A DNA stretch of 64,000 nt, taken from NCBI GenBank assembly GCA_019241085.1, contig JAFAXH010000124.1, forward strand, positions 1 through 64,000, given 5' to 3'. This document shows positions 1 through 64,000 of this stretch, piece after piece. The notes under the pieces were generated by a model, which was not told the origin of the DNA, searched no databases, and saw only the letters and a program-made list of their open reading frames with translations. A program made the translations under genes and the position numbers. The DNA is from Verrucomicrobiota bacterium. GTDB lineage: Bacteria > Verrucomicrobiota > Verrucomicrobiia > Chthoniobacterales > SZAS-18. Every line of letters starts with the position of its first letter. Positions within the stretch are counted from its first letter, which is position 1.

Positions 1-1
1 C

Positions 2-1042
2 TACGAAGCCTCGACCGAGCGCATTTCCAGCGGCATCCCGCGACTCGATACCATGCTAGAGGGCGGCTACTTCCGCGGGGCAACGGTGTTGATCGCCGGC
101 GCACCGGGCACCGCCAAATCCACGCTCAGCGGAGCGTTCGCCGAAGCCGCCTGCCTGCGCGGGGAGCGCACGCTTTACGTCGGCTTCGATGAGAACGCCG
201 CCGAGATCGTGCGGAACCTCGGCTCGGTGAACATCAAACTGGCGCCGCACGTCGAGAGCGGCCTGCTCCGCATCGTTTCCACTCGCACCGAAGCGATCAG
301 CGCCAAGGAACACCTGGTGCGATTGAAGGCGCTCATCGCGGAGCATGAACCCCGCTGCCTGGTGATCGACCCGCTCTCCGCGCTCATGAAGGCTGGCGGA
401 ATGTTGGCCGCCAGCGGGGTCGTCGAGCGCCTGATCCATGTGACCAAGACGCGCGGCATCACCGCGGTCTTTACCAGTCTTCTCGACAACGCCGAGCCGG
501 CCTTGGAATCGACCCTGGTCCAGGTTTCCACGGTGGCCGACACTTGGATTCAACTCTCCTACTCGGTTCACGCCGGCGAGCGCAACCGCGCGCTAACCAT
601 CATCAAGTCCCGGGGCACGCGGCATTCCAACCAAGTCCGGGAACTGGTGCTCAGCAGCGACGGCATTACTTTGGCGGATGTTTACTCATCCGGCGGCCAG
701 GTGCTGATGGGAACATTGCGTTGGGAAAAGGAGCAAGCCGACGCCACGGAGCAGGCGCGGAGGAAGGCCGAAGCCGATCAAAGGTTCCGAGCGATCGCGC
801 GCCAGCGAGCCGACTTAAAAAACCGGATCGAAGCGCTCGAACACGAGCTCGCGACCCAGGAATTGGAATTGGAAACGCTGCGAGGCGAAGAAAGCGTGCG
901 AGAGCGTTCATTTCTGACGCTGCACTCGGAGTTGCTCCGCTTCCGCCGGGCAGATCCAGATGGCTCCGGCCCGCCAGACGAGGTGTCAAACGATGCGCCC
1001 AACGGGCAGTTCGTCGCACCTTTGGAAAGCGAGGCGAAGTGA
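2..1042 (+). CDS. KaiC-like clock ATPase, C-terminal (CII-type) domain; 5' end cut by window
   Basis: RecA-fold ATPase/autokinase of the KaiC family. The frame is open from base 2, so the N-terminal part lies outside the window. Numbering from the internal ATG at 53: Walker A GAPGTAKS at 16-23, an acidic FDEN (45-48) where cyanobacterial KaiC has its catalytic Glu pair, Walker B LVIDPLS at 103-109, and VSTVADT at 158-164, which aligns with the KaiC dual phosphorylation site Ser431-Thr432 (here Ser159-Thr160). KaiC families bind and hydrolyse ATP as hexamers and exchange phosphate with regulators. Residues about 225-285 form a charged coiled coil not found at this place in cyanobacterial KaiC. 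The kaiB-like gene follows 3 bases after the stop, so the two are surely co-transcribed. The family call is secure; a circadian role is not shown. Confidence 0.9.
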   Translation, partial: YEASTERISSGIPRLDTMLEGGYFRGATVLIAGAPGTAKSTLSGAFAEAACLRGERTLYVGFDENAAEIVRNLGSVNIKLAPHVESGLLRIVSTRTEAISAKEHLVRLKALIAEHEPRCLVIDPLSALMKAGGMLAASGVVERLIHVTKTRGITAVFTSLLDNAEPALESTLVQVSTVADTWIQLSYSVHAGERNRALTIIKSRGTRHSNQVRELVLSSDGITLADVYSSGGQVLMGTLRWEKEQADATEQARRKAEADQRFRAIARQRADLKNRIEALEHELATQELELETLRGEESVRERSFLTLHSELLRFRRADPDGSGPPDEVSNDAPNGQFVAPLESEAK

Positions 1043-1045
1043 ACC

Positions 1046-1330
1046 ATGTCGCCACTCATCCTGCGACTCTACATCGCCGGCAGTTCACCGAACTCCGTGC
1101 AAGCTCTCGCCAATCTGCGCGGCATCTGCCGTTCGCTCCTGCGCGAGGAGCCTCAAATCGAAATCGTCGATGTCCTCGATGCGCCGCAACGCGCCTTGGG
1201 TGATGGGGTCTGGATTTCTCCAACCCTGATCAGAATCCATCCGCTCCCGGTGCGGAGGATCATCGGCAACCTCAGCGACCAGCAGGCGATGGTTGACGCC
1301 TTGAATCTATCAATCCGAAATAACTCATGA
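1046..1330 (+). CDS. kaiB: KaiB-like protein (first copy)
   Basis: 94-residue KaiB-family protein of the thioredoxin-like fold; in cyanobacteria KaiB binds KaiC CI rings and also controls SasA/CikA kinases. Diagnostic segments are LYIAGSSPNSVQAL (8-21), IVDVLDAP (40-47), SPT with the expected cis-proline region (58-60) and VRRIIGNLS (69-77). It keeps the short stand-alone KaiB length rather than being the N-terminal domain of a SasA kinase. It lies 3 bases after the kaiC-like gene, and its TGA overlaps the ATG of the following kinase (ATGA), which implies translational coupling. It is close to the second KaiB at 3397: I count 46 identities over the first 86 positions without gaps. It could act in phosphate signalling or stress response rather than timekeeping. 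Confidence 0.9.
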   Translation: MSPLILRLYIAGSSPNSVQALANLRGICRSLLREEPQIEIVDVLDAPQRALGDGVWISPTLIRIHPLPVRRIIGNLSDQQAMVDALNLSIRNNS

Positions 1331-3378
1331 ATGCTTCTATTCTTTGTGACCAAAGCGAGGAGTTCGTCTTCGGCGTCGTCGAGCGTTTTCGACAGGTCGA
1401 GGAGCAGTTGGAGAACGCGATCGGCGGGCAGATCGATGCGGTGCTCGGCGTGAACGGCCAGCCCTATCTGCTTCGCACGGCGCAGGGGCGGCTGCTGGAG
1501 AGCGTGGCTGCCGAACGACGCGCGTCGCAACTGCACTCTTCCATTATCAATGCGCTACCTGCGCCAGTCGCGCTGCTGAATGCTGCCGGAGTCATCGTGG
1601 CGGTCAACCAAGCCTGGACGCAACGGGCGGCGCATTCGCGGCTGGGACCGGGTTGCGAAGTAGGTCGCAGGTATGTCGAAGTTTGCGGTCTGGACTTGCA
1701 TGCCACTCTCAGCGAGGTGGAGCGGGCGCAGCTGGGGATTAATCAAGTTTTGATCGGCAAGATCGATCAATACACGCAGGAATACTCCTGCTCGTCCGAG
1801 TGCGGCACGGAGTGGTTTAAGCTCGTGGTTTCACCGCTGCAAAGCGGGATCACGGAAGGCGCGGTGGTCATGCATGTCGATGTGACGGATCAAAAGACGG
1901 CCGAATTGGAATCCCGCACGCACGCCGCTTTTCCCAGCTATAATTCGCACCCCGTGCTCGCCTTCTCCAAAGGCGGCCGACTGGTCTATCGCAATCGCGC
2001 GGCGACCCATCTGCTCGAAGAGTTCGGCGGTGAGATTCTTCCGGCGGACCTGCATGCGTCCCTGGCGGAATGCCTCACGAGCGGCTGCGGAAAATTGCTC
2101 GAAACGAAGCTCGGGACCCGGACACTTTCGTGGAGTTTCCAGCCCATCCCCGACGAGGAAATCGTCCATTGCGCCGCCACGGACGTCACGGAGTTGCTGA
2201 GCTTGGAAGCGCAGCTGCGGCAATCGCAGAAGATGGAAACAGTCGGGCAACTCGCCGGCGGAATTGCCCATAATTTCAACAACCTCCTGACCGTCGTGAT
2301 AGCGCACGCCTCGCGGTTGTCCGCCCAGTCAAGCGCACCGGAAATCGTGCTGAACTCAGCCGCGCGGATCACCGAGGTCGCCAAACGTGCGGCCGATCTC
2401 GTCCGACAACTCCTTGCCTTCGGCCGCCGGCAGGTCATGGAGCTGAAGAGTCTCGATCTCAAAATTGTGCTGGAGAGCACCGCGACGATTCTGCGCCAGG
2501 TATTGAATGCGGACATCGCGGTGCGCGTGGAATGGCCGCCGAACCTGCCGTGCGTGCGCGCCGATCACATGATGCTCGAGCAGGTGCTGCTCAACCTCGC
2601 GGTCAACGCGCGTGACGCGATGCCGGAAGGCGGCGAGCTGGTGATTCGGGCAGATGCCGTGGAGGTTTCCACGCTCGAAGCGCGTCAGCAGCAGGGCGGT
2701 TCGGCGGGAGAATTCGTCCGGCTCACCGTCCGGGACACTGGCTGCGGCATGACCCCGGACGTGCTCGCCAAAGTGTTCGAGCCTTTTTTTACGACAAAGG
2801 ACGTGGACAAAGGCACGGGGCTGGGACTCGCGACGGTTTACGGCATCATGCAACAGCATGGCGGCTGGATCGAGGTGCGCAGCGAACTCGGTCGAGGCAC
2901 GACCTTCCAGATTTACCTGCATCGTGCGCCGGCACCGCCGGTGCTTGTCGCGGAAGCTGAGAATCCCAGCAGCCAACCCATCGCCGTTGTGCCGGCGGAC
3001 GCGAGGATCCTGCTCGTCGATGACGAGCCGCTCCTGCGCGGCGTTGTCATTCAAATCCTTGAAGGGGCGGGCTACGAGGTGGTCGCCGCCGGCTCGGGGC
3101 CAGAGGCGATCCAATGCTGGCTCGCCCGTGGCGGAGACATCAACTTACTACTTGCCGACATGCAAATGCCGGGAGGCATGTCGGGTCGCGTTCTGGCGGC
3201 GGAACTACGCCGCTGGAAGCCCGAGTTGCCGGTGATTCTCACCAGTGGCTACACGGGAGAGATGGTGGGCTGCGCTGCGTCGCTCGGGTCAAAAGACGCC
3301 TTTCTGCAAAAGCCGTATCCGATGGAGAAGCTCCTCGACATGATCCGGTGCGCCATGCAGCGCGTGGATGGCCGCTGA
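1327..3378 (+). CDS. Hybrid sensor histidine kinase (PAS-HisKA-HATPase-REC)
   Basis: 683-residue cytoplasmic hybrid kinase; no membrane segment is visible. Order: N-terminal helix with GGQIDAVL (33-40), a motif shared with the next kinase; PAS domain about 66-190; a second, shorter PAS-like region about 205-290; HisKA with phospho-accepting His315 in GGIAHNFNN; HATPase with N box NLAVNARDAM (423-432), G1 RDTGCGM (469-475), F box FEPFFTTK (484-491) and G2 GTGLGLAT (496-503); receiver about 558-680 with Asp611 in LLADMQMPGG. The Asp common after the H-box His is Asn here (HNFNN), which is tolerated in related kinases. Its start codon overlaps the kaiB stop, so the KaiB protein is its likely partner. 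Downstream phosphotransfer to the NarL-type regulator at 7647 is inferred. Confidence 0.93.
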   Translation: MNASILCDQSEEFVFGVVERFRQVEEQLENAIGGQIDAVLGVNGQPYLLRTAQGRLLESVAAERRASQLHSSIINALPAPVALLNAAGVIVAVNQAWTQRAAHSRLGPGCEVGRRYVEVCGLDLHATLSEVERAQLGINQVLIGKIDQYTQEYSCSSECGTEWFKLVVSPLQSGITEGAVVMHVDVTDQKTAELESRTHAAFPSYNSHPVLAFSKGGRLVYRNRAATHLLEEFGGEILPADLHASLAECLTSGCGKLLETKLGTRTLSWSFQPIPDEEIVHCAATDVTELLSLEAQLRQSQKMETVGQLAGGIAHNFNNLLTVVIAHASRLSAQSSAPEIVLNSAARITEVAKRAADLVRQLLAFGRRQVMELKSLDLKIVLESTATILRQVLNADIAVRVEWPPNLPCVRADHMMLEQVLLNLAVNARDAMPEGGELVIRADAVEVSTLEARQQQGGSAGEFVRLTVRDTGCGMTPDVLAKVFEPFFTTKDVDKGTGLGLATVYGIMQQHGGWIEVRSELGRGTTFQIYLHRAPAPPVLVAEAENPSSQPIAVVPADARILLVDDEPLLRGVVIQILEGAGYEVVAAGSGPEAIQCWLARGGDINLLLADMQMPGGMSGRVLAAELRRWKPELPVILTSGYTGEMVGCAASLGSKDAFLQKPYPMEKLLDMIRCAMQRVDGR

Positions 3379-3396
3379 GCATTTCGGAGCAAAGAA

Positions 3397-3684
3397 ATGA
3401 CGACGTTTGTTTTCAGAATCTACATGGCGGCGAACTCACCTAATTCGGTCCGAGCGTTGACGAACCTGCGCGCGATTTGCCGCAACTATTTTAACGACCA
3501 ACCGCAAATCGAAATCGTCGATGTGCTGGAAGAGCCGCATCGCGCACTGGCGGATGGCGTGCTGATCACCCCGAGCGTCGTTCGGATTTCACCATCGCCA
3601 CCAAGGATGATCCTCGGCGATCTCAGCGACGTGAAGCGGACTTTGGTCATTCTCGACCCGCAACAAGAAGTTACACTACAATGA
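3397..3684 (+). CDS. kaiB: KaiB-like protein (second copy)
   Basis: 95-residue KaiB-family protein. It has YMAANSPNSVRAL (9-21), IVDVLEEP (40-47), the TPS/PPR region and ILGDLSD (72-78), so the KaiB core is intact. A GGAG about 8 bases upstream of the ATG is one of the few ribosome-binding sequences in this part of the window. Like the first KaiB gene, its TGA overlaps the ATG of a hybrid kinase (ATGA), so KaiB plus kinase occurs twice in tandem as a unit. The C-terminal strand diverges from the first copy (ILDPQQEVTLQ), in the part that changes fold in cyanobacterial KaiB. Family certain, partner and role inferred from order. Confidence 0.9.
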   Translation: MTTFVFRIYMAANSPNSVRALTNLRAICRNYFNDQPQIEIVDVLEEPHRALADGVLITPSVVRISPSPPRMILGDLSDVKRTLVILDPQQEVTLQ

Positions 3685-6600
3685 TCACGAACGGAAAACA
3701 GAACGGTGAGATCGCGCACTGGGTGCAGCGACTGACTGGCGCCGAAGCCGCGCTGCATGAGCTCACCGACGGACAAATCGACTCCGTCGTCACGGCCGAG
3801 GGCGACACCTTCCTATTGCGCCAGGCGCAGGAGGCGTTGCAAAAAAGTGAAGCTCGCTTTCGCGCGCTCATCGAGAACAGTTGGGATGCTGTCTCGCTCT
3901 GGTCCGGCGATGGAATTTTTCAATACAGCAGCCCGGCGGTGACACGGATGCTCGGCTATAGCCCAGCGGATCTCGCCGGCTGCAATTGCTTTGGATTCGT
4001 GCACCCGGATGACCGCGAGCTTTTTCAGGTGCGCTTCACCGAGTCGCTGGAGAAGCCCGGGGTCGGTATCGGGAGTTATCAGCGCGTGCGCCATGCCGAC
4101 GGATCCTGGCGATTGGTTGAGTGCATGATCACCAATCTGCTCGATGACTCGAACGTCGGTGCGATCGTCAACAACTTCCGCGACGCGACAGAACGGGAAC
4201 ACGCTCGCCAGGAACTCGAGCGCATCTTCGATCTGTCGCTGGATATGATCTGCACGGCCGGGTTCGACGGATATTTCAAGCAGATCAATCCCGCGTTCGA
4301 GCGCATCCTCGGCTACACGCACGAAGAACTCACCGCCGAGTCGTTTCTCAGCTTCGTCCATCCTGACGATCGCGACGCGACGATTGCTGCCGCGGAACAG
4401 TTGGCCGTTGGCCGGGACGTGTTGCTGTTTGACAATCGTTATCGGTGCAAGGACGGCAGCTATCGCTGGCTGCAATGGTCGTCCAAGTCGTTGCCCGATG
4501 AGCAACTGATCTATGCCGTCACCCGCGACATCACGGAGCGGAAGCAGGCCGCAGCCGCGCTGGAAAACTTGCGGCGCCAAAACGACTTGATCTTGCAGTC
4601 GGTCGGCGAAGGTGTGTGGGGCATCGACGTTGCTGGACGAATCTCGTTCGAAAACCCGATCGCCGCGAAGATGCTCGGCTGGGACGCTCACGAACTCATC
4701 GGTCGCGACGCGCACGAGACGATGCATCACTCGCGCGGCGATGGCTGCTGTTACCCGCGCGAGGAATGTGCGGTCCACGCGACGCTGCACGACGGCGTGG
4801 TGCGCCGCATCAACAACGAGGTGTTCTGGCGAAAGGATGGGACCTGCTTTCCGGTCGAGTATGTGAGCACGCCGATGCGGGATGAAGGCGGGGCGATCGT
4901 CGGCGCCGTCGTGACGTTTCGAGATGTCACCGAGCAACTCGCCGCGGAGAGAGAAGTGCGCTCGGCCAAAGCGCGCTTGCAACACTTTCTCTCCTCCAGC
5001 CCGGCAGTCCTCTACGCCGTGAAGCTTCAATCCACCGAGCCGAGGTTTCTCCAAACCTGGATCAGCGACAATGTCGCAGCGATCATGGGGTATAGCGCCG
5101 AGGAGGCTCTCGCCGATCCGATGTGGTGGTTGGATCACATCCATCCCGACGACCACAATCGAGTGCTCGCGGAATACTACGCCGCCGCGGAGAAGCAGGA
5201 TCTCTTCACGTTGGAATACCGCTTCAGGCGCAAGGACGGCACCTATTTCTGGATGCGGGATGAAATTCGCCTGCTGCGCGATGACAGCGGCGCGCCGTGC
5301 GAGTTCGTCGGAGCTTGTTCTGATCTGACCGAACAGAAAAAAGCCGAAGCGGCGCAACGCGCGCAGGAGGAACATTACCGCCTGCTCTTCGAGAAAAGCC
5401 CCAGCCCGATGTCGCTCTTCGATCGCAACAGCCTTCAGTTCCTCGATGTCAACGAAGCCGCGATCCGGCACCTCGGCTATTCGCGGGAGGAATTCCTTCA
5501 CAGCACGATCCAGGATATTTGTCTGCCTGAGGAAATTCCCTTGCTACTCGCAAGCGTGGCGCTTGTGACGCCGGAAGCCCCTCGTGTCGGTCTTCGCCGA
5601 CTTCGCAAAAAGGATGGCGGCATCGTGTTGATGGACCTTTGCAGCATCGCGATCACCTTGAATGGCAAGGCGGGATTGCTCGCCATCGGCACCGATGTCA
5701 CCGAGCGCGAGCAGGCGCAGGAGCGGTTGCGCCAGAGCGAGGCCGCGCTCGCGTTGGCGCAGCATGTGGCGAGAGTCGGAAGCTGGGAAATCGACTTGGC
5801 AAATGCCGAGGATGGAGCCAGCACTCCGCTTAGCTGGTCTGATGAGACCTATCGAATTTTTGGTTACGAGCGGGGCGAGATCGAGGTGACCACGGACACC
5901 TTCTATCAAAGGGTTCACCCTGCCGACCGCGCAAGCGTGGCCAACGCATTTGCCGCGATGGCGCGCACTGGGATGCGTTACAGCATCGATTATCGGATCG
6001 TGCTCCCCAACGGCGCTGAACGCATCGTGCACGCAGAGGCGACTATGATCGTTGACGACGAGTCAGGCCGGGCGCTGAAAGTTGTCGGCACCTCGCAAGA
6101 CATCACCGAACGCAAGCTCGCCGAAGAAGTGCTGCGCGAGCAAGCCGAGTTGTTGGAAATGGCGCACGACGCCATCATGGTGCGCGGCCTCGATACTTGT
6201 ATCCGGCTTTGGAACCGCGGCGCGGAATCCATCTACGGCTGGACCGCCGCCGAAGCGATTGGGAGAAACGCGGCGGAGTTGCTTTACATCGAGACGGACC
6301 TGCATCACGAGGCGATGCGTGGCGTATTGAAAAACGGCAATTGGAGTGGCGAGCTGCGCCAGGTCACGAAAGCCGGAATGCCGGTGGTGGTAAACAGCCG
6401 GTGGACGCTGATGCGCGACGCCGCCGGTGAACCCAAGTCCGTTCTCGTGATCAACTCCGACATCACCGAGCACAAGAAATTGCAAACGCAGTTCCTGCGC
6501 GCCCAGCGGCTGGAGAGCATCGGCACGCTGGCGAGCGGTGTGGCGCACGATCTCAACAACATCCTCGCGCCGATCCTGATGGCGGCGCCCATCCTGCGCA

Positions 6601-7634
6601 ACGAACTGTCGGCGAAATCACGCGAAGCCATCCTCAACACGATAGAAACCTGCGCCGAGCGCGGCGCCGACATCGTCCGGCAGGTGCTCACGTTCGCGCG
6701 TGGTGTGGAAGGCGAACGGCTGCTCGTTGACTCGACTCATCTCCTCAAGGAAATGGGCAAGATCGCCCAGGAGACCTTTCCCAAATCCATCGACGTTCGC
6801 GTCAGCTATCCAAAAACATCCTGGCTGATCGAGGGCGATCCCACGCAGCTGCACCAGGTAATCCTCAACCTTTGCGTCAACGCACGCGATGCCATGCCCG
6901 ACGGCGGCGAGTTGTTGCTTTCCGTGGAGAACCTGGGCATCGACGAGCAGTTCGCCGCCATGATGCCGGGGGCCAAGCCGGGGCCGCACATAGTCATCCA
7001 GGTGCGCGACACCGGGACCGGCATTCCGCGAGGAGTCGTTGACCAGATTTTCGATCCATTCTTTACCACGAAGGAAATGGGGAAGGGCACGGGTCTCGGC
7101 CTTTCCACGGCAATGGGCATCGTGAAAAGCCACGGCGGCTTCATCAACGTTTACAGCGAGGTGGGAAGAGGCACGACCTTCAAGGTCTTTCTGCCCGCGT
7201 CTCCCAGCGCGCAGGCGAGCGCGGCCAAGGAGCAGGAAGAGACACCGCCCCATGGCAACGGTGAGTTGCTGTTGATCATCGATGACGAGCGAAGCATCCG
7301 TGAGGTCGTCCAAACGATTTTGGAGAGGCACGGCTACCGCGTCATGGTGGCGGCTGATGGTCCCGAGGCACTCGCCATTTTCGCGCTGCGCATGGGCGAA
7401 ATCCGAGCGGTCCTCACGGATCTGATGCTGCCGATCATGGATGGCATTTCGGTGATTCGTGCGCTGCGAAAAATGCAACCCACCATTCGGATCGTTGCCT
7501 CCACGGGCCGAGCCGACGAGAAGCGCCTGCACGAACTCAACGCACTCGATGTGCCGGTGTGCCTCACGAAGCCTTACAACCAGAAAAAATTGCTCTTCAC
7601 CCTGCGAGACGTCCTCGGTCGCCCGAACCAATAG
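3681..7634 (+). CDS. Multi-PAS hybrid sensor histidine kinase (7 PAS-HisKA-HATPase-REC)
   Basis: 1317-residue soluble hybrid kinase. The N-terminus carries DGQIDSVV (30-37), matching the GGQIDAVL motif of the kinase at 1327. I count seven PAS units beginning near residues 58, 178, 298, 430, 563, 688 and 820; several end in the PAC-type D(I/V)TE motif. PAS3 contains a CCYPREEC cluster (356-363), which could bind metal or respond to redox. HisKA has His956 in SGVAHDLNN; HATPase shows NLCVNARDAM (1063-1072), RDTGTGI (1109-1115), FDPFFTTK (1124-1131) and GTGLGLST (1136-1143). The receiver (about 1195-1315) has Asp1247 in LTDLMLP. The number of PAS domains suggests integration of several cytoplasmic cues. 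The next gene is a NarL-type regulator 12 bases downstream, the probable output. Confidence 0.93.
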   Translation: MITNGKQNGEIAHWVQRLTGAEAALHELTDGQIDSVVTAEGDTFLLRQAQEALQKSEARFRALIENSWDAVSLWSGDGIFQYSSPAVTRMLGYSPADLAGCNCFGFVHPDDRELFQVRFTESLEKPGVGIGSYQRVRHADGSWRLVECMITNLLDDSNVGAIVNNFRDATEREHARQELERIFDLSLDMICTAGFDGYFKQINPAFERILGYTHEELTAESFLSFVHPDDRDATIAAAEQLAVGRDVLLFDNRYRCKDGSYRWLQWSSKSLPDEQLIYAVTRDITERKQAAAALENLRRQNDLILQSVGEGVWGIDVAGRISFENPIAAKMLGWDAHELIGRDAHETMHHSRGDGCCYPREECAVHATLHDGVVRRINNEVFWRKDGTCFPVEYVSTPMRDEGGAIVGAVVTFRDVTEQLAAEREVRSAKARLQHFLSSSPAVLYAVKLQSTEPRFLQTWISDNVAAIMGYSAEEALADPMWWLDHIHPDDHNRVLAEYYAAAEKQDLFTLEYRFRRKDGTYFWMRDEIRLLRDDSGAPCEFVGACSDLTEQKKAEAAQRAQEEHYRLLFEKSPSPMSLFDRNSLQFLDVNEAAIRHLGYSREEFLHSTIQDICLPEEIPLLLASVALVTPEAPRVGLRRLRKKDGGIVLMDLCSIAITLNGKAGLLAIGTDVTEREQAQERLRQSEAALALAQHVARVGSWEIDLANAEDGASTPLSWSDETYRIFGYERGEIEVTTDTFYQRVHPADRASVANAFAAMARTGMRYSIDYRIVLPNGAERIVHAEATMIVDDESGRALKVVGTSQDITERKLAEEVLREQAELLEMAHDAIMVRGLDTCIRLWNRGAESIYGWTAAEAIGRNAAELLYIETDLHHEAMRGVLKNGNWSGELRQVTKAGMPVVVNSRWTLMRDAAGEPKSVLVINSDITEHKKLQTQFLRAQRLESIGTLASGVAHDLNNILAPILMAAPILRNELSAKSREAILNTIETCAERGADIVRQVLTFARGVEGERLLVDSTHLLKEMGKIAQETFPKSIDVRVSYPKTSWLIEGDPTQLHQVILNLCVNARDAMPDGGELLLSVENLGIDEQFAAMMPGAKPGPHIVIQVRDTGTGIPRGVVDQIFDPFFTTKEMGKGTGLGLSTAMGIVKSHGGFINVYSEVGRGTTFKVFLPASPSAQASAAKEQEETPPHGNGELLLIIDDERSIREVVQTILERHGYRVMVAADGPEALAIFALRMGEIRAVLTDLMLPIMDGISVIRALRKMQPTIRIVASTGRADEKRLHELNALDVPVCLTKPYNQKKLLFTLRDVLGRPNQ

Positions 7635-7646
7635 TCGATCAACACC

Positions 7647-8306
7647 ATGCGTATCCTCATTGCTGATGACCACGAAGTAGTGCGCGAGGGCGCGCGTATG
7701 CTGATCGAGCGCGAGCCTGGCTGGGAGGTTTGCGGCGTGGCGGAAAACGGGCGGGATGCCGTTACTCTGGCCGCAAAGCTACAGCCCGACGTCGTGGTTC
7801 TGGATCTTAGCATGCCCGAACTCAACGGCCTTGACGCCGCGCTTCAGATCAAACGTCAGCTTGCGCAGACCGAAGTGCTCATTTTCACCGGGCAAGAAAC
7901 CGATGAGCTTGTCCGTAAAGTCTTCGAAGCTGGCGCGAAAAGCTTTATCCTCAAGTCAGAGGCCAGCCGCCATCTCGTCGAGGCGATTCGGTCGCTCTGT
8001 CAGCACAAACCTTTCTTCACAACTACGGTCTCGGCGGTGTTGTTCGCCCGCTTCCTGGAACGCTGCCACGGCGGTAGCAGCCAGTCGGACTCGGATGAGC
8101 AAACGGCCGACCGGCTTAGTCCGCGTGAACGCGAAATCGTGCAGTTGTTAGCTGAAGGCAGGAGCAACAAGGACGTCGCCAACATGCTCGGTATCAGCCT
8201 CCGCACGGCAGAGACTCATCGTGCGACAATTCTGCGAAAGCTGCGCCTCGACTCGTTCGCCGGCCTGGTGCGTTACGCGATCCGCAACAAGATTATCGAG
8301 GCATAG
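7647..8306 (+). CDS. NarL/FixJ-type response regulator
   Basis: 219-residue two-domain regulator. Receiver domain 1-120 has the acidic pair Asp7-Asp8, phospho-accepting Asp53 in VLDLSMPE, the Thr/Ser switch position in IFTGQ and the conserved Lys in FILKSEA. A linker of about 30 residues leads to a LuxR-type helix-turn-helix (about 150-212) with the typical LSPREREIVQLLAEG and DVANMLGISLRTAETH segments. Lys or Arg residues after the turn fit DNA contact. It is the last gene of the Kai/kinase run and the only DNA-binding protein in it, so it is the likely transcriptional output of one or both kinases. The targets are unknown; the secreted-protein locus starting at 8693 is the nearest candidate. 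Confidence 0.93.
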   Translation: MRILIADDHEVVREGARMLIEREPGWEVCGVAENGRDAVTLAAKLQPDVVVLDLSMPELNGLDAALQIKRQLAQTEVLIFTGQETDELVRKVFEAGAKSFILKSEASRHLVEAIRSLCQHKPFFTTTVSAVLFARFLERCHGGSSQSDSDEQTADRLSPREREIVQLLAEGRSNKDVANMLGISLRTAETHRATILRKLRLDSFAGLVRYAIRNKIIEA

Positions 8307-8692
8307 GCGGTGCCTCGGATGAGGCCGTAGTTGGAAATGCGCCGTGATCGGCGCCTACACAAGCAGGCACCGCGTTTTCAGAGGTGCATTCACTTGCACT
8401 CAAAGTCGCGGATCAGCTCGCCTGATCCCTCGGGTTCATCGCCTTCCACCAGAGCGAAATCACTCGCGAAGTTTCCTCGGAGTGGGGCCTTCTCACAACG
8501 GAATATCCGAGGCTCGCTAAGTAGAAGCCGCGACCGCAATTGCGCAGTTTTCAACGTCGGCACGGGCATGCACCGCGCTCCATGCAGCATTCGTAATTAT
8601 TGCGCGATCCCTGCCGAACATAATCGACCAAGCGGCGCGTGGTAGTGACACGAACTAAACCAAAAAATAGTAACTCAGAAGAATACAAACTC
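8307..8692. other. Gene-free gap with two short hairpins after the Kai/kinase operon
   Basis: 386 bases without a credible gene. Right after the stop are two perfect short stems: GCCTC/GAGGC (8312-8325, loop GGAT) and GCGCC/GGCGC (8339-8354, 6-base loop). Neither is followed by a T run, so a Rho-independent terminator is only possible. The rest should hold the promoter of the 8693 operon, but I found no strong -35/-10 pair. A 66-codon minus-strand frame (8390-8590) has no recognisable features. Confidence 0.4.
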
Positions 8693-9184
8693 ATGAAAAA
8701 CCAACTCCGCACGAGCGCAATGCTCGCACTCCTTGCCGCCGCAGGTCTCGCCCTACCGGCGTTCGCTGACAATACCGCGACGCAGCAGGTGAGCTTTGAG
8801 GTCCAGGCGATCAGCCAGCTGTCCTTCACTGGCAGCCCCTCCCTGGTCATCAGCACCGCAACCGCCGGCAGCGCTCCGGCCTCGGCAACGGCGAATGCCA
8901 CCTACGCGATCACCACGAACGAGACGAGCCGGAAGATCACCGCGTCACTCGATTCCGACATGCCCGCGGGTGTGACCCTCAGCACAAACCTGGCGGCGCC
9001 GAGTGGTGCGACCAGCGCAGGTGCTACCAGCCTTAGCGCTACCGCGCGTGACGTCGTTAGTGGGATCAGCACAGTAAGCCAGAGTGGCCTGAACGTCACC
9101 TACTCTCTCTCCGCCACGGCCGCCGCCGGCGTGGTCCCCGCGGGTTCACGCACGGTGACCTACACCATCACCGCCGGCTCCTAA
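8693..9184 (+). CDS. Small secreted beta-rich protein, possible pilin-like surface subunit
   Basis: 163 residues. I chose the ATG at 8693 because it begins a clear signal peptide (Lys-rich start, hydrophobic LALLAAAGLALPAFA, cleavage after Ala25); the upstream in-frame GTG at 8639 would add 18 hydrophilic residues before it. The mature part is rich in Ala, Thr and Ser and in short strand patterns, with no Cys, and ends in a strand-like VTYTITAGS. Length and composition suit a single beta-sandwich domain such as fimbrial or spore-coat-like subunits. I do not recognise the family. It heads a run with another secreted protein, a PapD-like chaperone candidate and a large barrel protein, so export to the cell surface is the likely fate. 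Confidence 0.7.
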   Translation: MKNQLRTSAMLALLAAAGLALPAFADNTATQQVSFEVQAISQLSFTGSPSLVISTATAGSAPASATANATYAITTNETSRKITASLDSDMPAGVTLSTNLAAPSGATSAGATSLSATARDVVSGISTVSQSGLNVTYSLSATAAAGVVPAGSRTVTYTITAGS

Positions 9185-9274
9185 CCTCAACCACACAATT
9201 TCGTGGGCTGGGAGGGCGGCAGAAGACATTTTGCCGCTCCTCCCTCTCACGGGTATCCGGAGAATTCCCGCGCG

Positions 9275-9868
9275 ATGAATCAAGCAACCTGCCTCTGCAT
9301 TGCCATCTGGGCGCTGCTGTTCCTGGTCGTTGTGGTGCATGCAGTAGCCGAAATCATGGTGAGCCAAAGTTGGCTACTAACAACCAATGCAGCCAACCTC
9401 GTCAGTGGTGCTGGCAGCGATCTCGAGCGCCAATTCGAAAGCGCGGCCGGCAACACCACGCTCAGCGTCACGAACATCCCGTCCAGCGGCACTTGGCGTG
9501 TCTTCGCGCGCCGAGCCGATGGCGTATGGAACGGCAACTTCGCGTTCTACGTGCGACGCACGTCCAGCGGGAGCGGTTCCGGCACAATCGCCGGTGGCGA
9601 TTCTTACGTGGAGGTGACCAATACCGACACTGAGTTCTTCAGCGGCACGGCCGACCGCAACACCATCGCAATCCAGTCCAAGCTGTCCGGGGTCTCCAAG
9701 AACCTCGCGCCCAATACCTACACTACGGCGGTCATTTTCACTGTCGTGCCCGACTCACTCTCTCTTTCAACAGCCCATGAAAGCATTGCTAAAATCCCTG
9801 CTGCTGGTGCTCAGCCTCAGCGCACTTTCACCGAGCATCTCATTCGCCAGCGTCCACGTCGTCGGTAA
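9275..9868 (+). CDS. Second small secreted beta-rich protein of the surface locus
   Basis: 197 residues. The ATG at 9275 starts a hydrophobic leader (about residues 6-24, ending near VHAVAE). An in-frame start at 9203 would put 24 polar residues before it and is less likely. The mature part has strand-rich segments (TTLSVTNIPSSGTWRVFAR, DSYVEVTNTDTEFF) and, like the protein before it, ends in a TYTTAVIFTVV strand at about residue 163. The reading frame then runs on through a basic tail that overlaps the first 92 bases of the next gene, an unusually long overlap. Either the tail is real, or a frameshift has removed a stop near 9760. No named family recognised. Confidence 0.6.
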   Translation: MNQATCLCIAIWALLFLVVVVHAVAEIMVSQSWLLTTNAANLVSGAGSDLERQFESAAGNTTLSVTNIPSSGTWRVFARRADGVWNGNFAFYVRRTSSGSGSGTIAGGDSYVEVTNTDTEFFSGTADRNTIAIQSKLSGVSKNLAPNTYTTAVIFTVVPDSLSLSTAHESIAKIPAAGAQPQRTFTEHLIRQRPRRR

Positions 9869-10592
9869 TCTCGCCCGCAGCAAAACTGCCAAGCCTGGTG
9901 AGACCTTTGACGGCGTCATTCTCCTGAAAAACACGGGCGCCAAATCGGCCGACGTGCACATCCGGCAGACAGACTACCAATGCTACGCGGATGGTCGAAC
10001 TCTGTATGGAGATCCCGGCACTTCGGCACGCTCAAACGCAAAATGGATCTCGGTCACACCCAGCCATGTCACCGTGCCAGGTAATGAGATGGTGTCCGTG
10101 AACTACAAGGTCAGAGTGCCCAGCGACGCCAAGCTCGTCGGCACTTACTGGAGCTTGATCATGGTCGAGCCGGCCGCCGCGCCTGCGCCCGAAGTCAAGG
10201 GCGGCAAGGACGAAATTGCCGTTGGCGTGCAGACCGTGACCCGCTTCGGCGTGCAGATCATCACCGAGATCGGCACCACCGGCAATTGCGCGTTGAAGGT
10301 CGCCGACAAGGCCCTAGTGAACGACAACGGTAAACGCGCTCTCAAGCTCGACTTCGAGAATACCGGCGAGCGCGACATGGTCCCCAACGTGTCCATCGAA
10401 CTCTACGGTCAGAACGGACTTTCGATTGGCAAGTTCGATGCCGGACGCGGGCGGATTTTCCCCGGTGGTTCAGTTCGTTACCACGCCGACCTTTCAGCTA
10501 TTCCAATTGGCAAATACGTCGCCATGGTGATCGCTGACACTGGCGACGATCACGTGATGGGGGCTCAATATGAGCTTGAAATCACTAATTGA
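9777..10592 (+). CDS. Periplasmic chaperone-like protein (PapD/CARDB-type Ig folds)
   Basis: 271 residues with a signal peptide (MKALLKSLLLVLSLSALSPSISFA, given here as positions 1-24). The mature protein opens with a strand/turn pattern of an Ig-like domain (PGETFDGVILLKNTG), has a central VSVNYKVRVPSD strand, and a second beta domain with LKLDFENTGERDM and a C-terminal YVAMVIADTGDDH. Two tandem Ig-like domains after a leader, between small secreted proteins and a large outer-membrane barrel, fit a pilus-type chaperone, although the classical PapD Arg/Lys pair cannot be assigned with confidence. It overlaps the upstream gene by 92 bases and the downstream barrel gene by 23 bases, which implies tight co-translation. 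Function is inferred from architecture and context. Confidence 0.65.
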   Translation: MKALLKSLLLVLSLSALSPSISFASVHVVGNLARSKTAKPGETFDGVILLKNTGAKSADVHIRQTDYQCYADGRTLYGDPGTSARSNAKWISVTPSHVTVPGNEMVSVNYKVRVPSDAKLVGTYWSLIMVEPAAAPAPEVKGGKDEIAVGVQTVTRFGVQIITEIGTTGNCALKVADKALVNDNGKRALKLDFENTGERDMVPNVSIELYGQNGLSIGKFDAGRGRIFPGGSVRYHADLSAIPIGKYVAMVIADTGDDHVMGAQYELEITN

Positions 10593-13383
10593 TCGTCGAT
10601 GTCTGCTGCTCGGTGCTTTCCTCGTTCAACTGCTACTACAACTGTATATCCCAGACCTCGCGACTGCGAAGAGCGACGGCGTCGAGATTCGAGCAGCGGC
10701 GGCCAAGCTCACCGAAACGGAGCCGGGAAAAATAATCACGGCGAGCTTCGTAGTCGCCAACCATACCAGCCAGGATGAAGAGTTGACCGAACAGTTGACC
10801 CTGCCAACGGGCTGGCAAAAACTCGCGCCGCCCGATCTGCCGTTCACCGTGCAAGCGGGGTCGCAATCGGTGCGAATCGTCGCGGTCGCAATCCCTGCGT
10901 TAGCACCCTCTGGTCGCTTTGATGTCAAGTATGCGGTTTATGGGCAGCCTGATCGAAGCTTAGGCGATACTGTCAGTTTTTCGGCCGTCGTCCTGCCGGT
11001 GTCGAAACTTGAACTTACGGTGGAGGAGACGCCGGACATGGTGATTGCCGGCGAGCCATACATCGTCCGGCTGCGGCTGGTAAACCATGGCAACGCGAAG
11101 CTCAGCATTCATACCGCTACGAAAAGCACACCGAACTTTCCGGTGAAGACGGATGGCACCGAACTGGCGCTGGAGCCCGGCGGCTCGCGTGACATCACTC
11201 TCAAGGTCGCGACGGATGGAGGTCTCGCCGAAAAAGTTGCCCACGTGCTCAGTATAGAGTCTGCGGCGGCAGCCAGCGGTGGCCAAGCCGTTTCAGCCAA
11301 GCAGACCGTCGTCACGAACATCATTCCCAGAATCTCCGGCAATCAGGATCCATACGTCCGCGCTCCGATCACGTATCGACATTATTTTACCCAGCAGACC
11401 GGCCGGAAGGGCACGATGCAGGCCGAGTTGTCAGGTGGGGGCGCGCTCAACGAAGAAGGCACGCGCAGCTTCGAGTTCCTCTTCCGCGGCCCAGATGCGC
11501 AGCAGACGAGTAACAGCTTTGAGCTGCGCGACGAATATCGGGTCAGCTACTTCGGCGAAGATTTCGATATTCACCTCGGCGACCGCACTTACACGCTATC
11601 ACCGTTGACAGAACGCTACGGCTATGGGCGCGGCGCAGAAATGGATTATCATTCCGACGCATTCGGAGCGGGCGCCTACTACATGCAGAGCCGGTGGCGT
11701 GCGTCGAACCCCCGCGAAATCGGCTCCTATGTAAAGTATGACTTCGGCAGATCATTCGAGCTAAAACTAAATTTCCTACGTAAGTGGGATGCGGAAACTC
11801 TGCGTCCGTTCGAGGCGATCTCGCAAAACCTGTGGACTTTGGAGTCACACTATAAACCGGGTAAGTGGCTCGATCTCGCCTTGGAGGGCGGCTTTAGCCA
11901 GAGCGACCATGGCAACGGCTTGAATCCGGCTTGGCGTATCGAGGCACGCGGCGAGTTACCTCACCAAGTTTATTACTCACTCGAAGCGACGCACGCTGCA
12001 CCGAGTTTCTTCGGGGCGGTCCATGATTCGGACGCAACGCGTGCGACGCTAACCTTTCCAATTTTCCAAAAGCTGAGCGGAAACTTGGCCTACGACGACT
12101 ACACCACTATCGCCGCCTTGAATCCGATCGAGAGCACGGTGCTTCCACATGAGAACTCCTGGCGCGGTGGCCTGCGCTACAGGTTTTCGACGATAACGGA
12201 CGCTTCAGCCGAATACCGGTATATCCACCGCGAGGACGTGCTGCTGCCCGCCGCTTTTGATTTCACCGAAAACTCGGTGAGACTCGGGCTGAGGCACAAT
12301 TTCGGGAAGTTCGCACTGCAAAATTTTCTCGATATCGGCGAAATCCGCGACATGCTCCGTGGCAACGAGGATCGCTTTTTCGAGCGCTACAGCGTTTTCT
12401 TGAACTATCGAACTAGTGCAAACTATACCTACTCGCTCTTTGGCAGCTATGGCCCGAGCCCTTACATCGGGGAAACTGGCAACAACTGGAGCTTTGGAGC
12501 TACTGGTAGCTGGAAGGTTCGCGAAAGCATGGGGGTTAATGTGCAGTATTCACGCAATGGTTATGACTCCCTCAGCGGCCGAACTCAAGACAGCCTCCAA
12601 GCCTCGCTGAACTATACTTTCGCTAATCGTCAGAGTTTTTCGATGGCGACACGGTGGTCGCACACGAACGGGCAAAAGGAACCCGAGGCGGCAGTGCTCG
12701 TCAGCTACACGGTGCCGCTCTCCTTGCCGGTAGGTCGAAAGACCAGCACCGGAGCAATCAAAGGCCAGGTCTTTGAGCCGAGCGGGCTCGCTGCGATGCC
12801 AATCCCGCGCGCGGTGGTTTTCGCCAACGACACGGCGGCGGTCTCGGACGAAAACGGCGATTTTGTTTTCCCCTCATTGAAACCGGGGATTTATACGTTG
12901 CGGCTTGACCAACGCTCCATTGGCACGGAGCGGATCGCTCTCCAGGAGTTTCCTCAAACGATTGAAGTGAAACGCGACTCAGCCGGCCGGCTCAGCATCG
13001 GCGTGGTGAATGCCTGCGCGATTTCCGTCAGGGTAGTCATCTTCGCTCCGCCAGCCGCGAACCGCCTCTCGGACATTCACCCGAGCGAACCTCAGCCGCC
13101 CATGAAGGAAGTGGGTGGGCTTGCTGCGGCCGTGGTGGAGATTAGTAACGGTCGCCAAATCATCCGCCAGGAAACTGACAGCGACGGGAACGCCGCTTTC
13201 AACCATCTTCAACCGGGCAAGTGGGCGCTGAAAGTCCGTGCGGACGAGCTCCCGCCAAATACTGTGCTGGAGCAACCCGAGACCCAGCTTATGCTTGAGC
13301 CTGCACAAACCCAGAGCGTGACCGTTCGGCTGTTATCGCGCCGCCGCACGGTAACTTTCATCGACGAGGGCACGATTCGGTAG
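10570..13383 (+). CDS. Large outer-membrane barrel protein, usher-like, with Ig and regulatory-like domains
   Basis: 937 residues. Residues 1-34 form a leader with a hydrophobic core. About 35-250 are two CARDB/NEW3-like Ig domains. About 265-710 is a long series of amphipathic strands alternating with Tyr/Arg/Asp turns (for example YFGEDFDIHLGDRTYTLSP and RSFELKLNFLRKW), as in outer-membrane beta barrels. About 725-810 is a carboxypeptidase-regulatory-like/SdrD-B fold (GQVFEPSGLAAMPIPRAVV, DENGDFVFPSLKPGIY), and about 835-930 is a second such domain (DSDGNAAFNHLQPGKW). Barrel, plug-like Ig domains and C-terminal beta domains recall fimbrial ushers, yet the size and order differ from the PapC family. 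With a chaperone candidate and two secreted proteins just upstream, an export pore for surface subunits is the best guess. It starts 23 bases inside the previous gene. Confidence 0.65.
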   Translation: MSLKSLIDRRCLLLGAFLVQLLLQLYIPDLATAKSDGVEIRAAAAKLTETEPGKIITASFVVANHTSQDEELTEQLTLPTGWQKLAPPDLPFTVQAGSQSVRIVAVAIPALAPSGRFDVKYAVYGQPDRSLGDTVSFSAVVLPVSKLELTVEETPDMVIAGEPYIVRLRLVNHGNAKLSIHTATKSTPNFPVKTDGTELALEPGGSRDITLKVATDGGLAEKVAHVLSIESAAAASGGQAVSAKQTVVTNIIPRISGNQDPYVRAPITYRHYFTQQTGRKGTMQAELSGGGALNEEGTRSFEFLFRGPDAQQTSNSFELRDEYRVSYFGEDFDIHLGDRTYTLSPLTERYGYGRGAEMDYHSDAFGAGAYYMQSRWRASNPREIGSYVKYDFGRSFELKLNFLRKWDAETLRPFEAISQNLWTLESHYKPGKWLDLALEGGFSQSDHGNGLNPAWRIEARGELPHQVYYSLEATHAAPSFFGAVHDSDATRATLTFPIFQKLSGNLAYDDYTTIAALNPIESTVLPHENSWRGGLRYRFSTITDASAEYRYIHREDVLLPAAFDFTENSVRLGLRHNFGKFALQNFLDIGEIRDMLRGNEDRFFERYSVFLNYRTSANYTYSLFGSYGPSPYIGETGNNWSFGATGSWKVRESMGVNVQYSRNGYDSLSGRTQDSLQASLNYTFANRQSFSMATRWSHTNGQKEPEAAVLVSYTVPLSLPVGRKTSTGAIKGQVFEPSGLAAMPIPRAVVFANDTAAVSDENGDFVFPSLKPGIYTLRLDQRSIGTERIALQEFPQTIEVKRDSAGRLSIGVVNACAISVRVVIFAPPAANRLSDIHPSEPQPPMKEVGGLAAAVVEISNGRQIIRQETDSDGNAAFNHLQPGKWALKVRADELPPNTVLEQPETQLMLEPAQTQSVTVRLLSRRRTVTFIDEGTIR

Positions 13384-13404
13384 CGCAGTAGTCAAAAAAT
13401 GCGA

Positions 13405-13419
13405 TGCATGATTCATGCA
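13405..13419. repeat. Perfect 7-bp palindrome after the barrel gene
   Basis: TGCATGA and TCATGCA face each other around one T, 22 bases after the barrel gene stop. It is AT-rich and has no following T run, so it is not a typical terminator. It could be a protein-binding site or a residue of an insertion. Confidence 0.4.
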
Positions 13420-13432
13420 GAAGGAGAACTGT

Positions 13433-13504
13433 GAATTCACAAACCAAGTGCCCCGGCGCTTCGGCCCAACTGCCCTCGGTCGGTTGCATTTAGTTTGTGA
13501 ATTC
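13433..13504. repeat. 72-bp segment bounded by perfect 12-bp inverted repeats
   Basis: GAATTCACAAAC (13433-13444) and GTTTGTGAATTC (13493-13504) are exact inverted copies separated by 48 bases. The flanks show no clear target-site duplication. It may be a miniature element, a large hairpin ending the 8693 operon, or a relic of the integrated element whose recombinase remnant follows. Confidence 0.5.
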
Positions 13505-13635
13505 GCAGCGATTCGTGGCGCTACCCGACAAACTGACGCAAGCCATCCGAGGAAAATAATGTTCAACTGGGACGGAAAAAGCTTGCCCCGTAGCCTTGCC
13601 ATTGGCAGCGATCAATCAACTTCAGTGTTGATGAG

Positions 13636-13838
13636 TCAGCACTGCCAGGCAATCAGCTTGTCCGCCACCGCCCACGCGAATGCCGCGCGGATGAACTCAA
13701 GATGGAAATCGCCGAGCTTGCGCCGGGCTTCCGCCCGGTCTCTGGTTCGCAGGCTGCGCATCACCTCCTTGCCGTTGACTTCAGCCGTGCGTAATATTCC
13801 CCGGTCGGCTGATACCGATAAAGGCGCTCTGCTACTCG
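13636..13838 (-). pseudogene. Tyrosine-recombinase (integrase) N-terminal remnant
   Basis: Read on the minus strand, one frame gives RLYRYQPTGEYYARLK and the next frame continues VNGKEVMRSLRTRDRAEAR, followed by FAWAVADKLIAW before a stop at 13636. Joined, this matches the arm-binding start of phage-type tyrosine recombinases (a YYAR-x-VNGK-x-RSLRT pattern), then part of the SAM-like core-binding domain. At least one frameshift (near 13786), an in-frame stop upstream (13839-13841) and a large internal and C-terminal loss show decay; no catalytic domain is left. It lies about 95 bases before tRNA-Val, the classic place for an integrase. Family recognition rests on motifs read by eye. Confidence 0.65.
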
Positions 13839-13931
13839 CTAAAAACCTGCTATCATACGTGCTGTTCGAATAGCCGTAGAAAACAGTCGTGGGAAAATCG
13901 TGTTGTATAAGCGCCTCATTATAAGGAATTC

Positions 13932-14003
13932 GGGCGGTTAGCTCAGTGGTAGAGCGTCTCGTTTACACCGAGAGGGTCGGGGGTTCGAAACCCTCACCGC
14001 CCA
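13932..14003 (+). tRNA. tRNA-Val (anticodon TAC)
   Basis: A complete cloverleaf. The acceptor stem GGGCGGT pairs with ACCGCCC, the discriminator base is A (14003), the D-arm reads GCTCAGTGGTAGAGC, the anticodon stem TCTCG/CGAGA holds loop TTTACAC with anticodon TAC, and the T-arm GGGGGTTCGAAACCCTC has the usual TTCGA. No CCA is encoded. TATAAG at 13920-13925 is a possible -10 element just upstream. Confidence 0.97.
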
Positions 14004-14063
14004 GTGTCCTCCTTGGACAAAGCAGCGACTGGAAAATGCTCGGAAAACGTGTATCTTTTTCAC

Positions 14064-14660
14064 ATGAGCAAACTTCGTTTTTTAGGGGTCGCAGCAGCGC
14101 TCTCGCTGCTCGCTTTACCGGCGGTGACGCACGCTCAACAATTCCGCAATAATGGCGGCGGGCGGAGCGGGCGGTTTACGCCTTCGCCGGGGAATGTCCA
14201 ACGTCAGGTGCCTTCGCTCGCGGGCGGCGGTGGTCGTTACTACGGCGGGCATTACGGTGGCTATCGTTATTATCATCACGGCTGCTATTATTATGGCGGG
14301 CCGTTTTTCTACGGCGGATTGTTCGGCTATCCATATTACTATGGACCGGGCTATGGCGTGGCTTATTCCTATCCTTATGGCGGAGGTTATTACTATGACG
14401 ACGGCATCCCGACTGGCCGGATTGTGGATGAATCCTCCCGTGGCCGGAACAACGGCGGCGGTGGCTACGAGCCTGGCTCCCTGGCTGCGGAGGTGCAGCG
14501 TGAGTTGAAGGAGCGCGGGTTTTACCACGGCGCCATCGACGGCCAGTTCGGCAGTGCCAGCAGTGAGGCGTTACGGCGTTTCCAGCGCTCCAAAGATTTG
14601 CCCGTCACCGGCCGGCTGGACGAGCGGACGCTCAAGGCGCTGGACTTCGAGCGGCGTTAA
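14064..14660 (+). CDS. Secreted Gly/Tyr-rich protein with C-terminal peptidoglycan-binding domain
   Basis: 198 residues. The ATG at 14064 begins a signal peptide (MSKLRFLGVAAALSLLALP, cleavage near THA-QQF). The middle (about 40-120) is a low-complexity stretch of Gly and Tyr with some His, as in surface or outer-membrane-linked proteins. The end (about 140-198) is a PG_binding_1 domain: VQRELKERGFYHGAIDGQFG, then EALRRFQRSKDLPVTGRLDE, a three-helix repeat that binds peptidoglycan stems. It probably anchors to the cell wall; the role of the Gly/Tyr region is unknown. It stands alone between tRNA-Val and the convergent DUF2126 gene. Confidence 0.85.
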   Translation: MSKLRFLGVAAALSLLALPAVTHAQQFRNNGGGRSGRFTPSPGNVQRQVPSLAGGGGRYYGGHYGGYRYYHHGCYYYGGPFFYGGLFGYPYYYGPGYGVAYSYPYGGGYYYDDGIPTGRIVDESSRGRNNGGGGYEPGSLAAEVQRELKERGFYHGAIDGQFGSASSEALRRFQRSKDLPVTGRLDERTLKALDFERR

Positions 14661-14677
14661 GACGGCAGCGATTTGCG

Positions 14678-16867
14678 CTAGGCTCGCTTGCGGGTGAGGC
14701 GCAGGTCGTAGGTCAAATGAGTGGGGTTGGCCTTCAGGCACGGCTCTGCGGGAGCGAGCGCGTGTGCTAGCGTGGACACGCGCTCGAACTGTTTTCGACC
14801 AGCGGCGAGTTGGAAAATAATGCGCGGCGCGCTTTGCTTTCCCGTGCTGCCCATGAGCGCCACTTCCAAGGGTAAATGCGGCGCGATGCCCGGGTGTAAT
14901 GACGGATAAAGCGCGGTGCGGCGATAGCGCAAGCCGCAGAAGAATTCACCGGGGCGTTTGCCAGCCGTTTCGAGGCGCAGCTCGCGGCCATTGACGAAGA
15001 TGCGCGGCGGTTTCGCGTTGGCAGCGCGAGGGTTGTTGGAATTGTTGCCAAACCAAGCGAACTCCAGCCGTTCCAGCGAGGTGTCCACAAATCGGCTGGT
15101 CGCGCCGCCTTCCGCGGGCGTTTCTGCCAGCAGCGGCCAGCCTTCGCAGCCGCGGCGGATTTCCAGCACGCCGTCGAATTCCTTTTCCGACAATTCGGCG
15201 CGCAAGAGCCGCGGGAAACGCCAGGCCCAGATCGCGCGAAAGCCTTCCGACGGAATGCGCAAGCCGCCGCGCGCCAGCTTGCCGAGCACGGCTTCCAAGT
15301 CGGCCCAGAGCGGCGTCGGCAGGAAAAACGCGTCGTGCAGCCGGCGGCCGTGGATGACCAGCGCGGCGGGCGAGGAATGTTCCAGGGTGAAAGCGGCGAT
15401 GGCCTGCCAGAGCAGTGCGACCAAGGCCATCCAATCCGCACGCGGCAAGCTCTCGATGGCGCGAAATTCGATCAGCCCTGCTGTCGCGCCGGACGGGCCG
15501 CCGGGATGCCAGAATTTGTCGAATGAAATCTCGCTGCGATGCGTGTTGCCGGAGACATCGACGTGCAGATGGCGCAAGGTTTCGCCGATAATGACCCGGT
15601 GATCCCAGCCATCGGCAGTCGGCGCCGGCAGCGACGCAAGATGACGATACGCGAAGTCGAGGTCGAACATGTCCCGCGCGCTCTCATCGGGTCGTGGCGC
15701 TTGCGAGCTGGCGCCGACATAATGCCCGGTGAAAAAATACGCGAGACAGGGATGAGCTTGGAAAAATCGCAGGAGCGAGGCGACCCAGGCGGGCCGGGAA
15801 AAAAAGGGATTTTCGTCCGTGCTCGGTCCGCCGAAAAGCAGATGGTTGCCGCCGCCCGTGCCAGCCTGCGCGGGCGGCTCATCGCTGGCGGCGTCAGCAG
15901 GGATTTCCTTGAAGGAACGCAGCCCGGCTTTGGCGCCGGCGCGTTCGAGCTGAATCAGCCAACGCGCATAGTCGGTCCAGGTCTCGCAGGGTGGCAAGTT
16001 GACCTCCAGCACGCCGGGGTCAGCCGTCAATCCGAGCCGGCACCAGCGGCCGGTGTCGTCCGCCGGCACGTAGCCTTCCAGGCGAAACTCCGTGATGTCG
16101 CAGCGTTGCAGGGCCGCCACGCAAATGTCGAGCAACTCGCTCCACGGCGTCGCCAGCAGCGGCGGCAGAAAAAGGTGAATCGCGCCGTCGGCGGTGCGTT
16201 CCAGCGTGAGCGCGCGGCGCAACGCGTCCGGCGGCAGCAAACCGAGCGGCAGGCGCAAGCCGGCGGGGCCCTCGGCGGGAATGAGCGGCAGGCTGGCGCG
16301 CGCGGGACCGGGGATGCGCCAGCGACCGGTGCGCCAGCGGCCAGTGTCAATGTCGTAGTCGATGGGCAGCACGCGCGCCGTCGCGACGCGGGCGCCTTGC
16401 TCGCGTGCCTGGAGCCATGCGCGCGGTGACAGGCGCAAGGCGCGGGCGAGCGTTCGCGCGAGTGCGTCGAGCGCCTTGAGGCCGCTGGCAGATTGGGTGG
16501 GATTTTTTTCCGCGCGCGCCGGCAGGATCGGCCGGCCGTTGCGGTTCCACAGGAGATTGACCACCCAGCGCGGATTTACCTCGCCGGGATACGATTTTCC
16601 TGGAGAAAAAATCGTGACCGCGCCCGGCAATTCGTCCGCCACGAGCGCTTTCGCGAGCGCGTAGGCATAGCGCAATTTGGTCGGGCCGACGGCGACGAAT
16701 TGCCATTCCGCGCCTTCGGGTTTTTCCGGCACATATGTCGGCTCGCCGCCCAGCGTCAGCTTCACACCGGCGGCACGCAGACGGGCCTCGATCCGCGCGG
16801 CGACGCGTTGCACGGCGGGAGTCAGGTATTCCGAATCAACGACGGCGGGTGCGGGCGATGGTTTCAC
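14678..16867 (-). CDS. DUF2126 protein (partner of transglutaminase-like proteases)
   Basis: 729 residues. Family hallmarks near the start are LGGEPTYVPEKPEGAEW, GPTKLRYAYALA and SPGKSYPGE, then a long central part and, later, HLHVDVSGNTHRSEISFDKF and LIEFRAIESLPRADW. In many proteobacteria this region is the C-terminal half of one protein of about 1100 residues with an N-terminal transglutaminase domain; here the transglutaminase is a separate gene ending 21 bases upstream. DUF2126 sits in conserved clusters with transglutaminase, circularly permuted ATP-grasp and Alpha-E genes, predicted to make and cleave a peptide or amide-linked modification. The substrate is unknown. It is the last gene of the minus-strand cluster that begins at 22237. 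Confidence 0.88.
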   Translation of the reverse strand: MKPSPAPAVVDSEYLTPAVQRVAARIEARLRAAGVKLTLGGEPTYVPEKPEGAEWQFVAVGPTKLRYAYALAKALVADELPGAVTIFSPGKSYPGEVNPRWVVNLLWNRNGRPILPARAEKNPTQSASGLKALDALARTLARALRLSPRAWLQAREQGARVATARVLPIDYDIDTGRWRTGRWRIPGPARASLPLIPAEGPAGLRLPLGLLPPDALRRALTLERTADGAIHLFLPPLLATPWSELLDICVAALQRCDITEFRLEGYVPADDTGRWCRLGLTADPGVLEVNLPPCETWTDYARWLIQLERAGAKAGLRSFKEIPADAASDEPPAQAGTGGGNHLLFGGPSTDENPFFSRPAWVASLLRFFQAHPCLAYFFTGHYVGASSQAPRPDESARDMFDLDFAYRHLASLPAPTADGWDHRVIIGETLRHLHVDVSGNTHRSEISFDKFWHPGGPSGATAGLIEFRAIESLPRADWMALVALLWQAIAAFTLEHSSPAALVIHGRRLHDAFFLPTPLWADLEAVLGKLARGGLRIPSEGFRAIWAWRFPRLLRAELSEKEFDGVLEIRRGCEGWPLLAETPAEGGATSRFVDTSLERLEFAWFGNNSNNPRAANAKPPRIFVNGRELRLETAGKRPGEFFCGLRYRRTALYPSLHPGIAPHLPLEVALMGSTGKQSAPRIIFQLAAGRKQFERVSTLAHALAPAEPCLKANPTHLTYDLRLTRKRA

Positions 16868-16888
16868 TGGGGAGGGGGACTGATCCGT

Positions 16889-17893
16889 TCAAAGCGCGAC
16901 GACCTTGATTTCGGCCTCCATCTCGCTGGCGACGGTGGCGTCGGAATAATAGCTGCCGAGGATCGGTGAGATATCCGCCGGCGTCAGGCCGACCGCGGTG
17001 GGCAGATGATGATGACTGCACAGCACGCCGTTCGTTGGGTCGAGTCCGACCCAACCGGCGCCGGGCAAATACACGTCGGTCCAAGCGTGCATCGCGGCGT
17101 CGGCTTTGCGCTCGGCGGCGGGGGTTTCAAATTCGCAGAGATAACCGCTGACCAAGCGCGCGGCGAGGCCGAGTTCGCGCAGGATCGCAGCCAGCAGCAC
17201 GGCGTAATCGCGGCACGCACCGATGCCTTGCGCCAGCGTCTCGGCGGGCGAACGGGCGCGGCCGGTGTCGCGGCGTTCGTAGCGCAGGTGCGCGCGAAAC
17301 GCGCTGGTGAGATCGACGAGCATGGCGATGGTTTGGGGCCGTTCGGCGCTGGGTTCAGGATGGAGCGACGGCGGTTGCCAAAAGGTGAGTTGCGGCAAAA
17401 GCGGAGTCTCGTGCCGGGTGCTCTCATGGTGTTCCGGCGACGCGAGAAATGGCGCGAGTTGACGCGCCTCGGCCGGCTCGTAGGCGAAGGGGAAATGGAT
17501 GGCGAAATTTTCCAACAAAAAATCGAACGGGTTGCGCTGCTCCAGCTCCAGTTCGGCGAGAAAATCAAAACGCAGGTCGCGACCGCGCTCGGGATAATTG
17601 CAACGCGCGATGGAGTTATCGAACAAGTCGCGCCGATGCCGCACCCGGCCGCCGGCGTTCGTTTTCAACTCGCAGCGCCGCAGCAGCCGGCCCGGCTCGG
17701 AGCGCGGGAAAAGCCGCACGAGATGCGGCGCGAAACCGACGGTGCGTTCGTAGCGATACAGCGTGTGGTGCTCGATACGCACCCGCAACGGACTGGCGGC
17801 GGTTGATGGCTCCGCGGCCGGCGGCGGCGCGTTTGTCGGTGGCTTGGTTTTCTTCAGACGAGTGGGCCGACTTTGCCGCGGAGCGACGCTCAT
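16889..17893 (-). CDS. Transglutaminase-like cysteine protease (DUF2126-linked)
   Basis: 334 residues from the ATG at 17893, chosen because it overlaps the stop of the DUF2147 gene as ATGA, while a longer frame would run through that gene. An N-terminal beta domain (about 35-140, RIEHHTLYRYER and HLVRLFPRSE) is followed by a transglutaminase core with the triad Cys227 (GACRDYAV), His269 (MHAWTDV) and Asp285 (GLDPTNG). Such enzymes hydrolyse or transfer amide bonds. A basic, Pro-rich stretch (8-30) precedes the fold. It is co-transcribed with the DUF2126 gene 21 bases downstream; the two are commonly fused in other bacteria. Confidence 0.9.
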   Translation of the reverse strand: MSVAPRQSRPTRLKKTKPPTNAPPPAAEPSTAASPLRVRIEHHTLYRYERTVGFAPHLVRLFPRSEPGRLLRRCELKTNAGGRVRHRRDLFDNSIARCNYPERGRDLRFDFLAELELEQRNPFDFLLENFAIHFPFAYEPAEARQLAPFLASPEHHESTRHETPLLPQLTFWQPPSLHPEPSAERPQTIAMLVDLTSAFRAHLRYERRDTGRARSPAETLAQGIGACRDYAVLLAAILRELGLAARLVSGYLCEFETPAAERKADAAMHAWTDVYLPGAGWVGLDPTNGVLCSHHHLPTAVGLTPADISPILGSYYSDATVASEMEAEIKVVAL

Positions 17894-18336
17894 TTTACCC
17901 GGGTCCAGATTTGCGTGCGACCGAGGGCGGAGATGCCGATGAAGCCGCGCACGCGGATGGTGTCTTTGTTTTCCAACTGCATGTAGCAGGAATACGTTTT
18001 GCCGGTTTTCGGATCGTAGATCGTGCCGTTTTCCCAACGGCCGTTGCCGGCGGGAGTGAAGCCGCGCATGAAGACCATGCCGAGGAGCGAGTCGCCGTGG
18101 CGGCTGGCGTCGGGATTGTGAATGTCGGTCTTCGGTTTGCCCTCGGGAGTGTTCGGCTGCGTGAGGCTGACGATCTTCGCGCCGAGCTTGCCGCCGCTGT
18201 CGAAAATCTCGAATTTCGCGTCGTCATTTTTCCACAAGCCGACCGGCGAGACGTTGCCGAGGTCCTCGGCGCGAGCGAGCAGCGCGGCGCAGCAGAGCAG
18301 GGTGAGCAACGGGAGAAGGCGCAGGAGAGTTTTCAT
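17890..18336 (-). CDS. Secreted DUF2147 family protein
   Basis: 148 residues with a signal peptide (1-23, ending ALLARA). The mature part has the DUF2147 pattern: VGLWKNDDAKFEIFDSGGKL, a central LLGMVFMRGF, then WENGTIYDPKTGKTYSCYM and a C-terminal LRVRGFIG-like strand (here IRVRGFIGIS) ending in IWTRVK. The family forms small periplasmic lipocalin-like beta barrels of unknown ligand. It overlaps the transglutaminase gene by 4 bases (ATGA), so here it belongs to the transglutaminase cluster, an uncommon neighbour for it. Confidence 0.88.
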   Translation of the reverse strand: MKTLLRLLPLLTLLCCAALLARAEDLGNVSPVGLWKNDDAKFEIFDSGGKLGAKIVSLTQPNTPEGKPKTDIHNPDASRHGDSLLGMVFMRGFTPAGNGRWENGTIYDPKTGKTYSCYMQLENKDTIRVRGFIGISALGRTQIWTRVK

Positions 18337-18427
18337 GGTTTTGTGACGGCGGGAATTTTTTGGGGGAAATCAGCCGCGGAACATTCAAGCGTGGGCAGGC
18401 CGGCGGTTCAAGGCGCAATCAGAAGGC

Positions 18428-19390
18428 TTAGGACGGCGGAGGTTTTGTTGCCGCCGGCTCGCTCGCGCCATTTGTCGCCGCGCGGAGGCTGCGGGCTTCC
18501 TTGCGGCGCATGAAAACTTTCACCTTCATGTTCTGTTTGCCCGAGCCTTTGAACGTGCCGCGCACCGGCGTGGTGTCGCGAAAATCGCGGCCACGCGCGA
18601 CGGTCACGTGGCGTTCGCCGCACCATTGGTCATTCGTCGGATCGAGCGCGACCCATGTCATGCCGGGCACCATGACCTCGACCCACGCGTGCGTCGCGAT
18701 GGCGCCGACGAGCGTGCGGCTGGAGCCGCGTCCAAGCAACTCGTTGTCGGCGCTGGCGCTCGGCGGCGCGACGGCCTCGATGTAGCCGCAGACGTAGCGC
18801 GCCGGCAGGCCGGCGGTGCGCAGGACGCTGAGCATGATGTGCGCGAAATCCTGGCAGACGCCTTTTTTGTTTTTCCAAATCTCGTGCAGCGGCGTGGAGT
18901 TGCTCGTCACGCCCGAAACATATTTGAACTGCGTGTAGATCGCGTGATTGAGCGCTTCCAGCGCGGGGCCGACGGCATCCTTGCCGCGCAGATAACGCCG
19001 CGCCCACTGGATGGCTTCGCGGCCGGTGAGCACGGTGTCGGTCGGCTGCACGTAATCGAAAATCTCCGTCAAAGCGCCGACGAAAATCTGGCGCGCCTCC
19101 TCGATGCTGATCTCCAGCGCGGCGGCCGGCCGCTCGATGGGTGCGGTGCGGATTTCGACCTTGCTCGTGATGGTCAGCGAGCGGTGCCGGTAGGGCAGGG
19201 AAAAGAACTCGACGTGATTGCCAAAAAAATCGCGATAACTGGATGTCTTCACCACCGGGTCGATGCTCAGCCGGCGCCGACCCACGGTCTGCGTCGGCAA
19301 GTCGGGTGGCCGGAGGCGGGTCTCCAGATACGCCTCGGCCGCGGCGTTGGCGTAAGTGTAATCGGTGACGTGCGTGATCTCGAAATCCAT
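18428..19390 (-). CDS. Transglutaminase-like protease of the ATP-grasp/Alpha-E cluster
   Basis: 320 residues. An N-terminal beta domain with the typical opening FEITHVTDYTY and RLRPPDLPTQ is followed by a transglutaminase core with Cys179 (KGVCQDFAH), His234 (ATHAWVEV) and Asp250 (ALDPTNDQW). A basic, low-complexity tail starts near 295. It lies 24 bases downstream of the ATP-grasp/Alpha-E gene, the standard order of this cluster. The predicted role is to cleave or exchange a peptide bond made by the ATP-grasp partner; no substrate is known. No signal peptide is seen, so it acts in the cytoplasm. Confidence 0.92.
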   Translation of the reverse strand: MDFEITHVTDYTYANAAAEAYLETRLRPPDLPTQTVGRRRLSIDPVVKTSSYRDFFGNHVEFFSLPYRHRSLTITSKVEIRTAPIERPAAALEISIEEARQIFVGALTEIFDYVQPTDTVLTGREAIQWARRYLRGKDAVGPALEALNHAIYTQFKYVSGVTSNSTPLHEIWKNKKGVCQDFAHIMLSVLRTAGLPARYVCGYIEAVAPPSASADNELLGRGSSRTLVGAIATHAWVEVMVPGMTWVALDPTNDQWCGERHVTVARGRDFRDTTPVRGTFKGSGKQNMKVKVFMRRKEARSLRAATNGASEPAATKPPPS

Positions 19391-19414
19391 GAGGAATTTT
19401 CCGTCGCACGAGAA

Positions 19415-22237
19415 TTAAAACCCGTGCTGAAAACCATGCAGATAGAGCTGCGGCGGTGAGGAGAGTTGCGCCTGGTGATTGAGAAAGCAATCGGCGATGA
19501 CGTTGTGCAAATCCATGGTCGCGCTCAACGCCTGGTTGAGTTGTTCCTGGAGTTGCGAACGGGTCTCTCCCGGCGTGGTGACTGCCGGCGAGAGGGATTC
19601 CACGTCGAGCGGCGATAGCGGCGGAGCTTGTTCCGCCTCCGCGACGATGAGTTCCGGATCGGACGATGGTTCGAAAAATTGCGTCCAGTTCAATCGCCGC
19701 AACCGCTCGGCCAGCGCCTCCGTGGCCGCCAGCGGACGCTGCGTCACCGCGGCCGGGTCGCCGGGACAACTGGCGCGCAGGGCGTCGGCGCACTTTTCCA
19801 CGCAGTGCAGCACGCTGCGCGGCGCGTCGGGATGTTGAAAGAGCAATTGCACGATGGGCAGCGGCTCGGCGCGAATCTGGAACACGCGCCGATAAACGTC
19901 GCGCGTGCCGAGCAGCCGCAGGAAAGCGGACAGCTCGATCTCGAGGTCGTGCGCGCTTGGCGCGGAGACTCCAGGTTTGACCCGGCTGCTGGGCACCGGT
20001 GCGAGCGGGCTGGGCATCGCCTGGAGCGCGGTCGGCACGACCGTGAGCGCGCGCGAGCAGGCGAGGACGGCATTGGCCGTGATGATGGCGCGCTCGAGCT
20101 GCTGCCCGAGCACGCAAAAGCGCCAGCCGTCGTCTTCCAGCATCGAGCTGGCGGCGAGGCCGTAAAATTGCGCGATGGAACGCGTCGTCAGCTCGGAGAG
20201 CTTGCGCGTGACCCGGACGCAAACTTCTTCCGAAACCGTTTGAAAAAATGGCTGCCGGGCAAAGGCGCTGCGCAGTCCGCTGAGCGCACTCCACGCCTCG
20301 GGGCTGAGCGTGTCCTGAATGGTCTCGGCGTTGTTGAGCGAGCGTCGCAGCACGTTGACGAGCGCGCCGGTCTCGGTCGGTTCGAGCACCAGGCGATACC
20401 GGTCGCGCGGCGTCGAGATCGAGCGGCGCGGACTGGCGTCGAGGTGCGGCAGGAGCCGGTTCCACATCGGCCGGTAGAGCCGGCGTTCGGCGGCGTTGAG
20501 TTCCTCGGTTTCGAGGGTTTCGACGACGCCGATGATGTAGGCGAGATGGTTGGCGCGCTCCAGATAACGGCCCAGCCAGTAGAGGGACTCCGCCGAGCGC
20601 GAGGTGACGCGCCGCGGGATGGGCCGCAGCTCGTGCCAGCGGCGCGGGCGGATGGCGGCAGCCAGCACACCGTGATGATCCGGCCCGGCCGGCGACGCGG
20701 GCGAAGCCTCGCCGTTGCGCGTCGTGATTTCCGCCGCCGGGCCTTCGGCGAAAACCCACGTGTCCTTCGTGCCGCCATCCAGCCCGGCGGCGGTAAAAAG
20801 ACTGCCCTCGGGCGCGATGCGGGTGAGCGCGCCCGGAAAGACCTCGAAATCGTCGTCGCGCCGCAGCGCGTAAACGATGTGATCCAGCCGCCGCGTCACC
20901 GGCCGGCCGCGCTCGAAGCACACGGTCTCGGCGCCCTGGTTGATCGGCTGCGCGACGAAACAGTGCGGCGCGCGGCGGACTTCCTGGCGCAACGCGGCCT
21001 CTTCCGACGGCGTCGGCACGGTGCCGCGGCGGCTGCCGAGCAGGCGTTCGCCGAGCAGCGGCAGCACGCGGAAATTGGCGAGGTCGCCGAGGACCATTTC
21101 CCGCGCGTCGAGATCGCCCATCCAGTGGGTTGGCATCGTCGGCAGGATGGGATTCTCGTTCAAATAAAACCGGATGATCTTCGGCGCGAAGGCGAGAAAG
21201 GAACGGTCGTCGGCGAGTTGCGCGCCGAGGCCATTGACGAGCGCGACCGTCTGCTGCCGCAGGCAATGCACGAGGCCCGAGACGCCGTAGCTGGACCCGC
21301 GCTCGAGCACGAGCGGATCAAGGAGGCCGTCGGCGACGCGGTTGAAAATGACGTGGACGCGCTCCAGGCCGGAGATGGTTTTCAGATAAATGCAATCGTC
21401 GAGCACGAGCAGGTCGCCGCCTTGCACGAGCGGGATGCCCATGCGGCGCGCGAGAAAACCGTGCTCGGGATAGAACGGACTGCTCGGTCCGGGCGACAGC
21501 AGGACGATGAGCGGCTCGCCGGTAAGTCCCAGCGCGGCGGGGCCGTCTTGATGGTCGGCGAGGTCGGTGGCAGCGAGGCGCAACGTGTCGAGAATGGCGG
21601 TCGGCGTCTCCGCGATGGACGACACCGGCTGGTCGCGAAACAGCTCCGGTGCGACGCGCGCGAGCACGCGCCGGTTTTGCACCATGCAGGATGCGCCGTT
21701 GGCCTGTGCGAAATGGTGGCTCGATACTTCCAGCCGGCCATGCACGTTGCGTTTCAAACACAGCGCGCCGACGTGCAGATACGCGTTGAGCGGCGGGCGC
21801 AGGCCGACGGCGGGTTTTTGAAACGCCGGACTGCCGAGCACCGGCGGGATGGGAATGGCTTGCCGGTGGAGGATTTCGCGCGGGCCGTGCAGGTCGTGCA
21901 GGAAACACTCGAACGCCCGCAGCCGCTGGCGCACGCCGCGCGCGATGAACTGCCATTCTGCTTCGGCAAAAACGTGCGGCAGCAAATCGCAAAACCACGG
22001 CTTCTGTTGCGAAAAAGGCCGGTCGCGCGCGAGGTCGAAGGACACGCCCAACTCGCGCATCGTCGCCTCTAGGCGTTCGTCCAGGCTGCGCAATTCGCTG
22101 AGAGGCAGCGCGCGGAGCCGGTGGAGCAGCGTTGCGTAAGCGGCGCGTGGATTTCCTTGGCCGTCAAACACTTCGCTCCAAGCCGGCGGATTCCCTGGGC
22201 GGCGGCCGTGCGCGCTGCCTGCTTCCTTTAATCTCAC
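19415..22237 (-). CDS. Circularly permuted ATP-grasp ligase fused to Alpha-E domain
   Basis: 940 residues. About 40-500 is a circularly permuted ATP-grasp (COG2308 type): FDLARDRPFSQQKPWFCDLLP, LLSPGPSSPFYPEHGFLARRMG, GGDLLVLDDCIYLKT, then GTVPTPSEE, FVAQPINQGAETV and GSLFTAAGLDGGTKDTWVF. About 540-930 is the helical Alpha-E domain (SAESLYWLGRYLERANHLAYI, then helices with LGQQLERAIITANAV). In many genomes these are two neighbouring genes; here they are fused. ATP-grasp enzymes ligate amino groups to carboxylates, so the cluster is predicted to build a peptide-like tag handled by the transglutaminases. It is the first gene of the minus-strand cluster. Confidence 0.92.
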   Translation of the reverse strand: MRLKEAGSAHGRRPGNPPAWSEVFDGQGNPRAAYATLLHRLRALPLSELRSLDERLEATMRELGVSFDLARDRPFSQQKPWFCDLLPHVFAEAEWQFIARGVRQRLRAFECFLHDLHGPREILHRQAIPIPPVLGSPAFQKPAVGLRPPLNAYLHVGALCLKRNVHGRLEVSSHHFAQANGASCMVQNRRVLARVAPELFRDQPVSSIAETPTAILDTLRLAATDLADHQDGPAALGLTGEPLIVLLSPGPSSPFYPEHGFLARRMGIPLVQGGDLLVLDDCIYLKTISGLERVHVIFNRVADGLLDPLVLERGSSYGVSGLVHCLRQQTVALVNGLGAQLADDRSFLAFAPKIIRFYLNENPILPTMPTHWMGDLDAREMVLGDLANFRVLPLLGERLLGSRRGTVPTPSEEAALRQEVRRAPHCFVAQPINQGAETVCFERGRPVTRRLDHIVYALRRDDDFEVFPGALTRIAPEGSLFTAAGLDGGTKDTWVFAEGPAAEITTRNGEASPASPAGPDHHGVLAAAIRPRRWHELRPIPRRVTSRSAESLYWLGRYLERANHLAYIIGVVETLETEELNAAERRLYRPMWNRLLPHLDASPRRSISTPRDRYRLVLEPTETGALVNVLRRSLNNAETIQDTLSPEAWSALSGLRSAFARQPFFQTVSEEVCVRVTRKLSELTTRSIAQFYGLAASSMLEDDGWRFCVLGQQLERAIITANAVLACSRALTVVPTALQAMPSPLAPVPSSRVKPGVSAPSAHDLEIELSAFLRLLGTRDVYRRVFQIRAEPLPIVQLLFQHPDAPRSVLHCVEKCADALRASCPGDPAAVTQRPLAATEALAERLRRLNWTQFFEPSSDPELIVAEAEQAPPLSPLDVESLSPAVTTPGETRSQLQEQLNQALSATMDLHNVIADCFLNHQAQLSSPPQLYLHGFQHGF

Positions 22238-22283
22238 GACTTGAGCCTTCTCACGCTGGTAGCCGAATGGTCAAGGGCAATCG

Positions 22284-22303
22284 GGCTGAACATTTGTTCA
22301 GCC
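22284..22303. promoter_or_regulatory. Perfect 8-bp inverted repeat upstream of the ATP-grasp operon
   Basis: GGCTGAAC and GTTCAGCC flank ATTT, 46 bases before the ATP-grasp start. The core GAAC-N4-GTTC resembles the Gram-positive type SOS box. A LexA gene is present in the window, but no such site lies before lexA itself. It could be an operator or an RNA hairpin. Confidence 0.4.
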
Positions 22304-22404
22304 TAATCGTAATCGTAATCTTAATCCTAGTCCTTTTGCGCTCGCGGCGCGCTGCCCTCGCCTCCGGCGGCAGAGATTAAGATTGGAATTACGATTAAGA
22401 TTAA
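22304..22404. repeat. Inverted hexamer-type repeats (AATCGT/AATCTT) between two operons
   Basis: The left arm carries TAATCGTAAT (22304-22313) and TAATCTTAATC (22316-22326). The right arm carries ATTACGATTA (22388-22397) and GATTAAGATTA (22393-22403). These are exact inverted copies around a GC-rich spacer. The AT-rich arms stand out from the GC-rich surroundings. Confidence 0.7.
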
Positions 22405-22438
22405 GCTGCGGAGGGTGGAGCGTGAAAAAATTTAGGGT

Positions 22439-22466
22439 TTGACACACCTCGCGCCACTCATAGGTT
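22439..22466 (+). promoter_or_regulatory. Probable sigma-70-type promoter of rplM-rpsI
   Basis: TTGACA at 22439-22444 is a perfect -35. After 16 bases, TAGGTT (22461-22466) is a weak -10. This leaves a leader of about 60 bases before rplM, room for autoregulation. Confidence 0.5.
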
Positions 22467-22535
22467 GTCCGTCTTTCCCTAAATGCCTCGACTGCGGGTC
22501 GCTGGCGTGGGTTTTCCTACTTTTTCCCTTTCGTC

Positions 22536-22967
22536 ATGAACACGTTTTCCGCCAAAGCCGAGCAGGTCGAGCGCCAGTGGTGGCTCATTGATGCCAAAAA
22601 TGTCCCGCTCGGGCGCGTGGCCGAGCGCGCCGCGGTGCTGATGCGCGGCAAGCACAAGCCGATTTTCACGCCGCACGTCGATACTGGCGACTTCGTCGTA
22701 GTCATCAACGCCGAGCAGGTGAAGCTCACGGGCAAGAAGGAAACCGACAAAGTTTACACCAGCTTTTCCGGCTTCATCGGCGGGCACAAAAGCGAGAACG
22801 TGAAAGGCCGTCGTGGCCGGCATCCCGAGCTGCTTATCGAGCGCGCCGTGCGCGGCATGATCCCGCACAATCGTCTCGGCCGGCAGGTTTACACGAAGCT
22901 CAAAGTCTATGCCGGCGCCGAGCACCCGCACACGGCCCAGCAGCCGAAGCCGCTGACGCTCGACTAA
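22536..22967 (+). CDS. rplM: 50S ribosomal protein L13
   Basis: 143 residues, the normal length. Hallmarks: WWLIDAKNVPLGRVAERAA near the start, GKHKPIFTPHVDTGDFVVVIN, and RGMIPHNRLGRQVYTKLKVYAG near the end. L13 is an early-binding protein of the large subunit contacting 23S rRNA. The pairing with rpsI 47 bases downstream is the near-universal bacterial operon. No Shine-Dalgarno sequence precedes the ATG. Confidence 0.98.
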   Translation: MNTFSAKAEQVERQWWLIDAKNVPLGRVAERAAVLMRGKHKPIFTPHVDTGDFVVVINAEQVKLTGKKETDKVYTSFSGFIGGHKSENVKGRRGRHPELLIERAVRGMIPHNRLGRQVYTKLKVYAGAEHPHTAQQPKPLTLD

Positions 22968-23014
22968 GCTGGAATCAGCCCAACCGAACAACGTTTTTTC
23001 ATTTTAACCTAATC

Positions 23015-23410
23015 ATGGAAGCCAAACAGGAATTTGTCGCCACGGGTCGTCGCAAGAACGCGGTGGCTTGCGTCCGCCTCTCGGCCGGCACCGGCAAGAT
23101 CGAAATCAACGGCCGCGACTTCGAGGAATATTTCCCGACCGTGTCGCTCCAGACCGTTGTCCGCAAACCGTTCGAGACCGTCAGCGCCGTCAAGAACTAC
23201 GACGCGCACATCAAGGCCACTGGCGGCGGGAAAAATGGTCAGGCCGGCGCGGTGCGCATGGCGGTGTCGCGCGCGCTGATTCAAGCGGACGAAACGCTGC
23301 GTCCCGCGTTGAAAGCCGAAGGGCTGCTCACGCGCGATCCGCGGATGAAGGAGCGCAAAAAGAGCGGCCAGCCCGGCGCGCGCAAACGCTTCCAGTTCTC
23401 CAAGCGCTAG
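23015..23410 (+). CDS. rpsI: 30S ribosomal protein S9
   Basis: 131 residues. Motifs: TGRRKNAVACVRL, INGRDFEEYFP, GGKNGQAGAVRMAVSRAL, LLTRDPRMKERKKSG and the basic C-terminal tail ending KRFQFSKR, whose last Lys-Arg reaches the P-site tRNA anticodon stem. It follows rplM in the standard order. A paired-palindrome repeat (23454) lies just after it. Confidence 0.98.
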   Translation: MEAKQEFVATGRRKNAVACVRLSAGTGKIEINGRDFEEYFPTVSLQTVVRKPFETVSAVKNYDAHIKATGGGKNGQAGAVRMAVSRALIQADETLRPALKAEGLLTRDPRMKERKKSGQPGARKRFQFSKR

Positions 23411-23453
23411 GCCGCGAGCGCGTAGTCAGCGCTTGCGTCGCTTCCTTGCGCGC

Positions 23454-23564
23454 AGGCAGGGACGGCTCGCCGAGCTATCCCGTTTTTTGTTCGTCTGTTT
23501 CTGGCTCGCACGCGCACTAAGCCAAAAAGCAAAATCACGGACGCCTCGGCGAGGCATCCCTACC
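23454..23564. repeat. Paired-palindrome (BIME/REP-like) element, copy 1
   Basis: The left unit GGCAGGGACGGCTCGCCGAG (23455 on, to 23481) and the right unit GGACGCCTCGGCGAGGCATC with CCTACC (to 23564) are palindromic and face each other, separated by about 55 bases. The same GGYAGGGACG...CGTCCCTRCC design recurs at 34667 and 43026. It sits after rpsI and before an unrelated permease. Confidence 0.7.
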
Positions 23565-23633
23565 TGAAGCAGGCGCGCGGAAGACGCCGGCTTCCATTGA
23601 CACTCCCAACGGCTTGGCGGATGGACGGCAGCG

Positions 23634-24389
23634 ATGGGTGCTCACTTGCTGCTGGTGCTGGCCGGTTTCGTCGCCGGAGTGATGAACGCAGTCGCCGGCG
23701 GCGGGTCGTTCGCGACGTTTCCCGCGCTCGTTTACACCGGCGTGCCGTCGATCATCGCGAATGCTTCGAGCACCGTCGCGTTGTTTCCCGGCGCGTTCGC
23801 CAGCGCGTGGGGTTATCGCGACGATTTTCGACGTTTTGAAACCGTCAGTTTTCCCGTGCTGCTGAGCGTCAGCCTCCTGGGCGGATTGGTCGGCGCGCTG
23901 CTGCTTTTGTTCACGCCGCAAAGCTCGTTCGACCAAGTCATTCCCTGGCTGTTGCTGTTGGCGACGATCATCTTCGCCTTCGGCCCGCGGCTCGCGCCGT
24001 TGCTGCAACGCGTGTTCCGCATCGGGCCGCGATCGCTGTTGTGCGCGCAGTTTATCGTGGCCATTTACGGCGGCTATTTCGGCGGTGCGGTCGGCCTGAT
24101 GATGCTCGCGCTGTGGGCGATCTTTGGCTTGCACGATCTGCGCGCGTTGAACGCCACGCGGGTTGTCCTCGTCGGTTCACTCAACGCCGTGGCGGTCGTC
24201 TGCTTTGTCCTGGCGGGCAAGATTTGGTGGACGCAGACCGGCCTCATGCTTGTCGCCGCGGTGGCCGGCGGCTACCTCGGCGCGCGTGTGGCGCGAAAGC
24301 TCAACCCGCAATATCTGCGGGTGGCGATCACGGCGTTGAACATTCTCGTAACCACGGTTTTTTTCCTGCGCGCCTATCACGGCGGCTGA
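23634..24389 (+). CDS. TauE/SafE family membrane permease
   Basis: 251 residues, almost wholly hydrophobic with about seven to eight membrane helices. The family's N-terminal motif is present: VAGVMNAVAGGGSFATFP (14-31), with the repeat half later as GGYFGGAVGLMMLALWAI. The family exports or takes up small sulfur-containing or organic anions (sulfite, sulfoacetate, taurine products). No neighbour hints at the substrate. It ends 6 bases before the convergent nucleotidyltransferase gene. Confidence 0.9.
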   Translation: MGAHLLLVLAGFVAGVMNAVAGGGSFATFPALVYTGVPSIIANASSTVALFPGAFASAWGYRDDFRRFETVSFPVLLSVSLLGGLVGALLLLFTPQSSFDQVIPWLLLLATIIFAFGPRLAPLLQRVFRIGPRSLLCAQFIVAIYGGYFGGAVGLMMLALWAIFGLHDLRALNATRVVLVGSLNAVAVVCFVLAGKIWWTQTGLMLVAAVAGGYLGARVARKLNPQYLRVAITALNILVTTVFFLRAYHGG

Positions 24390-24395
24390 CGGCGG

Positions 24396-25148
24396 CTAAT
24401 TTTGGAATTGCTTAAAGATTCCGTTGGCTTCTTCCAGCGTCTCCTTTGAGCCAATGTCGAACCAAGTGCCTTGCACCGGATACGTGTGCACCGGCAGCCG
24501 TTTGTAGAGCCATTGGATGAAGCGGCCGGGCTGGTCCGGGTTGTTGCCCTCGGCGAGATAGGTCTTGAACATAGGCACCGTGGTTTTTGCAAACCAATAG
24601 AGCGCGATGCCCGTGACGGTGCCGGTGGGCTGCGCCGGCTTTTCTTCAAAGGCCGTGACCCGGCCGTCGCCGTCGAGCGTGAGGTTGTTGTATTTTTTAA
24701 TTGCCTCCAAATCCTGCACGTCATACGTGCCGAGCACGGCCGCGCGGCCCGCGGTAGCTTCGGCGAAACCAGCCAGCGGCTGGCTGAAAAGGTTGTCGCC
24801 GGCCACGACGAGCAGATCGTCCGTGGCCAACTGCGCGCGGTCGATCACGAGGTTGATGTCGCCGATGGCGCCGAGCTTGTCGGCGTCGCTGGTTGAGCCG
24901 TCGTCGATGATGGTGAATGTGCGGCCCGGATGCCGTTGCGCGTAGCCGTCGGCCCAGGTCTGGAAATCTGCCGCGAACTTGTGGTTGGTCACGATGAACA
25001 CCGTGCGGATGCCAGGCACGGGCGCGAGGTTGTCGAGCACCCATTCGAGCATCGGCTTGCCGGCGACTTCGAGCAACGGCTTGGCTCGCGTGAGCGTGAG
25101 GGGATAAAGGCGGGTGGCGTAGCCGGCGGCGAGGATGATGACGTTCAT
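24396..25148 (-). CDS. NDP-sugar pyrophosphorylase / nucleotidyltransferase
   Basis: 250 residues from the ATG at 25148, which opens the fold directly (MNVIILAAGYATRLYPLT); a longer frame to 25268 would add 40 unlikely residues. Motifs are LAAGxATRL with KPLLEVAGKPMLEW (signature of sugar-1-phosphate nucleotidyltransferases), VVAGDNLF (metal/NTP site) and VTAFEEKP. They fit enzymes making dTDP-, UDP- or GDP-sugars from sugar-1-phosphates; the exact sugar cannot be told. The length is short compared with RmlA (about 290). It is monocistronic and divergent from lexA. Confidence 0.9.
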   Translation of the reverse strand: MNVIILAAGYATRLYPLTLTRAKPLLEVAGKPMLEWVLDNLAPVPGIRTVFIVTNHKFAADFQTWADGYAQRHPGRTFTIIDDGSTSDADKLGAIGDINLVIDRAQLATDDLLVVAGDNLFSQPLAGFAEATAGRAAVLGTYDVQDLEAIKKYNNLTLDGDGRVTAFEEKPAQPTGTVTGIALYWFAKTTVPMFKTYLAEGNNPDQPGRFIQWLYKRLPVHTYPVQGTWFDIGSKETLEEANGIFKQFQN

Positions 25149-25226
25149 GCAAAAGGAGGATGACAGGAAGGAATGCTGCGGACGCGACTTCGGGGAAAAC
25201 GCAAGGCGCGGGCGGGCCAGCTTGTA

Positions 25227-25250
25227 TGCCCGTCCCCGGCAGGACGGGCA
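25227..25250. terminator. GC-rich perfect 9-bp hairpin between nucleotidyltransferase and lexA
   Basis: TGCCCGTCC and GGACGGGCA enclose CCGGCA. As this is between divergent starts it is unlikely to be a true terminator; it is similar in style to the dispersed palindromes and may be a single REP-like unit. Confidence 0.35.
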
Positions 25251-25399
25251 AGGAAAATGTTGCCTCAAAAAGTCGTTGCAGTGAAGGTTGTAAGGCGTGA
25301 CCGAAACTGCTAGGATTGTATCAGGAAAACGTGCCAGGTCTTTGCCTTTGAGCGCTGTTTTCTTCCATCAGTAACCAGCTTCACCACCATCTTTTCACC

Positions 25400-26044
25400 A
25401 TGGTCTTAACCGAACGCCAGCGCGCGGTGCTCAGCTACCTCGAGCAGCGCCAACGTCAAAGCGGCGTCATGCCTTCGACTCGCGAATTGCAGCAACACTT
25501 TGGCTTTTCCAGCCAGACAGCGGCGGTCAATCATCTACGGGCATTGGAACGCAAAGGCGCCATCAAACGCCAGGCTGGCAAGGCGCGCGCGGTGCGGCTC
25601 ACGGCCAAGCCGACACGCGGCGGCGGCAACGGCTCGGGCGCGCCTGGCAGCAACACGCGCTCTGTCATGGACATTCCAGTGTTCGGTGAAATTCCGGCCG
25701 GCATGAGTTCGCCGGTGGATCAGGAAAAAGATGGCTGCGTCTCGATGGATCTTCAGTCCGCTGGGATCAACACGCACGGTCGCACGTTCGCCTTGCGCGT
25801 GCGCGGCGATTCGATGACCGGCGCGCACATTCTCGACGGCGACCTCGTCATTCTCGAAAACCGACCCGCGCGCCGCGGCGACATCGTGGCGGCGCTCATC
25901 GACGGCGAGACCACGTTGAAGCGTTATACCACCGAGGCCGGGCGGCCGATTTTGAAAGCGGAAAACCCGAGCTTTCCCAATCTGCAACCGACCCGCGAAC
26001 TGGCCATCCAGGGTGTGATGATCGGCCTCGTGCGGCCCGTTTGA
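25400..26044 (+). CDS. lexA: LexA SOS repressor
   Basis: 214 residues. The N-terminal winged helix (about 1-68) has LTERQRAVLSYLE and the recognition helix region SSQTAAVNHLRALERKGAI. The S24-type self-cleavage domain has the Ala100-Gly101 scissile bond in EIPAGMSS, catalytic Ser138 in VRGDSMTGAHILDGD and Lys174 in TTLKRY. RecA filaments trigger self-cleavage and release the SOS genes. I find no canonical E. coli-type or GAAC-N4-GTTC-type box in the 250 bases upstream, so autoregulation is expected but not shown. A longer Gly/Ser hinge (70-88) is present. Confidence 0.97.
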   Translation: MVLTERQRAVLSYLEQRQRQSGVMPSTRELQQHFGFSSQTAAVNHLRALERKGAIKRQAGKARAVRLTAKPTRGGGNGSGAPGSNTRSVMDIPVFGEIPAGMSSPVDQEKDGCVSMDLQSAGINTHGRTFALRVRGDSMTGAHILDGDLVILENRPARRGDIVAALIDGETTLKRYTTEAGRPILKAENPSFPNLQPTRELAIQGVMIGLVRPV

Positions 26045-26063
26045 GGCATCCCGATTTTCATTC

Positions 26064-26957
26064 ATGCCGCAGCCCGCCACCGTTTTCACCTTGGGTCATT
26101 CGCCGGACCCTGATGACGCGTTCATGTTTTACGCGATGGCGGAAAACAAGATCGACCTGCGCGGCTACCGCTTCGACCACATTCTTCAGGATATCCAAAC
26201 GCTCAACGAGCGCGCCACGCGCGGCGAATTGCACATCTCGGCCGTTTCCATTCACGCGCTCGCTTACGTGCTCGACAAATACGCGCTCCTGCCCAGCGGT
26301 GCGAGCATGGGCGACGGCTACGGTCCGCTCCTGGTGACTTTGCCAAAGGAATCCGGCGAAAACGCGCCTGCCGCTGCTGGCTCCGATCACGCCTCGATCC
26401 GACGCTGGCTGGCTGGCCGGACCATCGCGGTGCCTGGCCGGATGACGAGCGCGTTTCTCGCGCTGCGCTTGTTTCTCGAAGATACCGAGTGCGATTTTCA
26501 CGTCGTGCCGTTCGACCGGATTTTTGATGCCGTGCGCCACGGCAACGCTGACGCCGGGCTGCTCATCCACGAAGGGCAGCTCACCTACGCAGCGGAAGGA
26601 TTCAGTGCTGTCGTCGATCTCGGCGTCTGGTGGAAAGCAGCCACCGGCCTGCCGCTGCCGCTCGGCGGCAACGTCGTGCGCAAAGACATCGACCGGCCCG
26701 TGCGGCGGGAACTGGCGCAAATCCTCGCCGACAGCATCGACTACGGCTTGCAACATCGCGCCGACGCCGTGGCTCATTCCATGCCGCTGGCGCGGGGACT
26801 CGACGTGCCGCTGGCAGACAAATTCATCGGCATGTATGTCAACGATTTCACGCGTGACTACGGCGCGACCGGACGGCGCGCGGTGCACACGTTTCTGAGC
26901 GCCGCGAGCGAGGCCGGCTTGATCCCCGCGCCGGTCGATCTGGAATTTGTGGACTGA
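26064..26957 (+). CDS. mqnD: 1,4-dihydroxy-6-naphthoate synthase (MqnD-type)
   Basis: 297 residues. The periplasmic-binding-protein-like fold has the MqnD signature LGHSPDPDDAFMFYAM near the N-terminus, then QTLNERATRGELHISAVS, GDGYGPLLV, the IAVPGRMTSAFLALRL segment, and GLLIHEGQLTYAAEGF. MqnD converts cyclic de-hypoxanthine futalosine to 1,4-dihydroxy-6-naphthoate in the futalosine route to menaquinone, so the organism probably makes menaquinone this way; mqnA, B and C are not in the window. It overlaps a thioesterase gene by 11 bases, which may act in the same pathway. Confidence 0.93.
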   Translation: MPQPATVFTLGHSPDPDDAFMFYAMAENKIDLRGYRFDHILQDIQTLNERATRGELHISAVSIHALAYVLDKYALLPSGASMGDGYGPLLVTLPKESGENAPAAAGSDHASIRRWLAGRTIAVPGRMTSAFLALRLFLEDTECDFHVVPFDRIFDAVRHGNADAGLLIHEGQLTYAAEGFSAVVDLGVWWKAATGLPLPLGGNVVRKDIDRPVRRELAQILADSIDYGLQHRADAVAHSMPLARGLDVPLADKFIGMYVNDFTRDYGATGRRAVHTFLSAASEAGLIPAPVDLEFVD

Positions 26958-27387
26958 CAAATTCCGTCCGGTGAATCTCCGTGCCGCCTTCGAGTTGCCG
27001 CTGGTCGTTGCCAGCGAAGACATCGACACCAACGGCCACGTCAACAACGTCGTCTATCTCGGCTGGGTGCAGGATGTGGCCATCGCGCACTGGCGGGCGG
27101 CCATCGCGCAAAAAGCCTGGCCGCGCGCGAAGGAGATCGCGTGGGTCGTGCGCAAACACGCCATCGAATACCTGCGTCCCGCCTTTGCCGGTGAAGCGTT
27201 GCTCGCGCGCACTTGGGCGGAGCCGGCGGGCGCGGCGACCTTCCATCGCCACACGGAAATCAGCCGCCCTGCCGACGACCAGTTGCTCGCGCGGGCAGAG
27301 AGCCTCTGGGTCGTGCTCGATGCCCGCTCGGGCCGCCCGCGCCGGCTCGACGCCGAGCTGCGCGCGTTGTTTGCCGCGCCGAAATAA
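26947..27387 (+). CDS. Hotdog-fold acyl-CoA thioesterase (4HBT/YbgC type)
   Basis: 146 residues from a TTG at 26947; a GTG at 26971 in the same frame would remove 8 residues and begins VNLRAAFELPL, equally plausible. The catalytic motif DIDTNGHVNNVVYLGW is that of 4-hydroxybenzoyl-CoA/YbgC thioesterases, where the Asp near DxxGHVNN is catalytic. A cytoplasmic tetramer is expected. Overlap with mqnD suggests release of a CoA or acyl intermediate linked to menaquinone or a household role. It ends 6 bases before the convergent receptor gene. Confidence 0.88.
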   Translation: MWTDKFRPVNLRAAFELPLVVASEDIDTNGHVNNVVYLGWVQDVAIAHWRAAIAQKAWPRAKEIAWVVRKHAIEYLRPAFAGEALLARTWAEPAGAATFHRHTEISRPADDQLLARAESLWVVLDARSGRPRRLDAELRALFAAPK

Positions 27388-27393
27388 ATTCGC

Positions 27394-29460
27394 TCAAAAC
27401 TGCGCCACCACGCCGCCAAAGTAGCCGCGGCCGAGTGCGGGGTAGCCATAGACCTCGGCGTAATGTTCGTCGGTCAGATTTTCAATCCGGCCGTAAATGC
27501 GGAAATGCTCGTTGAGGCGATAATCGGCGAGCAGGCGCAATGTCGTGTAACCTTCGAGGTCAAAATTCTGCGCCTGAAACGTCGGCGCGGGAAAGCGCAC
27601 GTCTTCGCGGCCGTTGACGACTTTGGCTTCGAGCGTCGTCGTCAGCCGGTCGCGCAGCGCGCGATAAGCAATGGACACAAACGCCTCATTGCGCGGGCGG
27701 CGCGGCAGCCGCGCGCCGGGCGCCTGGTTGGTGAAATCGCCGGACGATGTGTTCACCGCATCGAGATACGTGTAGCTCGCGCGGAGCAGCAATCCGCGCA
27801 GCGGCTCGGCTTGCGCAAACGCCTCGAGGCCCTGCGTGCGACCGCTGCCGAGATTGAACGTGTTGCCGTTCAAATCGAAGCCGATGACGTTCGACAGGTC
27901 GTTGTGAAAATAGTTCGCGCCAACGCGAACTTTGCCCTGCCACCAGCTCTGCTCAAAGCCGGCGTCGTAGCCAAAATCGCGCTCGGGATTCAAGCCGAAG
28001 TTGTTGCCAAAAATCTTGTCCTGCGGCGACGGCGGGCTGAAGCCGGTGGCTACGCTGGAGCGAACGGTCGTGCCCGTTTTTTCCCACCGATAACTGCCGG
28101 CGACGCGATACGTCCACACGTCGCCGAACTGGTTGAAATGATCGAAGCGTCCGCCGGCGACGAGCAGCGCGTTTTTCACCGGCGTCAACGAAAGCTGCGC
28201 GAAGCCGGCGGCGTTTTCCGTGAAGTCTTTCAGGTAGCGCGGCTGCGGTCCGAAGGTCTGATCCACGAACGGCCGCAACTGGTAAACAAAGGTCTGCTCG
28301 TAGCGCGCGCCGGTGGTCAGCGTGAGCCAGCGGACGGGCGTGAGATCATTTTGGTAATCGAGTTGGTAGCGCTGGAATTGCGCGCGCGTCGGACCAACGA
28401 AACCGTCGTCGTTGGGATTGTTGACCTGGCGTTCCTTGTCAAAGCTGAGCACGAGCCGCTGGTGCCACCACGCGGTCGGCTGCCATTCTAAATTCGGCGC
28501 GTAGAGCTGCCGTTCAGTGAGCAGATTATCCTTCGGGCGCGGCGCGAAAATGGTGTTCGGACTGCCGGCATCGGAGAGCGAGTAGGCGACGATGACGCCG
28601 AGACGAGGCGCGAGATTTTTCGCCGACGGATCGTCCGAAAACCGCGGCGTGAAGCCAAGATTCGTGAGCAGCGCAGTGTTGCGATACTGATTGTTTGGCC
28701 GCGCGTTGTCGGTATCGAGTCGGCTGGCGGCAAATGAGTAATCGAAGACGCCGAAGCTTCGCGCATTATCCACTGGCGACTTGACGGAATCCTTGTCGGC
28801 GCCGCTGGGTCCGGTGGTTGTCACGGGCGAAGCGTTTTGCCCGAGCGCGCCGATGACAGACAGGCGTTCGCGAAAGGTGGAAAAACTCCCGGCCTCGGCG
28901 GACACATCGAGCGCGAACGCGCGCGCCGGATCGAGCTGGTCGCCGCGCTGGGTGAAAAGCTGGATCGCGCCGGCCAGTGCGCGCGGGCCATAGAGCGTGC
29001 TCTGCGGACCGCGCTCGACTTCGATGCGGGCGATGTTGTCGGCGGTGAGATCGGCGAAGTCGAACGCGCCGGCGAGACCTTGATTGATCGGCACGCCGTC
29101 GAGCAAGACCTGCGTGTGCTCGCTCTTCAGGCCGCGGGTGAACACGCTCGTGAGCTGACCCGGTGCGCCGGATTGCACGACGGCGAGTCCGGGCACGCTG
29201 CGCAAGGCGTCGGCGACGCGGTCGGTCTGGCGTTGCGACAATTCGTCAGCTTTGATCACCGTCACCGCGGCGGGCGATTGGTCGAGCGGCACGGGCAGGC
29301 GGGTGCCGGTGACAACCACCGGCTCGGCGGTGGTCTCGGTCTGCGCGCTCGCCGAAGCGGCGTAGAAACCGAGGCTGAGAGAAATGCAAACGAATTGCGT
29401 CAAGCGCGCACGCGGCGACTTGCGAAACGCATCGGGAACGACGGCGGATAATAGTTTCAT
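27394..29460 (-). CDS. btuB: TonB-dependent outer-membrane receptor, BtuB-like (cobalamin uptake)
   Basis: 688 residues from the ATG at 29460, which gives a signal peptide ending ASASAQ. A TonB-box-like ETTAEPVVVTGTRL comes first, then the plug domain (DALRSVPGLAVVQSG, SVFTRGLKSEHTQVLLDGVPINQ, IARIEVERGPQSTLYG) and a 22-strand barrel ending in a C-terminal aromatic (VVAQF*). Plug wording and the short size match BtuB. A cobalamin riboswitch upstream (29738-29980) supports B12 or a B12 precursor as the ligand. No ABC transporter genes lie next to it. Confidence 0.9.
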   Translation of the reverse strand: MKLLSAVVPDAFRKSPRARLTQFVCISLSLGFYAASASAQTETTAEPVVVTGTRLPVPLDQSPAAVTVIKADELSQRQTDRVADALRSVPGLAVVQSGAPGQLTSVFTRGLKSEHTQVLLDGVPINQGLAGAFDFADLTADNIARIEVERGPQSTLYGPRALAGAIQLFTQRGDQLDPARAFALDVSAEAGSFSTFRERLSVIGALGQNASPVTTTGPSGADKDSVKSPVDNARSFGVFDYSFAASRLDTDNARPNNQYRNTALLTNLGFTPRFSDDPSAKNLAPRLGVIVAYSLSDAGSPNTIFAPRPKDNLLTERQLYAPNLEWQPTAWWHQRLVLSFDKERQVNNPNDDGFVGPTRAQFQRYQLDYQNDLTPVRWLTLTTGARYEQTFVYQLRPFVDQTFGPQPRYLKDFTENAAGFAQLSLTPVKNALLVAGGRFDHFNQFGDVWTYRVAGSYRWEKTGTTVRSSVATGFSPPSPQDKIFGNNFGLNPERDFGYDAGFEQSWWQGKVRVGANYFHNDLSNVIGFDLNGNTFNLGSGRTQGLEAFAQAEPLRGLLLRASYTYLDAVNTSSGDFTNQAPGARLPRRPRNEAFVSIAYRALRDRLTTTLEAKVVNGREDVRFPAPTFQAQNFDLEGYTTLRLLADYRLNEHFRIYGRIENLTDEHYAEVYGYPALGRGYFGGVVAQF

Positions 29461-29737
29461 GGCACGGATTTCTCGAATCAAAACGACTGCAAACGAGAGA
29501 ACCCGTCGCCAGATGCCCGGCGGCGAAAATCCGAAACCGGACGCGGCGTTCAGTTGACCGAAATCCGAGGAATCGGAGATTGGTCAGCCGAAAACGCGCG
29601 GCCCAGGCGGAGGAGATTTGCTGGAACTCTCATCTTCTTTTTTTGCGAAAAGAAACCACTCCCTCGCTGGCACACCCGCGGCCGGCCGCGCACACGCGCG
29701 AGGTCGCTGGTGGCTCTGTGGGAGCACGGAAATGAGA

Positions 29738-29980
29738 ACGCGAGCCGGGCAAGTGTTCTGACTCCTGGTTTCCGGCGACAGGAGCATCACCCTGGTTGGG
29801 AGAAGCTCCGGCCGCGCACCTTTCTCCCGCCTTCACCGTCCACAGCAGCCGGATGGCCGTCGTAAACGATTGGCAAATCGGGAAATCGTCACCAGTAACA
29901 GCAGCGCAACTGTTGCCGATTTTCACGGCATTCCATGCGTCGGCTCACGAATAAAGAACTGTCGGGATGAAACCGGGGCC
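29738..29980 (-). promoter_or_regulatory. Cobalamin (B12) riboswitch
   Basis: On the minus strand the conserved blocks come in order: GGAATGCCGTGAAAATCGGC, then AGTTGCGCTGCTGTTACTGG with GTGA, a GGCGGGAGAAAGG block, a TGATGCTCC arm, and the B12-box-like ACCAGGAGTCAGAACACTTG before CCC. Spacing fits the ~200-base class. It precedes a BtuB-like receptor gene by about 280 bases; the leader between (29461-29737) contains a perfect palindrome CGCGGCCGGCCGCG (29677-29690) and is otherwise gene-free. Binding of adenosylcobalamin normally shuts expression. The edges are approximate. Confidence 0.85.
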
Positions 29981-30199
29981 AAGCGCGGCTGACAAGCAGA
30001 ATTTCGCGGTTTTCCCTGCCCGCGTCGGTTGTCGCGTTAACGAGGCGGACGCCCGCCATTTTGGAAGACCCGATGCAGATGGTTTTTGGCCGGGTGACGG
30101 CCAGGGCTTGCGCTGTTAAAATGCGAGCACTGCACGCACTTCCGGGGAATGGCATTTGCTCTAAAGTTACCTCCCCGTTTTTCTGCACCGCACTTTCTG

Positions 30200-32518
30200 A
30201 TGGGCCAGCCGCTTCGCGTTTTAATCATCGAGAATGGCGCTGATGACATCGCTCTGCTCGTGCGGGTGCTGCGTCGTGGAGGTTACGAGCCTCACTGGAA
30301 GCAGGTCGAGAGCGCGCCGGCGCTGAAAGAGGCGTTGAGTCGGGGCGCCTGGGACATCGTGCTGGCGGAATACACGCTGCCGGAATTCGGCGCGCTGGAG
30401 GCGTTGAAAATCCTGCGCGAGCACTCGGTGAACCTGCCGTGCATCGTCGTCTCGGGCAGCAGCGGCGAGGACGCGGCGGTGGAGACGATGCGCGCCGGGG
30501 CAAATGATTACCTCGTCAAATCCAACCTCGCGCGGCTGTTGCCGGCGGTCGAACGCGAGCTGCGCGAGGCCGCGGCGCGGCGGGAACGCATTGGCACGAA
30601 GCGCGCCTTGCTGGAGTTGCAGGAACGGTTCGAGACCATCTTCCGCGAACTCACCGACGTGATGCTGATCCTCGACGCCCGCGACGGCGAGGTGTTGCAC
30701 GCCAATCCGGCGCTGGAACGCGTCTTTGGTTACAACGAACGCCGGATGATCGGCGCCGACTTTGCCGTGCTCTGGCCGGAGGCGCGCCACAACGCACCGG
30801 CGCGATTGCTGAAGCGGCTGAAGCGCGAAGGCTCGGTGGCCATGGCGGACGAACTGCGCCGGGTGGACGGGACGCCGTGCCAGGTCGATGTCTCGGGCAA
30901 CCTGGTGCCTTGGGGCGCCGGCCAGGCCGCCGTGCTCACCATCCGCGACGCCACCGATCGACATCGCGCGGAGCAACGTCTGGCCAACGAAAAGGAACAG
31001 CTCGCCGTGACCTTGCGCTCCCTCGGCGAGGGCGTTATCACGACGGACACCGCCGGACGCGTGCTGCTCATCAACCGCACCGCCGAGCGCCTGACGGGCT
31101 GGACGCAGCGCGAAGCCGAGGGCAAAGCCTTGGAAGAAGTGCTCCAACTCGTCCAGTGCAGTTGTGACGAATTGCTCGCGCACGCGCTCGAACGTCTGCC
31201 GTTGTCCGGGGAATCCGGCGTCGAGCCGCAGCACAACACGCTCTTGCGTGCGCGCGATGGCAAGGAGCGCACGGTGGGCGTGACGGCGGCGCCGATCCAT
31301 CGCGGCAGCCAGACCACCGGTGTCGTGCTCGTATTCCGCGACACGACGGACGAATTGCGCCTGGAGGAAGAAAGGTTAAAGGCCAGCAAGCTGGAAAGCG
31401 TGGGTCTGCTCGCGGGCGGCATCGCGCACGACTTCAACAACGTGCTCATGTCCATCCTCGGCAACATCTCGCTGGCCAAGGCGCGGATGGAAAAAGCGCC
31501 GGCTACTCAGCCAGACTTGACAGGTATCTTGGAAAAAGCAGAAAATGCCTGCCTTTACGCCACCGATTTGACACGCCAACTGCTGACTTTTGCCAAAGGC
31601 GGATCGCCGATCAAACAAACGGCATCGCTCGCCGAGATCGTGCAGGAAGCCGTGCAGTTCGCGCTGCACGGCAGCCATCTCCGCGCGAGCTTCGCGTTGC
31701 CGGAGGATTTGCACCCGGTCGATGTGGATCGCAACCAGTTCCGCCAGGTGCTCGACAACCTGGTCATCAACGCCATCCAGGCCACGGTGGAACGTGGACA
31801 AACGCTCGACATTTCGGCGGCGAATGTGCGGGTGCGCGAGGACGAACCCGTCGTCGGACTGAAGCCGGGCGAATACGTGCGCGTCTCGATCAAGGATACG
31901 GGCGTGGGCATTCCGCCGGAGGCGTTGTCAAAAATCTTCGACCCCTATTTCACCACGAAGGAGCAGGGCACCGGGCTGGGGCTGGCGACGGCGTATTCCA
32001 TCATCAAAAAGCACGACGGCCTCCTGCTGGCGGAGAGCGAATTGGGGAAAGGGTCCACGTTTCACGTCTATCTGCCGGCGAGCGTCGAGACCGTGCCAAC
32101 GCCGGAGCCGGAGCCTGGAACTACGCCGCTGGGCGAGGGCCGCGTGTTGCTCATGGACGACGAGCCGTTGCTGCTGGAGCTGGTCGCCGAGATGCTCGAA
32201 TACCTGGGTTATCAGGTGACCAAGGCGCACGAGGGCAGCGCGGCGCTGGAACAATTCATCGCCGCCCGCAAGGAAGGCCGGCCCTTTGCGGCGGTCATCG
32301 TCGATCTCACGGTGCCGGGCGGCATGGGCGGCTACGAGACGGTGCAACTGATGCATGAAATCGACCCCCACGTGCGCGCCATCGTTTCCAGCGGATACTC
32401 CAGCGATCCGATCATGGCCAACTACCGCATGCACGGTTTCCGCGGCTTCATCGCCAAGCCTTACCAGACCGACGAACTGGCCCGCGTCCTGCACAAAGTT
32501 TTGAGCGAGGAGCAGTAG
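30200..32518 (+). CDS. Hybrid histidine kinase (REC-PAS-PAS-HisKA-HATPase-REC) with Glu in first receiver
   Basis: 772 residues from the ATG at 30200, which opens directly into the receiver (MGQPLRVLIIENGADD); an upstream ATG at 30149 adds 17 residues. Receiver 1 (about 5-125) has Glu57 at the phospho-acceptor place, in VLAEYTLPEF where relatives have Asp, but keeps the Lys in DYLVKSN. PAS1 is about 140-255 and PAS2 about 265-385, followed by HisKA with GGIAHDFNNVL and HATPase with NLVINAIQ, KDTGVGI, FDPYFTTK and GTGLGLAT. The C-terminal receiver has a normal Asp (IVDLTVPGG). No membrane segments. No neighbour regulator gene; the output would be through phosphotransfer. The Glu may fix receiver 1 in an active-like state. 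Confidence 0.92.
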   Translation: MGQPLRVLIIENGADDIALLVRVLRRGGYEPHWKQVESAPALKEALSRGAWDIVLAEYTLPEFGALEALKILREHSVNLPCIVVSGSSGEDAAVETMRAGANDYLVKSNLARLLPAVERELREAAARRERIGTKRALLELQERFETIFRELTDVMLILDARDGEVLHANPALERVFGYNERRMIGADFAVLWPEARHNAPARLLKRLKREGSVAMADELRRVDGTPCQVDVSGNLVPWGAGQAAVLTIRDATDRHRAEQRLANEKEQLAVTLRSLGEGVITTDTAGRVLLINRTAERLTGWTQREAEGKALEEVLQLVQCSCDELLAHALERLPLSGESGVEPQHNTLLRARDGKERTVGVTAAPIHRGSQTTGVVLVFRDTTDELRLEEERLKASKLESVGLLAGGIAHDFNNVLMSILGNISLAKARMEKAPATQPDLTGILEKAENACLYATDLTRQLLTFAKGGSPIKQTASLAEIVQEAVQFALHGSHLRASFALPEDLHPVDVDRNQFRQVLDNLVINAIQATVERGQTLDISAANVRVREDEPVVGLKPGEYVRVSIKDTGVGIPPEALSKIFDPYFTTKEQGTGLGLATAYSIIKKHDGLLLAESELGKGSTFHVYLPASVETVPTPEPEPGTTPLGEGRVLLMDDEPLLLELVAEMLEYLGYQVTKAHEGSAALEQFIAARKEGRPFAAVIVDLTVPGGMGGYETVQLMHEIDPHVRAIVSSGYSSDPIMANYRMHGFRGFIAKPYQTDELARVLHKVLSEEQ

Positions 32519-32555
32519 CCGCCGGCGCCGCCGCCGCGCCGCACAACTGCCTCAC

Positions 32556-34223
32556 TCACTCCGCGGTGATCTCGCGCACCCAGACGTTGAGCAGGCCGTC
32601 CGCGCCGCGGCGCACGTCGGTGATTTGATACGGCCGCTGTTCGTCGCGGTCGATCTGCGCGCCCTCGGCGGGCAGCGTGCGGCCCGGCGGATATTTGGCG
32701 ATGATGCGCACGGAACGGTCGCCGCTCGGATACAGGACCGCACCGCCTTCGCCAGTCTCCGGGTTGTTCATGATCACACTTACGGAGAAACGCCCGCTGA
32801 GATAGAGCGGCTGGCCGCTGGCCGTCTGGGTCGTGTTGTCGCCAAGGCCGGCGATTTCGTTAATTTTCACCTGCCTGCCAGCGGGCGCCCGGCCGGGTGG
32901 ATACACCGTCCAACTGCCACGCCCGCCGCTCGTGCTGCCAGCGGGGCGCGGGCTAGGGCTGGCGCTGGCGGCGACCGCGGCGGTGGGGCGCGGCGATGAT
33001 GCTGGCGCAGGGGACGGCGTCTGCCGCGGACTGGGCGAGGCGGCCAAGCCACCGGGGGAATTGACGGGCAAGGCGCGCGCGACGCGTTGCTGCGATGGCG
33101 ACGGTTCTGCGGACGGCGTGGGCGCAGGCGCAGGCGTGGTCGAGGGGCGGCTGCCGCGGTTATTATTGCCGGCGCGGCCAGCCGGCGTCGGCGTGGCGGA
33201 GGCGACGGTGTCGGTCGGCGGCGTGCGCTCGATGGCGCTTTCGTTGTCCGGTGGCGGCGGCGGTTTATCGGTGCCGGTGAGCGGCGCGGAAGACGAGGTA
33301 TTCTCCGAACCAGCCGGGCGCTGGCGACGGCTGCCAAACAGCGGGTTGAGCCCGTTTTTCTGGCGATACGCCAGATACGCGCGCATCGCTTCCTCGCGTT
33401 GCGGTTCCTTGATGATCGGCAGACCGCCGCTGAGATCGAGCGAATTGGGCGGTTCAAGGCTGAACGCGCTCGGGCTGCCTTTGATGCCATAGGAGCCGTA
33501 GTTCAGCGGCACGACGGTGAGCAGCATCCGGCCGTCGGGCAGCTTTTCGGCGTGGATCACCGCGGTCAGATAATACGTGCGCGGCAACTCCAGGTCTTTG
33601 CCCATCGGCAGATTGCGCTTGATGAGCGGCACCAAGTTCACCGGCGCCGTGAACAAGTGCTCGATCAAGACCTTCGGTGAATCCTCCGACGCCGCGAGCG
33701 CGACAACGCCGCTGGTCGCGAGATCGGTCGGCCCGAGCGTGTAGGATTCGATGACGTTGAATCGCCCGGTGAGATACGGAACGGTGACGCGGCCGGGCGG
33801 GTAGTTGCGCAGGTAGGCGCGGAACAAATCGTTGTTGTTATCACGAAACTCCGGTGGCGTCATGGCCACGAGTTTGGCGTGCAATTTATCCGCCGTGATG
33901 AACTCGCCGGTCGGCGCGGCGTTAATGCTGAAGCGCTGCGGCGGGAGCAGTTTTTTCAGCTTGGTCAGGATGCGGTAATTGCGCGGTTTTTCCGGGTGAA
34001 CATAGACGTAATAGCTGCCGACCCAGCAGGCCATCACCAAGCCGGTCAGCAGGAGAATGAACACCGTCCACAGGAACAGATTATCCTTGCGCTTGACCGC
34101 GTAGCCGCCACCGCCGCCAAGGGGAGAAAAATCTGCGCCGCCACTGCCCGCGCCGCCCTTGCCCAGGCGTGCGCCGGAGCTGCTCCGCGGATCACCGCGA
34201 CTGGGAAGCTGGAGCGGCGGCAT
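32556..34223 (-). CDS. Unknown single-pass membrane protein with Pro/Ser/Thr-rich linker
   Basis: 555 residues. A cytoplasmic Gly/Ser-rich start (1-45) precedes one membrane helix (about 49-70, LFLWTVFILLLTGLVMACW), then an extracytoplasmic region (about 75-290) with alternating strands and PPGRVTVPYLTGRF, a Pro/Ala/Ser/Thr-rich linker (about 310-440) and a final beta domain (about 450-555) that repeats PPGR (YPPGRAPAGRQV, KYPPGRTLPAEG). I do not recognise a family. The YPPGR motif in both halves suggests a duplicated unit. It is followed by an ErpA-type gene in the opposite sense of transcription flow (22 bases upstream), so co-transcription with it is likely. Confidence 0.8.
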   Translation of the reverse strand: MPPLQLPSRGDPRSSSGARLGKGGAGSGGADFSPLGGGGGYAVKRKDNLFLWTVFILLLTGLVMACWVGSYYVYVHPEKPRNYRILTKLKKLLPPQRFSINAAPTGEFITADKLHAKLVAMTPPEFRDNNNDLFRAYLRNYPPGRVTVPYLTGRFNVIESYTLGPTDLATSGVVALAASEDSPKVLIEHLFTAPVNLVPLIKRNLPMGKDLELPRTYYLTAVIHAEKLPDGRMLLTVVPLNYGSYGIKGSPSAFSLEPPNSLDLSGGLPIIKEPQREEAMRAYLAYRQKNGLNPLFGSRRQRPAGSENTSSSAPLTGTDKPPPPPDNESAIERTPPTDTVASATPTPAGRAGNNNRGSRPSTTPAPAPTPSAEPSPSQQRVARALPVNSPGGLAASPSPRQTPSPAPASSPRPTAAVAASASPSPRPAGSTSGGRGSWTVYPPGRAPAGRQVKINEIAGLGDNTTQTASGQPLYLSGRFSVSVIMNNPETGEGGAVLYPSGDRSVRIIAKYPPGRTLPAEGAQIDRDEQRPYQITDVRRGADGLLNVWVREITAE

Positions 34224-34245
34224 GGCAGGACGGACGGCGGCTCAG

Positions 34246-34605
34246 TCAGTGCGCCTCGGTCGCGGCGGCATTGACGGGAGCCGGTTCAAAAGAAGACCCG
34301 CAACCGCAGGTGCGCACGGCGTTGGGATTGTGGATGCGAAAACCGGCGCCGGTCAGGCCATCGTGAAAATCAATCGTGCAGCCGCGCAGGTAATCGGCGC
34401 TCGCGGCGTCGATGAAAACCCGCGCGCCATCGCGCTCGATTGTCGCATCGCCCGGTTCCGGCGGCGCAAATTTCATCCCGTATTCCAGACCGGAACAACC
34501 GCCTTTTTCGACAAAAATCCGCAGCCCGCAACCCTCCTCCGCGTCGCCGCGTTCTGCGAGCAATGTTTTCAGTTCAGCTACCGCCGGATCGGTAAGGATA
34601 ATCAT
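34246..34605 (-). CDS. erpA: Iron-sulfur cluster carrier/assembly protein (HesB/ErpA family)
   Basis: 119 residues. The three conserved cysteines are all present: Cys37 in EKGGCSGLEY and Cys100, Cys102 in VRTCGCGSSF, the ligands for a bound [2Fe-2S] or [4Fe-4S] cluster. Other family segments are GLRIFVEKGG and VFIDAASADYLRGCTIDF (position 63 on). It transfers clusters to apo-proteins in the cytoplasm. The symbol is a family label; IscA or SufA is possible. It begins a two-gene minus-strand unit with the unknown membrane protein. Confidence 0.93.
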   Translation of the reverse strand: MIILTDPAVAELKTLLAERGDAEEGCGLRIFVEKGGCSGLEYGMKFAPPEPGDATIERDGARVFIDAASADYLRGCTIDFHDGLTGAGFRIHNPNAVRTCGCGSSFEPAPVNAAATEAH

Positions 34606-34666
34606 GGAAAAATCGCTCCATCACCCTAGCGGGCAGGGGACGCAAAGTCAACGCCGCCGGCCTACT

Positions 34667-34726
34667 GGCAGGGACGTTTCGCCGAAACGTCCCTAAATTC
34701 AGACGACTCGGCGAGCCGCCCCTGCC
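34667..34726. repeat. Paired-palindrome (BIME/REP-like) element, copy 2
   Basis: GGCAGGGACGTTTCGCCGAA (34667 on, to CCC at 34693) and CGACTCGGCGAGCCGCCCCT with GCC (34704-34726) face each other with a 10-base gap. It is the most compact of three such elements in the window and lies between the divergent erpA and mutL genes. Confidence 0.7.
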
Positions 34727-34821
34727 TGCGTGCCGCGCACGCTTCACTCGACGCGGAAAGTCCTCGCCAAAACGAACGCGCTGCCGCCAAAATACGCCAC
34801 CGGTTCGCCCGTGTTTTTTCG

Positions 34822-36732
34822 ATGTCCCGCATCCAACTCCTTCCCGACGCCGTGGCCAGCCAGGTCGCGGCCGGCGAAGTCGTCGAGCGGCCGGCGTCCG
34901 CGGTCAAAGAACTGGTGGAAAACAGCCTCGACGCCGGCGCGCGTTCGATTGAAGTCGCCATCCGCGGCGGCGGCGCGACGCTCTTGCGCGTCATCGACGA
35001 CGGGCACGGGATGGATCGCGACGACGCGCTGCTTTGCCTCGAACGCCACGCGACAAGCAAAATTCGCACGGGCGCCGATCTCGCGGCGATTCGCACCCTC
35101 GGTTTTCGCGGCGAAGCGCTGCCCGCCATCGCCAGCGTCTCGCACTTCCGGCTGACCACGCGCGAGGCGTCGGCGCTCGCGGGCACAGAGGTTTTGGTCA
35201 ACGGCGGGAAGATCGCCACCGTGCGCGAAGCCGGCGCGCCGGCGGGCACTGACATCGAAGTGCGCTCGTTGTTTTACAATCTGCCCGCCCGCCGGAAATT
35301 TCTGCGCGCCGCAACGACCGAGGCGGCGCACATTGAGCACGCGCTGCGGCTGCTCGCTATCGGACATCCGGCGGTGCGTTTCGTCCATCGGCGCGACGAG
35401 CGCGTGGTGTTCCAACTTCCGCCCGCCGCGCGTCTGCTCGACCGTCTGCGCGATCTCTGCGGCAACGCCGTGGTCGAGGAATTGCTGCCGGTCGCCGACT
35501 TGGTGACACGCGGCGACGGCGAGAGCAGCGGCGGGCTGCGCAAGATTGACGGATTCATCGGCAAAGCCGGCGTGTCGCGCGCGAACCGGGCGGACCAGAT
35601 TGTGTTCGTCAACGGCCGGCCGGTGGAAAACGTCGCGCTCAGTCAGGCGTTGCGCGAAGGCTACCACACGGCGCTCATGAAAGGCCGGCATCCGCTCACG
35701 TTTTTATTTTTGGAAATCGACCCGGCGGCCGTGGACGTGAACGTGCATCCGGCCAAGCGCGAAGTGCGTTTCCGCGAGCCGCGGCAAATCCGCGAAGCCC
35801 TCGTCAGCGCCGTGCGCCGCACGCTGGAATCGGCCCGCGCCGATTGGTCGCGTTCGTTTCATCAACCGTCGTTGCCGGCGAGCAGCGCCACTGTTGCCCC
35901 GCCGCCTGTCGCGGACCTTGCCTCGACGGCATCGGCGTCCGCCGCGCCGGATGCCGTGTTGCCTTTCCTCGACGCCGAATTGGCCGGGGAAATTGCCACG
36001 CCGCGCGCATCCATCGCGCCGCCTGCGACCGCGACGCCACCGGAAGATTTTGTTTCAAACGATTCCGCGCCCTTCGCCGCCAATCCTCCGCGCCCATCGC
36101 CCGAAGCGCCGCCGCCAACACTCCCGCGCGCGCCAAAAATCCTCGGCGTGCTCGGCCGGCTTTACGTGTTGCTCGAAAACGAAGGCGGCCTCGTCCTCGT
36201 CGATCAACACGCGGCGCACGAGCGCATTCTTTTTGAAGAACTCCGCCGCCGGCTCGAAACGCACGACCCGCCGAGCCAGCGGCTGCTCGCGCCCTTGAGC
36301 GTGCAGCTCGCGCCGCGCGACGCCGACTGGCTGCGGCAACACCTTCCCGCGCTCGCCCGCATGGGCATCGGCCTCGAACCGTTCGGTCCCGGCGGCGAGT
36401 TCAAGCTCGACAGCCTGCCGCCCTTTTTGCTCGACACCGCGGCGGCACGACAACCGCAGGCGCTCCTGCGCGAGATCATCGACGCCCTGCGATCCGCCGG
36501 CGGCCCGGCCGGCGCGACGACGAACCGCCTGCGCCTCGCCGAAGACGTGATCGCCCAGACCGTGTGTCGCCACGCGGTGAAGGCGCACGACACCTTGCGC
36601 GGGCCGGAGCTGGAACGGCTCATCACCGATCTGCTCGCCTGCGAGCTGCCCTACTGCTGCCCGCACGGCCGCCCGACGATGATCCAGCTTTCCTACGCGG
36701 AATTGGAAAAAAAATTCGGCCGGCGCGCGTAG
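34822..36732 (+). CDS. mutL: DNA mismatch repair protein MutL
   Basis: 636 residues. The GHKL ATPase half (about 1-330) has VAAGEVVERPASAVKELVEN, DDGHGMDRDD, RHATSKI, TLGFRGEAL and the IVFVNGRPVEN segment. A Pro/Ala-rich linker runs from about 340 to 440. The C-terminal dimer domain has DQHAAHERILFEE (near 460), the zinc-binding DQHA(X)2E(X)4E endonuclease motif, and CPHGRP near the end, so this MutL should nick DNA as in species lacking MutH. Partners MutS and beta clamp lie elsewhere. tRNA-Lys follows about 105 bases downstream. Confidence 0.96.
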   Translation: MSRIQLLPDAVASQVAAGEVVERPASAVKELVENSLDAGARSIEVAIRGGGATLLRVIDDGHGMDRDDALLCLERHATSKIRTGADLAAIRTLGFRGEALPAIASVSHFRLTTREASALAGTEVLVNGGKIATVREAGAPAGTDIEVRSLFYNLPARRKFLRAATTEAAHIEHALRLLAIGHPAVRFVHRRDERVVFQLPPAARLLDRLRDLCGNAVVEELLPVADLVTRGDGESSGGLRKIDGFIGKAGVSRANRADQIVFVNGRPVENVALSQALREGYHTALMKGRHPLTFLFLEIDPAAVDVNVHPAKREVRFREPRQIREALVSAVRRTLESARADWSRSFHQPSLPASSATVAPPPVADLASTASASAAPDAVLPFLDAELAGEIATPRASIAPPATATPPEDFVSNDSAPFAANPPRPSPEAPPPTLPRAPKILGVLGRLYVLLENEGGLVLVDQHAAHERILFEELRRRLETHDPPSQRLLAPLSVQLAPRDADWLRQHLPALARMGIGLEPFGPGGEFKLDSLPPFLLDTAAARQPQALLREIIDALRSAGGPAGATTNRLRLAEDVIAQTVCRHAVKAHDTLRGPELERLITDLLACELPYCCPHGRPTMIQLSYAELEKKFGRRA

Positions 36733-36764
36733 GATTTTCCCGCGGCGCCGGGCGGAAAAACCGC

Positions 36765-36792
36765 TTGCCGGCCGAGCGGCTTGGATTACAGT
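36765..36792 (+). promoter_or_regulatory. Possible promoter of tRNA-Lys
   Basis: TTGCCG (36765-36770) and TACAGT (36787-36792) with 16 bases between resemble -35 and -10 elements; the start would lie about 40 bases before the mature tRNA end. Confidence 0.4.
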
Positions 36793-36837
36793 CGCCCTTC
36801 CGCTCGAACGCGCGGCGACGACCGCGCCGACGGCACG

Positions 36838-36910
36838 GATGCCTAGCTCAATTGGTTAGAGCAAGTGACTCTTAATCACTAGGTTCTGGGTTCGATTCCC
36901 AGGGCATCCA
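36838..36910 (+). tRNA. tRNA-Lys (anticodon CTT)
   Basis: A full cloverleaf: acceptor GGATGCC pairs with GGCATCC, discriminator A at 36910. D-arm GCTCAATTGGTTAGAGC; anticodon stem AGTGA/TCACT with loop CTCTTAA, anticodon CTT; T-arm CTGGGTTCGATTCCCAG. CCA is not fully encoded. The stretch 36911-37054 after it holds no gene I can support. Confidence 0.97.
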
Positions 36911-37054
36911 CTTCTCCTCGCGCACGCCTGGTATCCGGGCAATCGCGCGGACTGGCTAGCGACGACGGGCTGTCCTGCCACTTTGTAGAACGCGGGGTTT
37001 TCTTCTTCGAACTCGACGGCGCGTTGATCGGCAGCAGCCACGATCAACCAATGT

Positions 37055-37315
37055 TCATGCTGCTACTACGTCCAGTTGTGCTGTGTAGCCGAGACGGCAA
37101 AGCAAGTCTTCGCAATCTTCCCAAGCGAGGCCAAAGGCGCGGACATCGGCCACACCAAGACGCGCGATCACATCGCGAATGGCGGAGAAATCCTGATCGT
37201 CAAATTCCGCTTCCATGAGTGCGGTTTCCGCCCAGTCCACCAACTGCGCCAGCGTGTTCTCGCGGTGAAGATATACGGTGAGTTTAGCGGCGACATCCTG
37301 TCGAGTGATCGTCAT
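37055..37315 (-). CDS. Small soluble protein of unknown function (downstream of SIR2-STAND gene)
   Basis: 86 residues from the ATG at 37315 (MTITRQDVAAKLTVYL); a longer frame to 37387 lies over the remains of another small gene. It is acidic and helical, with LAQLVDWAETALMEAEFDD and a C-terminal RLGVADVRAFGLAWEDCEDL. I have the impression of a widespread small family often paired with another short gene, but cannot name it. It follows a damaged small gene (37330-37451) and the SIR2-STAND gene on the same strand, so it is a possible accessory or toxin-antitoxin-type gene. Confidence 0.6.
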   Translation of the reverse strand: MTITRQDVAAKLTVYLHRENTLAQLVDWAETALMEAEFDDQDFSAIRDVIARLGVADVRAFGLAWEDCEDLLCRLGYTAQLDVVAA

Positions 37316-37329
37316 ATAGTCGCAGCAGT

Positions 37330-37451
37330 TTACACTTTGCGATGCCCGCGATCCAAATGGAATTCTCGTGGATTTCAACAAGCGCACCGCGCTCGTCCTA
37401 GACTTCCTGCCAATAGCGCAGCGAAATTTCGCTCGTCAACGTTCGCTGCAT
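37330..37451 (-). pseudogene. Decayed small gene coupled to the SIR2-STAND stop
   Basis: The ATG at 37451 overlaps the SIR2-STAND stop (TAATG). It reads MQRTLTSEISLRYWQEV, then TAG, then DERGALVEIHEN in the same frame; one base shift later a second frame continues FHLDRGHRKV and stops. Put together this is one short reading frame of about 40 residues broken by a nonsense codon and a frameshift. Its position before the 37055 gene suggests the two were once a pair. Confidence 0.5.
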
Positions 37452-40400
37452 TATTCCCCTTCTTGGTCGTGAGATTGCAGCGGTTTCCAGTTCTGGGTCT
37501 GAAAGTAGGCGCCGACTTCCTTTTTGATATACGGAGAGAGGCGGGAAATGCTTAGCACCGCTTGCCGCTTGGCCACCTTCAAGCGGTCTTCAGGTGCTGT
37601 TTCGAGAGGAACAGCTTTCCAAGCCTCGTCCAGCACTCTTTCAATTCCTGCCTGAACTCGACCGTCCAAGGTGTTTGGAAGTTGGAGCGGCTTCTTGTCA
37701 TCTACCGGCGTCGGTTGACGAGGCACGGTCGATGGAGGACGTTTGACGCGCTGCTTGGAAACTTGAGGTGCACCGAAGAACGCGCGGAGGTTGTTGAAGG
37801 AAACCTGTTCGGGGTTCACCAATGCCTTCAAAAATGGGTCTTGGAGTTGGCGGCGTGCCTGAGCGACTGCGGCGGTAAGCCAAGCGATAGCTTCGCTCAC
37901 ATCGTGCGGGTGTGGAGTGTTGAGTTTGTCGGCTTCGCGGTGGCTGTTGTTAAGGTTTTGGGCATTTCTTTGATCGTTGCCGCCGCGAAATAGACCTAGA
38001 TAGGCGACGGCACGGCGAGCTTTGGCAAATGGACAATCGCGGCTGGACTGGGCTCCCTTCCCGAAAGAAAAGCCGAGACCCGCGCATATCTTCTTCACGT
38101 TTTCGATCGTAACTGGCGCGGGGTTAAGATGGTCGGACAGGGAGAGGCCGCCCACCCAAGCACCGGCGAATGCGTTTTCAATGGCACCCAGCTTGCCTTC
38201 GCAAATGCTCCATTCAAACCAGTAGCCGCGGATATCGGATTCGAAGTCCACCTTATCATGAGCCTTATCCAAGTTGTCCCTGAAGGTCGTTACCGCTTCC
38301 TCGAGCATTTCGGCGTTGCGGTAGGTTCTGCCGAGGTCGGTGAGGGCGCATAATCGATCCGGTTCAACTTCAACATCGGCTTTTGCCGCGGCAATCGCGA
38401 TGGCCTTGCGGCGGTCTTCGGGGATTTGTTGCGGCAATGCTTTCTGCAGCCGAGGGCCGGCGTGAACAATGGGAGAGAACGTTTGGCCAACTCGAATGCC
38501 GGGCTCTTGGCTGGTTTGGACCGTCTGCCGGACGAGTTGTGCCCAGATTTCCGCGAGGTCCATTCCGAACGTCTCCTCTGCTTCGACGAGGATCGCGGCA
38601 GCCACCTGGCTATGGCGCGTGAGAGCGTGACCGGCGCTGTGAACCGCGGCAGCTTCCTCGCCCAAAGGCCGGACGACGTATCGCTGCACCCATTCACGCG
38701 GAACTCCAACCAAGTCAGCCAGCACGCGTTCGTCAATGCCGGGTATGCCTGTGCCGTGACACGCAGCCACATACAGCAGCGCATCGAGGAGGCTGCGGTT
38801 TCCGTGCTCGATGTGCATGTGTTCAAGTCGCTGGAGGAAGGTGCGAACGTGGGCCTGCAACCCATTCTGCCCAAAGCGCACGGCGAGGAGTCCGCCGAAA
38901 AACGAGCCTTCCTCCGGGCGGTGTCGTTTTAGTTGCTCATCCTGCCTGCCAACCGCATCCCTGACGGCGGACTCGAAGACCGCAGCTCGCTCGGCGGCGT
39001 CACCGATGGCAGCCAGTTCGCGAAGGCCATCGGGGCCTGCGCCTTCCCACGCGGTCAACACGGCTTTGGCATCTTCGGGGGTGATGCCACGCAGGAGGGT
39101 ATCGGGATATTTGTCGAGCCATTCAGACCACGGCTTTCGCGGTCCGTTAGCGGCTTTCCAGTCCGCATCCCGCGTCGCCAAAAGAAAATGAACGCCGTTG
39201 CGACCGGCTTGGCTGATGTGTTCGGCAATTGCGGTCAGACTGGAAACAATTCCGTCGGCGTCGTCAGCGACGATCAGCCAGCGGCGAGTTAAGTCGAGAG
39301 CCGCGATCTGCTCCGGCGAGATGCCTTCGTTCGGCGAAGTGCGCCAAAGGATAGACCACTCGCCTGCGCGTGAAACATCTGCCGCCACTTGAAGCAGCAA
39401 GGTGGACTTTCCCTCGCCACCCGCCGCCCGGATGAGGTGCATGGAGCGAGCAACGTTATCGTGCGCGATTTGCGCGAGCCGCGCAGTGAGTTTTTCGGCG
39501 CCCTGTCGTCTCGGGATGCCTTGGGATACCGCGTGCCGCCAAGTCGGCACCGCACCATCGAAATAGCGGATCAACTCGTCTGAATTCAGTGGCGACAGCG
39601 AATCGAGATAAGGCGGATCAATGAGCTGCCAGCCAGCGATAGGTGACGCGGAGACGGATATCACGGCGGCAGGCGCGGATGCTCCCTGTAAGGTTGAGAG
39701 GATCTCGCCAAAGATGCTGTGGCAATCTATGCCGCCAAAAGGACGAAACCTATTCAACCTGATGGCTGGTTCCATCGCGCGGAGCACTTTGCCGTAGCGT
39801 TTTTCAAAATCCTCGTCAGCGATGCTTTCGTAGAAGCACCAGATGACATCGAGCTTGGCCTGCTCGTCGCTGACGATCTCGACAAGCGCCTGAGTAAACA
39901 CGTCGTCCCACCCACCGTAGGCCGCGACAATCAAGGTCCGTTGTTGGGCGACAAGCAAACGCTGGAGCGAAAATTTCAGCTTGGTCCGGGGATTGGTCAG
40001 TTGTGCCTGAGTGTGAAGCGTATCGGAATCTCGCCAGAATCCATGAAGGTGAATCACGCTGCAGGTGCCGGGATCGTCTTCGGCGGCACCACCGAGCGAT
40101 CCATCAGCAGTGAGAACCCGACGGCCGGCGTGTCTGCCGGATTTACGAAGAGCCAGCGAGATGAGCGGATCGAAGTTTGTCGTGAGAATTGGCCCGATGA
40201 ACTTTTCTTCTCCGCGTGCAACTAGATCGGCCAGCCCGGTAGTTCCCGCCGGGATATTCCAATCGTCAGGCTGGCCGTCGGTGCCGTTTGGAACGGCTCC
40301 CGCGCCGACTTTGCGAGCTTGAAGCACGGCCTTCCTGATGACTTCATTCACTGCATCTTGCCCGGGATTCTGACCGAGCCACTTCATCGCCGCTTGGTAA

Positions 40401-40624
40401 GCGTCCGAGCCAACTTTTCCGCCTACTGCCGCGTCGTATTGTGGAAGAGCCAATGGGCGTAGGCTGCGGACTTCCCCGCGGGCAAAATCAAGCATCGTGG
40501 TTACGCCGGGAACACCGACTTCATCTTTTAGGGACAATGGCGACCCGACGAGGAACGCCACAGGCCGCCGCGTCATTAGCGCAGCATTGATAAGGACTGC
40601 TTTCGAGAGAAGTTCAATAGGCAT
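37451..40624 (-). CDS. SIR2-STAND NTPase with C-terminal helical repeats, probable anti-phage protein
   Basis: 1057 residues. SIR2-like NAD-binding domain about 1-310: TTNFDP (148-153) with Asn150, IHLHGF (191-196) with His194, and a conserved AAYGGWDDVF. STAND/NACHT-type ATPase about 380-600: Walker A AGGEGKST (401-408), Walker B WLIVADDAD (449-457) and sensor-like LLATRDADW. The rest (about 640-1057) is helical, partly TPR-like (ALTDLGRTYRNAEMLEEAV), the usual target-sensing part. SIR2-STAND proteins (Avs5-like and related) sense phage proteins, then deplete NAD+. It lies near tRNA-Lys, and its base composition looks less GC-rich than its neighbours', so transfer is likely. The trigger and exact family are not known. 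Confidence 0.85.
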   Translation of the reverse strand: MPIELLSKAVLINAALMTRRPVAFLVGSPLSLKDEVGVPGVTTMLDFARGEVRSLRPLALPQYDAAVGGKVGSDAYQAAMKWLGQNPGQDAVNEVIRKAVLQARKVGAGAVPNGTDGQPDDWNIPAGTTGLADLVARGEEKFIGPILTTNFDPLISLALRKSGRHAGRRVLTADGSLGGAAEDDPGTCSVIHLHGFWRDSDTLHTQAQLTNPRTKLKFSLQRLLVAQQRTLIVAAYGGWDDVFTQALVEIVSDEQAKLDVIWCFYESIADEDFEKRYGKVLRAMEPAIRLNRFRPFGGIDCHSIFGEILSTLQGASAPAAVISVSASPIAGWQLIDPPYLDSLSPLNSDELIRYFDGAVPTWRHAVSQGIPRRQGAEKLTARLAQIAHDNVARSMHLIRAAGGEGKSTLLLQVAADVSRAGEWSILWRTSPNEGISPEQIAALDLTRRWLIVADDADGIVSSLTAIAEHISQAGRNGVHFLLATRDADWKAANGPRKPWSEWLDKYPDTLLRGITPEDAKAVLTAWEGAGPDGLRELAAIGDAAERAAVFESAVRDAVGRQDEQLKRHRPEEGSFFGGLLAVRFGQNGLQAHVRTFLQRLEHMHIEHGNRSLLDALLYVAACHGTGIPGIDERVLADLVGVPREWVQRYVVRPLGEEAAAVHSAGHALTRHSQVAAAILVEAEETFGMDLAEIWAQLVRQTVQTSQEPGIRVGQTFSPIVHAGPRLQKALPQQIPEDRRKAIAIAAAKADVEVEPDRLCALTDLGRTYRNAEMLEEAVTTFRDNLDKAHDKVDFESDIRGYWFEWSICEGKLGAIENAFAGAWVGGLSLSDHLNPAPVTIENVKKICAGLGFSFGKGAQSSRDCPFAKARRAVAYLGLFRGGNDQRNAQNLNNSHREADKLNTPHPHDVSEAIAWLTAAVAQARRQLQDPFLKALVNPEQVSFNNLRAFFGAPQVSKQRVKRPPSTVPRQPTPVDDKKPLQLPNTLDGRVQAGIERVLDEAWKAVPLETAPEDRLKVAKRQAVLSISRLSPYIKKEVGAYFQTQNWKPLQSHDQEGE

Positions 40625-40880
40625 ATCTTCAAGTGCTTTTGGGACTTAGAGCCCCGCGTCCCATCACTCACTCATGTTAAAGGGGGATCTACCATCACAT
40701 AGCCAGTGGCTAAGTCGGGATGCTAGCCTTGGCGAAGGAAACGGCCGATTCCTTGCCAAAAATTGTGCAGATTTGGCGAGCAAGATGTAAAACAAACCAA
40801 AGTTACGATGGCCCCAATCGGCGGGGTTGGTCACGTCGCACCGGGCGCGGTTTCACCTACATAGATGTTGACCCGTTTGC

Positions 40881-41606
40881 CTACGTCGGCGGCGTGGGCA
40901 GAGTTGATGGCGGCGTGGCATCATTGCCACCTTGCCCGCCGCCGGAATCCACGATGATGCGGGCGCGTTTCCACGCTTGAATAAAACGTTGGCCGGCGTC
41001 GGTGCTGTCGAATTGCACGACGAGGTCGTCCATGCTGCTCACTTGGTCGAGCAGGGCGGCCACGTCGGTCTCCACTTCGCGCAGGAGTGCGCCGCGGTTG
41101 ACGATCTGGCCGCGCGGGGTGCTCATCACCTTGCTGAAATTGCCGATGGCGGCGGTGAGGGTCGAGACGCGGGCGGCGGTCACGCCGCGTTTGGCGGCGT
41201 CGGGTTCGCTCACGGTGGTTTGCGCGAGGTCGCGGATGGCGGTCGCCTGGGTGACGAGTTCCTGCATGCGCAGTTTTTGAATCTCGCTCTTTTTGAAGTC
41301 CACCTTGCCGCGACTGTCGAGGTCGCCGGTCTTTTTGAAATGGTTGGCCAGCGCACGGGTGAGGATGAAGGCGGCGTTTTCCAACGCGGTTTCGGCGACG
41401 GCTTTGGCGTCCGCCGCGCCGCCGGTGGCGGCCTCGGCGAGCGCGGCTTTGGCGGTGACGGCGCCGTAGTCGGTCTGGAGCGTGGCGAGGTCGGTGCCGA
41501 AGTCGGCGGGCGGCTGGCCGTCCCAAACGGGTTGGTAATCGTTACTCTGGGCGACGGTGAGGCAGGCACCGATCATGTTGAGTTGGTTTTGCAGACGGGA
41601 GTTCAT
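40881..41606 (-). CDS. Unknown helical protein, probably coiled coil
   Basis: 241 residues from the ATG at 41606 (MNSRLQNQLNMIGACLTVA); an in-frame start at 41642 would add 12 residues. Mostly helical, Ala- and charge-rich, with ETALENAAFILTRALANHF, KSEIQKLRMQELVTQATAI and VSTLTAAIGNFSKVM as amphipathic helices, ending in a Gly/Pro/Thr-rich tail. No signal peptide, membrane helix or catalytic motif is visible. I know no named family. It stands alone; the 256 bases between it and the SIR2-STAND start show nothing I can support. Confidence 0.75.
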   Translation of the reverse strand: MNSRLQNQLNMIGACLTVAQSNDYQPVWDGQPPADFGTDLATLQTDYGAVTAKAALAEAATGGAADAKAVAETALENAAFILTRALANHFKKTGDLDSRGKVDFKKSEIQKLRMQELVTQATAIRDLAQTTVSEPDAAKRGVTAARVSTLTAAIGNFSKVMSTPRGQIVNRGALLREVETDVAALLDQVSSMDDLVVQFDSTDAGQRFIQAWKRARIIVDSGGGQGGNDATPPSTLPTPPT

Positions 41607-41738
41607 GCGGGCTAGGGTAGGGCAGGGCGCGCAGGGTGCCAAGACAAAAAAGTGTGTTTTTACGCGTCAAACGCTAGCGGCGGAAGACGTTGGAGGCGTC
41701 GCGCGGGCGCACGCGTCTTTGCGGCGAGTGCAACTGTC

Positions 41739-41892
41739 GATTTCGCCGCTGCGCGCGGTCATTTCCTGCCTGTCAGCGACGATTTCGCGGCTGTCAGTGG
41801 CGATTTCGCATCTGTCGAGGGCGATTTCTTGGCTGTTGACGGCGATTTCGCGGCTGTCGATGACGATTTCTTGAATGTAAATCCCGATTTCG
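41739..41892. repeat. 21-bp tandem repeat (about 8 units) in a gene-free stretch
   Basis: GATTTCG recurs exactly every 21 bases at 41739, 41781, 41802, 41823, 41844, 41865 and 41886, with a degenerate unit at 41760. The surrounding 41607-42111 has no gene I trust. In the plus frame the repeat would read GDFxxVD heptads, on the minus strand an Arg/Asn-rich repeat; since 21 is a multiple of 3 all frames stay open, so coding cannot be decided. Confidence 0.85.
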
Positions 41893-42111
41893 CGACGGCG
41901 CGCGGCGTCCGCGCGGATGTCGATGCGAGTTGCGCGAAGGTCGGCGGCGATGGCGTGTTTGCGCGCGCCGGGTGATCGACTGTGAATTGTGATTTCCCGT
42001 CCGCGCGTGGCGAGGGGACGGGCGAAGGGTTTTGAAAAAGCTCAGGCCGACAGCGGCGCGGTCGCTGGGCGCTCCGGCATCCACCCTTCCGACAGCGATG
42101 CGGTGTTTCTC

Positions 42112-42873
42112 TCAGCGCTCGCGGCGCAGGGACATGCCGTCGTAGATGAGCTTTTCGTCGTTGACCTTGGCCTTGGCGGGATCGAGCGCGGTGTTGAAGG
42201 GGATGACGGTGTGCTTCTCCGTTTTGCCGTCGGCGAAGTGCAGGGTCAGCGTGTTGCCGGAAAGTGTGTAGGTGCCCTGGGTGTTGGATTCCGAACTGGC
42301 CGAGCCGCCGCCGGTGCTGCGGGGCAGGGTGACGTCGCCGAGAGCGGACATGGTGAACTGGCCGGACTTGGTCAACGTCAGCGTGCGCGCGGCGCTCACG
42401 TTGGCGGTGCCGATGGAGCCGCTGAAAACGGCGTCGAGGTGTTCGTCTTTTTTGTAAGCCGCGGCTTTGGAGATCAAGCCGCCGTCGAGCGCGGAGAGCT
42501 GGCCTTTGTCATACTCCAAGGGCAGGCTTTGCGCGGCGCGTCCGCCGCCCCAGGTGACTTCCAGCTTGTCGCCGTTGACCTTGAAGTGGCCGACGTTCTT
42601 CGGGTCGTTCTTTTCGGCGGCGGCAAAGTCAAAGGGATCGACGCCGCCGCGCGGGTTCCAGGCGATGCGATCACCCGCGAGATAGACCGTGCTGATGTCG
42701 AGATTGCCAAAGGCGTAGGCCGTGCGCAGGTAGAGGCCGTCTTCCAAGCCGCCCCTGCCCGCTGCCCGTCCGCAGCCGGGTGTCAACAACGCGCAGCAAA
42801 GGAGCAGGGCGAGCGATAGAATGGAGCTGAGGCGGACTGGTAGGCAAAGCGCAAGTCGGGGGAAGAACATCAT
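42112..42873 (-). CDS. Lipoprotein of unknown function
   Basis: 253 residues from the ATG at 42873 (a second ATG follows at 42870). Positive start, hydrophobic core and lipobox LTPGC, so a lipid-anchored envelope protein is expected. The mature part is beta-rich: LYLRTAYAFGNLDISTVYL, GDKLEVTWGGGRAAQSL, then TLTKSGQFTMSALGDVTLP and GTYTLSGNTLTLHFADGKTEK, the last resembling lipocalin-like domains that follow repeated strand-turn patterns. No family recognised with certainty. A composite palindromic repeat cluster lies upstream. Confidence 0.8.
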   Translation of the reverse strand: MMFFPRLALCLPVRLSSILSLALLLCCALLTPGCGRAAGRGGLEDGLYLRTAYAFGNLDISTVYLAGDRIAWNPRGGVDPFDFAAAEKNDPKNVGHFKVNGDKLEVTWGGGRAAQSLPLEYDKGQLSALDGGLISKAAAYKKDEHLDAVFSGSIGTANVSAARTLTLTKSGQFTMSALGDVTLPRSTGGGSASSESNTQGTYTLSGNTLTLHFADGKTEKHTVIPFNTALDPAKAKVNDEKLIYDGMSLRRER

Positions 42874-42967
42874 GGCAGTGAGATAGCAGGAAATGACGGT
42901 GGGAGTCGAGTCTGTGTGCGGAGCGGCGGGTGTGGGCTGAGGTTGTTCTTTACTTGGCAGAGGAAAA

Positions 42968-43209
42968 GGGGAGCGCGGGCTTCCAGCCCGCTCTTGCTGG
43001 CATCCTGCCGGCAAGCTGCCAAAATGGTAGGGACGCCTCGCCGAGGCGTCCGAAGAATTTTCTGCTTGCTGTGTAAAGCGGATGATTCCCGCTCAAGCGG
43101 CAGCAAAACGGAAAGTCACGGACGCCTCGGAGAGGCGTCCCTACCTGTGGGAAGAACGGCCGTCCGGCAGGGATGCCGGACGGATGCAGGCTGGAAAGCC
43201 CGCGCTCCC
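42968..43209. repeat. Nested palindromic repeat cluster with BIME/REP-like copy 3
   Basis: Outer arms GGGAGCGCGGGCTTCCAGCC (42968-42987) and GGCTGGAAAGCCCGCGCTCC plus C (43189-43209) are inverted copies, one base apart in length. Inside them lies the third paired palindrome: GGTAGGGACGCCTCGCCGAG (43026 on) and GACGCCTCGGAGAGGCGTCC with CTACC (to 43145). Smaller hairpins (CTTCCAGCCCGC, GTCCGGCAGGGATGCCGGAC) occur between. The gene-free stretch 42874-43398 is largely this structure. Confidence 0.75.
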
Positions 43210-43398
43210 TTTCAACCCGTGCGGATTTGCTTTCCGTGCTCTTTGCAAGTAGGCAAAATAAACAAACGCCTTTCGATGAAGAATCGCGACCGCAGCAGCA
43301 CTCGCCCACTTTCTTTTCGTAAACACCGCTCTGGTGACGATTGGAACCGCATGAGCGGTTCGCCTTGCCTGGCGCGCTGACTTTTCCCGTTTCGTAGC

Positions 43399-44976
43399 AT
43401 GGCTTCAGTGGTTCCCACCTGGCGGCTGGCCGACCTCGTGGATTACGAGTGTTTTCTGGAAGACGACGAAGGCGAGTCGGCGGAGAAATTGCGCGACCGC
43501 GACCGCGCCATTTTCGCCCGCGCCATCGAGCCGAAAAAAGCGGGCAATCCGCGCGATACCCTGCGGCTCTGGTTGGAAGAACGCCGACGCGTCGCGCACA
43601 GCGCCCGGACGCGCCGCGAGGTCGTGCTGCCGGGCGAGGCGTTTGCGCAGACGCGCGGCTTGCTCGCGGGCGCGCTCGGTGTGTTCGGCGCGCTGCTCGG
43701 CGGCGGCGCGGCGTGGAGCGCGCTGACTTACGCGCGCGGCGGCGAGCCGATCAATGCGCTCGCGTTTTTCTGCGAGTTCGCGCTGCTGCAAATCGTCATC
43801 CTGCTCACGGCGCTGTGCGCGTTGGGCTTGAGGAAATTCCTGCCGGAACTGCCCTCGCTCGCACGGCTGCTCTGGCGACTGGCCGCCGCGTGGGCGGGTC
43901 AGCTCTGGCGGCGGGCGGGCGCGCGGTTGACCACGGGCGGCGCGCGGGCGGAAGCGCGCGCGGCGTTCGGCGCGCTGCGGGCGCGGCGCGGACTTTATGG
44001 CACCATCGCCGGCTGGAACCTGCTGCGGCTGACGCAGATTTTCGCCATTTTTTTTAACCTCGGCGTGCTGGGCGCAACGACGGCGCGGCTCTCGTTGCAG
44101 CAGCTTTACTTCGGCTGGGAAGCCACCTTTCCCGCGGTGAACGCCGCGAACGTGCATCGGCTCGTCGTCACCGCCGCGCTGCCGTGGTCGAGACTCGGCG
44201 CCGCGCCTTCGCGCGAAGCGGTCGAGCGCAGTCAGAATTTTCGCCGCGCCGACGAGCAACCTGACCCGGCCAGCTCGCCGGCGTGGGGCGCGTTCCTGCT
44301 CGCGGCGGTGACGTGTTACGGATTGTTGCCGCGCGCGGCGCTGTTTGGTTGGGCGTGGTTCGCGGAACGCCGCGCGCTCGGGCAACTGCGCTTCGGCGAT
44401 GCGCGTTCGGAAGCTTTGCTCCAACGGCTGCACACGCCGCGCATGACCGTCGCCAGCGCACGCTCGAACGCCGTCGCGGCGCGTCCGCCGGTGTCGCCGC
44501 CGCACGCGGCGGATGAAAACCACGCCGAGCTGGCGCCGCTCCCGCGCGCCGAATCTGCTCGCGACCCGCGGCGTTTGGTTTTGAATCTCACCGGGCTGCC
44601 GCTGACCGCTGCCGACGTAGCGCCCGCCTTGGGCGATGCCGCCGAGGTGACGGATGTTTTCGTCGCGGGCACGCTCGATCCGGCGGAGGATGAACGCGCC
44701 TTTGCGGCGGTGGCGGAAAAACTGCGCGCTGACCCGGCGCTGCGGCCCGTGGCGCTGCTCGGCGCGTGGACGCCGCCGATGCGCGCGACGCATCTGTTGC
44801 TCGACCGCTTGCGGACCGCGGCAGGCGCGGAACGGTTGCTGGAACTGGCGCTCGTGGGCAAGCCGACTGGCCCGGCGTCGTCGGCATTTCGGCCGGTGCA
44901 AGCCAGGGACCGCGAGCTGTGGGCGCGGGCGGTGCGGGCGCGCGGCGACGCCTTTCTGACGCTATCGGCGCGTTAG
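43399..44976 (+). CDS. DUF2868 membrane protein
   Basis: 525 residues. An N-terminal cytoplasmic part has LADLVDYECFLEDDE, followed by about four membrane helices (near 88-111, 120-145, 213-232 and 292-317), then a soluble C-terminal domain with LNLTGLPLTAADVAPAL and a Rossmann-like pattern. DUF2868 proteins are always found beside DUF3482 GTPases, as here, where the next gene begins 23 bases after the stop. The pair is thought to be a membrane-bound GTPase system of unknown role. The family call rests on this pairing and the layout. Confidence 0.85.
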   Translation: MASVVPTWRLADLVDYECFLEDDEGESAEKLRDRDRAIFARAIEPKKAGNPRDTLRLWLEERRRVAHSARTRREVVLPGEAFAQTRGLLAGALGVFGALLGGGAAWSALTYARGGEPINALAFFCEFALLQIVILLTALCALGLRKFLPELPSLARLLWRLAAAWAGQLWRRAGARLTTGGARAEARAAFGALRARRGLYGTIAGWNLLRLTQIFAIFFNLGVLGATTARLSLQQLYFGWEATFPAVNAANVHRLVVTAALPWSRLGAAPSREAVERSQNFRRADEQPDPASSPAWGAFLLAAVTCYGLLPRAALFGWAWFAERRALGQLRFGDARSEALLQRLHTPRMTVASARSNAVAARPPVSPPHAADENHAELAPLPRAESARDPRRLVLNLTGLPLTAADVAPALGDAAEVTDVFVAGTLDPAEDERAFAAVAEKLRADPALRPVALLGAWTPPMRATHLLLDRLRTAAGAERLLELALVGKPTGPASSAFRPVQARDRELWARAVRARGDAFLTLSAR

Positions 44977-44999
44977 TTTCGCCAACTAATTTTTTGTCC

Positions 45000-46556
45000 A
45001 TGTCGCCGCCGTCACCGCCACCGCCGCCAACTGGTCCGCCGCCGTTGCCGCGCGTGCCGGCGTTCGCCGTGCTCGGCGTGGTCAACGAAGGCAAGACGTC
45101 CATTGTCGCGACGCTGTCCGAAGACCCGCACGCGTGCCCCGATCCGACGCCCGGCGCCACGGTTGAGGTCGAGCCTTACACGGTTTCGATTGATGGCGAG
45201 CCGGTGATGCGGCTTTACGACACGCCCGGTTTTCAAAACGCCATCGGCGCGCTGGCCTGGGTGCGGGCGCAGGATTTCCCGCCGGGCACGGACGCGCTGT
45301 CGGCGTTTGTCGAGGCGCACGCGGACGAGCCCGATTTTGAAAACGAATGCCGCCTGCTGCGTCCGGTCCTCGACGAAAAAGCGTGCATTCTCTACGTCGT
45401 CGATGGCTCCGCGCCGTTGTCGCCGCATTACCTCGCGGAGATGGAACTCTTGCGGCTTTCCGGCCGGCGGCGGCTGGCGCTCATCAATTCCAAAGAAGAC
45501 GGCGGCGACTTCACCGCGGCCTGGCGCACGGAGTTGGAAAAGCACATGCCGGCGCGACTTTTTAACGCGCACCACGCGACGTTCGCGGATCGGCTGGCGC
45601 TGTTTGAAGCGTTGCGCGCGCTCTACGACACGCCGGCGGAGGTCAACGCTTGTCAACGCATCATCGACGCCTTCACCCGCGATTGGCGTCGGCGGCGGGC
45701 GGAAGCGGTCAGCGTCATCACGCGGCTCGTCGAGGACGCGGTGCGGCACGTCGAAACGCGCAACATCCGCGCGGAATTGCTGCCTTCAGAATTGGAAGGG
45801 TTAAAGACGGAACTGCTCGCGCGTTATCACACGCGCATTGCCGAACTGGAGCGCGCCGCGCATCTGCGGTTGCGGGAGATTTACAAACACGCCAGCCCAG
45901 TCTGGCAGACGCCGGTGCCGCCGGTGTTGGGCGAGTCTTTATTCAGCGAGACGACGTGGCAGGCGCTCGGTTTGACGAAGCACCAGCTCGCGCTCGCGTC
46001 GGCGGCGGCGGGCGCGGCGGCGGGGCTGGGGCTGGATGCGCTGCTGGCGTTTCATTCGCTCGGCGTCGGCGCGCTGCTGGGCGGCGCGGTCGGCGGCGTC
46101 TCGGCGTATCTCGGCGGCCGTCGGCTGGCGACGGTGGAAGTGCGCGCGCCGGGCGCGTTGCAAACGCTTTTCGGCAACCAGCGGCTCGGCGGCGAGCAGT
46201 TGCAAATCGGGCCGTCGCGCGATTTGAATTTTGCGTTCATCCTGCTCGACCGCGCGCTGCTCCTGTGCGCCGCGCTGCTTGGCCGGGCGCACGCGCGGCG
46301 GGACGAGATTCGCGTCGCGCCCGACGGGCCGGCGGAGGCGCGGGCGGGCGTCACCGCGGGCTGGTCGCGCGAGCGCGCGGGCAAGGTCTCCGCCTATGTG
46401 GCGGCGCTCGTCGGCGGGCGCGGGCTGGCGCGGTGGCTGGACCGGCGTTCGCGCGACGATCTGCGGCAGGATTTTGCGAAAGAAATCCGCGCTGCGCTCG
46501 TGGCGCTCGACCCGCTCGGCAACCGGCTGCCGGCGGAGGAAAGGAGAGCGTTTTGA
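45000..46556 (+). CDS. DUF3482 GTPase (partner of DUF2868)
   Basis: 518 residues from the ATG at 45000; a longer frame upstream overlaps the DUF2868 gene and is unlikely. A Pro-rich start is followed by a P-loop GVVNEGKT (26-33), G3-type DTPGF (74-78), a TEVEPYTV-like switch (here TVEVEPYTV), the NSKEDG loop, and a C-terminal membrane or hairpin region (near 335-385, Ala/Gly-rich). This matches the DUF3482 GTPase family. Its stop overlaps the start of the cysteine-cluster gene by the sequence TTTTGA. Confidence 0.88.
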   Translation: MSPPSPPPPPTGPPPLPRVPAFAVLGVVNEGKTSIVATLSEDPHACPDPTPGATVEVEPYTVSIDGEPVMRLYDTPGFQNAIGALAWVRAQDFPPGTDALSAFVEAHADEPDFENECRLLRPVLDEKACILYVVDGSAPLSPHYLAEMELLRLSGRRRLALINSKEDGGDFTAAWRTELEKHMPARLFNAHHATFADRLALFEALRALYDTPAEVNACQRIIDAFTRDWRRRRAEAVSVITRLVEDAVRHVETRNIRAELLPSELEGLKTELLARYHTRIAELERAAHLRLREIYKHASPVWQTPVPPVLGESLFSETTWQALGLTKHQLALASAAAGAAAGLGLDALLAFHSLGVGALLGGAVGGVSAYLGGRRLATVEVRAPGALQTLFGNQRLGGEQLQIGPSRDLNFAFILLDRALLLCAALLGRAHARRDEIRVAPDGPAEARAGVTAGWSRERAGKVSAYVAALVGGRGLARWLDRRSRDDLRQDFAKEIRAALVALDPLGNRLPAEERRAF

Positions 46557-46912
46557 ACCCGCCATCGTCCGCGCCATTGTTCTACCAATGCCAGCGTTGC
46601 GCGAACTGCTGCCGCTGGCCGGGATTTGTAAAGCTCACGGACGACGACATCGCGGCCCTTGCGGCGTTTTTACAAATGAGCGAACACGCGTTCATTCAAG
46701 AATTCACCCGGCTGCGACCGCAACGCGACGGCCTGGCGTTGACGGACAAGGCCAACGGCGAGTGCGTCTTTCTTGACGGCCGCGATTGCCGGGTGCAGCC
46801 GGTGAAGCCGGCGCAATGCCGCGGCTTTCCGAACGCGTGGAATTTTCCCGGCTGGCGCGAGGTGTGCGAAGCGGTGCCAATTTTTTCCGCGCAGGAAGCG
46901 GCGGGCGGTTGA
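46553..46912 (+). CDS. YkgJ-family cysteine-cluster protein (TTG start)
   Basis: 119 residues. The CxxCxxxC-type cluster CQRCANCCRW near the N-terminus, CVFLDGRDCRV, and QCRGFPNAWNF near the end are the family's metal-binding marks, suited to a Zn or Fe-S site. The start is a TTG at 46553 that overlaps the DUF3482 stop (TTGA); the good Shine-Dalgarno AAGGAG about 8 bases upstream decides this. An ATG is not available in the frame near here. It is co-transcribed with the GTPase pair. The function of the family is not known. Confidence 0.85.
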   Translation: MNPPSSAPLFYQCQRCANCCRWPGFVKLTDDDIAALAAFLQMSEHAFIQEFTRLRPQRDGLALTDKANGECVFLDGRDCRVQPVKPAQCRGFPNAWNFPGWREVCEAVPIFSAQEAAGG

Positions 46913-47092
46913 ACACTCGCCGCCCGTGCGTCGTCAAAGTGATTGTGCCCACCGAACCGAGCTGCGGCGGCGAATCGGCGATTGCCGTGCATCGGCGACC
47001 CCGCCCTTTCCGCGCACTTGACCTACGGCGTATATTCGTTGGCAAGGAAAAGCCTCGGCGGCGAGGCAACTGCACGCGACACAATTTGCTGC

Positions 47093-48811
47093 ATGAATCC
47101 GCCTGACCGCTCGCATGAATTCGACCTGCCCTACGGCGCTGCTGGCTCTGCGGCCTCCGGCGCCGGCTCCGACGAAATGACGGCGCTGGACCTCCTGGAT
47201 CGCACGATCGCGGGATTGACCATCGGCGACCCGATCCGCCGCCACTTGCTCGCCGTGCGCGCGCAGGTTGCCGAGCAGGAGGAAACCATCAACGAAGCGC
47301 GGCAGACGCTGGAGAAAATGGAGGAAGTCATCAAAAAGGTGACTTCGCCGGCGAACCGCATCGGTATCTTTCTCGGCACGCCGAACCGCGAGACGGCGCA
47401 CATCGTCGTCGGCGGCTCGGATTATTATTGCAACGTCGATCCGCGCATCTCGATCTCGAAGTTGAAAAAAGGCACGCGCATTTTGGTGAACGAAGCCTAC
47501 GTCATCGTCGGCGACCTCGGCTTCGATCACGGCGGACCGGTGACGAAGGTGACGGAGGTGATCGGCAACGACCGGCTGCGCGTCGGCCAGGACAACGGCT
47601 TGCAATCGCTCGTGCTGGCGCGCGGGGCGGAGATCGCGAAGGCAACGATCAAGACCGGCGACGAAGTGCGCGTCGATCCGCATTATCGCATGGCGCTGGA
47701 AGTCTTGGCGAAGCCGCAAGCGAAGGATCATTATCTCGACGAAGTGCCGGAGCTGCCGTGGGACAAAGTCGGCGGACAGCAGGAAGCGTTGCAGGCGATT
47801 CGCGACGCCATCGAGCTGCCGCTGGTGCATGCGGAGTTGTTCTCCAAATTCCAGCACAGCACGCCGAAAGGCTTTCTGCTTTACGGCCCGCCGGGCTGCG
47901 GCAAGACGCTCATCGGCAAGGCGTGCGCGTGGAATCTGACGGCGAAGCTGAAGGAGAAAACCGGCGAGAACATGAAGGAATACTTCATGCACATCAAAGG
48001 CCCGGAAATCCTGAACATGTGGGTTGGCGAGAGCGAGCGGATGGTGCGCGAGATTTTTGCGACCGCGCGTGAAAAGCGCAAGGAAGGTTACCTGCCATTT
48101 CTGTTCATCGACGAAGCGGAGAGCATTCTCGGCACGCGCCGGGCGTCGCGTTATTCCAATATTTTGAGCACGCTGGTGCCGATGTTTTGCACCGAGATGG
48201 ATGGCATCGACTCGCTCAACGACGTGGTCATCATCCTCGCGTCGAACCGCGCCGATCTCATTGATCCGGCGATCATCCGGCCCGGCCGCATTGATCGGAA
48301 AATCAAGGTCAACCGGCCGACGAAGGAAGGCGCGCGCGAGATTTACCGCATCTATCTCGGCGAAGATTTGCCGTATGATCCGACCTTGGTGAAAGAAGCC
48401 GGCGGCGTGCGTGCGGCCATCGACACGCTCATCAATGATCTCGTTGAGCAGCAGTTCGGACATCGCGACGAAAATCGTTTTCTCGAAGTCACGTTGCGCA
48501 GCGGGCGCAAGGAAACGTTGTATCGCGGCGACCTCGTGAGCGGCGCGATCATCGCGTCGGTCGTCGAGCGCGCGAAGGGTTTGGCGATCAAGCGCGCCAT
48601 CGTCACCGGCCAGGAGGAAGGCATCAGCGCGAGCGACTTGGGCTTGTCGTTGAATGCGGAATATCAGGAGAACGACATCTTTCCTCCGACGGATATCGTC
48701 GAAGACTGGCTGAAGCTGATCGACTACGACGCGGAAAACGTGGTGCGCGTGGCGCCGTTCAAACCAGGCCGCGAAGAGAAACAGGCGAAGACGAATCGGG
48801 CGATCATTTGA
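47093..48811 (+). CDS. arc: ARC/Mpa-type proteasomal AAA ATPase
   Basis: 572 residues from the ATG at 47093 (MNPPDRSHEFDLPYG). An N-terminal coiled coil (about 45-85), two OB domains (about 90-205), then AAA: Walker A GPPGCGKT (265-272), Walker B FLFIDEAE (336-343), pore-loop region and arginine-finger context in NRADLIDPAIIRPGR. It follows the actinobacterial Mpa/ARC layout, in which the coiled coil binds Pup and the ring unfolds substrates for the 20S proteasome. The C-terminus reads QAKTNRAII and lacks the terminal Gln-Tyr-Leu motif by which Mpa docks to the 20S core. The next gene (19 bases on) is a Dop-like enzyme. Confidence 0.93.
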   Translation: MNPPDRSHEFDLPYGAAGSAASGAGSDEMTALDLLDRTIAGLTIGDPIRRHLLAVRAQVAEQEETINEARQTLEKMEEVIKKVTSPANRIGIFLGTPNRETAHIVVGGSDYYCNVDPRISISKLKKGTRILVNEAYVIVGDLGFDHGGPVTKVTEVIGNDRLRVGQDNGLQSLVLARGAEIAKATIKTGDEVRVDPHYRMALEVLAKPQAKDHYLDEVPELPWDKVGGQQEALQAIRDAIELPLVHAELFSKFQHSTPKGFLLYGPPGCGKTLIGKACAWNLTAKLKEKTGENMKEYFMHIKGPEILNMWVGESERMVREIFATAREKRKEGYLPFLFIDEAESILGTRRASRYSNILSTLVPMFCTEMDGIDSLNDVVIILASNRADLIDPAIIRPGRIDRKIKVNRPTKEGAREIYRIYLGEDLPYDPTLVKEAGGVRAAIDTLINDLVEQQFGHRDENRFLEVTLRSGRKETLYRGDLVSGAIIASVVERAKGLAIKRAIVTGQEEGISASDLGLSLNAEYQENDIFPPTDIVEDWLKLIDYDAENVVRVAPFKPGREEKQAKTNRAII

Positions 48812-48830
48812 TCTCGTTGCTCAATCCAAC

Positions 48831-50354
48831 ATGAAACGCGTCTTCGGGATCGAGACCGAGTTTGGCATCACGGTGGACGGCGTGGAAAACGTGGATGTCG
48901 TCAGCGAATCCATCGAGCTGGTGCGCCGTTATACCGAATACGGCACGCTGATGAAGTGGGATTACACGCTGGAAGATCCGCACAACGACGCGCGCGGATT
49001 TCGCGCGCCGGAGCTGATGCAGGACACCGACGAGAGCGCCTACTTCGAGATCGACAAAAACCGGCCGCTTTCCTTCGAGGAAATCAAGAGCGACCTCGTG
49101 CTCTGCAACGGCGCGCGTTTTTACAACGACCACGCGCACCCGGAGTATTCGACGCCGGAATGCACGACGCTACTCCAGATTGTCAGCCAGGAAAAAGCCG
49201 GCGAACGCATCCTCGCCGAGTGCGCGCGGCGGCGGAACAAAAAGCTGCTGCCCGAGCGCGAGGTGAAGCTTTACAAAAACAACACCGACTTCATCGGCCA
49301 CTCCTACGGCTGCCACGATAACTTTCTCATGTCGCGCCACGTCCCGTGGGATCGCGTGGTCAGCGATATTTTGCCGTTCCTCATCACGCGCCAGATTTTT
49401 GCCGGCGCTGGCAAGATGGGCGTCGAGGCGGAGAGCGTGCCGACGCAGAGCGGCATCTACCAGATTTCGCAGCGCGCCGATTTTTTCAGCGTCATCGTCT
49501 CCATCGACACGATGAACCGTCGGCCGTTGGTGAACACGCGCGACGAGCCGCACGCAGACAGCTCGCGCTACCGGCGGTTCCACGTCATCATCGGCGACTC
49601 GAACATGAGCGAGTTCGCCACGGCGTTGAAGATGGGCACGACCTCGCTCGTCCTGGAATTGATCGAACTCGGCAGGGCGCCGCAGCTCGAATTCGCGCAG
49701 CCTATCGAGACGACGAAGGCGATCTCGCGTGACCAGACTTTCGACTGGATCATCGAATTGAAAGATGGCCGCAAGATTTCCGCCATCGACGTGCAGCGCC
49801 TGTATCTCGCCGCGGCGCTAGCGCATTGCGACCGCAGCGACCCGGAGGCCAAGTGGCTCCTGACCGAATGGGAAAGCGTGCTGAACGATTTGGAAAAAGA
49901 CGTGATGCGCTGCCGCGACCGCGTCGATTGGGTGGCGAAGAAATTTCTCATCGACACGCTGCGCGAGGAGGAAAAACTCGCGCCGAGCGATCCCTGGCTG
50001 CAAGCGATTGACCTGGAATATCACAACGTCAATCCCGACCAGGGCTTGCACTACGCGTTGCTGCGCGACGGCCAGATGCGGCGCTTCGTGACCGAGGACG
50101 ACATTCGCAACGCGATCTTCACGCCGCCCGACACGACCCGCGCGTGGTTCCGCGGGCGCAGCGTGGCGAGGTTCAACAACGAAGTGTCGTCGATCCACTG
50201 GGACGAAGTAGTGTTCAATCACGTCAGCGGCTCGCGACGGGTGTCGCTCAACCAGGCGTTCAACGACCACAAGCTCGACCAGCTCAACCGCTTGATTCGC
50301 GAGGCGAAGACTTTTCCCGATTTCATCCGCGATCTCAGCGTGCTCGAGCGTTGA
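48831..50354 (+). CDS. dop: Pup deamidase/depupylase-like enzyme (Dop type)
   Basis: 507 residues of the PafA/Dop carboxylate-amine ligase-like family. GIETEFGI (6-13) holds the metal-binding Glu8 and Glu10. NGARFYNDHAHPEYSTPEC (93-111) contains Asp100, matching the Dop nucleophile; this DHAHPEY form is Dop-like, whereas PafA has DVGSHPEY. The Dop loop region (WDYTLEDPHNDARGF, 43-57) is present. Later motifs are LYKNNTDFIGHSYGCHDN, SQRADFFSV, NTRDEPHADSSRYRR and FHVIIGDSNMSEF. Dop deamidates Pup Gln to Glu and removes Pup from proteins. No Pup, PafA or proteasome gene is seen here; a ligase activity cannot be ruled out. Confidence 0.9.
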   Translation: MKRVFGIETEFGITVDGVENVDVVSESIELVRRYTEYGTLMKWDYTLEDPHNDARGFRAPELMQDTDESAYFEIDKNRPLSFEEIKSDLVLCNGARFYNDHAHPEYSTPECTTLLQIVSQEKAGERILAECARRRNKKLLPEREVKLYKNNTDFIGHSYGCHDNFLMSRHVPWDRVVSDILPFLITRQIFAGAGKMGVEAESVPTQSGIYQISQRADFFSVIVSIDTMNRRPLVNTRDEPHADSSRYRRFHVIIGDSNMSEFATALKMGTTSLVLELIELGRAPQLEFAQPIETTKAISRDQTFDWIIELKDGRKISAIDVQRLYLAAALAHCDRSDPEAKWLLTEWESVLNDLEKDVMRCRDRVDWVAKKFLIDTLREEEKLAPSDPWLQAIDLEYHNVNPDQGLHYALLRDGQMRRFVTEDDIRNAIFTPPDTTRAWFRGRSVARFNNEVSSIHWDEVVFNHVSGSRRVSLNQAFNDHKLDQLNRLIREAKTFPDFIRDLSVLER

Positions 50355-50387
50355 GCCGCCGCGGGTCTGCGCTTATCGTGGCGGCCT

Positions 50388-51119
50388 ATGGGACGCCAGT
50401 GGCTGCAAGCGAAACGCGAGGTAGCGAACCTCAAAAAAGGTCAGGTCGTCGGCAAGCTCGTCAAGGAAATCATGGTCGCCGCCAAGCTCGGCGGCGCGGA
50501 CCCGGCGGGCAACGCGCGGCTGGCGGCGGCGGTGGAAAAAGCGCGCCGCGCGAGCGTGACGCGCGACGTGATCGAGCGGGCGATCAAAAAAGGCGCGGGC
50601 GTCGGCGCGGACAAGCTGGTGCTCGATCAAGTGACCTTTTAAGGCTATGCGCCGCACAAGGTGCCAGTGATCGTTGAGGTGCTCACGGACAACCAGAACC
50701 GCACCGCGCCGGAAATCCGCGTGTTGTTCAAACAAGGACAGCTCGGCACGGCGGGCAGCAACAAGTTTTTGTTCGATCACATCGGACTCGTCGAGGCGCA
50801 TCACGCCGACCCGGCTGCCGACCCGGAAGCCGCGGCGATTGAGGCGGGCGCGAATGACTTCGAGCCGCTCGATCACGCGGCCAACGACGACATTCCGGAA
50901 GGCCGCGTCGGCGCGCGTTTTTTCACCGAGCGCGCCGCGTGCGCGGCGGTGTCGCACTGGCTGGCGGCGAACGACTGGACGGTGGTGACGAGTGAGATCG
51001 GCTATGTCGCCAAGTCGTTCCCGGCCTTGAGCGAAACGCAGCGGGCTGAGGTCGGCGAATTTTTGCAAAAACTCGACGATCATGACGACGTGCATCGCGT
51101 CTGGGCCGCGCTGAAATAG
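50388..51119 (+). pseudogene. yebC: YebC/PmpR-family gene interrupted by an in-frame TAA
   Basis: The frame runs MGRQWLQAKREVANLKKG to VLDQVTF, then TAA (50640-50642), then GYAPHKVPVIVEVLTDNQN in the same frame to the stop at 51117. A normal YebC has an Glu codon at that place (VTFEGYxP), so GAA has become TAA. All other parts keep the family's sequence (NRTAPEIRVLFKQGQLG; AVSHWLAAN). Full length would be about 243 residues. YebC helps ribosomes through proline stretches. Possible explanations are a true pseudogene, a sequencing error, readthrough, or re-initiation at GTG 50661. It follows dop by 33 bases. Confidence 0.85.
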
Positions 51120-51230
51120 GCGGCGACCAATCGGCGGGGCGTCTGCGGATTAAGTTGGAAAAAAGGCGGGCGGGCAGATTGAACGTCGCCCGTCTTCGGA
51201 TGTCTTAATTTGCGACAGTTTCCCTCTGTG

Positions 51231-53846
51231 ATGCACCCCGAAAAATTCACCACCAAAACCCAGGAAGCCTTTCAAGCCGCGCAAGCCGACGCCGAAGCGC
51301 GCGGGCATTCCGAACTCACCAACGAGCACTTGCTGCGCGCGTTCGTCGATCAATCCGACGGCGTGACGCGACCGTTGCTGGAAAAGATCGGCGTCTCTGC
51401 ACCGAAGCTCGGCGAGCGGCTCGATGCGGAATTGAATCGCCGGCCGAAAATCGTGAGCGGCAGCGGCCAGTTGCAGCTTTCGCGCGGACTGCGCGAGACA
51501 ATTGACCGCGCGGAAACGGAGATGGGCAAATTGAAGGACGAGTTCCTGAGCGCCGAACATTACCTGCTCGCGCTGGCCGACTCGAATGACGCCGCGGCGC
51601 GCATGTTGAAGGACGAGCGCGTCACGCGCGACCGGCTGATGCAGGCGTTGCAGCAGGTGCGCGGCAACCAGCGCGTCACCGACCAAAATCCCGAGGGCAA
51701 ATACCAGACGCTCGAAAAATACGGCCGCGACCTGACCGACGCCGCGCGCAAGGGCAAGATTGATCCCGTCATCGGCCGCGACGACGAAATCCGCCGCGTG
51801 ATGCAGGTGCTCAGCCGGCGCACGAAAAACAATCCCGTGCTCATCGGTGATCCCGGCGTCGGTAAAACGGCGATCGTCGAAGGTCTCGCGCGCCGCATCG
51901 TCAGCGGCGACGTGCCGGAGTCGTTGAAAAACAAACGCATCGTCGCGATGGACATCGGCGCGATGATCGCGGGCGCAAAGTTCCGCGGCGAATTTGAGGA
52001 CCGGCTCAAGGCGTTCTTAAAAGAAGTCACGTCGAGCGAAGGCGAGATCATCCTGTTCATCGACGAACTCCACACCATCGTCGGCGCGGGCGCGAGCGAA
52101 GGCGCGGTCGATGCGTCCAACATGCTCAAGCCGCAACTGGCGCGCGGTGAGTTGCGCACCATCGGCGCGACGACGCTCGACGAGTATCGCAAATACATTG
52201 AAAAGGACGCCGCGCTCGAACGCCGCTTCCAGCCGGTGCTCGTCGATGAGCCGAGCGTCGAGGACACCATCGCGATTTTGCGCGGGCTAAAGGAACGCTA
52301 CGAAGTTCACCACGGCGTGCGAATTCAAGACGCCGCGCTCGTGGCGGCGGCGCAGCTTTCGCACCGTTATCTCAGCGAGCGTTTCCTGCCGGACAAAGCC
52401 GTCGATCTCGTGGACGAAGCGGCGAGCCGGTTGAAGATCGAACTCGACTCGATGCCGGAGGAAATCGACCGGCTCGAACGCGAGATCATGCAGCGCGAAA
52501 TGGAACGCACCGCGCTGGCCAAGGAGACGGATCGCGCCAGCCGCGAGCGGTTGGAAAAATTGGAAAAAGAACTCGCCGACTTGCGCGAAAAAAGCGCGGG
52601 ATTGAAGGCGCAGTTCCAGACCGAAAAAAAGGTCATCGACGAATCGCGCGAACTCCAGCGCGCCATCGAAGCGACCAAGACCGAACTCGAACAGGCGCAG
52701 CGTCGCGGCGACCTCGGCCGCGCGTCGGAAATCCAATACGGCAAGCTGCCCGACTTGCAGCGCCAGCTCGACGCGCACAACGCCAAGCTGGCTGAAGTGC
52801 AGGGCGGCGGCGCGCAGATGTTGAAGGAGGAAGTCACCGCGGACGACATCGCGGAAGTCGTCTCCGCCTGGACGCGCATCCCCATCACGCGCCTGCGCGA
52901 AGGCGAGCGCGAGAAGCTCATCAAAATGGAAGAGCGCCTCGGCCAGCGCGTCATCGGCCAGCGCGAAGCCATCGAGGCGGTGTCGAACGCCGTGCGCCGT
53001 TCGCGCTCAGGTTTGCAGGACGAGAACCGGCCGATTGGTTCGTTCATTTTTCTCGGACCGACCGGCGTCGGAAAAACGGAGCTGTCGCGCGCGCTAGCGG
53101 AGTTTTTGTTCGACGACGAAAACAACCTCGTGCGCATCGACATGAGCGAATACATGGAAAAGCACACGGTCGCGCGCTTGATCGGCGCGCCGCCCGGATA
53201 TGTCGGCTACGAGGAAGGCGGGCAGCTCAGCGAAGCCGTGCGCCGGCGGCCGTATTCGGTCGTGCTCTTCGACGAGATCGAAAAGGCGCACCAAGACGTT
53301 TTCAACGTGCTGCTCCAGGTGCTCGACGACGGCCGGATCACCGACGGGCAGGGGCGCACGGTCGATTTCAAAAACACCGTCATCATCATGACGAGCAACC
53401 TCGGCAGCCAGTTCATCGTCGAGTCCGGCCTGCGCGCGGAGGAGCGTGAAAAGCGCGTGATGGAAGCGTTGCGCGCGCATTTCCGGCCGGAGTTTTTGAA
53501 TCGCGTGGATGAAGTCATCATCTTCGACCGCTTGAGCGACCGCGACCTGACGCAGATCGTGGACATCCAGCTTGCACGGTTGCTGAAACGGCTCGCGGCG
53601 CAAAAGCTGACGCTCGTGTTGAGCGATGAAGCGAAGGCGTTTCTCCCCCGCGAAGGTTACGATCCGGTGTATGGCGCGCGTCCGCTCAAACGGACGATCC
53701 AGCGCGAAATCCTCGATCCGCTTTCGCTGGAGATTTTGTCGGGACGGTTCCAAGAAGGCGACGAAATCACGGCCGAAGTGCGCGACGGCGGGCTGGTTTT
53801 CCACAACCGGAAACCGGCCGCGCCGCAGACCGCGCACGCGGCGTAA
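51231..53846 (+). CDS. clpB: ATP-dependent disaggregase ClpB
   Basis: 871 residues from the ATG at 51231 ([17 protein letters not shown]). N-domain about 1-150, first AAA with GDPGVGKT and [10 protein letters not shown], a coiled-coil middle domain (about 400-530; Leu/Glu/Arg-rich heptads), second AAA with [14 protein letters not shown] and the [16 protein letters not shown] signature. The IGF/L ClpP-binding loop is not seen, as expected for ClpB. With DnaK it rescues aggregated proteins. A non-coding 111 bases separates it from the yebC remnant. Confidence 0.96.
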
Positions 53847-53873
53847 AATGATGAGCCGCGGCGTGGCAGCGAA

Positions 53874-54821
53874 CTAGGATGTTGCTGCACCGTCGCTGCC
53901 GCGCCGCAGAATCAGCAGCGCGATCTCCGGCGGGCAACGGAAGCGCAAGGGCGGGAAAACGGTGCCGACGCCGCGTGTGACGAAGACTTGCGTTTGCGGC
54001 GCGCGCACGAGGCCGGCGCGATATTTTTGGCCGTAGGCCGAAGGCACAATCGGCGCGCCGAGCCACGGCAGGACGATCTGGCCGCCGTGCGTGTGGCCGC
54101 TGAGCACGAGGCCCACGCGCTCGTCGCGCAGCGTCTCGGCGTAATCGGGGTTGTGCTGGAGCAGCACGACGGCGTCCGCCGCAGTGGCGTCGCCGAGCGC
54201 GGCGGCGAGTTGCGCGGGGCCGGGCTTGGTGGTTTTCAAATCATTCACGCCGCAGAGGCGCAACCGGCCTTCTGTCGCGTCGCTGGCGGAGCCAGGCGTC
54301 GCCTCCAGCCAGACGCCGGTGTCCGTCAATTCCCGCACGCCGCTGTCGGCGAGCGCGGCTTTGATCTCGGCGACATGGCCTTCCCAGGTGTCGTGGTTGC
54401 CCAGCACGGCAAAGACGCCAAGCCGCGCGCGCAACGCGCCGAAAATCTCGATGCCCGGCCGCACGAAATGCTTCGTCAAGCCTCGCTCATAATCGTCCCA
54501 TTTGCGCTGCACATAATCGCCGCCGAGCGCGACGAGGTCGGGCGCGAGCGCGTTCGTCTGCGCGATGACCCGGCGCAGATAATCGAGCGGCACGGACGGC
54601 CCATGGTGCGTGTCGGCCAGAAACGCGAGGCGCAATCCGTCGAAGCGCGCGGGCAGCCGCGGGAGCACGATGGTCTGCGTCACGACCTCGCACTGTTGGG
54701 TTTCCCAACGTCCGTAGCCGGCGCAACCAAGCGCGCCGGCCGCCGCGCCACAACTGATTTGCAAGAAGCGCCGGCGGCTGAGGCGGCGCGGCGCGGAGGG
54801 AGCGGAAGCTAGCGCTGGCAT
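53874..54821 (-). CDS. Tat-exported metallophosphoesterase (YkuE/LpxG-like)
   Basis: 315 residues from the ATG at 54821. The twin-arginine motif LSRRRFLQIS and a hydrophobic region follow, so the protein is exported folded. The calcineurin-like core has LAFLADTHHGPSV (metal Asp/His), ALGGDYVQRK, LGNHDTWEG, QHNPDY, and SGHTHGGQI, all five metal-binding blocks. Homologues cleave UDP-2,3-diacylglucosamine or other phosphoesters, or act as cell-wall enzymes. It sits at the end of a minus-strand signalling cluster, 59 bases from the regulator gene. Confidence 0.9.
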   Translation of the reverse strand: MPALASAPSAPRRLSRRRFLQISCGAAAGALGCAGYGRWETQQCEVVTQTIVLPRLPARFDGLRLAFLADTHHGPSVPLDYLRRVIAQTNALAPDLVALGGDYVQRKWDDYERGLTKHFVRPGIEIFGALRARLGVFAVLGNHDTWEGHVAEIKAALADSGVRELTDTGVWLEATPGSASDATEGRLRLCGVNDLKTTKPGPAQLAAALGDATAADAVVLLQHNPDYAETLRDERVGLVLSGHTHGGQIVLPWLGAPIVPSAYGQKYRAGLVRAPQTQVFVTRGVGTVFPPLRFRCPPEIALLILRRGSDGAATS

Positions 54822-54880
54822 GAGGTGCAGGTAGCTACAGAGCAAGTTTCGGTGCCTGCTGCGCACACCAAGCTCCGAAA

Positions 54881-55348
54881 CTACCGCGCAGATTCAAGTC
54901 GATTCCTTGCTACCTGAGCAGCTTGCAGCGCGTGCTCCAAATCCTCCGGGGGAAATGGCTTCACCAAATGCTGCCGGAAACCGGCCGCGCGACTTTTTTC
55001 CAAGTCCACATTGCTCCCGAAGCCGCTCATCGCCACGGCGTAAGGCGGGCAGCAGCCGCGCTGGTGCAGTTCACGCAGCAAGTCCCAGCCATCGCCGTCC
55101 GGCAGGCTGATGTCGCTGAGCAGCACGTCGAAATGCTCTCCGTCGCACGCCTGTTCGAGAGCCGTGGACACATCCTCTGCATAGCGCGCATCGTGTCCGA
55201 GCAGTTCCATGAAAACCTCCAGGCCGCGCCGGGTGCTCGGATGGTTTTCAACCACGAGAATGCGGAGTGCGGGCGGGCGTGGCGATACGGCGGCGCTGCC
55301 ACGCGTCCTTTTCCTAGGGCGACGACAGGCCCGGGGATGTTGAGTCAT
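54881..55348 (-). CDS. Single-domain response regulator
   Basis: 155 residues from the ATG at 55348; an in-frame codon at 55393 would start inside the upstream kinase. A basic N-terminal extension (1-28) is followed by a receiver: acidic pair replaced by Glu-Asn (VVENHP), phospho-accepting Asp79 in LLSDISLPDGDGW, a Ser switch (MSGFG) and Lys in HLVKPFPPED. There is no output domain, so it probably passes phosphate on or binds a partner. It follows the GAF/PAS kinase by 22 bases and is its likely partner. Confidence 0.88.
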   Translation of the reverse strand: MTQHPRACRRPRKRTRGSAAVSPRPPALRILVVENHPSTRRGLEVFMELLGHDARYAEDVSTALEQACDGEHFDVLLSDISLPDGDGWDLLRELHQRGCCPPYAVAMSGFGSNVDLEKSRAAGFRQHLVKPFPPEDLEHALQAAQVARNRLESAR

Positions 55349-55370
55349 GACAAGACTCAGATTCGGCGCA

Positions 55371-58300
55371 TCAAGCGCGGCTGGCGCTTTCATTCACACT
55401 TTCTTTCGGCTTCAGGGTGAGAAGCTCGACGGTAAACGTCGCGCCCTGGCCCGGCCCGGCGCTGGCTGCGGCCAGCCGTCCGCCGTGCGCTTCGGCGACC
55501 GCCCGGGAGATGGCGAGACCCAGGCCCAGACCGCCGTAGTGCCGCGCGGAATCAGCCGTGCCCTGCTCGAAGGCATTGAAAATCCGTTCCAGCGCCCAAG
55601 CTTCGATGCCGATGCCCGTGTCGATGATTTCCACGGCGATGCGGCCCGGCGAGGAGTTGTGCGAACGCACGGTCACGCGGCCGCTGGCGGGCGTGAATTT
55701 GACTGCGTTTTTGACGAGGTTCCAAAAAATTTGCTGCAAGCGCGTGGAATCGCCCGCCACGTGGTGATCGGCGGCGTCGAGCGCGACGACGACCTCCAGG
55801 CTTTTTCCTGTGAGATCTTCGTGGCAAATCTCCAATGCCTGCCGCACGCAGGCATGAAGGTCCAGCGGCATGGTTTTCAAATCCAGCTTGCCGTGAACGA
55901 TCCGGCCCACGTCGAGCAGGTCATCGATCAGTTGGGTTTCCACTTTGATGTTTTCACGGATCAGCGCGAGCAGGTCGCGCCCGCGCACCGTCAGGCGTTT
56001 CTCGCGTTCGAGCGCGTAGATCGCCATTTGCACCGGCGTCAGCGGCGTGCGCAACTCGTGGCTGAGAACGGCTAAAAAATGATCCTTCGCCCGGTCCGCG
56101 GCTTCGGCTTCCGCGCGGGCGTTCTCGGCATCGCGCAACGCGGCGGAGAGTTCCTGGTGGCTTTTTTCCAGCGCTTCGCGGGCTTCGAGCGCCGCGGTGT
56201 CGTCGCGGAAGATTTTCACAAAACCGAGCGCCTCGCCGCGCGCATCGCGCATCACGGTCATCACGCCGCTGCCCCAGAACCGACTGCCATCCTTGCGCAC
56301 ATGCCAGCGTTCGTCCTTGACGCGTCCCGCGGCGAGCGCGGTGCGCATTTCGTGTCCGGGCGCATCGTTGGCGCGATCTTCGGCGGTGTAAATAATGTCG
56401 CCGCTTTGACCGAGGATTTCCTTTTCGTGGTAGCCGAGGATCGTTTCCCCGCCGCGGTTCCAACTGGTGATGCGGCGTTGGAGATCCATGGAAAAAATCG
56501 CGTAGTCACGCGCGTTTTCCACCACGAGCCGCAGGTGCTCCTGGCTTTCCCCGAGCGCGGCCTCGGCTTCCTTCAAATCCTGAATATCCGTCGCCGTGCC
56601 GAACCAGCCGGCGACGCGGCCCGTGCTCTCGTGCATGGGCACATTGCGTCCGATGAACCAGCGATACGCGCCATCCGCGCCGCGCAGCCGGTATTCGCAG
56701 TCGAAAGTTTCGCCCGCGGCGAGCGCCCGCTTCCATTGTTCGACGGAAGCCGGTGCGTCGTCGGGATGCACCACCGCCTGCCAGCCTGGACCCGCGGATT
56801 CCTCGGGGGGAAGCCCGGTGTATTCATACCAGCGCCGGTTGAAGTAAGTGGCGCGGCCCTCGGCATCGTTGGCCCAGATAATCTGCGGCACCGCGTCGGC
56901 CAGCGTGCGCATTCTTTCCTCGCTCGCGCGCAACGCTTCCTCGGCGCGTCCGCGCGTGGTGATGTCCCTGAAAATAACCGCCACCTTGCGTTCGTGCGGA
57001 TCACCGATGCGGAACGCATACAGACTGAAAATGCGCTGCAGCGCCGTGGAGTCTCCCTCGAAGCGCAGCGGCTCGCCGGTTTCCGCCACGCGGGTGTAAA
57101 TCTCGAGCCACTTCGGCTCAATGCCCGGCGCCAGCTCGCGGATGGTTTTGCCTTCGGCCGCGTGCAGCCCGTAGTTGAGCTCGAAGGCGCGATTGACCTG
57201 CACGAACCGCCAATCCACCGCCTGGCCCGCCTCATCGTAAATCATCTGGATGATGCAATAGCCCTCGTCCATCCAATCGAAGAGCGTGCGGTATTTCACT
57301 TCCGACTCGCGCAGGGTCGTGTTCGCGCGGTGACGCTCGACAAAATCGGCGGCCGTCCACGCGAGCAGGTCCACCAGCTTCAACTCCTCCTCGCCGGGGC
57401 TGTGCGGCTGGCGAAATTGCGTGCTCAAGACCCCCACCGTCTCTCCCTTGCGGCTGACCATGAGCGCGGATTGCACGGCGCTGATGCCGTCGGCGAGCAT
57501 GGCCTCACCGGCTTCCGTGCCATCAAGGCCGGGAAAGCCCACGGTCTCCTCGATGATAAATCGGCGGCGTTCCACGCGCGCCGTGTCCCAACCTTGCGCA
57601 AAGCCCTCGTGGCGGAAGTGGTGGATAAACGGACTGTCGTCCGCATGGCCGCGCCAAGTGAACATATCCAGCCGCTTGCCATCCTCGCTGACGAGCTGGA
57701 TGCAGCCGAGGTCAGTGTTCGTGAATTCGCACGCGGTGGCCAGTATCTCGTCGAGGGCGGTTTTCAGGTCGGTTTCGGTCGCGATCCGGGTGTGCAGGTC
57801 GTAGAGCCGGCGCATGCCGTGAAGGTCAGCCGCGAGTCGCGCCTCGCTCCGGCGCAGGGCGGCGTTGGCGCGCTCGGCTTCCTTGCGCGCGGCGATCGCG
57901 TCCTCCATGAGATTCAGCGCCGCGATGCGTTCGGCTTGCAGGCCGTCGGCCTTCTCCCCGCGGCTCGCGACCGCGTGCGCGGCGGAGGCGAAGCGCGCGA
58001 GATTTTTCAACAGCCGCGCGTCCTCGGCATCGAAGCGGTGCTCCGGCGTGTGGCTGATCGCCCAGAGTGTGCCGACGACGCGTCCGCCGACTTCCCACGG
58101 CACGAGCAGGCTTTCATAAATGCGCGGCTGCACCTCGCGCAACGCCGGGAAAAAGCGTTCAGCGTCGCGAAACAGCAGGACGCGGTCGCGCTCGATCACC
58201 GTCCCGCAAGGACTCGCCTCGCGCGGGATCGTGCCTTGCAGGCTTGGCGCGAAAGCGCCCGCCGCCGCGTGCCAGCGAAAGATGGCGCGTTCGCCGCCGG

Positions 58301-58511
58301 ACTCGAGCACGGAAACGCCAGCCGAGTCGGCATGGCAAAGCTCGATGACCAGGTGCGCGAGCCTTTGCAAAACGCCGCGAGGATTCCGCGCCAGTTCCTG
58401 CGCCAGCTCGCTGAGCGCGCGGCTCTCGGCGTTGTAATCCGGCTCGCGCGCCGGCCGTCGCGCCAGCTCGCTCGTGATGAGCACGTCGTCCACGGATCGC
58501 GCGTCGCCCAT
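55371..58511 (-). CDS. GAF/PAS sensor histidine kinase
   Basis: 1046 residues, soluble. GAF domains about 35-185 and 230-395, PAS domains about 405-520, 533-645 and 655-775, each followed by the PAC-type end, then a coiled coil and HisKA with His818 in AVLSHELRTPLTP. HATPase has NLVKNAVKFTP, DTGIGIEAW, FNAFEQGTA and GLGLGLAISRA. This is the classic HisKA type, unlike the FNN-type kinases in the left part. The GAFs may bind small ligands or chromophores; PAS3 shows a WNRGGETILGY pattern. It lies 11 bases after the CheB-CheR fusion gene, so they are co-transcribed. Confidence 0.93.
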   Translation of the reverse strand: MGDARSVDDVLITSELARRPAREPDYNAESRALSELAQELARNPRGVLQRLAHLVIELCHADSAGVSVLESGGERAIFRWHAAAGAFAPSLQGTIPREASPCGTVIERDRVLLFRDAERFFPALREVQPRIYESLLVPWEVGGRVVGTLWAISHTPEHRFDAEDARLLKNLARFASAAHAVASRGEKADGLQAERIAALNLMEDAIAARKEAERANAALRRSEARLAADLHGMRRLYDLHTRIATETDLKTALDEILATACEFTNTDLGCIQLVSEDGKRLDMFTWRGHADDSPFIHHFRHEGFAQGWDTARVERRRFIIEETVGFPGLDGTEAGEAMLADGISAVQSALMVSRKGETVGVLSTQFRQPHSPGEEELKLVDLLAWTAADFVERHRANTTLRESEVKYRTLFDWMDEGYCIIQMIYDEAGQAVDWRFVQVNRAFELNYGLHAAEGKTIRELAPGIEPKWLEIYTRVAETGEPLRFEGDSTALQRIFSLYAFRIGDPHERKVAVIFRDITTRGRAEEALRASEERMRTLADAVPQIIWANDAEGRATYFNRRWYEYTGLPPEESAGPGWQAVVHPDDAPASVEQWKRALAAGETFDCEYRLRGADGAYRWFIGRNVPMHESTGRVAGWFGTATDIQDLKEAEAALGESQEHLRLVVENARDYAIFSMDLQRRITSWNRGGETILGYHEKEILGQSGDIIYTAEDRANDAPGHEMRTALAAGRVKDERWHVRKDGSRFWGSGVMTVMRDARGEALGFVKIFRDDTAALEAREALEKSHQELSAALRDAENARAEAEAADRAKDHFLAVLSHELRTPLTPVQMAIYALEREKRLTVRGRDLLALIRENIKVETQLIDDLLDVGRIVHGKLDLKTMPLDLHACVRQALEICHEDLTGKSLEVVVALDAADHHVAGDSTRLQQIFWNLVKNAVKFTPASGRVTVRSHNSSPGRIAVEIIDTGIGIEAWALERIFNAFEQGTADSARHYGGLGLGLAISRAVAEAHGGRLAAASAGPGQGATFTVELLTLKPKESVNESASRA

Positions 58512-58522
58512 AAGGAATGGAA

Positions 58523-61462
58523 TCAGGTCTCGAATGCCAGCGGGTAACGCGCCGGCTCGCCCAGCCGCCCCGCCAGTTCGTTGACCTCTTTTTTTAGCTC
58601 CACCATCCGCAGCTCACGGCCGACGGCGGCTTTGTTGAACCGCTCCAGTTCCTCGTTGCGCGCGCGCACCTCGGCCTCGGCCTTTTTCCCGCGGGTGATG
58701 TCCACAAAAGTCAGCACCACGCCGGCGATGTGATCGTCGAGCGTGCGATACGGCAGGAGCCGCGCGAGATACCAGCGATCCTCGTTGTCGCGCACTTCGT
58801 GCTCGATGGGTGTGAGACGATCCAGCACCCGCACGGCGTCATTCGCGAATTCGAGGTAGTCAATCCGCAGGCGCAGGTCGGCGAGCGGACGGCCGAGATC
58901 GCCGGGGATCAAATTGAAAAGCGGCGCCGCGGTCGGCGTGTAGCGCATGATGCGCAGGTTGCGGTCGAGGAACACCGTGGCGATGGCCGTCGCGCTCATC
59001 AGATTGTGCAGGTCGCTGTTCGCGTGGCCGAGTTCCTCGACCTTGCTTTTCAACTCCTGGTTCACCGTCGCGAGTTCTTCGTTGATGCTTTGCAATTCCT
59101 CGCGCGAAGTCTCCAGTTCCTCGCTCGCGCTGCGCAGCTCCTCGTTCATCGCCTGCAATTCCTCGTTGCTGGCTTTCATCTCCTCGCTGCTCGCTTCGTA
59201 TTGCTCCACGGTATCGCGCAAATGCGCCTTCGTCGTCTCCAGCTCGCGCTCGAGCTGGCGCACAATCGGCTCCGGCTCCGTGCGCGACACGGGCTGGTTT
59301 TCCCCGCCCGTGGTTTCCACCGCCGCGTGCATTTCAAAGACCACGAGCAAAAATCCCGGCGCCAGCTCGCGCGCGGGCGAGACGCGGATGTCCACCGCGC
59401 GGCGCTCGCCCTCAATCTCCACGGGCACGCGCGCGACCTCGACCGGCACTTTGGTTTCGGCGGCTTGAAAAAGCGCCGTGCGCAATTCGAGCCGCAGCAT
59501 CGGATGGACGACGCGCAGCAGGTTCGTCGTCGGCTCGCCGCCGCTGAACTGCAAAAACCGGCCCGCTTTTTCCGAGATGTGGATGATGTCGTAGTCGCCG
59601 TTCACCACGACCGACGGCGGCGCGAAACGCTCGATCAAGCGGAAGTGCAGCTCGCCCATTGAGACGCGCTCGTCGCCGCCGCGCGTCAGCTCCGACAGCA
59701 GCAGCGACGACGCCCTGCCGTCGCTGGCCTGCTGCTGCGCCGTGAAGGAGCGCCCCGGCAGCACCGGGCCGCCGCGCGCCTTTTCCTGTGCCTCGATCGC
59801 GCGCAGCAGCGTGCTCGCGCCCGCCGGCACGGGCACGCCCATCCGTTGCGCCGGGCGCTGCACGTAGATGCGGTGCTTTTTGTCGAGCGCAGCAAAGAGC
59901 GCGCTGCCTTCGTCCACGGCTTCCGACGAGCCGAGGAGGAGCAGCCCGTGCGGCTTCAGCGCGAAGTGAAAAATATCGAGCACGCGCTTCTGCGCCTCTG
60001 GGTTGAGATAGATGAGCAGGTTCCGGCACGAGATGAGGTCCATGCGGGAAAACGGCGCGTCCCTCAACAGATCGTGCGAGGCAAAGAGCACCATCTCGCG
60101 CACCTCGCGCCGCACGCGGTAGCCGCGATGTTCCTTGGTGAAAAACCGCCGCAACCGCTCCTCGCTGACATCGGCGGCAATCGTCTCCGGGTAAACTCCG
60201 GCCCGCGCCAGTTGGACCGCCGAGTCATCCAGATCGCAGCCGAAAATCTGGATCGGCGGCGGCGCATCGAGCGTGCGCGCGTGCTCGACGACGAGCATCG
60301 CGAGCGAATACGCCTCCTCGCCCGACGCGCACGCCGGCGCCCAGACGCGCACGGTATCACTCGGCGTTTTGTTTTTGAAAATCTGCGGGATGTGCGCCTC
60401 CAGCGCCGCAAAGGCATCGCGGTCGCGGAAAAAATTCGTCACCGAGATGAGCAGGTCTTGCAGCAGCGCGCCGCATTCGCCCGGATGCGTCCGCAGAAAA
60501 CTCAGATAATCGGACAAACCTTCCACCGCGTTGATCTGCATCCGGCGCGAGACGCGCCGCACGATGGTCGCGCGCTTGTAGTAGGAAAAATCGCGTCCCG
60601 TGCGCGCGCGCAAAAACGCGAGCACTTCGCGCAGCGCGGCCTCATTTTGATCGTCGGTCTTTGGCGGTGCCTGCGCGGGCTGCGGCCCTTCCTCCGGCGG
60701 CAATTTCAGCCGCGCTTCGCGCGCACGGTAATCGAGCAGCCGCGTCGGCATCTCCGCCGCGTGCAGCACCCAATCCACCATGCCCGTGGCGATGGAGCTT
60801 TGCGGCATCGCGGGATGCTCCGCCTCGTTCGGATCCTGCGCGATGGTCAGCCCGCCGCGTTCTTTGATGCGCTTGATGCCGATCGCGCCGTCGCCATCCG
60901 CGCCGGAGAGCACGATGGCGGTCGCGTGCGGTCCGTGCGTGTCCGCCAGCGAGCGGAAAAACAAATCCACGGCGACGCGTTTTCCTTTTTCCGGCTCCAG
61001 GTCATCGAGCCGCAAATGTCCGTCCACCGAGGTGAGATGTTTCGCGGGCGGGATGACATAAACCGTATTTGTCTCGACGCGCATTCCGTCGGTCGCGTGC
61101 ATCACGCGCATCGGCGTGCAGCGCTGAAGCAGCTCGGGCATCGCGCTCTCGTGCTCCGGCGAAAGGTGCATGATGACCACAAACACCATCCCCGGGTCCG
61201 CCGGCATCGCCTTGAAAAATTCCTGCAACGCCGCGATGCTCCCCGCCGATCCGCCGAGGCCGATCATCGGCACCATCGCGTAGCCGCGCGTCGGCACGCT
61301 GTTGTCAATTTCCTCCGCTTGCTCTTGCTCGATGAAGTCGGGCGCAACGGCGGGCAATCCTCGCGCCACGCCGGCCGTCGCAGTTTCCTCGCGGTCTGCC
61401 TCGCCGCTCGCGCGCGCAACGGCGTCGGGCGGGGGATTTTTGGATTTTTCAGGATCAGCCAT
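58523..61462 (-). CDS. CheB-CheR fusion with PAS domains
   Basis: 979 residues from the ATG at 61462 (MADPEKSKNP); a start at 61582 would add 40 low-quality residues. CheB methylesterase about 60-245: Ser72 in GLGGSAGS, His99 in VIMHLSPEH, Asp in SGADGDGAIG. CheR methyltransferase about 290-540: SAM motif VWAPACASGEEAYS, LISCRNLLIYL. Then a PAS-like region (about 640-750), a coiled coil rich in EEL(Q/R) repeats (about 760-830) and a PAS (about 840-950). The CheB-CheR-PAS type often drives non-chemotaxis signalling with a kinase, as here. There is no methyl-accepting protein in the window. Confidence 0.94.
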   Translation of the reverse strand: MADPEKSKNPPPDAVARASGEADREETATAGVARGLPAVAPDFIEQEQAEEIDNSVPTRGYAMVPMIGLGGSAGSIAALQEFFKAMPADPGMVFVVIMHLSPEHESAMPELLQRCTPMRVMHATDGMRVETNTVYVIPPAKHLTSVDGHLRLDDLEPEKGKRVAVDLFFRSLADTHGPHATAIVLSGADGDGAIGIKRIKERGGLTIAQDPNEAEHPAMPQSSIATGMVDWVLHAAEMPTRLLDYRAREARLKLPPEEGPQPAQAPPKTDDQNEAALREVLAFLRARTGRDFSYYKRATIVRRVSRRMQINAVEGLSDYLSFLRTHPGECGALLQDLLISVTNFFRDRDAFAALEAHIPQIFKNKTPSDTVRVWAPACASGEEAYSLAMLVVEHARTLDAPPPIQIFGCDLDDSAVQLARAGVYPETIAADVSEERLRRFFTKEHRGYRVRREVREMVLFASHDLLRDAPFSRMDLISCRNLLIYLNPEAQKRVLDIFHFALKPHGLLLLGSSEAVDEGSALFAALDKKHRIYVQRPAQRMGVPVPAGASTLLRAIEAQEKARGGPVLPGRSFTAQQQASDGRASSLLLSELTRGGDERVSMGELHFRLIERFAPPSVVVNGDYDIIHISEKAGRFLQFSGGEPTTNLLRVVHPMLRLELRTALFQAAETKVPVEVARVPVEIEGERRAVDIRVSPARELAPGFLLVVFEMHAAVETTGGENQPVSRTEPEPIVRQLERELETTKAHLRDTVEQYEASSEEMKASNEELQAMNEELRSASEELETSREELQSINEELATVNQELKSKVEELGHANSDLHNLMSATAIATVFLDRNLRIMRYTPTAAPLFNLIPGDLGRPLADLRLRIDYLEFANDAVRVLDRLTPIEHEVRDNEDRWYLARLLPYRTLDDHIAGVVLTFVDITRGKKAEAEVRARNEELERFNKAAVGRELRMVELKKEVNELAGRLGEPARYPLAFET

Positions 61463-61576
61463 AAGGGCGACGCCGTTTTCTACATTGTCCCCCGACCCGG
61501 CACGCGCGCAAGATTCGGTTCTCCCGATTCGATCCTCGGCTTGCCCGCAGCCGGAGGAAAGGGATTCTTTTTTGCC

Positions 61577-62077
61577 ATGCAATTTTTGTATTCAGCTTTT
61601 GGCGTCGGCGCGCAGCCCGGGCAGTTGACCTACGGCCAGGTGGCGTTGCGCGCCTTGCTCATTTTCTTCACGATGCTCATCATCGTGCGCGTGGCGGACA
61701 AACGGTTCATCGGCAAAAAATCCGCGTTCGACGTGATCCTTGGCTTCATCCTCGCCTCGTTGCTGGCGCGGACCATCAACGGTTCGGAACCGCTCGGTCC
61801 CTCGATCACCGCGGGCTTTCTCCTCGTCCTGCTGCACCGCGGCCTGGCCACGCTCTCGTGTCGCTGGCCGGCGCTGAGCACTTTGATCAAAGGCCAAAGC
61901 CAGAAGTTGATCGAGGAAGGCCGGGTGCAGGAGAAAACGCTTCACCGGCATCATCTCAGTGAGGACGACTTGTGGGAGGAACTGCGACTGCAAGGAGTGG
62001 AAAAACCCGCCGAAGTCCGCCTGGCCTGCCTCGAGCGCAGCGGCGTGGTCAGCGTGATCAAGCGGTCGCCGGAATAG
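61577..62077 (+). CDS. DUF421 (YetF-like) membrane protein
   Basis: 166 residues. Three membrane helices in the first half (GQVALRALLIFFTMLII, DVILGFILASLLARTI, GPSITAGFLLVLLHRG), then a soluble domain with KGQSQKLIEEGRVQEKTL and LSEDDLWEELRLQGVEK, the YetF/DUF421 signature. The role is unknown. It is divergent from the CheB-CheR gene and ends 12 bases before the convergent der gene. Confidence 0.9.
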   Translation: MQFLYSAFGVGAQPGQLTYGQVALRALLIFFTMLIIVRVADKRFIGKKSAFDVILGFILASLLARTINGSEPLGPSITAGFLLVLLHRGLATLSCRWPALSTLIKGQSQKLIEEGRVQEKTLHRHHLSEDDLWEELRLQGVEKPAEVRLACLERSGVVSVIKRSPE

Positions 62078-62089
62078 GTGGAAAAACGC

Positions 62090-63565
62090 TCAGTCGGCGC
62101 TCGTTTCTTCGCGGCCGCGGAGCTTGAACAAAATCGGCAAGCCGCGATACGGCTCCAACTCGCGCAACTTGGTTTCCAGATAGCGCCGGTAGCCGTCGGT
62201 GAGCAGCGCCGGGTCGTTGACGAAGAGCAGAAAAGCCGGCACCGGCACGGGCGCGGCATTCCTCCGCTCGTGCTCGATCTGCGTGGCGTAGAGCAGCTTG
62301 AAGCGCCGGTTGGCCACGAGCGGCGGCGGCTGGAGTTCGAGCGCGGCGCGCAAGGCGCGGTTAAGCGGGCCCGTGGCGAGCTTGCGTTGCGCCGCAGCGC
62401 GCACGTCCGCCAGCGCGGAAGTGAGACGCGGCAGGTCGTCACCGCGCAACGCCGACAGCGCGATGAACGGAACGTGCGGCAGGAAAAACAGCTCGGCCCG
62501 CGCGCGTTCGAGCCATTCCTGGCGAAAGGCGTGCAACTCGCGGCCAGCTTCTTTTTTGCCAACCCGGCGTGCGTTGCCCTCGACCATGGGCGGTGCGAGC
62601 AAATCCCATTTGTTGACGGCAACGAGGCAGGGCTTGTTCGCCTTTTGCACGAGGCCGGCGATCTGGCGGTCCTGCGAGGTGACGCCGGCGCTGGCGTCGA
62701 TGACGAGCACGCAGAGGTCGGCGCGGCGGACGGATTTTTCCGAGCGCATGGCGGAAAAAATCTCGGCGGAATTGTCGCGCTTGCCGCGATGGCGCAAACC
62801 GGCCGTATCGATGAGCACATACGGCTGGCCGTCGAGCACGCAGGGAATATCGACGGCGTCGCGCGTGGTGCCGGCGACTTCGCTGACGATGGTGCGTTGC
62901 GCGCCGAGCAGCGCATTGGTCAGCGAGCTTTTGCCAACGTTTGGCCGGCCGATGAGCGCGAGGCGGGGAACGGTGGATTGGGAAATTTCTTCTGACGACG
63001 AAGATGCGGCGTCCGGCGACGGTGCAACAACCGGCGGCAACCAGCGCTCGATGGCGGCTACGAGCGGGTTGATGCCGCGGCCGTGGGCGGCGCTGACGGC
63101 GTAGGTTTCGGCGAAGCCGAGCCGGGCAAAGTCGGCGGTGAGCGCGGCGTGCGCGTCGAGTTCCGGCTGGTCGATTTTATTGATGACGAGCAGCACTGGC
63201 TTGCCGCCGGCCCGGCGCAGACGCGCGGCGAGATCGAGATCGACGGGCGTCAATCCCGCGCGGCCATCGACGACGAAAAGAATGACCGCCGCGGCGGCAA
63301 TGGCGATCTCGGCTTCGGCGCGCACCCGCGCGGTGAAGCCGCCGTCCACATCGGCGCCGATGCCGCCGGTGTCGAAGATTTCAAACGGCGCGCCGCTGCC
63401 CAGCCGGCACTCCGCGGAGAGCCGGTCGCGCGTGATCCCGGGTTGATCGTGGACGATGGCGATCTGCCGGCCGGCAAGGCGGTTGAACAAAGCGGATTTG
63501 CCGACGTTGGGCCGGCCCACGATGGCGGCGACGCGGGCAGCAACGGGCAGGGCAGGGGCTTCCAT
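62090..63565 (-). CDS. der: Ribosome-biogenesis GTPase Der (EngA)
   Basis: 491 residues from the ATG at 63565; upstream ATGs at 63577 and 63595 are possible but less typical. Two tandem GTPase domains each with GRPNVGKS (17-24 and near 210), DTGGIG / DTAGLR, and NKID / NKWD, then a KH-like C-terminal domain (FLLFVNDPALLTDGYRRYLE). Der acts in 50S assembly. The second domain keeps the AGTTRDAVD switch I. Confidence 0.96.
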   Translation of the reverse strand: MEAPALPVAARVAAIVGRPNVGKSALFNRLAGRQIAIVHDQPGITRDRLSAECRLGSGAPFEIFDTGGIGADVDGGFTARVRAEAEIAIAAAAVILFVVDGRAGLTPVDLDLAARLRRAGGKPVLLVINKIDQPELDAHAALTADFARLGFAETYAVSAAHGRGINPLVAAIERWLPPVVAPSPDAASSSSEEISQSTVPRLALIGRPNVGKSSLTNALLGAQRTIVSEVAGTTRDAVDIPCVLDGQPYVLIDTAGLRHRGKRDNSAEIFSAMRSEKSVRRADLCVLVIDASAGVTSQDRQIAGLVQKANKPCLVAVNKWDLLAPPMVEGNARRVGKKEAGRELHAFRQEWLERARAELFFLPHVPFIALSALRGDDLPRLTSALADVRAAAQRKLATGPLNRALRAALELQPPPLVANRRFKLLYATQIEHERRNAAPVPVPAFLLFVNDPALLTDGYRRYLETKLRELEPYRGLPILFKLRGREETSAD

Positions 63566-63595
63566 GGGAACCGGCAGCATACCACAGTTCCGCAC

Positions 63596-64000
63596 TCATT
63601 TTTCCGCGCCCGCCTCGCCTGCCGGATGGCCCTGGAGCTGCCCGATGCCATCGCGCACATACGCGATACCGGAGAGGAAGGTGAACACGCCGGCGGCCAC
63701 GACCGGCCATTGCGGCGGCGGCCAGCGAAAGCCGAGCATGACCCACGCGATGGCGATCATTTGCAAGACCGTGGCGATCTTGCCGGTCCAGCGCGGACGC
63801 ACCTGGACGGTGCCGTTCAAGTAGTGCAATCCGAAGCTGCCGGCGACGACGATGATGTCGCGTGAAATCACCAGCACCGGGAACCAGAGCGGAAAACGGT
63901 AGCCCCAATCGGTGAACGTGAGCGTGAGCAAGCCGGCGAGGAGCAAGCCCTTGTCGGCGATGGGATCGAGGATCGCGCCGAGCCGGCTGCGCTGGTTGTA
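63596..64000 (-). CDS. pgsA: CDP-alcohol phosphatidyltransferase, likely PgsA; N-terminus cut by window edge
   Basis: About 135 residues seen, open to base 64000. The visible start of the fragment, RLGAILDPIADKG, is the second half of the CDP-OH-P signature (G-x3-D-x3-D). Membrane helices follow: LLLAGLLTLTF, LWFPVLVISRDIIVV, IATVLQMIAIAWVML and VVAAGVFTFLSGIAYV. The family makes phosphatidylglycerol phosphate or similar phospholipids in the inner membrane. 30 bases separate its stop from the der start, so the two form one operon. Confidence 0.88.
   Translation of the reverse strand, partial: YNQRSRLGAILDPIADKGLLLAGLLTLTFTDWGYRFPLWFPVLVISRDIIVVAGSFGLHYLNGTVQVRPRWTGKIATVLQMIAIAWVMLGFRWPPPQWPVVAAGVFTFLSGIAYVRDGIGQLQGHPAGEAGAEK

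Follow-up and report, generated by a model that had tools for sequence, protein, structure and literature searches.

By which route could a Kai system outside cyanobacteria pass its state to the proteins that it controls? SasA homologues outside cyanobacteria have no KaiB-like domain, and the conclusion of a large survey of 2017 was that output there has to follow another pathway (PMC5520375). The question is raised by an operon at the start of the DNA analysed here, a stretch of 64 000 nt from a Verrucomicrobiota bacterium (assembly GCA_019241085.1, contig JAFAXH010000124.1; hereafter the window). We consider it probable that this operon encodes a KaiBC timer without KaiA, similar in type to that of Rhodobacter sphaeroides, in which two output kinases are coupled to KaiB and a single transcription regulator follows them. 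The operon type is known; the tandem doubling of the KaiB–kinase unit and an N-terminal module common to both kinases are what looks new.

Organization of the operon

ORFs and Pfam matches gave six operon genes, all on the + strand, in the order KaiC, KaiB1, HK1, KaiB2, HK2 and NarL, as proposed in a first-pass annotation of the window; the two ATGA overlaps between KaiB and kinase genes reported there are present as well. The features are as follows (coordinates are those of the window):

2..1042, + strand: KaiC, CII domain and C-terminal coil (PF06745, E 3.7e-36); CI and the start codon are missing at the contig edge
codons 527-532, + strand: Ser-Thr phosphosite of KaiC (VSTVAD), aligned with phosphosites of KaiC homologues
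1046..1330, + strand: KaiB1, 94 aa (PF07689, 70 bits, cut-off 27)
1327..1330, + strand: ATGA overlap of the KaiB1 stop and the HK1 start
1327..3378, + strand: HK1, hybrid kinase with KaiB-linked module, PAS_4, HisKA, HATPase_c and receiver (Pfam)
1363..1503, + strand: KaiB-linked N-terminal module of HK1, VERFRQVEEQLENAIGGQIDAVLGVNGQPYLLRTAQGRLL (profile E 1.2e-17)
3397..3684, + strand: KaiB2, 95 aa (PF07689, 66 bits, cut-off 27)
3681..3684, + strand: ATGA overlap of the KaiB2 stop and the HK2 start
3681..7634, + strand: HK2, hybrid kinase with KaiB-linked module, multiple PAS, HisKA, HATPase_c and receiver (Pfam)
3708..3851, + strand: KaiB-linked N-terminal module of HK2, VQRLTGAEAALHELTDGQIDSVVTAEGDTFLLRQAQEALQKSE (profile E 2.4e-21)
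7647..8306, + strand: NarL/LuxR-type response regulator (Response_reg and GerE)

There is no KaiA among the operon genes, so its absence holds at the level of the operon; KaiA has been reported from cyanobacteria only (PMC5520375). A search of the operon proteins for an HPt domain was negative, which leaves the phosphorelay of the first-pass annotation a conjecture. Scans for promoters and terminators yielded no signal beyond chance level. Assembly duplication was rejected as the source of the two KaiB genes, since KaiB1 shares only 58% identity with KaiB2 (78 residues compared).

The KaiC-type domain with its Ser-Thr pair had been recognized correctly in the first pass, with the correction that KaiC is a fragment. 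Window base 1 is also the first base of the contig (C167) and lies inside the KaiC gene, and no second strong KaiC match exists elsewhere in the source genome (assembly 87% complete, 170 contigs); for these two reasons we ascribe the absence of the CI half to assembly and not to biology. Full-length KaiC relatives have both CI and CII. The CII phosphosite of relatives is mostly Ser-Thr and in some cases Ser-Ser. A tail of 100–124 residues follows the HSNQVRE motif in 61 of 64 KaiCs of the clade. The best PDB match of the window KaiC was R. sphaeroides KaiC (8dba), coil included, the alignment running to query residue 315.

Comparison with known Kai systems

A KaiA-less module of such a build had been described in the first pass as one not recognized. 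The comparison does not support this: according to the 2011 Ramlibacter genome paper, non-cyanobacterial kaiC-kaiB clusters are followed by a gene for a histidine kinase or a GGDEF/EAL protein (PMC3164672), and R. sphaeroides KD131 has kaiC, kaiB and an HWE kinase. Both the lack of KaiA and the presence of a neighbouring kinase are thus known features.

The operon resembles that of Rhodobacter (Cereibacter) sphaeroides KD131 in its kaiC-kaiB-kinase order, in the C-terminal coil of KaiC, in the lack of KaiA in the operon and in the module-bearing kinase. R. sphaeroides KaiC works without KaiA as an hourglass driven by ATP/ADP (PMC10076222). The two systems differ in that R. sphaeroides has one KaiB and one HWE kinase, whereas the window has two KaiB–hybrid-kinase units and NarL; the phosphosite is Ser-Ser in R. 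sphaeroides KaiC and Ser-Thr here, and R. sphaeroides KaiB was predicted to be in the ground state (PMC10808063), while KaiB1 is predicted to be fold-switched. The operon class is also that of the clusters in the Ramlibacter paper, but the common N-terminal module was not found described in the accessible part of its text; the RtaNt domain, which is compared there with SasA and KaiB, belongs to a kaiB-less group (PMC3164672).

The likeness to the cyanobacterial SasA/CikA–RpaA pathway lies in Kai-coupled histidine kinases (through an N-terminal region or KaiB) followed by a DNA-binding regulator. In SasA, however, a KaiB-like thioredoxin domain is fused to the kinase; in the window KaiB is separate and the kinase carries a different, short module. 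The SasA-type domain is absent from HK1 and HK2 as judged by Pfam and by the HK1 N-terminus, which is predicted to be a helix-hairpin-helix followed by PAS. A split SasA was rejected as an explanation, there being no KaiB-like part in either kinase. The operon kinases had no Pfam match to a CikA-type GAF, and the receivers of HK1 and HK2 retain the acceptor Asp and are therefore not pseudo-receivers of the CikA type.

A common N-terminal module

Both kinases start with an unannotated helix-hairpin-helix module of ∼50 residues. Its pattern comprises a helix, the core G-[EQ]-[VI]-D-[AST], a short hairpin often ending in YLLR-AQ and a second helix. In the AlphaFold2 model of HK1 (mean pLDDT 87) residues 3–32 form a helix, 38–40 and 46–48 strands and 50–75 a helix, after which the PAS domain begins. 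Three flavours were profiled, a, b and c (the last in Crp-type regulators).

Pfam gave nothing above cut-off over the kinase N-terminus (first ∼65 residues), none of the best 25 NCBIfam matches covers the first ∼50 kinase residues, no convincing homologue of the module was found in the PDB and a fold search with the HK1 N-terminus returned matches to PAS domains only. The module appears to be undescribed in the literature and databases searched.

The outputs headed by the module differ widely (hybrid kinases, GGDEF/EAL enzymes and Crp-type regulators), and its core is also carried by Crp-type proteins without PAS. The HWE kinase of the kaiBC operon of R. sphaeroides KD131 (L194; WP_012643402.1) has an N-terminal module of type b (E 5e-15). 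In eight loci of Proteobacteria and Spirochaetes (L037, L045, L047, L053, L059, L065, L082 and L097) KaiC and KaiB are followed by a module-headed Crp-type DNA-binding protein, the Kai system there apparently being wired straight to a transcription factor.

Association of the module with KaiB

A set of 80 related loci from at least eight phyla was collected with a KaiC alignment, that is, by KaiC and not by the module; a contig scan of genomes with KaiB2 alone as query gave no matches. The first-pass interpretation depended on the gene order being kept in relatives. The order KaiC-KaiB-output is retained, KaiB adjoining KaiC in 79 of the 80 loci.

Sequence beyond KaiB was available for 76 KaiB genes; in 71 of them the module comes next, and five KaiB genes with room for it have none. 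With the window included, the outputs are GGDEF proteins with or without EAL (34), histidine kinases (21, the window's two among them), Crp-type proteins (8), one EAL/kinase frame and nine unclassified proteins, mostly cut by contig ends. At 57 of 73 junctions between KaiB and the next gene we found an NTGA overlap in the −1 frame (ATGA in 45 of those 57); KaiB and module genes are, judging from these overlaps, translationally coupled in most loci. Loci with the order kaiB-kaiC, as in cyanobacteria (L169 and L187-L190), have KaiB without the module.

Since some of the loci counted had also contributed to the profiles, whole-genome samples make a more independent test of the KaiB link. The window's phylum was represented by 289 genomes, of which 14 have a type-b module, one copy each; all 14 genomes are KaiB-positive and 13 copies lie directly downstream of KaiB (Fisher p 1.3e-20 for type b versus KaiB), the copy of G094 being located away from the genome's KaiB. 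Type a was detected in this phylum in both window kinases, in G213, in G073, where the copy adjoins a divergent KaiB missed by Pfam, and in G333, where the copy has a degenerate core and no KaiB was found. All three strong matches in an alphaproteobacterial sample (240 genomes) are beside KaiB, and all nine matches with E<=1e-5 in a betaproteobacterium-centred sample (248 genomes) adjoin it.

In the 777 genomes combined, 29 of ∼31 module copies (E<=1e-5) lie directly behind KaiB, a count in which orphan copies may be under-represented, as the large scans scored 22 to 28 candidates per genome. The genome-level Fisher p of 1.3e-34 is indicative only, the genomes being related. When 20 of the genomes that harbour the loci were scanned as a whole, 23 module copies came up, 22 of them within kai operons; the exception (G355:C99) lacks the Gly of the core, and no KaiB neighbour was detected for it. 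A match on a Methylosinus plasmid was not accepted into the family, as its module E was 0.005 and KaiB was absent.

Related loci and the doubled unit

A tandem second KaiB–kinase unit was found in none of the 80 related loci, and the doubling does look particular to the source genome. A Chthoniobacterales assembly of the same phylum (L039) has the order KaiC, KaiB, HK2-like kinase and NarL. Identity to the window proteins is 61% for its KaiC, 44% for its kinase (against HK2, 1161 residues) and 54% for the regulator ending its operon (against NarL). This comparison suggests that KaiB1-HK1 was added later, in front of an older KaiB2-HK2-NarL, with HK2 and NarL appearing to be the older pair. We base the order of ages on the similarity of HK2 and NarL to L039 because the KaiB tree, weakly supported for so short a protein, left KaiB1 and KaiB2 unplaced.

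Several loci showed other arrangements. Two KaiB-module pairs stand back to back on opposite strands in L093, one with a type-b module kinase and one with a type-a GGDEF/EAL protein, and a single KaiB is followed by two module-bearing proteins in L109. Type-b operons (L025-L031, L172, L174, L176-L180, L182, L183 and L197) usually have two to three adjacent KaiB genes before the module gene, and these adjacent KaiBs fall into two separate groups of the tree. Directly upstream of the KaiC-KaiB-module operon, L081 and L106 have a second KaiC–kinase pair without KaiB. A Hymenobacter plasmid (L196) has a KaiB gene with neither KaiC nor kinase directly beside it. At L168 (G172:C123:46000-60000), in a genome without evident KaiC, the gene directly after KaiB encodes a hybrid kinase that begins with a receiver and has no module. 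The relatives L039 and L108 point to Verrucomicrobiota as the phylum of the source genome; L108 and L032, from a genome of the same family, are one contig.

Predicted fold state of KaiB

KaiB1 and KaiB2 score above the Pfam KaiB cut-off; neither reaches the equivalog cut-offs that NCBIfam sets for the clock protein. The AlphaFold2 model of KaiB1 (pLDDT 92.5) has the fold-switched, thioredoxin-like topology, a choice of state that in AlphaFold varies with the alignment supplied. Its best Foldseek matches are fold-switched KaiBs: that of Legionella pneumophila (PDB 4kun, the top match), 5jwr and the KaiC-bound KaiB of R. sphaeroides (8fwj). In the window's KaiB clade, position 89 is Ala in 63 sequences and position 91 is mostly Gly and rarely Asp, in what we take to be Thermosynechococcus elongatus numbering. 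The changes G89A/D91R shift T. elongatus KaiB to the fold-switched state (PMC8059507). Predicted fold and residues 89/91 together are suggestive of KaiB1 and its clade favouring that state.

Candidate partner of the module and proposed mechanism

From its distribution and sequence conservation we lean, if modestly, towards the module being an unnamed KaiB-reading domain, a portable plug connecting KaiA-less Kai timers to kinases, c-di-GMP enzymes and Crp-type factors in many phyla, R. sphaeroides included. KaiB would be the protein that docks on it. In the first-pass annotation each KaiB had been made the adaptor of its own kinase. The tight KaiB–output unit, with its NTGA overlaps, and the common N-terminal module agree with that proposal; docking itself is a deduction from sequence, and co-variation gave a null result: in a mutual-information test with 62 pairs, few sequences for such a test, the KaiB-module signal was no higher than that of the KaiB-PAS control.

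This null result, together with the predicted continuation of the helix-hairpin-helix into PAS, is what one would expect of a mere dimerisation or signal-transfer segment, kept by conservation of the operon, with KaiB–kinase coupling reflecting co-expression only. We consider that explanation unlikely, as one core heads unrelated outputs, among them the Crp-type proteins without PAS, and nearly all genomic copies stand beside KaiB. There is a similarly small chance that the module reads KaiC, the kinases docking on the KaiC ring and KaiB competing for the site, like SasA and KaiB in cyanobacteria. Cyanobacterial SasA does bind CI (PDB 6x61) and a KaiC gene is located just upstream in nearly all loci; those loci were found with a KaiC query. 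KaiB is favoured over KaiC as the partner because of two genomes: G192, complete in a single contig, keeps an intact KaiB and an adjoining module kinase with no KaiC anywhere (L166, G192:C1:211000-226000), and in G073 a distance of ∼0.7 Mb separates KaiC from the pair of KaiB and module genes. The opposite-strand module gene of L093, which has its own KaiB, also argues against KaiC. The KaiB-module kinase pair of L166 is preceded by a NarL-type regulator.

Even with KaiB docking on the module, the system need not be a timer. A constitutively fold-switched KaiB could form with KaiC an energy or stress sensor feeding the two kinases, a reading compatible with KaiB-module docking and one that we regard as quite possible, at somewhat under an even chance. 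It is in line with the predicted state of KaiB1, with Ala at position 89 and with Legionella KaiB as the top structural match; the Legionella kai operon has reportedly been proposed to serve energy or stress sensing. KaiC, on the other hand, retains the Ser-Thr site and has a coil like that of the R. sphaeroides hourglass, which is itself driven by ATP/ADP (PMC10076222).

Under the timer reading that we prefer, the C-terminal coil would let KaiC autophosphorylate without KaiA, by analogy with R. sphaeroides, and the state of KaiC would set the load of KaiB on the CI ring, as in known Kai systems. Thioredoxin-like KaiB would dock on the N-terminal module of the co-translated kinase, whose second module helix, continuous with the first PAS in the model, could relay the signal to the kinase. 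The kinases may then act on NarL, directly or via an unlinked HPt. Each KaiB–kinase unit, with a PAS set of its own, would then read out the timer in parallel with the other, and the two readouts may converge on NarL. The first-pass annotation had seen two input branches in them; as the module also heads DNA-binding and c-di-GMP proteins, two outputs are likelier, and HK1 and HK2 are probably parallel outputs.

If the proposal is true, the module would supply the output link that has been missing for Kai systems outside cyanobacteria; a sequence signature that accompanies KaiB in different phyla and ahead of different outputs makes a concrete candidate for it. It would also offer a way to spot Kai-controlled proteins in genomes. 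Since the kaiBC kinase of R. sphaeroides carries the module, the idea is testable in an established system with KaiB, KaiC and structures at hand.

Other genes in the window

Right after the operon (8639-13383) there are genes of secreted or surface proteins, including one of 937 aa with carboxypeptidase-regulatory-like repeats. The minus strand at 37451-40624 encodes a long protein with a SIR2-type-looking start and a P-loop region (by eye), possibly of a defence type. At 46943-50354 a Pup-ligase/Dop-like gene comes after an AAA+ gene resembling proteasome ATPases; judged by eye from the translations, this may be a pupylation locus.
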